Assembly: GCF_964355755.1 (NCBI RefSeq)
Contig: NC_092670.1
Coordinates: 1,079,001-1,143,000 of the forward strand
Origin: Antedon mediterranea
Taxonomy: Eukaryota; Echinodermata; Crinoidea; Comatulida; Antedonidae
Length of the DNA: 64,000 nucleotides
Direction: 5' to 3'
Position numbers and translations under genes: made by a program. The notes beneath the pieces were generated by a model. That model was not told the DNA's origin. It did not search any database and saw only the letters and a program-made list of their open reading frames with translations. Shown piece by piece: positions 1-64,000 of the stretch (positions within the stretch are counted from its first letter, which is position 1; each line of letters starts with the position of its first letter).

Positions 1-196
1 ACTGTACGATAATATACTGGAGTAATTTTAATTTCTAAGCTAAAACACCAGATAATAAGTTTGTATTTTAATTATATACAGTTATAAAAATGAAAGAATG
101 TTTAAAATAATGATTAATACAAGTATTACTAATAATAATATCAACAAATTCCATTCTATTTATCTCTAGTGTTTTATATCTACAGTATGATGTTAC

Positions 197-1417
197 CTCA
201 TTGTTATCAAGTCGCAGTTCTCTCAGCGCTTGAAGTTCTCCAAATCTTTCAGGCAGCTTTGTTAAATGATTTTGCGAAAATAAGCACTTTCTTAAATTGT
301 GTAAATTAACAAAACTATCTGGTATTTCACAAATCATGTTCTGACACAAGTCAACATCTTGCAAATTACAGAGGCACCCGAAATCTTTTGGTAAGGAAAA
401 CAACCTGTTTTCATCAAGGTGTAGCTCTTTTAAAGACTTAAGATTACCAAAGAGTTCTGGAAGCTTTGGAATCCAGTTACCATTCTGAAAGCCACGCCTC
501 TCTAATTCTCCAATAACACTACCTAAATGTACGTACTCCAAATTGACAAGACAACCAAATGAGGATGGAAGATCTGTTATAGAGTTGCCAGCAAAGTCAA
601 ATCTTTTCAATTTTACGCTAGTCTCTCCAAAGGTGTCAGCTAGAGGGCTCCCTTGTAAACAGTTGTCTCGCATCGTAAAATGAAGTAACCCTGGAAGCTT
701 TGCAAACCAAGCTGGCAAGATACATATTCGATTGGAATCAGCATGGAGTCTTTCAAGAATAGGTGCAGACTTAAAAGTATCTGGTAATATACTAATTTGA
801 TTATCAGAAATATCAATACATTTTAAATTTGTTAGATTTCCAAAATCTTTTGGTAAGGACTTTATTTTATTGTTAGAAATGTTTAGTATTGTTAAAAAGT
901 TCAAATTGCTAAGACTATCTGGTATACTCTCAAGTTTGTTGAAGCAAGCCTCTAAGATTTCCAGATTCTTAACACGACCAATGTCTGCAGGCAGCGCTTT
1001 TAAAGCATTCTCATCTAAAACCAGTTTCTTTAAAGACTTTAGACAGCACACTGCAGAACTTAGTTCAATAAGATGATTGCCAATAAGATGAAGATCTTCA
1101 AGACACAACAGGTTACCTATAGAGTCTGGAAGTGTTTTTAATTTGTTCTCATTTGCGTGTAGAGTTTTTAGTCGTGTGAACTTCTTGATACTATCTGGTA
1201 AATGTTCAAGAAGGTTTCCAGATACCAAAAGGTCTTCTATATGTTCATGTTCATCAAAATCAATTTCCAAGTCAGTCAATTCTTTAAATTCAAGATCTAA
1301 CCTTGTGATTTTTGAATTATTATAACCATTTGTTTTGGTCAACATGTCAATCTTAACATTGGACACCGCAGTGCTGGCTCTTTTAGAGCAACCAATGGCG
1401 TCATTCATTCTGGACAT
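197..1417 (-). CDS. Leucine-rich-repeat protein, first coding exon (partial gene)
   Basis: An open exon of 407 codons starts at ATG 1417-1415 and ends at 197, followed on the minus strand by a donor (GAG|GTAACA) at phase 0, so the gene continues beyond the left edge. After ~35 ordinary residues (no signal peptide) it is a chain of about 14 leucine-rich repeats of ~23 residues with the pattern LxxLxLxxNxLxxLPxxFGxL, for example LPDSIGNL, LPKDFGNL and LPERFGEL. The regular LP..F/I spacing is that of intracellular SHOC2/Erbin/PIRL-type LRR proteins, usually protein-protein scaffolds. One stretch around 480-540 is irregular, with a longer insert between repeats. The frame stays open 43 codons past the donor to a stop at 68, but that tail has no LRR character. 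I cannot assign an orthologue. It is divergently arranged with the gene starting at 2508. Confidence 0.88.
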
Positions 1418-2507
1418 CAGAAAAGTGCACTGCTACAGTAGTTGTTGTGGTTGCCAATTGTCAATTTCACTCTCTACCATTCACTCACTTCATTTCTGCA
1501 AAAGCAAATACATAACTAGTACTACTAGTATTCAATTATTATTAAATTATGGCCAATTTTAACAATTTCATTGTTTGCTCATTATTTCTGTTTACCGCTG
1601 TGTCCAAGCAAGATGCCGGTGTATCCAACATACCAACTTTATATTATTAAAATAGACCTCGCGCCGCTAACCCTTTATTTTAGGATAGGGCTATAGGTGA
1701 CTACTACCTAGCTAGCCCTGTAACTGGACATCTCTATCTATCCAGGGAGTTGTATTATTATTTTACAACTCTCTGATCTATCTAGCGTACTAACTAACTA
1801 GGCCTAGGCTAGTAGTAGTAGTAGTAGGCGCTAGGCCTCTACTCCTCCTACTGGAGGCCTACCGTATACTGTAATATAGTAATACTATTAAATTAGGACT
1901 ACTCTCCTACTACTATGTAGGTAGGCCTGGGTATGTAGGGTGGACTAACTCTGCTCGAATAACAAGAATAATTCGGTGACTATATACAAACATCATAAAT
2001 AAATAAATATTCTATTTTTACCAAACAACCGGCATCAAAATACCACAACAACACCACACACACACACACCAACCATGGAGGTATAAAACATGCACCAACC
2101 GACCACATGGGCGGCGCCCTGCGACTTTTGTTAAGATTCAATTCTCGCATTAAATAAAACTTTTTTTCCACACGTTCACCAACTTTCCAACAGTAGGCCT
2201 ATCTCCGTCATGTTTCAATATTTATATTGAGCACTCACAAGACTGTGCTTTATTGTTGCTAATTATGTATTATTACAGGACATACCGTAGTTGTCATTCA
2301 TAACATAGATAAGAACAGGATTCCGACAAATCTGTCTTTATCATTAATTTATAAACAAACAAGTTACTTATCTCGTTCTGACAACCTTTGGGCTGAAATA
2401 TTGATTATAAGTGCATTAACTTATTTGCTAAAGTAGTACCAACTGAAAACACTTGCTAGGCCGAATAATTTCGACGATAAATATTACTGCTACAAATTTT
2501 CAGAATT
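1418..2507. other. Intergenic region between divergent genes (probable shared promoter)
   Basis: No convincing coding sequence. The region separates the LRR gene (minus) from the Hedgehog-like gene (plus) and probably carries both promoters. At 1670-1940 there is a dense cluster of palindromic aggcctag/taggccta words mixed with tagtag runs. A short CA repeat lies near 2053-2068. The open frame at 1980-2171 looks accidental. Confidence 0.55.
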
Positions 2508-5500
2508 ATGGCAAGGGACAGAGGATACTTCTTGCTTTTAGTGATTGTGTGTTCCTTTTGGAAAACAAATTCAGGTATTTATCAGCAAACAAGCATGTAG
2601 GCCTACACGAATAAAATTAATCAGTATCAAATGAATGATTAGGCCTATGTGAGTTGAATGAGGAATGCAATGCATTGAACTATTGACTGTTCTATTGAAC
2701 GAGGCGGAAAACAGTCATTCTTTCTACTCATGCAATGTTCTCTCCATTCACACAAACATAAACGTCATTTTAATAATGCACAGCAAGGAAGTTTTTCGAT
2801 TTTTATATATAGGAAGACATACAGTAACAATGTCAAATGCAGTGGTGGCGCCAGCGGGGGGGGGGGGGGGCTACGGGGGCTCTAGCCCCCTCGTCGGGGA
2901 GCCTAGCCCCCCCGTCGGGGAACACGGGTACTTTTTGTCGGGGAATATAATATACAGTAAAAAACGTTCGCGTTCACTTCATATAGCTTCAGCGTCTAGA
3001 AAACCACGACGTTCCATTGACCGTGAGAGTACGTCAGAGGGCTAATATGCACGTTTATGCATTCATTATTTCCAGCGATCTAACTTACTACTAAACATTA
3101 GCTAGGTATCCCTTTGTACGAATCGTTCAACGTTGGGTCGAGACGCGTGATATCAAGTTTCATCCAGGGACCAAAATGTGTAATGTAGTTATTTTCCAGG
3201 CGAAGTTTACCGACGGTTACCGAAGGGAACACGTGTACTTTTTGTCGGGGAATATAATATACAGTAAAAAGCGTTCGCGTTCACTTCGTAGCTAGCTCCA
3301 GCGCCTAGAAAACCGCGACGTTTCATTGACCGTGAGAGTACGTCAGAGTGATATTATGCACTTTATATGCATTCATTATTGCCAGCGATCTAACTTACTA
3401 CTAAACAATAGCTAGGTACGCACTTGTCTGGCGGTATCCCTTTGTACGAATCGTTCAACGTTGGGTCGAGACGCGTGATATCATGTTCCATCCAGGGACC
3501 AAAATGTGTACTGTAGTTATTTTCCAGGCGAAGTTTGCCGACGGTTACGTCGTGTACTGCGTCGACGTACGCTACACTACAGCAAAAACGAATTATGTTA
3601 ATTGTTCGCATGTTCACCAATTTTTTAATTTACAAGTAACCTTCTGTACCGTGGGGCACCTAAAATAAATTTTTCATCCATTACTAAACAAAAAACATGC
3701 CATTTTCGCTTAGCCAACATCTTATTATAGCTATAGTTATTACATTTTCAATATCCTGTATGTCATGAATTTCTCACCACTCGGAAATCCAGATGGTACG
3801 CATGCATACACCTGGGAGGAATAAACTTATTTCCCCGACTGAAAAAGGTCTACGCTTGCGTTTTTTAAGCCTCTAGGCCTGATGTTTCCAAAGTATAAAA
3901 TGCAATTTTTTGAAGACCTGCAGCTCTAGTTTTAAACATTTTCTTAGTTCAGCCCCAACAATAAAGCTGGTCATATTTCGAAGAACAAGAAGTACATTTT
4001 CTGGGACCTAACATCTCTATTTTTCAAACATTTCTTAGCTCAGTCACAACCATGATAGGGATTTATATATATTTTTTCATTTTTTGAAGTATAATAAGTC
4101 CAATTTCCGGGACCTCCAACTCTATTTTTCTAAATTTTCTTTGAACTTTTGTTTTTTAAATTGAAAAATATTGATTGAAACAGTCATCGCGCATCTTTTT
4201 TTGCACGCAGTATTTTATTTATGCATTATAAAAAATGGAAAAAATGGCTACCCTAAATCTGATTAAAAAGACCTCAAATGACGCTAGAACGCGTTGCTTC
4301 GGGGGGCTTCGCCCCCTGGACCCCCACCGGGGGCCCTTGGCGGCTCCTTGGCCCCCAGCCTAGTGATGCTCGCTTCGCTCGCATATAGCCCCCTCGTCGG
4401 GGAATGTAGCCCCCGGGTCGGGAAGATCCTGGCGCCACCCCTGGTCAAATGTTTAAACGTCAAGAAGGTATATATTATATCCTTAGTAAGGACCAGCTGT
4501 GCTTGGGAGATTCCCCCTTTCCATTACATTGTTTTGTAATGATTATTTATGTATGTTTATGTTTTTGTGAATGGAAATAAAGAAACAAACAAACTGTATT
4601 CTAAATGGACACTTTTCTGTGAATGTATGTTTTAATACTATACTGCCAACCTCACAGGGGACACTCTTATTTATCTGTGAATGTATGTTCTAATACTATA
4701 CTGCCAACCTCACAGGGGACACTCTTATTTATCTGTGAATGTATGTTTTAATACTATACTGCCAACCTCACAGGGGACACTCTTATTTATAAGAGGTACT
4801 TTGTGGGTCCTGAACGCGTCTCCTTTGTTATAGGAGGCGAGTTCTACGTCTGTAACTCCACTTACTATTCATTTATAGGAGCAGGCGTTGCATTTCCAAG
4901 CGGTATTGTATTTGAGCCTGTTAACCCTTCTGACGTCACGGAAGAAGACGCACTCTATTACGCTGACTCGAAGAGTACAGGCTCGGAGCTTTTTCTGACG
5001 TCACAATACGAATCACAAAAGTTGACCCTAAGTCTTAAGGTTAAAGATTTTGTAGCACCAGGCAGTCTTTACTTCAGGTCACATCCGACTTTGTTTGAAT
5101 GTCTTCAGAAAGTGAATACTAATGTTTCAGAGACAGGGAGGGTAAGTATCTTAGATAATTCATTTTGTGTAACTGCTTGTCATTATTCGCATTCATATTT
5201 GATTTTGACATTTTTATTAAAGTTAAATAGTCAAAACTTTATTTTACCCGATGTTCTAAGAGGATATACTTACTACAAGAGATATTAGGCCTATTAGCAA
5301 GACATACCTGCTAGTTTTGTAAATCTTCTTTCGCAAACTTGGTTAGGAACCATTTTAAGAGTTTGAAGTGACGTGATACTGACGACACAATCCTATTTGC
5401 ACAGATTACGATAGTGAATGGCTACAATCCTGATGGAAGGACCTTAGAAAGAAACGAAAAAACCCTTTACTTGGCATCAGGTGCCGGTATTGACATCAAG

Positions 5501-8500
5501 GTAGAAGCGATTACTGGATATACTACATCCACACATGACCTCGCAGATGTTGTTATTCAGCAATGTTTTCCCATTTTCCAGGTAAGCTTTTTATCTCTTC
5601 TCTGGACTTTTAGCTTCTACGTTCTTTGCTTTCTCTTTCATGTCGTTCTGGATTTACTTATTTCATTCTTCTTCTTTTGTCTCACCTCATCCTTCGTTAT
5701 ACCATTTTCCTCTTTTTCTTTCTACTTCTCTCTCAATTTTCGTTCTAATGCTTTAAAATAAATATATTTATTGATGTAGGCCTAATAATAATAATGTTTG
5801 TGAATAGAAAATAAACAGAGACATGGGACTTGTAGTAATGGATGACCGCTTACATGTTCATATCAGAGGATCTGAAGATGGCGAACCGTACTACAGCACT
5901 CAAGGCGGCTCGATGACGGATAATGAATTTAAAGATCATGTCTTGAACGTTATCGACAAAACCTATGGTGAGTGCTACTGTGGACACTCCATCCGCATTT
6001 ACCCCAATATGTTAAAGCTACAGAGGGTTCGACTCCAATCTTTACCCCATAGAGGAGGACGTGATGACATTTTTGACATCGGCTAATGCTGCTGTGTATG
6101 TTTTCTAAAGAATATATACAATGTACATATTTTAATAAACGTTCTAAAATGCTAATGTGTATTTTGCTTAGATCCCGTTCATTTTCCTTCAATGTGTTCT
6201 GTGAACCCATTTACATCCGGAGAAACATTTCCAAAAACTGCAACATCAGCAGAAGAGGCCGTTGGGAAAGTAGATCATCCAATAACTAGGAATGATATTG
6301 AAGACTTTGAAAAGTACAGTAATTTACTTAATTACTTCATTAATTGTGTCATTTTAAATAATATAGGTTACTTATATGGATCATTTTCCGAATCGTATAA
6401 CTCCTAGTCTACTTAGTAACTTTACTAACTGGTCTACACTGGCAAACGGCGTACAGCTTTTGACAAACGGCAGGAGTTTGCCTGTGAGTTTGTAAATAAA
6501 TTGGCTTTAGTTATCCATGAAATGTAAACGACACTAGCAAACTCTGAGTTTGACAAGTTTTCCAAAATTTGCTATTCTACAATTACTGAACATTTTTGCG
6601 TATGGTTTGTAAAATCAGCGAATTAAACGACAATGTTTATAGTCATGTGACGAATGCCTCCAGTAAAGCCTGTTTTACACTAGAGCAAACTTTTACTAAA
6701 ACGTTTTGTTCAAAACTGCGAGTCTGCTCAGGGTGTCACGAAAGCTCAGACCACGAAAGCTCAGACCCCCTAAGGGTTCTAGGACACCTACCCCCTGGAC
6801 AGTTACCCCCCGGATGTTTACCACCCGGACAACTACCCCCTTAGGACAACTACCCCCCGGACAACTACCTCCTTAGGACAACTACCCCCTTAGGATAACA
6901 ACCCCCCGGACAACTACCCCCCGGACAACCACCCCCTTAGGACAACTACCCCCTTAGGACAACTACCCCCCGGTCAACTACCCCCCGGTCAACTACCCCC
7001 CGGTCAACTACCCCCCCCCCCCCCAATCTAAAAGTAGACAAATATATAGGACCGGTTTCTGTAAAAATGAAATCATCTGTTTTTAACGGGTGTTTCGAAA
7101 CTAGAGACCCGAGACCAGAGACCTGACACGAGACCAAATACGAAAAGGGAGACCTATATTTGGGTCGGTTCTAGGACACCTACCCCCTGGACAGTTACCC
7201 CCCGGATGTTTACCACCCGGACAACTACCCCCTTAGGACAACTACCCCCTTAGGACAACTACCCCCCGGACAACTACCCCCTGGACAACTACCCCCTTAG
7301 GACAACTACCCCCTTAGGATAACAACCCCCCGGACAACTACCCCCCGGACAACCGCCCCCTTAGGACAACTACCCTCTTAGGACAACTACCCCCCGGTCA
7401 ACTACCCCCCGGTCAACTACCCCCCCCCCCCCAATCTAAAAGTAGACAAATATATAGGACCGGTTTCTGTAAAAATGAAATCATCTGTTTTTAACGGGTG
7501 TTTCGAAACTAGAGACCCGAGACCAGAGACCTGACACGAGACCAAATACGAAAAGGGAGACCTATATTTGGGTCTCCCTTTTCGTATATTAGGGTCTCCC
7601 TTTTCGTATAGTGTGGTCTCTTTCTTCGTATAGTGGGGTCTCCCTTTTCTTATAGTGGGTCTCCCTTTTCGTATATTTGGGTCTCCCATTTCGTATATTT
7701 GGGTCTCCCTTTTCGTATATTTGGTCTCCCTTTTCGTATATTTAGGTCTCCCTTTTCGTATATTAGGGTCTCCCTTTTCGTATAGTGGGGTCTCCCTTTT
7801 CGTATAGTGGGGTCTCCCTTTTCGTACGTGGGTCTCCCTTTTCGTATATTTAGGTCTCCCTTTTCGTATTGGGTCTCGGGTCTCATGGTCTCTGGTCTCG
7901 GGTCTCTAGTTTCGAAACACCCGTTTTTAACCGATTATTCTGTTTAACAGCACGCTAGGCCCTAGATGTGCTAGATTTAAAGTACCGTACTTATTGAAAA
8001 AAACGGCCTGGGCTGTTTATTGTTTAGGTGGTTTTTAGGTGGACATTTATTGGAAGAAAGTTGTTTATTCAATGGGAGGGGGTATAATCTAATGGAAATA
8101 GACGCCGATTATTCCATATGATGTGTCATGGGAGTGACATGGTCACCGTTTATTTGAGGGGAATTTATTTAAAGATCGCCGTTTATTCGGTGAGTGAACA
8201 TTGAGGTCAAATATCAAAAGTGATATTATTCTTCAAGTGTACAAAAATACAAATGACAAATTTGAGACAAAAATTAATTCTTTTAAGACCAGTGGTTATC
8301 GAAGCATTGTCCTGACGCAAAAATTATTATTATTATTAGCGAACCCAGTCTTTACAGTAAATACAGGGAGTACTATATTCTCTGGGGGTAATTGTCAAGG
8401 GTAAATTGTTCCTAGGGGTAATTGTCCGGGGGTAGTTGTCCAGGGGTTAGTTGTCCTACGGAGGTAGTTGTCCTAAAAGATTATTTGCCCTCGGAGTATT

Positions 8501-11500
8501 GTCCAGGAAGTAGTTGTCCTACGGGGAGTATTGTGTCAGAGGTAGTTGTCCGCGGGGTAATTACCCGGGGAGGAGGGGGTAATTGTCCGGGGGGTAATTG
8601 TCCGGGGGGTAATTGTCCGGGGGGTAATTGTTCCTAGGGGGTAATTGTCCGGGGGGTAGTTGTCCAGGGGGTAGTTGTCCTAAGGGGGTAGTTGTCCTAA
8701 GGGGTAGTTGTCCGGGGGGTATTTGTCCGGGGGGTAGTTGTCCTAAAGGGGTAGTTGTCCTAAGGGGTAGTGGTCCAGGTGGTGGTTGTCCGGGGGGTAG
8801 TTTTCCGGGGGGTAAATGTCCAGGGGGTGAATATCCGGATACGCCCCTAAGACCTAAGATCACGAAAGCTAAGACCCAACACCTAAGATTACAAATATTT
8901 ATCTTTCGCACCTGCCTTCTATTTTAACTCCCAACATTTATTCTGAATACCACACCTTAGAATTGGCACTTTCATGAAAAAGAATCACATAAAAAGTAAC
9001 AAATACATTTTTAAATTGATGATTTTACAGACGTTTTTCTCGCACACAAAATGACTAGCCTACAGTACAGTAGGCCTACCCCATGGGCCATGTTCAATGT
9101 TTTTGTTTCTATGGAACGTCAAAAGAGCAAAAATTATATAGAGGGCTGAAAACTCTGTGGAGTCCATCTACAGTGTGGATGGAACAATGTAAAATTAAAA
9201 TTGTAATGATAATAGTATAATCATGCAAGTACGAAGAAATAAATACTGGCAAATAAATTTTAATTTAAAAATCATGATAAGTTTTTTTGTTTCGTTTTCT
9301 TTCTGTTTTTATACTTGTACTATTATTGTTGCTCTTTTGGCGCTCCATAGAAACAAAAACATTGAGCATGGGGAGCTCGAGGAGTTACATTGTCATTGCA
9401 GTATACAAAGAAACACATCTGTAAAATCATCAATTTAATTTTTATTAATTTATTTATTTGTTATTATGTGTTTCTCCTTCTGAAAGTACTTATAAGTCCT
9501 AATTTTAAAGTGTGGTGTTCAGGATAAAGTTAGTCAACAAATTTGGAGTCAAAATACAAGAAAGGCAGGTGCGTAAGAAAAACATCCTCTGAAGCAACAC
9601 AATGGGGTAAATATATACCAACAAACAACCCGTCAAGTTTGTTTGTTGTAAAGAAAAAATATACATTTACTCAACGGGCGAAAATAATGTGAGTTTATCT
9701 ATGTTTTGCGGTAGTATTAAATTATATTTATGGTAATAAATGAAACCTACTGTGTTTAAAATTATGTATGGATAAACAAGTATTGTTTTTAAGCTGTAGT
9801 ATATCTTAGTATTTGTAATCTTAGGTGTTGGGTCTTAGCTTTCGTGATCTTAGGTCTTAGGGGGTCTGAGCTTTCGTGGTCTGAGCTTTCGTGACACCCA
9901 GTCTGCTCATGCCCGCGATTAATAATGTTTTATTTTGTCTAGATTAATTCAGTATCCAGCTCGACTGATCGCCTTTGAAAACTCTGAACGTTCCTCAAGC
10001 TGGTGTGGAGACCAATCTCGGGGCTGTGTTGATTGTAGGAACACTATTTATGGATCAGCATTATCATCAAGGTATTGATGTTAATATTGATAATACATTT
10101 ATGACTGTATCAAGAGCCACTTTTTCTTCGACCAAAAGTGCTCTCAGTGTGCTTTAAAGTTAATAAGTGATTCTTTCAAATTCACCAAAGATTGTACTTG
10201 TGCTCACTTTAAGTTGTTTAATGATAGGCCTACAGTACTTATAAAAAGCTTTACTTTATGAATACAGATGCTCTGATCGGACAATGACTCCTAGATTAAT
10301 GAGCGTGTTACAGAAAATGCAAAAGATGACGTCAAATGCATATATTGGAGGTAATGAAATAATATAAATTCAGAATCATTGATTGATAAACATATTAATG
10401 TTTATGATGAAATAAAAACATCTCGCCACGGTAAAAGTAAAGGGTCACAAGTAATTTTTGTATAATTTGTTGATTCTAACTGTTGAGAGAAAACCTTTGA
10501 CTCAATTAAATTTGTAAAATTATCTTTTCAATAGAGAAACTTGTTATAATTGAAGCTTGGGATGAAGTTTACGCAGATGCGCCAGTAACTAGTGGCGATA
10601 ATCCAGAGGGCTCTCTGTACTATGAAGGTCGAGCAGCAAAGGTCACTCTACCTGTCGCAGACGATGGAAAACTCGGTCACGTGGCATCATTCGCACAGTG
10701 CAGTGGCGCGGATTTCGTTAAACATAATGGTTTGTTAAAAATATCAATGAGATGGTATAAAAGCCGTGGCTTGTGATAGGTCAAGTAATCACTTAGCCAT
10801 GTTTTATACTATTTGCGTTTATAAAGCGCGCCTCCATTCTGTCCGTGTAGGCCTACTGATTTCCCATTAAAAATGGGATGTAGGGCCTACTCTACTTTAA
10901 AGGTGTTTGAAGTGAATTTAATTATCTTAATTAATCACAGGTGATCATGTTTTCATTGCGGTACAGAAGCAGGCCGGATATGTCGCTCAGAAAGTTCAGT
11001 TTCCTAGCAATCAATTTATTGTCGTAGCTCCGCCCACACACCAGTTATCGCAACATGAACTGCCAATCAAATTTCAGGCCTATGGTGATAAAATGCCATT
11101 ATTTGACAGTGATCACCAGGTAACTAATTAGACCTTTGTATTCTATAAATCAAGCAATGCCACACATCAATCAATCAAGAAATTTCAACCAATCAAATGA
11201 TATAGATTTGGTGATTGAATAAAAGTTTGTCGCTTTAGTAGTCGATTCAATGGTAGTGAACAAAAATAACTGTCGATCAGTACAGTAAATGGACTGAATG
11301 ACTGACTTCCTGACTGAACTGTCCAACGACGTTTACTATCTGGAAGTTTATCATGAAAGTTACAAAAAATTATGGATAAAAAACTTCATTAAAAAAAAAA
11401 CTTATAAATTAAAACATTCATTGCATTTACAGAAGTTTAAAAATAGAATATTATTAAATATTACATGTATGAAGAAAGTTCTAACATACGCGTTACTTAT

Positions 11501-14448
11501 TAGATGGATAAGTTAGTGGCACAGGACTCATCGTTGTCGAACTTTGTTTCCATGGAATCACGATATCTGCGTTTGAATCCGCTGATTGCAAGGTGTTACC
11601 AGGCATTGATCACGAAGGAGAACAAATGGAGAGAAGGTACGTAATAATCGAATAACTTACTATAACCTGATGAATATAGAAACTTTATAAATTCTCTTTT
11701 GTTTTACAGGTAAACAAGAGGTAAACATTGACGTTCTCTGGTCTTACCTAACTAATATTCAGCGCAATGATTTGATGGAGAATGACGATCCGCGCTACGA
11801 CACGCCTGCTCTTGGACGCGCAATGCAGGTCATGTACGATCCATCATCCGTAGTAAATGACCAGGAAGTCTTCACACCAAGACGTCTAGTGAACCTTATA
11901 GCACACCAGTGTGGACCACTATTTCAAAAACCTGGATTCCAGATAGGCATTGGTAAGTAGGATATGGTAGAAACAATTAGCATATACATTGATGTTTGAT
12001 TGCCTTTTAAAAAATAGACATTAAAGAAAACATTAGTCTCTATTTGACACAAGTTTGAAAATGTTATTTTGTTTGCTTAGGGCTGTATAACGGTTCGGTA
12101 TTTGTAGACCTGAGAAGCGAATTCAAAGTCTGGGTTGAAGAACAACAACTACTGAACGGTGAAACATTGGAGGAGTTCACACAAGACGTGAAAGATCGAA
12201 CTAAAGCAGCGTTAGGTAAAGATTTACAACATTATTATGCGTATTGTAAACGTCATTTCTGTAATAAGGGGAGATTTAGAAATCACGACGGAAACTTTAC
12301 GTCTTACAATTTACTTAATTTGCTTTGAATTGCGCATGCCTAATTTATATGTATAACTTTTCTTTGGTTGTGTTTGTGAAAGTACAAAAAGTATGATGAA
12401 AAGTGTATGCAAGAACACTATAAATATAACCGCCACCTATGTCTAGGTGTTCAAGTTAACACATTTTAAATTTTCAAATTAGTAGTTTTGGATTTATGAA
12501 AAAATTTAAATAAAACTAGTTTGTTTGAGCGAATGACATGTAGTGTGAAACAAACTTGTTTCTACTTGTTTTAGAAAGTCGTGTAATAGACCCAGACGAC
12601 AAGACGACTGTGTGCAAATCTTCAGTCAAGCCAGAAAAACAGTCCATTGACTTTGAGCATACATTCCCAGAATCTTGGTCAGCTTTCACTGGCTCCAGCA
12701 GTTGCAAGTCAACTCTAGATACAGAGTTTTGCAAAACATCTGCGGGACATCGAAAAGAGGAGGTACTTAAAAGCAAACCAAGGACGGCTAATGTGTTTCT
12801 TTACCTTCTTGGTGTAAAAATGTTTATACAGGAATCATATATGAAACTAAATTTAAGCACTACTGTAGTTTAAATTATTGTACGTACTCTATAAATAAAA
12901 AATAGGTTAACTCATGCATTATTTCGTTTAGGTTGAAAGATTGTGGACAGAAATTACACGAAAATATCTTTACCGCAATAGGCAAGATGTGAGAAATGCT
13001 CTGGAAGGTTGTTTTGGCGGCTGCAGTACTTGCGAAGAAGGTAAAACAAAACAAATTAAAAATGTAATTACATTTTGTTGGTCTGGAACAAGATGTTGCC
13101 AACTGAAAGTTGCTAGATTCTAGTACAAATTGCTTAGGTAGCCTATCTCAATGGCTGTTGCTGCTTAATGCTACGTAATTTAATTGTTTGAAGGTTTGCA
13201 TGGCGAAATCAATATGTAAGTACACCACGTATAATAGTTCTAAAAAGTGTTGAGTTTCTTGACGTTTCGAACAATATACTTCGATGGTCCTCATGCTACG
13301 TAGTTCTTATCATACTGACTATGCTCCAAAATGAACATTTCTTTCGTTTGCTTGTCTATAGGCGTTTATTATGATGCCAAAATTGAAAGCTGTAACAACC
13401 TAATTCACTGGATACCATTTTCATTTCTCGAGGAACAAGACAGATCAAACTTCTATGCTCGGGAAAACCAAGAAATGAAAGCATATGCTTGCAAAGAACA
13501 TTGTATCGATACATCTCCAATATTCTCATTAGTCGGTAAGAATCTTCTTGTTTCACGGCAGCTTATCTAGGATTATTACCTAGTGGATCCAGGATGTCGA
13601 AAACAAGCATCCACATAATAACAAAGTTCCTAGAATGTAATGTAAAACATTTCTTTTGCATTAAGAAAGATCTAAAGTTTTTTTTTAAATTGTTATTTAC
13701 CAAATTATAACCACAGAAATTCTGATTTGATTATGGGAAAAAACTTGGACATCTATTGAACATCAACTGACTAGGCCCAACACGTTTTCACCATTTAAAT
13801 AAACACGATACGATATCTAACTGTTATTATTCTATCAATTATTGTTGAAGCTCCATCGCTAGAAGCAGTGTTCCGACCTGACCCAAAGGAGAGTGCCACA
13901 CATGATCTTTACGCTGCAAATGAAAACCCACTGCCCGTCAATGATTTGCTGTACAGACTTTATGCACTTCATTCCAGAGGAACCGTTAAATTCTGGGTCA
14001 AAGACGACGAGGAACTTTTGACTCTAAAAATTCCACTACAGGTAGGCAATGCTAAAATAAAATTCGCAGATCAAAAGATCTTTGAATATGTGATCGGCTA
14101 ATTTTGATGTTGATTACATTCGGCATTGTTTCAAAGAAATCACTTTAACGTTTGCAATTGTTATTATCTTTGTAATTTTTGTACATATTTCAATTAGTAA
14201 CATCACAAAAACAGCGATCGTACGATTATCATCTACATGAATTGTTTTTTCTTAAATTATGATTTCAGGTGTTAATGGTTTACAATAAAGATATTACTGA
14301 TATCGAGATAAATGTTGGAGCGAAAGTCAACGTAAATAGCGTAATTGGAGTAATGAAGAGTCTGATTATGGATTGGTCAAAGTCAAGCTGTGCAGATTAT
14401 TCTAGAGAATATATGCCGCCATTTGTTGTCAATGCCATTTCTGCCTAA
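2508..14448 (+). CDS. Secreted protein with a Hedgehog N-terminal-like domain, 17 exons, ~930 aa
   Basis: Exons: 2508-2574, 4834-5141, 5405-5581, 5808-5967, 6172-6313, 9943-10071, 10268-10350, 10535-10729, 10941-11119, 11504-11636, 11710-11952, 12081-12215, 12575-12762, 12932-13040, 13362-13535, 13851-14041, 14269-14448. Each has AG/GT borders and all phases agree, giving 2793 nt with one stop. Residues 1-22 are a signal peptide (MARDRGYFLLLVIVCSF). Residues ~327-435 resemble the Hedgehog signalling domain: CSDRTMTPRL, then VIIEAWDE, then GSLYYEGRAAKVTL (compare Hedgehog DRLMTQRC, VTEGWDE, SLHYEGRAVDIT). The zinc ligands are replaced (His by Tyr, Asp by Lys, and the second His by Phe in HVFIAV), so metal binding is unlikely. 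No Hint/autoprocessing domain is visible. Residues beyond 440 are cysteine-containing and unrecognised. The start of exon 4 is the weakest junction (poor pyrimidine tract). Confidence 0.82.
2840..4443. mobile_element. Non-autonomous hAT-type DNA transposon in intron 1 of the Hedgehog-like gene
   Basis: The ends are 15-bp inverted repeats, cagtggtggcgccag on the left and ctggcgccacccctg on the right (one mismatch). They are bounded by an exact 8-bp duplication gtcaaatg at 2832-2839 and 4444-4451, the hAT signature. Subterminal regions are rich in alternating C and G runs (cccccgtcgggga). No transposase frame was found. Internally, ~2925-3110 is repeated at ~3227-3480, so the element has grown by a tandem duplication. 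Its right subterminal block (gggggcccttggcgg, then gctcgcttcgctcgc) recurs at ~55770-55830 in the hAT copy near the right end, so the two are related. Confidence 0.87.
4614..4793. repeat. Tandem repeat, ~60-bp unit, 3 copies
   Basis: Three near-identical copies containing actgccaacctcacagggg lie just upstream of exon 2 of the Hedgehog-like gene. The repeat stops about 40 bp before the acceptor. Confidence 0.85.
6774..7575. repeat. C-run minisatellite block duplicated in tandem inside the foldback element
   Basis: A ~395-bp block starting ggttctaggacacctacccc occurs twice, at ~6774-7167 and ~7169-7575. Each copy is built from ~16-20-bp units such as ccggacaactacccc and ccttaggacaactacccc. Each ends in a poly-C tract and a ~110-bp unique stretch (agtagacaaatatataggac and following). 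The translated frames across it are low-complexity artefacts. Confidence 0.85.
7556..7870. repeat. Minisatellite of ggtctcccttttcgtata units
   Basis: About 13 units of ~20-24 bp, differing mainly in the spacer between tcgtata and ggtctccc. The flanking sequence carries gagacc/ggtctc words in the opposite orientation (gaaactagagacccgagacc on the left, ggtctcgggtctctagtttc on the right). The array therefore sits in the loop of an inverted repeat. Confidence 0.85.
8380..8840. repeat. G-run minisatellite, inverted relative to the C-run block
   Basis: Units such as ggggggtaattgtcc and ctaaggggtagttgtcc are the reverse complement of the units at 6774-7435. The two arrays flank the 7556-7870 array as arms of a long imperfect hairpin. 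Closely spaced runs of five or six G on the plus strand (8575-8660) could form G-quadruplexes. Confidence 0.83.
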
Positions 14449-14468
14449 CATTCATCTTATAACAATGT

Positions 14469-14474
14469 AATAAA
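14469..14474 (+). terminator. Polyadenylation signal of the Hedgehog-like gene
   Basis: AATAAA occurs 21 nt after the stop codon; its position fits a very short 3' UTR. Another AATAAA lies near 14694, so the true 3' end may be further downstream. Confidence 0.5.
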
Positions 14475-15228
14475 TGTTTATAATATCCAACCTTTTTATT
14501 TTGCACTTTTAACATTAATCAATGTTGTGCTTTTTACATTTTCTGTTGATTGTTTAGAGCTTAGAGGCGCCCTGCATTTTGCGCTATATAAATTGAACAT
14601 TATTAATATTATTATATGACCATCTACGCAAACTACATATTGCCCATTAATGTTATATACAAGTAAATGATGTGAATGTCCTCACGACGAGACAAATAAA
14701 TATTTAATATGATATATAATTCGACGAAATACTTTGTGTTACTTAGAACGTTAACATATTAAAGTTACAAATATGGTTTTAAGATTATTAGATGCTTGTA
14801 TAAGAAATTATGCTTGTTTCCTTCAAGATAGGCCTACCAGGATTAACAAAATAGTACCAATAAAGGTGTGTCTCCTAGTGGTCGTAGCACATTCAACTTG
14901 CAATTCAAAAAACACATAAACTGTGTTAATTTGTCAATAAACTTTAAATCAAACAAACGAACTTGAACATGTTATTACAACTTATTCAAAGAGGATAATA
15001 AATGTGTAATGTGTACATGGTGTTTGCATTATTTAATATTAATTCTGTCAGGATATTATAATGATAATTTATATTCTTACAAAAAGTGACTAATTGAGTC
15101 ATCAATGCATCCAATCAGTATTCTCGAACACGTTCGTTGTCGGCAGCTTCTTGTACGTTTGATTAATTCTCGCTGGACTTCGAAATTGATCAATGGTGTA
15201 ATTTTTTTCCACTAATTTTTAACACAAG
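14475..15228. other. Intergenic region between the Hedgehog-like and first lectin-EGF genes
   Basis: AT-rich sequence with no supported gene, repeat or transposon ends. It should hold the 3' end of the upstream gene and the promoter of the lectin-EGF gene starting at 15229. Confidence 0.5.
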
Positions 15229-18200
15229 ATGTGTTTTCTAAGAAACTTAGGATGTATACTTACACTTTTGCTAATTTGCCAAAATACAGGTAAGTGTCTG
15301 TATATCTAACAATGTTAAGAGTCATACATTTGAAGAAGATGGATTTGTATACCAGTGACTCAATTACATTTAGACATTTTATAGGTATTTTGGTTTCCTT
15401 CAACAAGAGTCTTTATGATTTGATTTTATGTTCTGACGTCTCTCGGGAAATCAACCCAACAAAATATTTGAAAAAGAAAATGCAGAGAAACTGCCATTGG
15501 TCCGATTGGTTCCATTTTCCATTAAGATGAAACTCTTTGTCCTAATATATCCGAATAAAACAAATGCAAATTTGAATTTGTGTGTTAGTTTGGTAAATGC
15601 CTTTTACCTAAGTTTTAAATAAAACATAATTGGTTAAAGTTATTTTGCACAACATTTCAGGGGTATGTTATTGTCGTGAATGGAACAACTACAGTACCAG
15701 TTGGTATAAGATTTACGATAACAATCAGGTTGATTGGGTAACTGCGCACAGTACATGTCATAGAGAAGGAGGATCATTAGCTTCAGTGACGTCATCTGGT
15801 GAAAATCAATTTGTTGGTTCATTAGGAAATGTTCATAATCTCTGGATCGGATTAAATGACTGGGACCATGAAGGGACGTTCCAGTGGACAAATGGCGACC
15901 CTATAGTAAACTATACAAGTACGTATTATATTTTAACCAATATTTTTAGTCGCATGGAAGCGACTCTATAGTTCACTATGTCGGTCGGTCTGTCGGTCTG
16001 TCGGTCTGTCGGTCTGTTGGTCCGGTATCACTATGCGTTTTATCGCTTTCTGACCTTATCTTGATATCAGTTTAATCTAGCTAAGTCAATTTTTTACAGT
16101 ATATTCCTTATGGCCAGGAATCGATGTGGTTATGTTTTCACGGTGCGCAATAAAAAATTACGCGGTCTACGCACGATTTAACGAAATCACGTTTGTAATC
16201 ATATCTTCACAACCATGAATCACAATTAAATAAAATTTGGTACTCATAAATTTCAGGGCATAAATCATCATATGGCAATACAATTACGTGCGTAGCGCAT
16301 GTAACGCATGCGTACGCGCGCTTAAAATTTACAAAATTTATTTTCGACGAAATAAGAGTACGTTTCAGGCAATTTTAAGCGTTTATAAAATTGCCATGAG
16401 TGCGCAGATTTTTGCGCGCACACTGCGCGTTAAATGTTGTTGCGCACTCTTTTTGCCCGATTTCTGTTTTTTTGACTTACTTTTCAACTCGAAATTACGT
16501 TATACGAGCACGTCAAAAGTGACAGGCTACGCACGTGTAAATTAAAAAAATATAACTGTTTTTAAACATTTCAACATTTTTAAACATGTTCAGTAATTTC
16601 GGTCAGTTGGTAGGTTGGTCGGTTGGTCGGTAAACACTAAGCACGCGACTGCAGCCACCTATATGGCCTTGTTATTTTAAAGGTGACGGGTATGTGGTAT
16701 CCTAGATCGTAAGTATTCTCTTTGTATTTGTTTCTATTTCATAGATTGGGAAAACAAGAGTAACCATAATACGGACGGAGAGGATTGCACCGTAATGCTA
16801 AGTACTGGTGACAACAAATGGTCAATGAAAAATTGCAGCGACAACTACCATTTCGTTTGTGAAAAAGGTACCATTGTTATTAAAAGATATACTGAAAGTT
16901 AATTAATTAATTTAAAACGATAAAGATGAAGAAATCTGTGAGAATGAGAAAAAGTCGCCCCAACCGAGACTCGAACTCGGACCGCCATGCTTGATATGCA
17001 GATGTACTAACCATTAGACCACTGGGGCTTTCATGGTATAGTTCAAACTCGATTGGATAGCGACTCTTTAACATTCTCGGCGTGGTACGGCGGAACAGCA
17101 CTAGTCCTCAGTTGTATGCACGCACACCAGAGATCAAATTGATACGCCCTAATCTTTCAGTATTTTTATTCACAAGGCGGGATCTCCGAAGAGATACTTT
17201 TATATATATAAACACATCAGGCAAAGAACATTAATTCTAAACCGCCCGCGGTGATATACTGAAATTTAATTAATTAATTTGAAACGATAAAGATGAGGAA
17301 ATCTATGAGAATGAGAAAAAGTCGCCCCAACCGAGACACGAACTCGGACCGCCTGCTTGAAATGCAGATGTCCTAACCATTAGACCACTGGGGCTTTCAT
17401 GGTATTGTTCAAACTCGATTGGATAGCGACGCTTTAACATTCTCGGCGTGGTACGGCGGATCGGAACAGCATTAAGGCCGGTGCACACCGAACGCGAAGC
17501 CGCGAAGCGTCATGCGTCACGCGTCATTCGACGGATCGCTTTGAAAGTTGAATTGTCATGCGTCTATTAGTTTTTCTTGTCGGTTCCCACTAAACGCGTC
17601 ACGATGTGCTGATTCGTCGCGATTGCTAGGCCTAGGAGATAGTGGGTTGGCCAATAATACAATGCTACATTTAAAATAATCAGAGAAGATGACTCTGAAG
17701 TATTTCCTATGTAAGTTTAACCAGAGAAGAGTTAAATTAAAATGTAATTTAACTCTTCCCTGGTTACACCAATCACAGTGTTTGGTTTTGGTGGGAAAAT
17801 GTTATCCTTTTCCAAAGCCTGAAATGTGCATGATTGTATGTATATATCACAAGAACAGAAGAAGATGTATCCAATATCAATACAGTTACAAGAATTAAAG
17901 CATTTATTGCATGTTGATTACACGTACATATGTGATCTGCTGACTGTATTTATTAGTGGTGTTACAAATATCTTTCAACAGAGGTTATTATAACCATATA
18001 AAACATTTCATATAAACACGAACTGGGAATCTTCCTGGGTTTGTTACTTTCAAATATAAACTATAGGCCTAATATTAATGTAAAGTTTTCACATTCATTT
18101 TCTAATTATTATTAAATATTATATTATTCATGACAAAACATACAGTTTTTTTCTCATTTGATTAAATGTAATAAATATCCCAAACTCATATTTACACTGT

Positions 18201-21200
18201 ATATTATCTTATGACTTTTTCAAATAAATACACTTATTGAAATAGTGAATCATTGTTTTTAAAGGTATCATTAAATATCAACCATATTTTCTTTTTTACT
18301 ATTCCTGAATACTTTCGCAAAATAATATCAAAATAATAAATTAAAAATGTATCATCCCAAAAAAAAATGAAAATTGAAGAAATATTATTATTGTTAAAAG
18401 TGAATAACTAACCCTAAAGTGTTATACTGTATTACACACAACGAAAATGTTTTAAATATATCTTGTCCAAAAAATGACACTAAACTTAAAGATTTATTGT
18501 CCCATAGAATCATGAAAAATGAAGATTATTAAAATCAAATTTGAATAGGACATTTTGTAGTTTTAACAAAGTTAATCACTTACATAGAAAAAAAAACCCA
18601 ACAAACTTTTGTTTTCACTTATAAAATGAAAAAAATTCCATTAGCTGGCAGCCAATATGACTATTTTTTTAGTATTGGAGTATAACAAAACATATACATA
18701 TATTTCCATGTGTTCTCTATTGCTAAAAAAAGACATTCAGTTCAGCTTTCCTTCTATAACCACTTAATAAATACTAGTTACAGTCCAACTCCTCCTTAAT
18801 CTCTTCCATTTTCTATAAAAAAAATGAAACAAGTATTAAAAAATTGCTATAGTAAGGCATATTGCTCAAATCATTTTTTCTGGCCAATGTATGTCACCAA
18901 CTGACATACACATTTGAAAAAAGTCTATACAAACCTGTGTCAGCCTCATAATTGCCAGTCCACGTTTTTGAGGAGCAATTGCTCTTAATTCCATGGCAAT
19001 ATACTGGCCGCTTAAACTACTAGCTTGGTCATTGGTGGAGTTTGTAACGCTGGTAATAGCCTGAAGGATCCAATTTATCAATGTTCATCTAATTGACCTA
19101 AAAGAAACAAAAACAACAGTATTTATGTATTAATATTACTACTACTACTAGGCCTATCCTAGCCTTACAACACTAAATCAACTAAATATTAGGCCTATAA
19201 ATATTAATTAATAATAATAAGTAGCCTAGGCCTAGGCTAAACCTAGCCTAGCCTAGTACTGTACTCATTTATTTGTAGGCTTAACCTAGGCTAGGCCTGG
19301 CCTAGCCTACTAGGGTATATGTAGCTAGGTAGGCCTAGCTAGGCCCTAGTATGGCCTAAACCTATGTAGGCTAGAAATAGAAGGCTTGCCATCACTTTAC
19401 AAATTGATCTCTGACGCGTTTTAGGTCTAGTTTTTCTGGCATTCTTCTACACAGATGTTTGTCTGAAATTATTGTCTTCATGCATTAATCCTTATGTTTC
19501 TGTCTGTGTATGACTTACTTCCCTTATCGTAAAGACAAGAAGGGTAAGTATTTCCATAAAGACCTCGCTCGTCAGCCACCATTTTTTTGCCGTCGGTGTC
19601 GTCGATGAGAGATATTCCTGACTTCTGATTGGTTGACGAACGCAAACCGCGCTCGCGACGCCTCAAAAAGTTGACCAAGGTTCAACTTTTGAAAATTCGC
19701 GTGCGAAGCCTTCGCTGCTGTCGTTTTCAACGCGTTGAAGTTGAAATTCGACTATCGTACACTGTTCGCTTGTATGTTCACACTGGAAGCGTCCGTCGCC
19801 TGCCGCGTGCGTCACTTTTTAACGCGAAATTCGCGGCTTCGCGTTTGGTGTGCACCGGCCTTTAGTCCTCAATTGTACGCACGCGCACCAGAGTTTATAT
19901 AGCGCCGATAAACAATGATAGTGGCTAACGTGTTGGTTTTCAAAGGGATGTCCCAACACATTTTTGGTGATTTCAACTGCATATGCGCAGAGGGATTCGT
20001 GGTTGAAGGTAAAGAGGGTTCACGCTAGAACACGTTCAAGGAAAAAGTCGGAAAACAAGAAATGGTTAAAAAGTTTTTTTTTATAGATTTTAATAAATGC
20101 ACAAACTCAACGGATGATTGTCAGAATGGCAAAGGTATGGTTCATTTTAGAGTACACTTGTAAGTTGCGATCACGATTTAAAATAATATCTGATTACAAT
20201 ATTGCCAAATGTGTATTGCAGATTCAAGATTCAAGATTCAAGAAATTTTATTTGTCCATAAAAATGGAAATTCACTTTGCTTGGTAGATTAAAACAACAA
20301 TATTGCAACAATTTAAAAAAAACGTGCAGTATAATAACAGATTAAAAATACAAGATAAAAAGTTAAAAATACTGTTAAAAATGTAAAACTATTAAAAATT
20401 GCATTAACGTCTTACATTAGAATTAAAAATATGAATGCTATTTACGACGAAGGATTTTCTAGTTCTACAAAGATTTGCTCTTGGAGGTCGTAGCCTAATG
20501 CCTGATCTATTTAAGTTATAACAGTAATGTAACGGATGAGTGGGGTCTTTCATAATATTGTTTACTTTTTTAGAATACTCTTTTCATAGATAAATGAACA
20601 AGGCGTTAGATCAGCTTTAATAATACGTTGTGCAATTTTACGTGGTCTCTCAATATTTTTCTTATCATTTTCAGTAAAGTTACCATAAAAACATCCAATG
20701 CTAAAAGATAAAATACTTTGAATAATACTTTGATAAAATAGAATTAAAATAGTGTTATCAACTCTAATTTCCTTGAGTTTTCTGAGAAAGTAAAGCCTTT
20801 GAGATGCCTTCTTGGAAATCATGAGAGAGTTTGACTCCCATTTTAATTTGTTGTCAATTATAGTACCTAAGTATTTGTATTGGGTTACTCTTTCAACCTC
20901 AATTTCAATGAATGTGAAAGCTCTGCAAATGTTTGCAAAAATGGGGCCACTTGTTTTAACACATTTGGTGATTACAACTGCACATGCACAGAGGGATTCA
21001 TTGGTAAACGATGTGAAATAGGTAAGGTATGGTTCACGCTAAAACACTCTCTAAGTAAAAGTAGGAAAAACAAGAAATAGTTAAAAAGTATTTTTTTTAT
21101 AGATTTTAATGAATGCACAAACTCAACGGAAGATTGTCAGAATGGCGCCACCTGCGTCAACACACATGGAAACTACACGTGCACGTGCGCTGAGGGTTTC

Positions 21201-24200
21201 ATTGGTCATCTATGTGAATCAGGTAAGGTATGGTTCATTTCAGAGTACACTTGTAAGTATTGCTCATCACGATTTTAAATAATATCTAATTACACTATTG
21301 GATAATTGTGTATTGCAGATTTCAATGAATGTGAAAACTCTACAAATGCTTGCAAAAATGGGGCTACTTGTTCCAACACATTTGGTGATTACAACTGCAC
21401 ATGCGCAGAGGGATTCATTGGTATACGATGTGAATTAGGTAAGGTATGGTTCACGCTAGAACACTTTCTAAGAAAAATTAGGAAAACAAGAAATGGTTAA
21501 AAAGTATTTTTTTTATAGATTTTAATGAATGCACAAACTCATTGGATGATTGTCAGAATGGCGCCACCTGCGTCAACACGCATGGAAACTACACGTGCAC
21601 ATGCGCTGAAGGTTTCATTGGTCATCTATGTGAATCAGGTAAGGTATGGTTCATTTCAGAGTACACTTGTAAGTTGCGATCACGATTTTAAATAATATCT
21701 AATTACAATATTGCCCAATGTGTATTGCAGATTTCAATGAATGTGAAAACTCTACAAATGCTTGCAAAAATGGGGCTACTTGTTCCAACACATTTGGTGA
21801 TTACAACTGCACATGCGCAGAGGGATTCATTGGTAAACGATGTGAATTAGGTAAGGTATGGTTCACGCTAGAACACTTTCTAAGAAAAAGTAGGAAAACA
21901 AGAAATGGTTAAAAAGTTGTTTCTTTTTATAGATTTTAATGAATGCACAAACTCAACGGATGATTGTCAGAATGGCGCCACCTGCGTCAATACACATGGA
22001 AACTACACGTGCATGTGCGCTGAGGGTTTCATTGGTCATCTATGTGAATCAGGTAAGGTATGGTCCATTTCAGAGTACACTTGTAAGTTGCGATCACGAT
22101 TTAAAATAATATCTAATTACACTATTGGATAATTGTGTATTGCAGATTTCAATGAATGTGAAAACTCTACAAATGCTTGCAAAAATGGGGCTACATGTTC
22201 CAACACATTTGGTGATTACAACTGCACATGCGCAGAGGGATTCATTGATAAACGATGTGAATTAGGTAAGGTATGGGTCACGCTAGAATACTTTCTAAGA
22301 AAAAGTAGGAAAACAAGAAATGGTTAAAAAGTTTTTTTTTATAGATTTTAATGAATGCACAAACTCAACGGATGATTGTCAGAATGGCGCCACCTGCGTC
22401 AATACACCTGGAAACTACACGTGCACATGCGCTGAGGGTTTCATTGGTCATCTATGTGAATCAGGTAAGGTATGGTTCATTTCAGAGTAGGCCTACACTT
22501 GTAAGTATTGCTCATCACGATTGTAAATAATATCTAATTATAATATTGCCCAATGTGTATTGCAGATTTCAATGAATGTGAAAACTCTACAAATGCTTGC
22601 AAAAATGGGGCTACTTGTTTCAACACATTTGGTGATTACAACTGCACATGCGCAGAGGGATTCATTGGTATACGATGTGAATTAGGTAAGGTATGGTTCA
22701 CGCTAGAACACTTTCTAAGAAAAAGTAGGAAAATAAGAAATGGTTAAACAAGTTTTTTTTTATATAGATTTTAATGAATGCACAAACTCAACGGATGATT
22801 GTCAGAATGGCGCCACCTGCGTCAATACACCTGGAAACTACACGTGCACGTGCGCTGAGGGTTTCATTGGTCATCTATGTGAATCAGGTAAGGTATGATT
22901 CATTTCAGAGTACACTTGGAAGTATTGCTCATCACGATTTTAAATAATATCTAATTACAATATTGCCCAATGTGTATTGCAGATTTCAATGAATGTGAAA
23001 ACTCTACAAATGGTTGCAAAAATGGGGCTACTTGTTCCAACACATTTGGTGATTATAACTGCACATGCGCAGTGGGATTCATTGGTAAACGATGTGAATT
23101 AGGTAAGGTATGTGTCACGCTAGAACACTTTTTAAGAAAAAGTAGGAAAACAAGAAATGGTTAAAAAGTTTTTTTTCTATAGATTTTAATGAATGCACAA
23201 ACTCAACGGATGATTGTCAGAATGGCGCCACCTGCGTCAATACACCTGGAAACTACACGTGCACGTGCGCTGAGGGTTTCATTGGTCATCTATGTGAATC
23301 AGGTAAGGTATGATTCATTTCAGAGTACACTTGAAAGTATTGCTCATCACGATTTTAAATAATATCTGATTATAATACTGCCCAATGTATATTGCAGATT
23401 TCAATGAATGTGAAAACTCTACAAATGCTTGCAAAAATGGGGCTATTTGTTCCAACACATTTGGTGATTACAACTGCACATGCGCAGAGGGATTCATTGG
23501 TAAACGATGCGAATTAGGTAAGGTATGGTTCACGCTAGAACATTTTTTAAGAAAAAGTAGGAAAACAAGAAATGGTTAAAAAGTTTTTTTTCTATAGATT
23601 TTAATGAATGCACAAACTCAACGGATGATTGTCAGAATGGCGCCACCTGCGTCAATACACCTGGAAACTACACGTGCACGTGCGCTGAGGGTTTCATTGG
23701 TCATCTATGTGAATCAGGTAAGGTATGGTTCATTTCAGAGTGCACTTGAAAGTATTGCTCATCACGATTTTAAATAATATCTAATTACAATATTGCCCAA
23801 TGTGTATTGCAGATTTCAATGAATGTGAAAGCTCTACAAATGCTTGCAAAAATGGGGCTATTTGTTCCAACACATTTGGTGATTACAACTGCACATGCGC
23901 AGAGGGATTCATTGGTAAACGATGTGAATTAGGTAAGGTATGGTTCACGCTAGAACACTTTCTAAGAAAAAGTAGGAAAACAGGAAATGGTTAAAACAGT
24001 TTTTTTTTATATAGATTTTAATGAATGCTCAAACTCAACGGATGATTGTCAGAATGGCGCCACCTGCGTCAATACACATGGAAACTACACGTGCACGTGC
24101 GCTGAGGGTTTCATTGGTCATCTATGTGAATCAGGTAGGTATGGTTCATTTCAGAGTACACTTGTAAGTATTGCTCATCACGATTTTAAATCATCACGAT

Positions 24201-26754
24201 TTTAAATAATATCTAATTACAATATTGCCCAATGTGTATTGCAGATTTCAATGAATGTGAAAACTCTACAAATGCTTGCAAAAATGGGGCCACTTGTTCC
24301 AACACATTTGGTGATTACAACTGCACATGCGCAGAGGGATTTATTGGTAACAGATGTGAATTAGGTAAGGTATGGTTCACGCTAGAACACTTTCTAAGAA
24401 AAAGTAGGAAAACAGGAAATGGTTAAAACAGTTTTTTTTTATATAGATTTTAATGAATGCTCAAACTCAACGGATGATTGTCAGAATGGCGCCACCTGCG
24501 TCAACACACATGGAAACTACACGTGCACGTGCGCTGAGGGTTTCATTGGTCATCTATGTGAATCAGGTAGGTATGGTTCATTTCAGAGTGCACTTGAAAG
24601 TATTGCTCATCACGATTTTAAATAATATCTAATTACAATATTGCCCAATGTGTATTGCAGATTTCAATGAATGTGAAAGCTCTACAAATGTTTGCAAAAA
24701 TGGGGCCACTTGTTTCAACACATTTGGTGATTACAACTGCACATGCGCAGAGGGATTTATTGGTAACAGATGTGAATTAGGTAAGGTATGGTTCACGCTA
24801 GAATACGTTCTAGGTAAAAAGCAAGAAATATTTGTTTGAAAAGTATTAAGTTCTTTTTTTAGATTTTAATGAATGCATGCATTCATTGGATGATTGTCAG
24901 AATGGCGCCACCTGCGTCAACACATATGGAAACTACACGTGCACGTGCGCTGAGGGTTTCATTGGGCAACGATGTGAAGCAGGTAAGGTATGGTTCACAC
25001 TCGGAGTACATAGATGGACGAGCACGGTATAATTCTATAATTGTTATACAATGTACAGTTTGAAAAATACGATTTTGATTAACGGCGTGTTAGATTTTAT
25101 AAAAAAAAATTGCATGAATTCAAAGAATCTGTCACCGATTTTAGACCTAACTAGTAAACGTGTTTTTCAGACATCGATGAATGTGAAAACTCAACAGCTA
25201 CTTGTAAAAATGGGGCCACTAATTGTTTCAACACATTTGGTGATTACAACTGCACATGCGCAGAGGGATTCACTGGGAAACAATGTGAATTTGGTAAGGA
25301 ACTTGAGAGCAAACAAACTCATGCAAGTCAATACATATAAACTTAAAATACTGTAAATCCATATATTAGACGGGAGTATATTTATTCATGTATGTAAAAC
25401 AACGCTTGTTGTCCGACATAAAAGCTAAAAATGTATCTTTTAACATTGCATTATACGATGTGAATTGTAGATCTGGTTCACCATAGTGTAATTTAAACGT
25501 ACTTAAACTGTCCTTTAATAGTAATAATAATGTTACAAATATGAAATATTTAAAGATGTTAATGAATGCACAAATTCACTGGATGACTGTCAGAATGGCG
25601 CCACCTGCGTCAACACACATGGAAACTACACGTGCACGTGCGCTAAGGGTTTCACCGGGCAACGATGTGAATCAGGTAATGTATTTTGTTTACAAACCAT
25701 GGGTAAGTTAATTGTTTTATTGGTCAACGATTTGAATCAGGTAAGGTATTTCTTTATAAACAAATAGTGTATTGTTTTATACCACTCTGTCGATTTCACT
25801 ATATAAATGTCATAGACTATAGACTTTATTCTAAACTTAACAGTAGGCCCATTTTAGTTAAAGCACACCGATGGTGAAATAATATTATGGAATGTAAAGT
25901 TATGGATTTGAGGGGCTGAACTCTTGTAATCAATGCAAAACAAAAATATGACTACTATGTCTACTTTAGATATTGATGAGTGCACTAACTCTATTGATTG
26001 CTGCCAGAATAACGCCACATGTGTGAACACGCCCGGAAGTTACACCTGTAAATGTACTCATGAGTATGTAGGCATTTACTGTGAAAGAAGTAAGTACACC
26101 CATTTTATTAACGACTTTTCTTTTTTATGACGTGCCACGCACACGACGCGCCTGTTACAAGGATTTCTGCGCACGCTCAAACAATATTAATTGGCGCGCT
26201 TTCATAATTAAAAAGCATAATTTTCTCGTCTTTTCCCGCTTTTCTTGTCTGTTTCCACACATTCGTTTGTTCGTTTGTTTCTTAACTTTGTTCATCTGCT
26301 TCAAGCCAAACTGAGATTTCCATATAAATTTTTTAACAATCATCTAACAATCATCGGCGGTCAAACCGACAAACTTGACTGATACCGCTATGATTTGGTA
26401 AATGATATTTTGTCTCTATTTTAAGTACATAGGTCTACATCGAGGGGCACGAAAGTGGTCAATGCAAACGGTCATCCGGTTTGTCTTAAACCTGATAAAT
26501 TAGCCAAGTTTACAGTTAACAAAAAGCTGCTAAGAAGTACGATCGAGTGTTTTCAGTTTTGCCTCAAAGTTGGTCATTGTGACACAAACAAGCCAGCGAA
26601 TGCGTACCAACTTCAACAGACGTCAGCAGGAGTGATGTGCCACTTGGTGGAATATGACGACGGTGACCCGACTGACGGTGACCCGACTGGGTACATCAAA
26701 GTTGATGGTTGCACTCTCTACAAAATGACAGAGGGGCCGATAATGATCACGTAG
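15229..26754 (+). CDS. C-type lectin - EGF array - PAN-like secreted protein, paralogue A (~1137 aa)
   Basis: Exons: 15229-15289 (signal peptide, [20 protein letters not shown]), 15661-15918 and 16745-16867 (C-type lectin domain), then EGF exons starting at 21103, 21319, 21519, 21731, 21933, 22146, 22345, 22566, 22768, 22983, 23183, 23398, 23598, 23813, 24015, 24245, 24447, 24661, 24863, 25171, 25556 and 25970 (120 nt each, the 25171 exon 123), and 26426-26754. Every junction is phase 1, giving 3414 nt. The lectin part shows [25 protein letters not shown] and HFVCEK, but no EPN or WND sugar-binding motif. The EGF modules carry DFNEC and CxNTxGxYxCxC, the calcium-binding/hydroxylation type, with NST and NCT glycosylation sites. 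The last exon has six cysteines spaced like a PAN/Apple domain and a C-terminal extension that the paralogues lack. Probably secreted; ligand unknown. The exon at 20902 probably cannot be spliced in. Confidence 0.85.
15661..16867 (+). other. C-type lectin domain exons of paralogue A
   Basis: Two exons (15661-15918, 16745-16867) encode ~127 residues. The Ca/sugar site region reads [15 protein letters not shown] and the following WND position reads KWSMKNC. This copy keeps an acidic/Asn-rich loop that paralogues B and C do not. The intron between them (15919-16744) holds a (tcggtctg)n run at ~15978-16020 and a CpG-rich patch at ~16130-16530, possibly an unidentified repeat. Confidence 0.8.
16956..17028 (-). 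pseudogene. tRNA-like SINE head, copy 1 (degenerate)
   Basis: On the minus strand a cloverleaf is readable: acceptor GCCCCAG/TTGGGGC, box A region TGGTCTAATGGTTAG, and box B with T-loop TTCGAGT. The anticodon stem has a mismatch and an extra base, so it is not a working tRNA. A short T run follows. It is part of a ~350-bp segment duplicated just downstream. Confidence 0.7.
17323..17394 (-). pseudogene. tRNA-like SINE head, copy 2 (Glu-TTC-like fold)
   Basis: The 72-nt minus-strand sequence folds into a full cloverleaf with anticodon-loop ATTTCAA (anticodon TTC). The T-loop is TTCGTGT instead of the usual TTCGANT. The duplicated context and altered T-loop favour a tRNA-derived SINE over a functional gene; a real tRNA-Glu(TTC) cannot be excluded. 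Confidence 0.55.
17475..19861. mobile_element. PIF/Harbinger-type transposon, 2.39 kb
   Basis: Terminal inverted repeats of ~32 bp (aggccggtgcacaccgaacg on the left, one mismatch on the right) are flanked by a 3-bp TTA duplication (17472-17474, 19862-19864), typical of PIF/Harbinger. The unoccupied target survives in the neighbouring duplicate, where aacagcactagtcctcagtt at ~17094-17113 corresponds to the sequence split by this element. It carries remnants of a MADF gene on the minus strand but no DDE transposase. Most of 17900-18780 is AT-rich with nothing recognisable. It lies in intron 3 of paralogue A. Confidence 0.85.
18787..19582 (-). pseudogene. Decayed MADF-domain gene inside the Harbinger element
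   Basis: From ATG 19582-19580 the minus strand reads a MADF/Myb-SANT-like start ([19 protein letters not shown]) followed by TGA where the family has a conserved Trp. A further VEECQK-like stretch and an LKRVRDQF-like stretch, in shifted or stopped frames, follow to ~19400. A later piece at ~18915-19060 ([17 protein letters not shown]) and a short end MEEIKEELD before 18787 look like its C-terminal exons. In Harbinger elements a Myb/MADF-type DNA-binding protein accompanies the transposase. Exon borders are uncertain. Confidence 0.5.
19951..20134 (+). pseudogene. Two truncated EGF exons of paralogue A
   Basis: 19951-20008 matches the second half of an A-type EGF exon (NCTC-like core as NCICAEGF) with its first half missing. 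20087-20134 is the first ~45 nt of a B-type EGF exon joined directly to a donor (caaaggtatgg), the rest deleted. The intron-like sequence between them matches normal A-B introns of the downstream array. Neither can encode a complete domain. Confidence 0.8.
20218..20900 (-). mobile_element. Truncated LINE (non-LTR retrotransposon) 3' end
   Basis: The minus-strand frame 20822-20562 ([16 protein letters not shown], then [14 protein letters not shown], then [14 protein letters not shown]) is the region C-terminal to the reverse-transcriptase core in Jockey/CR1/L2-type elements. The plus-strand left edge is a short gattcaa repeat, fitting a microsatellite-type LINE 3' tail. It is inserted between the acceptor and the body of an EGF exon. 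Confidence 0.75.
20902..21021 (+). pseudogene. EGF exon of paralogue A that has lost its acceptor
   Basis: A complete 120-nt A-type EGF exon with an intact frame ([17 protein letters not shown]) and a good donor (ATAG|GTAAGG). The LINE insertion has replaced the usual ttgcag immediately 5' of it with acctca, so no AG lies at the exon edge. It is probably skipped. The original acceptor (gtattgcag) is still present at ~20212-20220, on the far side of the LINE. Confidence 0.65.
21103..24982 (+). repeat. Higher-order tandem array of EGF exon pairs, ~415-bp unit
   Basis: A-type exons ([17 protein letters not shown]) and B-type exons ([17 protein letters not shown]) alternate. B exons start at 21103, 21519, 21933, 22345, 22768, 23183, 23598, 24015, 24447 and 24863. 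A exons start at 21319, 21731, 22146, 22566, 22983, 23398, 23813, 24245 and 24661. The two-exon period is 412-432 bp, and introns are nearly as conserved as exons, which indicates recent spread by unequal crossing-over or conversion. Confidence 0.92.
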
Positions 26755-26884
26755 ACTTGCCCATGTTTTAAAAAGAAAACTTCACAGTATATACCTTCGT
26801 GAACCAAAAAAAAAATGTCCTCTTATAATAGAGTGTAACGGGAAAGTGTCCACTTTATAGGTGGTGTCCTAACGATGAGGTTCT

Positions 26885-27732
26885 CAGAGCCATATATATA
26901 AAGAGTTACGACATTGGATTATAGTCACGTGATATGCAGATCAAAATGTGTCAAACTTGTCTCCATTAATGCATGTAAAGTATAGGAGCAACAAATACTT
27001 TTAACTTTTTCTTGTATTAAAAAAAATGTAATTGCACATGTTACGATGAAATATCGATGTGCACAGCGTACAGAAGTAAGTACTTGCGCCAAAAAATATT
27101 GCGCGCGCGTGCGCTAGTACATTATAACGTTCGATTGATTGATTGATTTTGGAACAAAACATCCCATACCTACGTCCTATTAATAACAATTATGTAATAT
27201 TTTCAATTCATAATGCATGCTTTGATGACTAAATAAAATAATAAAGTGTCGTGGATATATTTGTTAATATACTGAAAAGGGTATGAACAATATTTAAATA
27301 ATAAAGGCAAATTATTACAAATGAAATGATGAACGAGTCTCTGAATGGTAATAACGTTGGCGGCGCAGTTTGTGTAAAAAACACACAGAAAGCAATATAC
27401 TGCATAAAAAGAGAGGTGAATTTGTGTGTTTTTTGTATTGGTTCATTCTTTGATGCATTCTAACTTCCATGTAGGCCCTTTTAGCATTTATTTTTTTGTT
27501 ATTATAAAAAATATATATATATTTTAACAAATCAATACCGTTAATAAAATTAATTACTAAATTAAAAACGGAATCTAAGCGTTATTTCATAGACAACAAA
27601 ATCTAAAAATAGTGCATGAACTATAGGAAAACGCTATACAAAAGAGACGCGCGCGCCCTCAGCGTGCGAATTCTTTGACACAAAAATGGCTTCTAATTTT
27701 CAATGTCGTAACTCTTTATATATATGGCTCTG
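26885..27732. mobile_element. hAT-type MITE, 848 bp
   Basis: Inverted repeats of ~32 bp (cagagccatatatataaaga on the left, its complement on the right) are flanked by an exact 8-bp duplication gaggttct at 26877-26884 and 27733-27740. No coding capacity. It lies ~130 bp after the stop of paralogue A, so it may fall in that gene's 3' UTR. Confidence 0.87.
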
Positions 27733-27740
27733 GAGGTTCT

Positions 27741-28740
27741 ATACTGTATAGTAATTACTTAGATGCATATAGAACTGTTAGTATATTATAGAAAGTTTAT
27801 ACCCTTTATCAAAATACATGCCTCGACAATTAATGTATCAAACATTATATGAATACACACGTGAAGTTTTAACAAAATCTGTTACGCTTCTTTAGTAGAG
27901 AATGCGTACACAATCGTTTCCACGACCTTCTTTTGGTGGATTAATTTGCATTTTTGAGGTTTTTTTTTTATTATCAACGGAGAATACAAATTACAGTATA
28001 CATCAATAAAATGACATTATACAGTAGAACTACTTATGAAATTCACTGTATATTTTTAAAATTGTAACTTTAGACTGTCCGCTCAAGTACCACAATGACA
28101 ACCATAAACCGACAATGTTGATGATGATATTGAATTGATATATAATGATTCTATGCCAACCTATAAATAATAATAATGATAAAGATTGCCATGACATAAT
28201 AAGACAGCAACAACCTAGCCTACATTGTATAACAGATGGTCAAATACCATGAGCCTGTGTATTGTAATTTTTGATAGGCCTATATTCCTTAATTTAATAA
28301 GCAGTAAAATAATGTTATGGTTTACGATCACATCAAATAAGTCAATAAAAAACCTTTAATAAATGAACTCAATGCATTGCAACACTGTACAAGTAGCAAT
28401 ACTGTAGGCCTAATAATAATCTTATTAACTAATACTAATAACGCACTAATAAACCGCTAAAGTTTCACCTATTTTGGTTGTTGTTGGTTGTTGTTTATTA
28501 GTTTTCCACAAATAATTCATATTTTCTAAATTTTTCAAATCATTAGGCCTACACATTATTTTACAAATGTGGATGGTGGTCACAATAAGTCTGTAAATAG
28601 GCAGTGGCCACTATTAACAAAATAAAGAAACATCAAAAGTCTGTACAATAAATAATTTGTTACAAAATAAAATTCACCTAAAACAGACATTATGTAGTAC
28701 AGTATTTACAATTTTTTGTCACGCTTGATTTTAGATTTCT
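27741..28740. other. Intergenic region; part of a duplicated upstream block
   Basis: No gene seen. The part ~28130-28600 resembles ~44375-44760 upstream of paralogue C (shared aagacagcaacaacctagcc and neighbouring sequence). The gene duplication therefore included at least ~2 kb of 5' flank. Confidence 0.65.
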
Positions 28741-28745
28741 TATTT

Positions 28746-29598
28746 TACTGCAGTATATCATATTAGACTTCACTATATCTTTAACTTATTCATATTTTAC
28801 TGCAGTATATCATATTAGACTTCACTGTATCTTTAACTTATTCTCATTTTACTGCAGTAAAGACTTCACTGTATCTTTAACTTATTCTCATTTTACTGCA
28901 GTATATCATATTAGACTTCACTGTATCTTTAACTTATTCTCATTTTACTGCAGTATATCATATTAGACTTCACTATATCTTTAACTTATTCTCATTTTAC
29001 TGCAGTATATCATATTAGACTTCACTGTATCTTTAACTTATTCTTATTTTACTGCAGTGTATCATATTAGACTTCACTATATCTTTAACTTATTCTCATT
29101 TTACTGCAGTATATCATATTAGACTTCACTATATCTTTAACTTATTCTTATTTTACTGCAGTATATCATATTAGACTTCACTGTCTCTTTAACTTATTCT
29201 TATTTTACTGCAGTATATCATATTAGACTTCACTATATCTTTAACTTATTCTCATTTTACTGCAGTATATCATATTATACTTCACTATATCTTTAACTTA
29301 TTCTCATTTTACTGCAGTATATCATATTAGACTTCACTATATCTTTAACTTATTCTTATTTTACTGCAGTATATCATATTAGACTTCACTGTCTCTTTAA
29401 CTTATTCTCATTTTACTGCAGTAAAGACTTCACTGTATCTTTAACTTATTATCATTTTACTGCAGTATATCATATTAGACTTCACTATATCTTTAACTTA
29501 TTCTTATTTTACTGCAGTATATCATATTAGACTTCACTATATCTTTAACTTATTCTTATTTTACTGCAGTATATCATATTAAACTTTACTATATCTTT
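28746..29598. repeat. Minisatellite, ~52-bp unit, ~16 copies
   Basis: The unit contains ttttactgcagtatatcata and ttagacttcactatatcttt. Two shorter variants (ctgcagtaaagacttcac, at ~28850 and ~29415) share the same internal deletion, which suggests that blocks of several units were copied together. Confidence 0.92.
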
Positions 29599-30111
29599 TT
29601 TAATAGAATAGAATAGATATACTTCCAATTTAGAACCCTTTTTTGTAGCAAACCTTCTGTGTTTATTTGAAATTAATCTACTAAATTAAGATTGTAAATA
29701 CACTGAACGTACAATGAAAGGTGGGTGGTGGTATCTACAGCAGAGTGCAACTAAAAACCTGAAGGCTGGCTGTGGGGATCGTGCAGATTTCTGAGCTCTG
29801 ATTGGTTACTTTAAAAGCAACAATGTGAATATGTATGAGCACAAACGATTTAAATGTGCCTATTGAAACCGGCTTATCGCGGCCTCTCGCTATTGGTCAA
29901 AAGCAGGATGACGGATTAACATTACGCAATGAGAATGCGCGTTATTATGTTACACACATTATATTTAATAGTTATAAATTTGGCAAGCACGCACAGCGTT
30001 ATCAACTCTTATCGTTACCAGACTTCTTATCCGCCGTTTGTCTTTTCATCTATTTTTAAGTTCTAACCCCATCGTCTGTTACAATTTATGTTTTATATTT
30101 TACGTGGTAAT
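29599..30111. other. 5' flank of paralogue B
   Basis: Non-coding. Parts (ggtgggtggtggtatctaca) resemble ~45958-45990 upstream of paralogue C (ggtgggtatgatacagggta), so the promoter region is shared by descent. An upstream in-frame ATG at 30088 exists, but paralogue C has no equivalent, so 30112 is preferred as the start. Confidence 0.5.
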
Positions 30112-33100
30112 ATGACATTGTGTAACGAACGGATCGTCAAACTCAAATGTATAAGTGCATTTTTTATACTTTATATAAATACAGGTAAGGATTAATATGT
30201 TTTAACAAATAAAAAGTAGGTCTACCTTTTCTGACGTTTAATTTGATAAAAATAGAATAAGACTGTTCGTAATTAATTTGAACACGATACGCGGCATCGT
30301 TAAAAACAATCGCCAGAAGTAGAACTAGCCATAAATTCACCGAACCAGCCGGCTTTTGTTTTGTTAAAGATATAGGCTAAAAAATAGCCTAAAAAATGTT
30401 TACATTTTAATCTCACATAATATCTATTCACTTTGACCAAAAATTAGATAGAACAAATAAGTTTACTTGAAAAACTGTAATAATTTAATTTAAACTCTTT
30501 ATTTTGTCTCTTTTATAAGTGAAATCGTTATTTTATCGTTTTTTTCTTCAAATATGAATAACTTTATAAGAACTACAAAATAGCCTATTCAAAGTCTGAT
30601 TTGTTTAATCATCATTTTTCATGTTTTGCGGGGACAATGTATCTTTTAAAATGGTCTATTTCACGTTTTTAACTCAATTCTTTCGTTCAAGAGAATCAAA
30701 ATGTTTATTCTTTTTGCTTAAAACATTTTTATTTTAGGAGTGCTGTGCGCAACATGGAAACGCTATAAATATAATGCGTATGCAGCATTTGAAAGCCGTG
30801 TTTCTTGGACTACCGCGCTTCAAAGATGTGAGGATGAAGGGGGATCGTTAGCTTCTATAACCTCATCTGGTGAAAATAGTTTCGTTTTTTCGTTGGATTT
30901 CGATAGTTCTTATCTCTGGGTTGGATTGAATGACAGAGGTAATGAAGGTAGTTTGCGGTGGACAAATGGAGCATCTGCAAGTTATACAGGTAAGCGATGT
31001 AGGACTATTTTAGTTTTGGCATCCAACAAACTTGTAAAAAGAAAAGAAAATGTAGTTACTTAAGAGTATTTGAGCATTAAGCGCTATGTTAGAACGATGT
31101 TTTTATGCACAGCCTATAGAGATAAAAACATACACTAACAGGCTGAGATAATTATGTATTATTTTATTACGAATTATTATCATTATTGTATTATTGAATC
31201 GTTATAATCAATAACACACACGTCGTCGTCACATTGTGATCGGTTGCGCGCGCAGTGTCTGTCACCCCCAGGGCAATCTCATGACACCTACCTACTCCTG
31301 AAAGGAAACCCATATTTAACCTGTTTGTAACATATAAGTATATTATTTTTTTAATAATTAGCCTACCCTTTTCTAATATGATCGCAATACGATATTAAAA
31401 CTTTGTTACATTTAACGGCGTGATGTTTGCACATTAGTGAATTATAAATGTGTACAGATTTGCACATTAACTTGAGAGTTCCATGTTTGAACAAGTAGGC
31501 CTATAGTTGTTTGCACACTTGTGATTTTTGCACATTTCACGACTCAACAGGCCTACCTTTTATTTTCGGAAAACTTATAAGAGTACAGTATGTACATTTT
31601 ATATAGGCCTATGTTTCCTTTTGTTAGATTGGAATTCACTTTACACTAGTTATAATTCAAACTCAAGAGATTGCTTAGCACTGAGAGATCGGACCTTTAA
31701 AACTGGCGCTTTTGGCGTTTACGTGTACACTAATGTCAAATATTGGTCCATGTTTGACTGTAGCAACGATTATTACTACGCGTGTGAAAAAGGTAAATGT
31801 TTGTCTTATGGATGGTATACATCCAAATTCAATTTGTATCGTATTTCTATAACGTATATGTTTATAATGTTATGGTTAGAACTTCAACCTAGATTGCAAG
31901 ATCACCTTGCAGTGGATGGCTTGTATGAATCGGATTTTAATTCTATAGCAACTTAGCTATGTACACCAAGAATGAACTGCTATACTAGGCTTAATAAAAT
32001 CAACATCATCTTAATATCAAGCTTATTTAAAGCGTCGGTGGTACTGGTGACCTGAAGTTTCTTCACAAAGTTTAGGAAAATCAACCAAAGTAAAAAGACA
32101 GAAACCTGTCCTTACAATGTTCTTCCTTCTGAGTTTAAACATTCTATTATTTTCATTAATTTTAAATAGAAGCAACCAGATTATAAAATAATGCCGCTTA
32201 TGTTTAGTGGAACCTCGAGTAATATTTTTCAAAAGAGTGTTATTTAACAAAGCTCATTCAGTGAGTTTCACTGTTAGAAGTATTTTAACAATAGCTATAG
32301 TAGTCTAGTAATTATGACCATGTATAAACATTTCAGATTACGACGAATGTGCCAACAATGCGGATGAATGTGAAAATGGGGCTACTTGTGTGAACAGGGA
32401 TAATGGCTACGACTGCACATGCGCTGATGGATTCACCGGTGACCATTGCGACAGCGGTAAGTATTCACATTTGCACAATCATCAACACGGTACATTGAGA
32501 TCTGTAAACCAAAATATAATCACAATTATATTATGGGTTTGAGATGGATGGATGGCTACGGATTGTTATGGTTAGGATATTGATGGAACAAGTTGGACAT
32601 TTCATTATTATATTTATTATTACAGATATCAATGAATGCATCTCAGCAAATACTTGCAAAAATGGAGCCACTTGTTCCAACACATTTGGCGATTACAACT
32701 GCGCATGCGTTGATGGTTTCATGGGTAAACGATGTGGTTCAGGTAAAGTATAAAAACAGAGTACATATGTGATATATCTCAAGAAATGTAATGTATTCAC
32801 CAGTTTTAATGTAATATTACCTTGAAATTATCGATTTTTTATAGATATTAATGAATGCACAAATTCCGATTGTCAGAATGGCGCCACCTGCGTCAACACA
32901 CCTGGAAGCTATACGTGCACGTGTGCTGATGGTTTCAGTGGTCAACGATGTCAATCAGGTAGTCATGGTTCACACCAGAACATTTTTTATTATTTTAATG
33001 TAAAATATAAACATTATAAAATGACTCAATCGATTGTAAATGTGATTTCATTTGTTTTGTCTTTTATGAGGTCTTCCAACTTTTATTCTTCTCAAATAAT

Positions 33101-36100
33101 ATGTAACAGTAGTTTACAAAAGTAATATTGCACATTCAAATGAAAGGAAGACTTTTATATTTTTAATAACATTAATCGTTATGATTACTTTTGTCTCTCC
33201 ATTAAATTCATTTTTAAATAATAACGTTAATACAGATTTCTTTTCATATGCGCAAAAAAGGCCTTTTTTCCCAAATTTATAACATTAATGAATTAAATGT
33301 TTAATCAATATTCAATAACATTAATGAATATTCAATCAAATTAGTGAATATTTAAAATTATCATATTTTACATATGTGTTTCAATAAAAAGCCTCAAGAA
33401 CAATGACTTTGTGAATTAATAAACATTTCTATGGAATCTAATAATGCAAATTGTATGAAATCCGATTAAAATATACTAAACAATATTGCTAATGTGAATT
33501 TTGATTGAATTGATAACCCGTGCTCTTGTGGTATTTCAACTCTTGTATATTATAATTTCAGATATCAATGAATGCAACTCTGCAAATACTTGTCAAAATG
33601 GAGCCACTTGTTCCAACACACTTGGTGATTACAACTGCGCATGCGTTGATGGTTTCATGGGTAAACAATGTGAATCAGGTAACCTTATGTCGATTTATTT
33701 TTACCAAAACTGTGTCTCATAACTACAATTTAAAAGATATTGTCCCCCAGAAAAATATAAACGTGTTTGTTGAATATGCCATTTCAATGCCACATAATAT
33801 TTATTAATTTTCACGTCAGAGCATGTTAAGAGTAAAAAAAAAACGAACTACAGATTAATAAGATACATAAATAAAATATGCTCCTTAATGTTTGAAATTC
33901 AAGATATCTCATTATTTAGTAAAGGACAACGTCCATACAAAAAATAATAATAGATATAGTTATAACAGTTTAATGTTTGAAATCTTTTATTAGATATTAA
34001 TGAATGCACAGATCCAATGAAAGAATGTCTGAATGACGCCACCTGCGTCAACACACCTGGAGATTACACGTGCACGTGCGCTGAGGGTTTCATTGGACAA
34101 CGATGTGAATTAGGTAAGGTATAGTTCACACTAAAATACAATAATATAATATTAATGAAAATACAAAAATATAGATAGTAAATGTAAACTTATAATTTCC
34201 CAGGTAAATTATGTTTTAATTATACTTTTGCTTTTTAGATGTTAATGAATGCATGAATTCATTGGATGATTGTCAGAATGGCGCCACCTGCGTCAACACA
34301 CATGGAAACTACACGTGCACGTGCGCTGAGGGTTTCATTGGTCATCTATGTGAATCAGGTAGGTATGGTTCACAACAGAGCTTAGTTTTATGTTTTCAAT
34401 TTGAATTCCCGGCAAAAATCTTCTTTCTTTTATAGGCCTACTTACATTCGAACACGATAGGATTGTTAGGCTAATTAAATTATAATATGCTGCCTATTTG
34501 AAAAAAAGCTAATTATTACATGTGTTTTGCAGACATCAATGAATGTGACAACTCAACAGACACTTGTAAAAATGAGGCCATTTGTTCCAACACTTTTGGT
34601 GATTACAACTGCGCATGCGTAGAGGGATTCACTGGGAAACGATGCGAATTAGGTAAGATCTGGTTCACTCCAGAGCATATTTTAGAATCAAGAACTAAAA
34701 ACAAGAAATGTAAAGATACTTAAAAATGCCTTCTTGCAATGTTTGAAATTCAAAATATTTAATTTTTTTTTTAGATGTTAATGAATGTAACAATTCAAAT
34801 GATGAATGTCAGAATAACGCCACGTGCGTCAACACACCTGGCGATTACAACTGCACGTGTGTTGAGGGTTTCACTGGGCAACGATGTGAATCCGGTAAGG
34901 TATACTAAGGGCCTGTTTCTATTGAAAAATAAAAAAAGAACGGTTTTTTGGAAACCGGTTTCGGCTGTTGTTTATAAATAAAGATCGCGTTGCAGCTCAA
35001 ATTTTACTCCAATAAAACCGGTTCCGTCCATGTGCGTTCGTTATGAATGACGTCATTATATACACCACAATGCAGTTCGTTAGGCGGAAGCGCGATTTGA
35101 TCGAGGTCATGTTTACTTTTTTTCGCATAGCGCGATCCCCAAGAAATAGCATCCATTTCATCATAGAAGGGGGAATTATTACCTGAAACTTTATTGTGGT
35201 CCTTGGTTAAAGTATAGGTACGTCGCACCCTCTGATATTGTCAAGTTGAACTCGTCTATTTTTCACACGCTTTACAATATTCTTAAAAACATGTAGGCCT
35301 ATAATACTGTACGCGAGTCTTTCTTCCGACTCCCGACAAGTCTTCTTTCCTTCACATATTTTTTACGAACCTCGTAATGGCATCGGTCAACATTTTTTAG
35401 TTAAATAAAATACTCACTATCTAGAGAAATAAAAATGACTTAGGCCTAGGTCCTATCGCGCGAGTTTGACTGCGAGTTGACCGCAATCATCCCAGTGCAG
35501 CAGCAGACTGCAGAGTTCAGTTTTTGGGGTCAAATTGAGACCGCGATTGTGTTGCAGCTAAAAATTGCTCCGCGGAAACCGGTTTCAGAACGGTTCTCTG
35601 CGATCGAGACCGCAATCAATTGGGGTTTTTGAAACCGTTTTTAAGATCGGTTCTTTTTTGTGGTTTTTTGTGGGGACCCATTTCTGCTGGCAAGAAAAAA
35701 CGGTTCTTGAAAAGAACGGTATTCAAAACCGTATTCTCTGCTCTATAGAAACAGGCCCTAACTTCCATAACCCGTTTTCAGTCCGGCATTGAAAACAAAA
35801 AGTAGAGTAATTGAAGTTTTATAACTCCAGGTGTAAACATATGCAAAATTGCCCTTTTAATGTATGTTAACGAGAAAATTGTCTTTGTTGATCGTTTCGG
35901 AAATTCATTGCTCGCATAAAAATATATAAGTAATATAAAATTACAATGTAGATATCTGGAAAATATAAAACAGCAAACATGAGTAAAAAAGATAGCATTA
36001 TCAAAAACATATATTATTATTGTCAAATTGGTTACATTTAATTTAATTTAAATTATAATTAAAAAGTTCAATTGTTATGTTGGAATTATTATTATTTAAA

Positions 36101-39100
36101 GATATTAATGAATGCACGCAATCACTGGATGGTTGTCAGAATAACGCCACGTGCGTCAACACACCTGGAAACTACACGTGCACATGCGCTGAGGGTTTCA
36201 CTGGCCATCTATGTGAATCAGGTAGGTATGGTTCATTTCAGAGTACACTTGTAATTATTGCTCATCACAATTTTAAATTACAGTATTGCATAATTGTGTA
36301 TTGCAGATTTCAATGAATGTGAAAACTCAACAGATGCTTGCAAAAATGGGGCCACTTGTTCCAACACATTTGGTGATTACAACTGCACATGCGCAGAGGG
36401 ATTCATTGGTAAACAATGTGAACAAGGTACGGTTACCGCTAGAACACTTTCTAAGAAAAAGTCGGAAAACAAGAAATATTTTGAAAGTATTTTCTTTTTA
36501 GATGTTAATGAATGCATGAATTCAATGGATGATTGTCAGAATAACGCCACCTGCGTCAACACACCTGGAGACTACACGTGCACGTGCGCTGAGGGTTTCA
36601 TTGGTCATCTATGTGAATCAGGTAAAGTATTGTTCAAAACATACCTTTTTTTTAATTTGATCGACACCAGCATAAATATTTATCAACATAAAAAGGTAAT
36701 ACAGTTTTTTTTTCTAATGTGTAAAATGTATTTTATTCTGTAAACTACAATTTTAAACTAATATTTGTATTTCAGATATCAATGAATGTAACTCAACAGA
36801 CACTTGTAAAAATGGAGCCACTTGCTCCAACACATTTGGTGATTATAACTGCACATGCGTTGATGGTTTCACTGGTAAACAATGTGAATTAGGTAATCTT
36901 ATGTCGGTTTATTTTTTCCAAAACTGCGTCTCATACAATTTTAAAGACATTTTTTTCCCTGAAAAAAATTAATTAAAATTTGTTTGTTGAATATGCCATT
37001 TTAATCACATAATAGTAATTCACTTTGACCAAATTGAATGAACAAAATTTACATGAAATTGTCTGTCGGACCCTGGGTTTTTGCTTAAATTTAACAGTTT
37101 ATTTTTTCATTTATAAGTGAAAGCATCTTTTTTATAGTTTTTTTCCTGTGAAGTGAATAACTTCATTAAAACTGCAAAATGGTCTATTCAAAGATATATA
37201 ATAACCTTCATTTTTCATTTTGTTTTTGGGTGGGACAATACATCTTTAAAGTAGCTACTATTTGTATTTCAGATATTAATGAATGTAACTCAACAAACAT
37301 TTGTAAAAATGGGGCCACTTGTTCCAACACATTTGGTGATTACAACTGCGCATGCGTTGATGGTTTCAATGGTAAACAATGTGAATCAGGTAACCTTATG
37401 TCGGTTTATTTTTACCAAAACTACGTCCCATACTACAATTGTAAAGATATTTGGAAAAAAAAATTTATCTGGAAACAAGTCGAATTGTTTGTCAGATAAT
37501 GGGTTTTTGGTTAAATTTAACAGTTTATTTTTTCTTATCATAAGTGTAATTATTATTATATTTTTTCCCCTATGGAAGTGAATAAATTTATTAAAACTGC
37601 TTTTCCTACGGAAGTGAAAAACTGCTAAATGGCCTATTCAAAATCTGTCAACCTTTACACATCTTCAAAGTAACTACTATTGTATTTTTTGATTGATTGA
37701 TTGATTGATTGATTCTTTTATTTTTCACACAACATTCATAAAAATATAAATAAAAAATTAAGTACAATAAAGTGTGAAAAACAAGGTAACCACAAGCAAG
37801 CAAAGCTTTTAATCTGTGGCACCCTAACTTAAAATATAAATTTACAAATATATTACAAAAATGTTTTCATGTAGTAAATAAATGAACGAAAATACAACGT
37901 ACTATAATATAATATATATATATATATATATACTTCACAGACTCAGAATATATACGAAAATGTAATTAATTAAGTTAATGTTAGACATATTTTACAAATG
38001 TTGTTTTCGCAAAGATATATTGTTTCTTTATAACTATTAATGCATTTATTTAGTAATAGTTTTTTAAATATTGATATATATGGGTAACTACTATTGTATT
38101 TCAGATATTAATGAATGTAACTCAACAGACATTTGTAAAAATGGTGCCACTTGTTCCAGCACATTTGGTGATTACAACTGCGAATGCGTTGATGGTTTCA
38201 CTGGTAAACAATGTGAATTAGGTAATCTTATGTCGGTTTATTTTTACCAAAACTGCGTCTCATACAATTTTAAAGAAATTGTTTTTTTCTGAAAAAATTA
38301 ATTAAAATGTGTTTGTTGAATATGCCATTTTAATCACATAATAGTAATTCACTTTGACTAAATTGAATGAACAAAATTTACATGAAATAATTGTCTGTCG
38401 GACCCTGGGTTTTTGGTTAAATTTAACAGTTTATTTTTTCTTTTATAAGTGAAAGCATCTTTTTTATAGTTTTTTCCTGTGAAGTGAATAACTTCATTAA
38501 AACTGCAAAATGGTCTATTCAAAGACTTTTAATAACCTTCATTTTTCATTTTGTTTTTGGGTGGGACAATACATCTTCAAGGTAACTACTATTGTATTTC
38601 AGATATTAATGAATGTAACTCAACAGACACTTGCAGAAATGGAGCCACTTGTTCGAACACATTTGGTGATTACAACTGCGCATGCGTTGATGGTTTCACT
38701 GGTAAACAATGTGAATCAGGTAACCTTATGTCGGTTTATTTTTATCAAAACTGCGTCTCATACTACAATTGTAAAGATATTTTCCCCCTGGAAAAAAAGG
38801 TGTAACATCACTTTCAACAAAAATTGGAAAAACAAAAATTATCTGGAAAAAAGTCAAATTGTTAGTCAGATAATGGGTTTTTGGTTAAATTTAACAGTTT
38901 ATTTTTTCTTTTCAGAAGTGAAATTATTATTATATTTTTTCCCCTATGGAAGTGAATAAATTTATTAAAACTGCTTTTCCTACGGAAGTGAAAAACTGCT
39001 AAATGGCCTATTCAAAGTCTTTCAACCTTCATACATCTTTACAGTAACTACTATTGTATTGCAGATATTAATGAATGTCATTTACCAGCTACTTGTCAAA

Positions 39101-41329
39101 ATGGAGCCACTTGTTCCAACACATTTGGTGATTACAACTGCGCATGCGTTGATGGTTTCATGGGTCAACAATGTGAATCAGGTAACCTTAACACTAAAGC
39201 ATGGCATTCCATACTTACATAATACAGATGATGGAACAACAAGTTTCAGAACGTTGATTTAGGTGTGTCTGTACGCACACAGTTTGCCTGCCACCAATGT
39301 CACTGAATACATCAATATCCTTGGTCTTAATCCTCGTTTAGAACTAGTTAAGTTGTTAATTAATATATGGTTAGCTTTGTTTATTAAAGTCAGGCTGAAA
39401 TTGGACATATGCCCTACTTTAAATATAATAGGATCATGGACTGCACTCCCGAGACTGTATTGGTAACAGGGGCGGATTGTTTAAAAGGGAACTGCACTCC
39501 CGAGACTGTATTGGTAACAGGGGCGGATTGTTTAAAAGGGAACTACACTCCCGAGACTGTATTGGTAACAGGGGCGGATTGTTTAAAAGGGAACTACACT
39601 CCCGAGACTGTATTGGTAACAGGGGCGGATTGTTTAAAAGGGAACTACACTCCCGAGACTGTATTGGTAACAGGGGCGGATTGTTTAAAAGGGAACTGCA
39701 CTCCCGAGACTGTATTGGTAACAGGGGCAGATTGTTTAAAAGGGAACTACACTCCCGAGACTGTATTGGTAACAGAGGCGGATTGTTTAAAAGGGAACTG
39801 CACTCACGAGACTGTATTGGTAACAGGGGCGGATTGTTTAAAAGGGAACTGCACTCCCGAGACTGTATTGGTAACAGGGGCGGATTGTTTAAAAGGGAAC
39901 TACACTCCCGAGACTGTATTGGTAACAGGGGCAGATTGTTTAAAAGGGAACTGCACTCCCGAGACTGTATTGGTAACAGGGGCGGATTGTTTAAAAGGGA
40001 ACTGCACTCCCGAGACTGTATTGGTAACAGGGGCAGATTGTTTAAAAGGGAACTGCACTCCCGAGACTGTATTGGTAACAGGGGCGGATTGTTTAAAAGG
40101 GAACTGCACTCCCGAGACTGTATTGGTAACAGGGGCGGATTGTTTAAAAGTGAACTGCACTCCCGAGACTGTATTGGTAACAGGGGCAGATTGTTTAAAA
40201 GGGAACTGCACTCCCGAGACTGTATTGGTAACAGGGGCGGATTGTTTAAAAGGGAACTGCACTCCCGAGACTGTATTGGTAACAGGGGCGGATTGTTTAA
40301 AAGGGAACTGCACTCCCGAGACTGTATTGGTAACAGGGGCGGATTGTTTAAAAGTGAACTGCACTCCCGAGACTGTATTGGTAACAGGGGCGGATTGTTT
40401 AAAAGGGAACTGCACTCCCGAGACTGTATTGGTAACAGGGGCAGATTGTTTAAAAGGGAACTGCACTCCCGAGACTGTATTGGTAACAGGGGCGGATTGT
40501 TTAAAAGGGAACTGCACTCCCGAGACTGTATTGGTAACAGGGGCGGATTGTTTAAAAGGGAACCGCGCTAATAATAACATATTAATACTTTGTCCAAAAT
40601 AGATGCATGTCCCAACGCCTCTCCAAACCTAGATTGTTTAATTTAATTACTTATATATTAGTAACTTTCTATCCTAGACATAGATGAATGTTCAGACTCT
40701 ACTGATAAGTGCGTGAATGGCGCCACGTGTGTGAACACGCAAGGAAGTTACACCTGTACATGTGTTCATGGGTATGCAGGCATTTACTGTGAAGTATGTG
40801 AAATAAGTAAGTAAACACTCGATTTTTGGTTATTATGTTTTCTTGTAAATATAGTGCCCCTATTCATCCATAGCCTATTCATCCAGTACCGTAGCCTATT
40901 CATCCATAGCCTATTCATCCTGTAGCCTAATCATCCAGTATAGCCTATTCATTCAGTAGCCTAATCATAGTCTATTCTTCAAGAAGCCATTTCAGTTTTA
41001 AACCAAAAAATGTATTTAAAGTTTTGTATTTACTGTAGGCCTACTCTTTATTTTAAGAACATCGGAGGGGCACGAAAACGGTCAATGCAGACGGTCATCC
41101 GGTTTGTCTTAAACCTGATAAATTAGCCAAGTTTACAGTTACCAAAAAGTTGCTGAGAAGTACGATCGAGTGTTTTCAGTTTTGCCTTAAAGTTGGTCAT
41201 TGTGACAAAAACAAGCCAACGAACGCGTACCAAGTTCAGAAGACGTCAGCAGGAGTGATGTGCCATTTGGTGGAATATGATGGTGACTCAGCTGGGTACA
41301 TCAAAGCTGATGGTTGCACTCTCTACTAA
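30112..41329 (+). CDS. C-type lectin - EGF array - PAN-like secreted protein, paralogue B (~927 aa)
   Basis: Exons: 30112-30184 (signal peptide), 30738-30989 and 31628-31792 (lectin domain), then EGF exons 32337-32456, 32626-32742, 32845-32958, 33562-33678, 33994-34113, 34239-34358, 34533-34652, 34775-34894, 36102-36221, 36307-36426, 36502-36621, 36776-36892, 37273-37389, 38105-38221, 38603-38719, 39065-39181 and 40678-40806, and a last exon 41058-41329. All junctions are phase 1; total 2784 nt. The lectin domain has [20 protein letters not shown] and LRWTNG, but its second exon lacks the EPN and WND sugar-binding motifs. The first EGF (DYDEC...NRDNGYDC) is shared with paralogue C but missing from A. 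The last exon keeps six cysteines ([13 protein letters not shown] core). Probably secreted. Confidence 0.87.
34909..35758. mobile_element. Harbinger-like MITE, 850 bp, between EGF exons 8 and 9 of paralogue B
   Basis: Short inverted repeats (gggcctgtttcta / tagaaacaggccc) are flanked by TAA at 34906-34908 and 35759-35761, the 3-bp duplication of PIF/Harbinger-type insertion. The interior has repeated aaccggttt-like words in both orientations near the ends, suggesting longer imperfect terminal repeats. No transposase. Confidence 0.75.
36776..39181 (+). repeat. Five duplicated 117-nt EGF exons with homologous introns
   Basis: Exons at 36776, 37273, 38105, 38603 and 39065 encode near-identical modules ([15 protein letters not shown]). 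Their introns share blocks such as cttatgtcggtttatttt. Spacing is ~460-500 bp, except where an insertion with a (tgat)n edge (~37690-37930) has lengthened one intron to ~715 bp. This expansion is independent of the A/B array in paralogue A. Confidence 0.87.
37690..37940. repeat. Insertion with (tgat)n edge and AT microsatellite
   Basis: A tgattgattgattgattgat run is followed by AT-rich sequence and an (at)n tract at ~37910-37930. The arrangement resembles the 3' end of a non-LTR retroelement, but no coding remnant was found. Confidence 0.45.
39434..40565. repeat. Minisatellite, 51-bp unit, ~22 copies, open in several frames
   Basis: Near-identical 51-bp units contain actgcactcccgagactgta and ttggtaacaggggcgg. 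Because 51 is a multiple of three and the unit lacks stops in several frames, it gives long frames on both strands (397 codons at 39409-40602 plus strand, 226 codons on the minus strand). Unit variants change residues as readily as silent sites (tgc/tac, ggg/gtg, ccc/cac), and no in-phase splice acceptor leads into it. It is best read as an intronic minisatellite of paralogue B. Confidence 0.88.
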
Positions 41330-42211
41330 GATAGAGACAGACGGTGACCCAACTGGGTACATCAAAGCGGCTGGTTGCACTCTCTAGAGACAGACGGTGA
41401 CCAATCACAAATTATGTATTTATCATAAATTATGTATTTTTCACAAATTATCAATCAAATACAGTACACTAATGTTTAGATAATGTTTAGATAATGCTTT
41501 AGTTTATTATAAATTTATGTTTTTATATTATAATAATCATTAATATTTTATCCCGTTTCAACATTTGACAGTGGATCATGCAGGTATAATTTTTTAATAA
41601 ATTTTATACCATACTAGAGTGAATACAAGTTTTTTTGTTATTAAACTTCAAAACACTACCTTTTCTTGTTCTATATTAAAAGTAATTTCAAATGTATACC
41701 AAGTATAATATAAAGGCACAATAGGGAATAGAAAGATTAACAATTATTAAATTATGAATTAAGAGACGTTTACTATACTTTAAAATAAATTTAATGACAA
41801 AAAAGATTAACGTTTTGGAACCATCATTGAACTATTGTCAAGAACAAACGAGTAAAATTAACAACTATCCAAAATATAAAGCACCAAAGGGTGACAAGAA
41901 ATACCTAAATAATTAGTTACAAGACTGAAAAATCTAAAAGATAAGCTCCTCCTCTCGATAATTATTTAATTTTATTGAGTGATTTTGTTTGTTAAGAGAT
42001 GGTTTCAACTCTTTTATCCACAGCATTTAATTAATTAAGCAATCGAATTTATATTTTCACTTAGACAATACTTTGAAATAATTGACTGTATCAGTAGGAC
42101 TGATTTCTTAGATGTTCTCTTATGATACCTTTATTGTGTTCATTAATGCGTTGATAAAGGTGCCGACAGGTGTAGCCGACATAGCTTGCATCACACACAA
42201 CGCATTGCTGG
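41330..42211. other. 3' flank of paralogue B
   Basis: 41330-41400 holds a degraded repeat of the end of the coding sequence (ctgggtacatcaaagcggct). The rest is AT-rich with AATAAA near 41597. No gene seen. Confidence 0.55.
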
Positions 42212-42214
42212 TTA

Positions 42215-42387
42215 AGCGTGGTTCCCACTAGCGACGCAACACAAGGACGTAACGCAACGCAAGTGAATTGACCAATCACAAGCGATGGCTTATTCACTCG
42301 TGATTGCTAACTGTCTATAACTTCGCTTGTCATTGGTTAAAACGCTTGCGTTGCGTTCTTGCGTTACGTTCTAGTGGGAACCACGCT
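42215..42387. mobile_element. Palindromic Harbinger-like MITE, 173 bp
   Basis: Inverted ends agcgtggttcccactag / ctagtgggaaccacgct are flanked by TTA at 42212-42214 and 42388-42390. Related or nested copies follow at ~42734-42965 and ~42966-43145, and a diverged one at ~45057-45172. It matches the terminal block seen in the 36-bp minisatellite downstream. Confidence 0.78.
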
Positions 42388-42393
42388 TTAACA

Positions 42394-42653
42394 AGCTTGG
42401 GTTTCCTTTCTTTTGATTTTAAGATTATTATGAAATCATGCCAGTATATTAGGACGATAGGCGAAATCATGCCAGTATATTAGGACGATAGGCGAAATCA
42501 TGCCAGTATATTAGGACGATAGGCGAAATCATGCCAGTATATTAGGACGATAGGCGAAATCATGCCAGTATATTAGGACGATAGGCGAAATCATGCCAGT
42601 ATATTAGGACGATAGGCGAAATCCTAATATCAAAAGAAAGAAACCCTAAGCTT
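42394..42653. repeat. 31-bp minisatellite (6 copies) inside an inverted repeat
   Basis: Six copies of a unit containing gaaatcatgccagtatatta lie at ~42430-42618. They are bracketed by ~25-bp inverted repeats (aagcttgggtttcctttctt on the left, aagaaagaaaccctaagctt on the right). The bracket suggests a small foldback element whose centre has expanded. Confidence 0.78.
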
Positions 42654-43204
42654 GTGTTGTGTACTATCATTCCGCTTTTTCGTTACAGATTCATTTCCAT
42701 GACTCTCGTTCGCATGTGATTGGTCACATCACTTAAGCTTGGTTCCCACTAGAAACGCAACGCAACGACGTAAGCGCAACGTAAAGCGTGGTTCCACTAG
42801 CGACGCAACACAAGGACGTAACGCAACGCAAGTGAATTGACCAATCACAAGCGATGGCTTATTCGCTTGTGACTGCTAACTGTCTATAACTTCGCTTGTC
42901 ATTGGTTAAAACGCTTGCATTGCGTTTACGTCCTTGCGTTACGTTCTAGTGGGAACCAAGCTTTAAGCGTGGTTCCCACTAGAACGCGACGCAGCGACGT
43001 ATTGACGCAAAGTAATGTATTGCGTAATCACAAGTGGGAACCGACCGATTTCACGCGGGCGGGGGCAAACACAATTATTGAAGGGCATTTTGTTACGTTG
43101 CATAGGTTGCGTTACGTTGCGTCGCTCAGTGGGAATCAAGCTAAAGCGATGGATCGAACAGTAATTGTCATTGACTTGCGTTGCGTATACGACGTCCGTG
43201 CGTT

Positions 43205-44335
43205 GCATCTCTAGTGGGAACCACGCTTTGCGCTTACGCTTTGTCCCTAGTGGGAACCACGCTTTGCGCTTACGCTTTGTCTCTAGTGGGAACCACGCTT
43301 TGCGCTTACGCTTTGTCCCTAGTGGGAACCACGCTTTGCGCTTACGCTTTGTCTCTAGTGGGAACCACGCCTTGCGCTTACGCTTTGTCTCTAGTGGGAA
43401 CCACGCTTTGTCTCTAGTGGGAACCACACCTTGCGCTTACGCCTTGTCTCTAGTGGGAACCACGCTTTGCGCTTACGCTTTGTCTAGTGGGAACCACGCT
43501 TTGCGTTTACGCTTTGTCTCTAGTGGGAACCACGCTTTGCGCTTACGCTTTGTCTCTAGTGGGAACCACGCTTTGCGCTTACGCTTTGTCTCTAGTGGGA
43601 ACCACGCTTTGCGCTTACGTTTTGTTTCTAGTGGGAACCACGCTTTGCGCTTACGCTTTGTCTCTAGTGGGAACCACGCCTTGCGCTTACGCCTTGTCTC
43701 TAGTGGGAACCACGCTTTGCGCTTGCGCTTACGCTTTGTCTCTAGTGGGAACCACACCTTGCGTTTACGCTTTGTCTCTAGTGGGAACCACGCCTTGCGC
43801 TTACGCTTTGTCTCTAGTGGGAACCACGCTTTGCGTTTACGCTTTGTCTCTAGTGGGAACCACGCTTTGCGCTTACGGTTTGTCTTTAGTGGGAACCACA
43901 CCTTGCGCTTACGCTTTGTCCCTAGTGGGAACCACGCCTTGCGCTTACGCTTTGTCTCTAGTGGGAACCACACCTTGCGCTTACGCTTTGTCTCTAGTGG
44001 GAACCACGCTTTGCGCTTACGCCTTGTCTCTAGTGGGAACCACGCTTTGCGCTTACGCTTTGTCTCTAGTGGGAACCACGCTTTGCGTTTACGCTTTGTC
44101 TCTAGTGGGAACCACGCTTTGCGTTTACGCTGTGTCCCTAGTGGGAACCACGCCTTGCGCTTGCGTTGTGTCTCTAGTGGGAACCACGCTTTGCGCTTGC
44201 GTTGCATCTCTAGTGGTAACCACGCTTTGCGTTTACGCTGTGTCTCTAGTGGGAACCACGCTTTGCGCTTGCGTTGTGTCTCTAGTAGGAACCACGCTTT
44301 GCGCTTGCGTTGTGTCTCTAGTGGGAACCAAATGC
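43205..44335. repeat. Minisatellite, 36-bp unit, ~31 copies, derived from MITE ends
   Basis: The unit is ctagtgggaaccacgctt followed by tgcgcttacgctttgtct. The first half is exactly the terminal inverted repeat of the MITEs at 42215-43145. A 36-bp length keeps frames open on both strands (396 codons plus, 289 codons minus), none of which has protein-like composition. Confidence 0.92.
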
Positions 44336-44344
44336 AACACAATG

Positions 44345-45640
44345 CCTACCAGTAATATACTGATAAATGCGAATCTATAACTGATCAAATGATACTATGG
44401 CAACCTATAAAATAATAATAATCATCAGAAAGATTTCCATGGCATAAAAATAAGACAGCAACAACCTAGCCTACATTGTAACAGATGGTCAAACTTCATC
44501 AAAAGCCTGTATTGTAATTTTTGATATATTCCTTAATTCAATATGCAGTAAAATAATTGTATACGATGTTTACGATGACATCAATTAATTCAATAAAAAA
44601 TCCTTAAGAAATAAATGAACCCTTAATGTTTGCACGGACACATATCTATTCTGTGTAAATAACAATAACAAGCTATAACCTTATTACTGTAATACTAATG
44701 CTAATAAAAAACGAATTATTCATGACTGCACTAAGTGTCACCTCTGTTGGTTATATAATGGTTTTTCTTAATAGGAAAAGGTATAAGAATGGGTAGTAAA
44801 GAACATGCAGCCTACCATCAAACATGTTTCCCACTAGGCGAATTCATTCACGTGAATTAATCTTTAAACACTACGTTCTAAGGAGAATTTAGTCGCGCGA
44901 ATATGATTCTTGAGCAGCACATAAAACGCGAGACATCTATTTGATACATTTTAGGCCTATATGTCATATGGCTCTGAAGCACGACAACCAATCTGAGTTC
45001 AGAAGTGATCGAGTACAGAAAGATTGGCCTTATTTGAAAAGAGACTTTAAAAACTTGGTTCTCACTACAGACGCAACGCAAGGAATTAAGCGAGTCGACC
45101 AATATTCTAACAGTCGCTTGTCATTGGTCAACTGGCTTACGTTGCGTCCTAGTAGTGGGAAACCAAGCTTCAATCAAGACTACTTTTTGTTATGCGATAA
45201 AAGAGCTCATGACATTTCGGCTTCAGATTTCACATACTTGTTTTAAATTAAATCACACAACCAAAATACTGTAGAGCTAGCAAAACAGAGTTGGAGGAGC
45301 AGAGTCTTCACATCTGAAGTTGGCTCCAAATACGAAGAAGAAGAAGAAGAAATCTTTAACTTACAAAATTACCAATCAGAACTCATGAAATTTCGATTTG
45401 CGCTAATAAAATTAATTCACCAAATAAAACATCAGACTACATATAGTATTGTTATGTTTTCACACTTGGTTTTAGACTTCACATAGTTTTCTTTACAATG
45501 GACATGCACTTAGGAAAACTTTTTTCAGTGTTGGATTTTCGGGGTGTAATGAAACTCATTCTGACTATTTTCTTTTATAACTAAGGCTAATTTAGTGGAT
45601 TTTTAGCAAGTGTTTGGAAATTGATCTAATAATATCATTT
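44345..45640. other. Intergenic region upstream of paralogue C
   Basis: ~44375-44760 is homologous to ~28130-28600 upstream of paralogue B. 45057-45172 is a diverged MITE copy (cgcaacgcaaggaattaagc, then gtgggaaaccaagctt). No gene seen. Confidence 0.6.
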
Positions 45641-45641
45641 T

Positions 45642-45909
45642 GCAAAATAACATAGGCCTAGGGTGGAAGGTAAAGGAACAACATAGCAAAATAACATAGG
45701 CCTAGGGTGGAAGGTAAAGGAACAACATAGCAAAATAACATAGGCCTAGGGTGGAAGGTAAAGGAACAACATAGCAAAATAACATAGGCCTAGGGTGGAA
45801 GGTAAAGGAACAACATAGCAAAATAACATAGGCCTAGGGTGGAAGGTAAAGGAACAACATAGCAAAATAACATAGGCCTAGGGTGGAAGGTAAAGGAACA
45901 ACATAGCAA
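45642..45909. repeat. Minisatellite, 44-bp unit, 6 copies
   Basis: Perfect or near-perfect copies containing caaaataacataggcctagg and gtggaaggtaaaggaacaac. High identity suggests recent expansion. Confidence 0.92.
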
Positions 45910-46330
45910 AACCTAAATGTTTGCATGTGTAGACCTACAATGAATCTGAGAATAATAAAAGGTGGGTATGATACAGGGTATCTACCTGGGCAGCCTATTC
46001 GTCCGAATAGACAATGTCCGAGCTATGATTGATTGCGCACCAAAAGTATAAATAGACGGAAACATGAATACGCATGCGCATAAACCAACAATTTAGATTC
46101 GCCTGAAAAAAAAACAAACCTGTTTCACCATTGGGCAAAATACATTTACGCATGCGCATTTTGTAGATACATTCTTAATAATAGTTATTATGCCAACCAT
46201 AAACACAACGTCGTCAGTTCTGATAGTTACGAGACTCCTGATCGGCCGCTACGGTTTCTTCATATTTTATAAGTTGAAACCGCATCGTATATTTACAGTT
46301 ACAATTTGTGTTCATACTTTACGTGGTAAT

Positions 46331-56510
<10,180 letters not shown>

Positions 56511-57249
56511 GATAGAGACAGACGGTGACCCGACTGGGTACATCAAAGCGGCTGGTTGCACTCTCTACTAAGATAGAGACAGACGGTGAACCAGCTGGGT
56601 ACATCAAAGCTGATGGATGCACTCTCTACTAAGATAGAGTCAGATCATATTCGATTCATCTGTCGAATCACACTTGTTTTTGCCATTGGAATGAAATTAT
56701 GTATTTATCACAAATTATCAATCAAACATAGGACTACATTAATGCTTAGATAATTTTTTAGTTTATTACAAATTTATATCTTATATAATAATAATTTAAA
56801 ATATTTTATGCCGTTTTAATATATCTCCTAAACATAGTGTTTTTTTATTAATCAAAACACTACCTTTTCCTATTTTGTATAAAAGTAAAGTCAAAAGTAT
56901 AACAAATGCATATGAAGGCACAAAGAGGGATAGAAAGATTAACATTAAAGAGGGATAGAAAGATTAACATTAAAGAGGGATAGAAAGATTAACATTATTT
57001 ATTGCTTTTTTATCATCCACATTTTTGGTTGTTTTACTACCTAATAATTTAAAGTACAGTTTTCTCGTGTTAATGTATGTAAAAACAATATTTTGTTGGG
57101 TTGCTCATTCATATAATAATTTAGTTCAAATGTTTCTGTACATCAATATTTTTAGTTGTAATACTTCTGTCTTTAATGTCATTTTTAATAATAAATAAAT
57201 CTGTGTTTGTATTTCCTTGTTCTTTTTTATGTAAATCAAATATATATTT
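56511..57249. other. 3' flank of paralogue C with duplicated coding tail
   Basis: 56515-56640 contains two further copies of the final coding cassette (gggtacatcaaagcngctgg, then actctctactaagatagag). A short tandem repeat (taaagagggatagaaagatt, 3 copies) is at ~56925-56995. AATAAA occurs near 57193. No other gene seen. Confidence 0.7.
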
Positions 57250-58027
57250 TATGGCGATCCTGTATTGGTGTTTTTATGGCGATCCTGTATTGGTGTTTTT
57301 ATGGTGATCCTGTATTGGTGTTTTTATGGTGATCCTGTATTGGTGTTTTTATGGTGATCCTGTATTGGTGTTTTTATGGTGATCCTGTATTGGTGTTTTT
57401 ATGGTGATCCTGTATTGGTGTTTTTATGGTGATCCTGTATTGGTGTTTTTATGGTGATCCTGTATTGGTGTTTTTATGGTGATCCTGTATTGGTGTTTTT
57501 ATGGCGATCCTGTATTGGTGTTTTTATGGCGATCCTGTATTGGTGTTTTTATGGCGATCCTGTATTGGTGTTTTTATGGCGATCCTGTATTGGTGTTTTT
57601 ATGGTGATCCTGTATTGGTGTTTTTATGGTGATCCTGTATTGGTGTTTTTATGGCGATCCTGTATTGGTGTTTTTATGGTGATCCTGTATTGGTGTTTTT
57701 ATGGTGATCCTGTATTGGTGTTTTTATGGTGATCCTGTATTGGTGTTTTTATGGCGATCCTGTATTGGTGTTTTTATGGTGATCCTGTATTGGTGTTTTT
57801 ATGGTGATCCTGTATTGGTGTTTTTATGGTGATCCTGTATTGGTGTTTTTATGGCGATCCTGTATTGGTGTTTTTATGGTGATCCTGTATTGGTGTTTTT
57901 ATGGTGATCATGTATTGGTGTTTTTATGGCGATCCTGTATTGGTGTTTTTATGGCGATCCTGTATTGGTGTTTTTATGGTGATCCTGTATTGGTGTTTTT
58001 ATGGCGATCCTGTATTGGTGTTTTTCT
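57250..58027. repeat. Minisatellite, 25-bp unit, ~31 copies
   Basis: The unit atggcgatcctgtattggtg + ttttt alternates between gcgatcc and gtgatcc variants. Frames across it stay open only because of the repeat and are not genes. Confidence 0.92.
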
Positions 58028-58139
58028 TGATTCACTGTTGGATCTTGAATAAATAAAATAAATAAATACATAGGTGATGGGTGGATCCAGTGAGGTTACA
58101 CTTAGGGCAGGCTAATGATATTTTTGCTATCTATTTTTG

Positions 58140-58440
58140 GCAGACTATTAATATTATGTTAGCGCTCCTTGGTCCGCCCCTTTAGTTGTATCTATATAGT
58201 ATTAAGGTTCTTTATGTTAGCGCTCTGCTGGATCCGCCCCTTTAGTTGTATCTACAGTATTAAGGTTCTTTATGTTAGCGCTCTGCTGGATCCGCCCCTT
58301 TAGTTGTATCTATACAGTATTAAGGTTCTTTATGATAGCGCTCTGCTGGATCCGCCCCTTTAGTTGTATCTATACAGTATTAAGGTTCTTTATGTTAGCG
58401 CTCTGCTGGATCCGCCCCTTTAGTTGTATCTATATATTAT
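58140..58440. repeat. Minisatellite, ~60-bp unit, ~5 copies
   Basis: Units contain ttaaggttctttatgttagc and gctctgctggatccgccccttt. The first copy is diverged. It lies between the 25-bp array and the 3' end of the minus-strand membrane-protein gene. Confidence 0.88.
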
Positions 58441-58538
58441 GGTTTTTTTTCTCCACAGCATCTATGATATAGTAATTAAAACACACAAGGTTAAAAATAT
58501 ATTTTATCTGTAGTTTTCCTCCTTCTCCGCTCTCATCT

Positions 58539-60656
58539 TCAATAATCTTTAACATAATAATGAAAACTTAATATTGTTACTATGGCTAAAAGCCCTAAAA
58601 TACCCCAAATAAGGTTATCTTTCTCATCTTCAATCGCCTTGGTAACTGCTTCATCTAACTTTGTCACTGTATTTTCTAAACATTCAAGTACTGAGTTCAT
58701 TGATTTGCATTCTTCATACAATTGATCGATCGTTGAGTTTGATATTAGTCTTTCTAATGGCTCTCCCATGACGATAAACAACTACATAAAAACAAAATTG
58801 TTAAATGAATGACTCAATTTCTGTTTTTTTGTCATGCCTTTTTGACATTTTAGCACTTCAATAATGTTTTAATTGAATATACTTCTATATACAGTATTAA
58901 AAAAAAATATGTTAGGCTTTGTATTGCTGAGAGCGCCATAAAATCAGCTCGCCCTGAAATATGGTTAAATAATAAATAATATTGCCTAACAATAACATAT
59001 ACATGTATTCTAATTTTGAGGTCATAGTTCAATGCATTCTTACCTGCTCATTACAATTTGAATATACTACTAGAATACTATCATCACAGATTGTTTTAGT
59101 ATTTAGCCATTCTTACCTGCTCATTATAATTTGAATATACTACTACAATACTATCATCACAGATTGTTTTAGTATTCAGCCATTCTTGCCTTAGATTTTC
59201 AGCAACAGAAAAACCACCATTATCCCTGAAAAAAATTATATAATTCAGTTTAATTTTAATACTCGCTACTCTTAAATATGGTTGGAAAAATGCTTTTGAT
59301 TATTCAATTTCGAAATGAAACAAATTATAATTATAGCATAATAGAAAGCAAAATGCCAAGGATCTTCAAAAGTGATTTAGAACCAGTTACTTTAGGCTTA
59401 CAAAAATGAACAGCTGTGCCTAATAAAATTACCACCAGCAACTTTGGACATTTTTTAAGCATGTACTGTAGATGGCCAAAATAGAATATGGGCTAAAGAT
59501 TAGGTACTGAACTTAGATTTTTTTTATAAATATGTAACGCCAAAGGCTTTTAACATGTAAAAAGCCCTGTTGTAATTATTATTGCTTGATCAGTTGTTGT
59601 TGTTAGTTCCAAGTTGATCACGAATGTAAATATTATGTGTGTATTGTTTTGCTGTGTTTTTCTGCCAAGAAAACAATTATCATTAAACTATGTATGAATG
59701 ACTTAATGAATCGAATCTGAATCTAAATCTGAGCTAATAAACAAAACATTTTTTTCATACAGAAAAATAATCAAATTAACACCGTTTAGGCACAAAGTAA
59801 ACTGAGAAAGTTGCCTACCAGTACATTACAGTACCTACCAGCAATTTCTAACATAATATATTCGCATTTTTACAAAATCTGTGAAAATCAAAAAACAGTA
59901 GGATAGTAAACAGTTATCTACACTAATTTGGCAAAAAAAAAGTGTGCCCAAATATGGTTGTGATATCACCGCCGTGTCTATATATGGGCACATAATATTT
60001 TTTGGTCACATAAAGTTTTATAGTGTAGACAGAGCTTAAGTCTATGCTTATTTTTTTTAAAATCAATTGGAATCAGTTATTGGAACTGCAGTAGAATAAT
60101 TTGTTTCTACAGTTACACAGTAGGGTTAGTAGTAATTTGAATGCAGTCAACATACCTATCAAGTTCTGCAACCATTGCTACTGCCATTGTGTAGCCATTT
60201 TCTACTAATGTTGTGCAGTTATCGCAGACACACACAGATCCATTGTTTATTTCATTGATTGTAGCACAAAGTTTTTCACCTAAGAAATAATTAAAATGTT
60301 GTTAACATAAATTTATAGAGTTGACTTGTGGGAAGCGCAACCAATTTTCTTGCATATTTAAAACCAGTTCCCACCAGACACCATGACACAGCATATTTCA
60401 CTTAGTGGTGTATTCCTTCAATCAATCTTGTAAACAATGAAATAGAATAATTAAAAAAGAAAGAAAAAAAAGAAGAATGGTGATTGAAAATAAATTAGAG
60501 TGGCTTACTACTGTCCTCTGGCAGTATATTATCTGGATCACAAAGTAGTGATGGGTCTGTGACATCACAGAATGTGTCTGTATCGTTGACGGCAGATTGA
60601 CAATAAACTTGAGTCGTAGTCAGAAGTATGAAGACTAAAATTGTGGACGGCATCAT
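58539..60656 (-). CDS. Predicted type-I single-pass membrane protein, 207 aa, unrecognised
   Basis: Minus-strand exons: 60656-60509, 60279-60156, 59225-59117, 58781-58539; 624 nt, phases 1, 2, 0. The start at ATG 60656 is preferred because a good acceptor (CTTTTTCAG) lies ~20 nt 5' of it, implying an upstream UTR exon. Residues 1-21 (MMPSTILVFILLTTTQVYC) are a signal peptide. The following ~160 residues contain nine cysteines, including a CVCDNC cluster, and N-glycosylation sites (NDT, NGS, NCT, NST). A predicted helix lies before a membrane segment near the C-terminus (WGILGLLAIVTILSFHYYV), leaving a four-residue tail. The layout fits a secretory-pathway membrane protein; I could not match it to a family. 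It is divergent from CBY1, about 1.1 kb apart. Confidence 0.72.
59044..59190 (-). repeat. 73-bp tandem duplication covering an exon end and its donor
   Basis: The end of the third coding exon, from the WLNTKTICDD region through GAGCAG|GTAAGAATG, is repeated immediately 3', giving donors after 59117 and after 59044. Use of the distal donor would read into a stop within a few codons. Confidence 0.8.
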
Positions 60657-61757
60657 TCCAACAAGACTAATCTGAAAAAGCAAAAGTGTTTACATTTTAA
60701 TTTATTAATTTCCATACGTACACTAGGCTAGTACGGCAAATAGATTTAATTATTCAAATAATATTGTTCTAAATTGATTTGACCCGATTGAGAAATTTAG
60801 TTTTCTATTAATTCACGGTCAACCATGCCTGCTGAGACAGACTACCTAGCTAGGCCTATTAATATAGAGTTACAGTCACTCACTGTATGCAGGCTAATAT
60901 AATAAATATAGATAGCTAGCTAGCCTAGCTAGGCTCCACCTACCTAGCCTAAAAAGTAGCCGACCTACTACTTCTAGCTAGGCTAGCCTAGTTTGTTGGT
61001 ACAGACAGTAAGTTAGGCTAGGCAGTAGGCCTAGTCTAATACTACTACTATTTAAGCTACTAGTAGGCCTATAGGACTAGACTAGCCTGATCCCCGATAT
61101 ATTATGCGGTTACTAACAAACTTTTTGGCGTGTACTGTCGGTACTGTGCTTTAATTTATCGTCGGGGAGAACTTAAAGTCATTTTTATTTGCTGTTCTTT
61201 CTTTTTTTCACGATCTGCCACCGTCGCCCTCGATCTATCATATCAACAAACTTTTTTTCTCAGGCCGCCGAGCATGGGGGCGCGCTTCAAAACATTGCAA
61301 AAATAAACACAAACATAATTAATTTTTGATGAGGACCACTAACTCAAATGTCTCCGTTTCTTGTTTGATATGAACAATAGTTTATGATCGTATCCATTCT
61401 TTATTATTTAAAGAAACTATACTACTGTCTCGTCGACCTGAGTAAGTCGAAACGTAGTATTTTAGACTAGCTAGGCCTAGGGGTCACGTCTCTGCACTAC
61501 TGCATGCTAGGTAGGCCGTCTACTCTCTGATGAACAGCCCGGCCCCTGACTGTGCAGTAGGCCTAGGGCCCTACAGTATATTTGGCTTAAAGGCTGTGAA
61601 AAAAATGTCGCTAGACCCTTCTTGGCTACTACTACTAGCCCTAGATGGATATAATAATTATACTTATTTATAATTTATATAAGTATATTATTATTATATA
61701 TATAATTTAAACAAAATTATATTGTCTTTAATTTTCAGTACAGAACAATATAGAAAA
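60657..61757. promoter_or_regulatory. Divergent promoter region of the membrane-protein and CBY1 genes
   Basis: No coding sequence apart from UTR. 60840-61090 and 61450-61580 are rich in tagcctag/taggccta words, like 1670-1940 and 19140-19390. A CBY1 5' UTR intron probably ends at the acceptor before 61739 (attttcag). Individual promoter elements cannot be named. Confidence 0.5.
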
Positions 61758-62409
61758 ATGCCACTTTTTGGTGGACCAAATTTTACACCCAAAAAAACAC
61801 CGCCACGAAGATCTTCATCTTTAAATAACTTAAACAAGCTTGAAAGTTCAATCAGAGAAGAAGAGTATGGTTTGCAATATGACGTAGCCAGACTAAAACT
61901 GGGAGGACAGGAGCTGAAGTTTGATAAAGAAAATGGTGTTTGGATTTCAGGTCTGTCTATTTAACTTGTGTATTTATCATTTTTAGTTTTATACCATCAA
62001 AAATTGCATTATTTTGACAAAACTATTTTATTTTTTAGATGGAGGTGGAGGAGGTGGTGGTGTTAGCCAGCGAGAATTTATCAAGTTACGTAAACAAAAT
62101 CAGAAACTTCTTGAAGAAAACAATTTGTTAAAATTGAAATTAGAAGTTTTACTCGACATGGTAGGTATATAGAGTCAGCCTTTGGCCAGAGATGTTTGGT
62201 TTTATGAAACTGAAAGAGTAGAAACAAATATTAGTTTCCATAGACTGTAAAATCTTTTTTGAGATTTTATATGCCTCTTTTGTTACTTGTGTTTTCTTGT
62301 CTTATTTTAAAAGCTTGCAGAAACCACTGCTGAGAAACATTTCCTAGAGAAAGAAATTGGAGATTACGGTACGGGAACGACGAGTAGTAAACGAAGCACA
62401 AAGAGGTGA
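61758..62409 (+). CDS. CBY1: Chibby family protein (beta-catenin antagonist, ciliary base factor), 136 aa
   Basis: Exons 61758-61950, 62039-62160 and 62314-62409; phases 1 and 0; 411 nt. The start MPLFGGPNFTPKKTPPRRSS is the conserved Chibby N-terminus, including the PPRRS site that in vertebrates is phosphorylated and bound by 14-3-3. KLGGQELKFDKENGVWISG matches the central block. EFIKLRKQNQKLLEENNLL and KLEVLLDMLAETTAEKHF form the C-terminal coiled coil that dimerises. An invertebrate-specific run of seven glycines (GGGGGGG) precedes the coiled coil. In known family members it represses beta-catenin signalling and supports distal-appendage/basal-body function. Length is close to human (126 aa). 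It converges on TOMM22. Confidence 0.96.
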
Positions 62410-62489
62410 AAGTTTGAAGTTGCCTGCTGCTGTATATAAACTAATAATACTATAAACTTGATGACCGACTTTATCAACTTTGTTTTGAA

Positions 62490-62560
62490 AATAAATGTAT
62501 CTCATGATTTTGCAGTTTTTGTACAGTAGTGTTTCATGTATTTTTAATTGCGTTAATAAA
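62490..62560 (+). terminator. CBY1 polyadenylation signals
   Basis: AATAAA at 62490-62495 and again at 62555-62560, 81 and 146 nt after the stop. Confidence 0.6.
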
Positions 62561-63224
62561 AAAGAGCTGTTTTCATCAAAGATTCTATAGGCAAACAGTT
62601 TAAAGCCTTGTCTACTGTGACAGAAATATGTGATGTGCCCATATTTGGACATGATGTCATAACACTACTACTACTTTTGGGTATATCACTACCATATTTG
62701 GACACATTACATTATCAAACCAGTTTGACAAAAAAAGTGTGGACAGAGCTTTACACTTTTGTCGTAAATGTGAAGTAGTTACTGCAGCAGATCAAATGTT
62801 ACTGCTGTACCTATATTTATATTGTTAATTAAAAGTATACAAACATGTATTACAGTATAAAATGTGTTTTTTTAAATACATTAATTATTCTGCAACCATG
62901 AGCCAACTACTAGCTACCTAAAAATTTGAATTAATTTTCCAAATGTTAATATCAGTGCAGTTGTAGGCTTCAAAATAGGCTAGTAGATTATACAGCTACC
63001 TAGCCCAGTTGGTTGGGCTAGTAGATTATACAGCTACTGCACGTAGTCCAGTTGGTTGGGCTAGTAGATTATACAGCTACTGTACGTAGCCCAGTTGGTT
63101 AACAATGCCATGCAGACACTGACGCTCATTTTCACAACAAATCCACTGAATAAAGTAAAGTAAGCTGAATAATATTTTTGATTTATTATTTGATAAAATT
63201 CTGTAAATGTATAAAGGGTCACTA
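62561..63224. other. Convergent intergenic region CBY1/TOMM22
   Basis: Non-coding. A ~55-bp unit containing gttgggctagtagattatac and agctac is present about three times at ~62975-63100. Confidence 0.65.
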
Positions 63225-64000
63225 TCAATGCTGCATTCCACCCATAACTGGAGGTCCCAGTCCTGTAGGTATTCCTGACATGCCTCCTGATGCAGCATTT
63301 GGCCCTAGAAGAATCTGAAAAAATAAACATTTAATATTGTCAAATAAAAAAAAACACTCCACCAGGTTAGTAAAAACCAGACTTTACAATCATCGACAAC
63401 ACAAGATCTGTTTCCAAAACAATAATTATTTGATATTAGCACACTGTTTTTTTAATAATACAGTATTACCACAGGTCTTGTCTTTTAAGGCGAGTGAGTG
63501 CGATCACTCACCTAACACACTCCTAAACTGCCCTTGAGGAGTGCGATTTACAACACGCCTTAATTTGGTAAACTTCTACACACGAAAATAAAAACAGCAC
63601 ACCTACAGCACCCCTGAATGTATTGAGGAGTGCAATTTGTAACACACCTATGATTTTCAAAAGACAAGGCCTGATTACCATATTTACTGAGAAAACCTAT
63701 ACAGTTTCTGTGTAGAAATTTAGGGTCTGTAATAAAATGTGAGCTTGTAAATTTAATTTATCAACCTTAAAAAGATTGCAAATTACAAAACAAAATTTGA
63801 TGTTTTGATATGTTACAATTCATTCACACAAACCTGTCTTTGATGTTGTAATTGTGCTTGTTGCATTTGCGCCATCTCAGCCTCGAAAACAATCGGTAAA
63901 AACAAAATCATAAAAGAAGTAGAAGCAATCCAGGCCGCACTTTTTCCAAACTTGAAGGCATTGACTGTACCGCTCCATGTAAGGCTTGCTGCTGAACTAC
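63225..64000 (-). CDS. TOMM22: Mitochondrial import receptor subunit TOM22 homologue, C-terminal part
   Basis: Two minus-strand exons, 64000-63834 (runs off the right edge) and 63314-63225, joined at phase 0. The visible protein starts near AFKFGKSAAWIASTSFMILF, the amphipathic stretch and single outer-membrane helix of Tom22. It continues with LPIVFEAEMAQMQQAQLQHQ and the intermembrane-space tail RQILLGPNAASGGMSG, ending GPPVMGGMQH. The RQILLGPN motif and helix match vertebrate TOMM22 closely. Tom22 is the central receptor and organiser of the TOM complex that takes precursor proteins from Tom20/Tom70. The acidic cytosolic N-terminal domain lies outside the window. Confidence 0.96.

Follow-up and report, generated by a model that had tools for sequence, protein, structure and literature searches.

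A probable Hedglet gene in the crinoid Antedon mediterranea, encoding a complete Hedgehog N domain that has lost its zinc site

Relatives of the Hedgehog N domain (the Hedge domain) have been described from several kinds of protein, and the closest to the gene reported here were named Hedglets in 2021 by Jagers et al., who applied the term to Hedgehog relatives of mollusks, echinoderms and cephalochordates with lost catalytic residues (PMC8052667). In that paper, Hedglets are described as less conserved than Hedglings, with neither catalytic nor calcium residues conserved, and as occurring in animals that all have hh, and a derivation from Hh was suggested (PMC8052667). Within the literature searched, the term is found only in that paper, and a full-length description was not found. 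The Hedglings of choanoflagellates, sponges and cnidarians are large extracellular proteins carrying a Hint-less Hedge domain with an incomplete zinc motif (PMC6027127, PMC2362128). Shh itself has the zinc ligands H141, D148 and H183, and uses E177 (PMC6027127), while its calcium ligands are listed as E90, E91, D96, E127, D130 and D132 (PMC8052667). Drosophila Hedgehog has a working Hedge domain despite a damaged zinc site (H-X6-T, H-X-Y, and E177 changed to Val) (PMC6027127).

This study describes a gene of Antedon mediterranea that is very probably an echinoderm Hedglet, an assignment made by matching description and taxon. The window, meaning the whole stretch of DNA that was analysed, is 64,000 nucleotides long, and the gene occupies positions 1549-14448 of its plus strand. 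It was rebuilt as 17 exons, all with GT-AG splice sites and all in compatible phases, which encode 931 aa without an internal stop. The N-terminus is hydrophobic and signal-peptide-like, and the mature protein would have about 908 residues once the signal is cleaved. These results are in good agreement with a sequence-only reading of the window, which had proposed a secreted protein of ~930 residues encoded by 17 exons, and whose coordinates for exons 6-9 (9943-11119) were recovered when the gene was rebuilt. The putative exon 1, which lies 3.2 kb before exon 2, is the least certain of the 17. The features of the gene are as follows.

Exon 1, 1549..1618, plus strand: carries the start codon and encodes a putative signal peptide MANFNNFIVCSLFLFTAVSKQDA; open reading frame with a hydrophobic core, donor gtgtat, phase fitting exon 2
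Exon 2, 4834..5141, plus strand: GT-AG, phases fit
Region D1, 5028..5897, plus strand: aa 89-215, in exons 2-4; homologous to D3, and weakly M15_3-like, including ITIVNGY, SGAGIDIKV and LHVHI
Exon 3, 5405..5581, plus strand: GT-AG, phases fit
Exon 4, 5808..5967, plus strand: GT-AG, phases fit
Exon 5, 6172..6313, plus strand: its 3' part encodes the first segment of the Hedge domain (ETFPKTATSAEEAVGKVDHPITRNDIEDFEK); the alignment with Shh and bacterial Hedgehogs spans the exon 5-6 junction
Region D2, 6216..10987, plus strand: complete Hedge domain (Hedgehog N), aa ~254-437, in exons 5-9
Intron 5, 6314..9942, plus strand: 3.6 kb, with abundant minisatellite arrays (tandem repeats); within one gene by domain continuity
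Exon 6, 9943..10071, plus strand: carries the Cys-rich insert WCGDQSRGCVDCRNTIYGSALSSR
Exon 7, 10268..10350, plus strand: CSDRTMTPRL...
Exon 8, 10535..10729, plus strand: EAWDE...SLYYEGRAAKV; scores 27.6 bits to PF01085 by itself (G000:C1:1089537-1089731)
Tyr385 (Shh H141) to Lys392 (Shh D148), 10618..10641, plus strand: two replaced zinc ligands, from alignments
Exon 9, 10941..11119, plus strand: GDHVFIAVQKQ...
Phe426 (Shh H183), 10952..10954, plus strand: third replaced zinc ligand, from alignments, unambiguous
Exon 10, 11504..11636, plus strand: GT-AG, phases fit
Region D3, 11516..12166, plus strand: aa 486-635, in exons 10-12; homologous to D1
Exon 11, 11710..11952, plus strand: GT-AG, phases fit
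Exon 12, 12081..12215, plus strand: GT-AG, phases fit
Exon 13, 12575..12762, plus strand: GT-AG, phases fit
Exon 14, 12932..13040, plus strand: GT-AG, phases fit
Exon 15, 13362..13535, plus strand: GT-AG, phases fit
Exon 16, 13851..14041, plus strand: GT-AG, phases fit
Exon 17, 14269..14448, plus strand: ends in the stop codon, with AATAAA motifs within 250 bases downstream

Since the Hedge domain crosses intron 5, the exons on either side of this intron belong to one gene. The possibility that the exons come from two separate genes, which the sequence-only reading had itself raised, is ruled out at the exon 5-6 junction, which the alignment of the Hedge domain crosses. The Cys-rich insert was also considered as the product of a missed splice site, and this was rejected: an alternative donor in exon 6 (AAGCTG/GTGTGG) is phase-compatible but produces a TGA stop at the junction. 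A leucine-rich-repeat protein gene (71-1432, minus strand) is arranged head to head with exon 1, the two starts being ~140 bases apart.

The Hedge domain of the protein was readily detected by several methods. Against the Pfam HH_signal family (PF01085), a comparison that had been suggested along with the sequence-only reading, it scored 48.6 bits where the cut-off is 22.1 (E 9.6e-13), and it matched a profile of Shh, the genome's own hh and bacterial Hedgehogs (bacHh) by hhalign with an E value of 2.2e-13, in an alignment that reaches its N-terminal half. The homology claimed in that reading therefore stands, while the extent does not; the domain had been placed at residues ~327-435, and actually runs from ~254 to 437, beginning in exon 5. 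The segment ETFPKTATSAEEAVGKVDHPITRNDIEDFEKLIQYPARLIAFENSER aligns with Shh from FIPN to IIFKDEEN, and the Smith-Waterman score against Shh was 127, a value reached by none of 500 shuffles. In a search of PDB sequences, Shh was matched at E 3.1e-7 by the domain and 2.1e-6 by the whole protein, and every significant match was a Hedgehog chain; one further row, SOX-11 (E 1.4), is a chance match. The structural motifs EAWDE, YEGRA and ITRN are kept, and there are two inserts, one of ~26 aa with four cysteines (around W306-C330, ahead of CSDRTMT) and one of 8 aa following WDE. Introns interrupt the domain around FEK/LIQ, SSR/CSDR, YIG/EKL and HNG/DHV. A phylogenetic tree placed it, with a very long branch (2.41 changes per column), within the set of Hedgehogs and bacterial Hedgehogs, and its grouping with the animal Hedgehogs was neither supported nor rejected (p-AU 0.253).

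All three zinc ligands of this domain are replaced, as the sequence-only reading had claimed when it listed Tyr, Lys and Phe at these positions. The alignments are unambiguous in equating H141 with Tyr385 (codon 10618-10620), D148 with Lys392 (codon 10639-10641) and H183 with Phe426, and the catalytic E177 is represented by Asn421, so that the signature of M15 metallopeptidases (the H-X6-D and H-X-H zinc motif plus a catalytic Glu) is absent. Four of the six calcium ligands are kept (E91, D96, E127 and D130); E90 is replaced by Ser, and D132 is either lost or displaced by an insert. The same reading had called the fold metal-free, which is shown for zinc alone, where all three ligands are replaced, and which goes too far given that most calcium ligands are kept. 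Among the metal sites, only the zinc site is clearly gone. Judging from these residues, classic zinc binding and peptidase activity are not expected, and calcium binding would be compatible with the ligands that are kept.

Elsewhere in the genome, PF01085 matched only one other gene, a normal hh on contig 2 (G000:C2:3267255-3278500), which has all zinc ligands and E177, an intron at MTQ/RCN, and an adjoining Hint exon. As the zinc ligands, E177 and Hint are all retained in the animal's own hh, the loss of the zinc site is specific to the Hedglet protein. No Hint domain (PF01079) was found in the Hedglet gene, which ends with the stop codon at 14448, and matches to PF01079 in the genome were limited to hh on contig 2 and to a site at 12.93 Mb of contig 1, so the earlier claim that the protein is without a Hint domain was upheld. 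No paralogues were found in the genome, where the gene is single-copy, nor were relatives of the full protein found among viral contigs. Bindin is an echinoderm protein, and the presence of a bindin gene in this genome (PF02084, E 2.3e-28) assigns it to the echinoderms. The Hint match at contig 1 (G000:C1:12926715 region; positions 88-2109 of locus L023) belongs to a frame of 673 aa in which an AIG1/GIMAP-like GTPase (GKTGQGKSSTGNSIL), assigned by eye, is joined to a C-terminal Hint domain (PF01079, E 1.6e-25), an unusual and apparently intracellular fusion.

The features of the gene correspond to those of Hedglets as they are described in PMC8052667: a Hedgehog N domain can be detected outside Hedgehog, by both PF01085 and hhalign, the catalytic zinc residues are lost (H141Y, D148K, H183F, E177N), the calcium residues are incompletely conserved (E90 and D132 being lost), and the host is an echinoderm that also has an hh with Hint. 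The suggestion in the sequence-only reading that this might be an undescribed extracellular protein family is not supported, given that Hedglets were named in 2021 (PMC8052667). The main text of that paper covers only a domain of ~105 residues, whereas the present gene gives the full architecture, the exons, and the pair of flanking regions D1 and D3.

Comparison with the other known systems revealed both similarity and difference. The Hedge domain resembles that of Hedgehog (Shh and the animal's own hh) over its whole length, with 32% identity, but the protein lacks Hint, the zinc ligands and E177, has the Cys-rich and 8-aa inserts, carries its Hedge domain away from the mature N-terminus, and does not share the hh intron position. 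It is not a Hedgehog, since the Hint domain and the zinc site are both missing. Hedglings are alike in being large extracellular proteins that have a Hedge domain but no Hint, and in having a zinc motif that is not intact. However, they have VWA, cadherin and EGF domains, none of which was matched in the window protein (Pfam, E up to 10), and their Hedge domain is encoded by a single large exon, whereas here it is spread over exons 5-9; domain content and exon structure thus show that the gene is not a Hedgling. The bacHh and M15 DD-peptidases belong to the same superfamily, and the identity of the Hedge domain to bacHh reaches 35%, but bacHh are described with all zinc, calcium and catalytic residues intact (PMC6027127), and the domain in the window is without zinc ligands. 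Drosophila Hh is a precedent for a functional Hedge domain with an impaired zinc site, although it is a genuine Hedgehog that retains one zinc His as well as Hint, and the window protein has neither. A Hedgehog-type domain (RHYMGWAVDLTTSD, with HVH) was also seen on a contig binned as an archaeon (L032, 1704-3821). The larger protein that contains it also has Cys-rich and membrane segments, and the occurrence may be genuine or may reflect an error of binning.

The regions on either side of the Hedge domain had been regarded as of unknown type, and D1 and D3 indeed matched nothing in Pfam, NCBIfam or PDB sequences, yet the two are homologous to each other. Their Smith-Waterman score of 66 was not attained by any of 3000 shuffles (maximum 58; Gumbel p about 6e-6), the relation being read from the local alignment, as the MAFFT alignment of the pair misplaces the middle part. 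One hypothesis is that the Hedge domain, together with D1 and D3, makes up a row of three degenerate Hedgehog/DD-peptidase folds, forming a multi-domain, non-enzymatic binding protein. Such an arrangement extends the preferred explanation rather than opposing it, but we regard it as rather unlikely. Against a Peptidase_M15_3 profile of about 30 bacterial proteins, obtained from a PF08291 search, the hhalign score of D1 (22.6) was weak, though higher than all 60 shuffles and all 228 real-protein decoys, and in the register expected for the Hedgehog/DD-peptidase fold; MAFFT also set SGAGIDIKV of D1 on GRAADLT and LHVHI on HIHVSV, and a scan with M15_3 along the protein gave raised scores at D1, D2 and D3 over a background level elsewhere. 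On the other hand, the weak score of D3 was equalled by 8 of the 228 decoys and is not significant, the profile of the D1 and D3 pair did not score above all shuffles, and neither region matched the Hedgehog profile by hhalign. The predicted model of D1 (pLDDT 69, pTM 0.62) came from an input alignment that included bacHh rows, so that the test is not free of bias; no M15 or Hedgehog structure was among the matches listed. A still bolder proposal, that Hedglets are multi-domain pseudopeptidases with only the middle domain recognisably Hedgehog, and that their ancestor was a tandem M15 protein and their origin separate from that of Hedgehog itself, is unlikely. Region D4 (aa 656-931) was considered as a further repeat and rejected, having no similarity to D1-D3 or to M15. 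In Flavobacteriaceae, three loci (L028, L029 and L030) were seen to encode a peptidase-like region with M15-type motifs ahead of a bacHh domain in one protein.

Shh binds matrix proteoglycans and Hedgehog-partner proteins. In the Hedglet protein, a complete but non-catalytic Hedge domain lies between the mutually related D1 and D3, and the C-terminal region that comes after them contains cysteines. Since the zinc-ligand positions are occupied by Tyr, Lys and Phe, an extracellular binding module is the simplest reading, perhaps stabilised by calcium through the equivalents of E91, D96, E127 and D130, and that the domain serves in this way is our best guess, held tentatively. Matrix proteoglycans or Hedgehog-partner proteins would be the likeliest candidate partners, as these are bound by Shh. 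The protein would not work as a zinc peptidase, nor would its zinc cleft be usable in the manner of vertebrate Hedgehogs with HHIP. In the absence of Hint, cholesterol would not be attached by the Hint route, and palmitoylation of the Hedgehog N-terminal type is unlikely, as ~230 residues of the mature protein precede the Hedge domain.

Two further explanations would remove or change the role of this domain. Zinc binding or peptidase activity might persist through other ligands, such as His420 together with His424 (Shh H181), which are near the old cleft, or the four cysteines of the insert, but the replacement of all three ligands and E177, with bulky Tyr and Phe and a Lys in place of the ligands, makes this very improbable. 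The very long branch in the tree and the loss of all catalytic residues would also be seen if the Hedge domain were an unconstrained remnant in a decaying gene, a pseudogene in the making; the 17 exons are, however, free of stops and frameshifts and have canonical splice sites, EAWDE, YEGRA and ITRN are retained, and Hedglets are reported from several phyla (PMC8052667), so that decay is likewise very improbable. Taken as a whole, the explanation preferred here, a Hedglet with a non-catalytic Hedge domain, is considered probable, the role as an extracellular binding module being its tentative part.

Several other features were observed in the window. Exons resembling C-type-lectin and EGF domains occur on the plus strand between 15630 and 53000, seemingly in repeated sets (15630, 30722 and 46701), with EGF-like exons at 32826-37496 and near 52700 on the same strand. 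Long minisatellite arrays at 39388-44377 are open in several frames on both strands, one with a unit of 16 protein letters and another with SGNHALRLRFVS. A predicted tRNA-Asp (anticodon atc, unusual for Asp) and tRNA-Glu (ttc) lie close together on the minus strand, at 16956-17028 and 17323-17394.

As far as the searched literature shows, Hedglets have been known from a short passage of a single paper, and what is new here is the full architecture, an exon structure whose introns are placed differently from those of hh, and the homologous pair D1 and D3. The suggested derivation of Hedglets from Hh (PMC8052667) is neither supported nor rejected by introns that differ from those of hh and a tree that does not tie the domain to the animal Hedgehogs. 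With the complete gene in hand, two questions can be put in concrete terms: does the Hedge domain function in binding without zinc, and did animals acquire domains of the Hedgehog type on more than one occasion?
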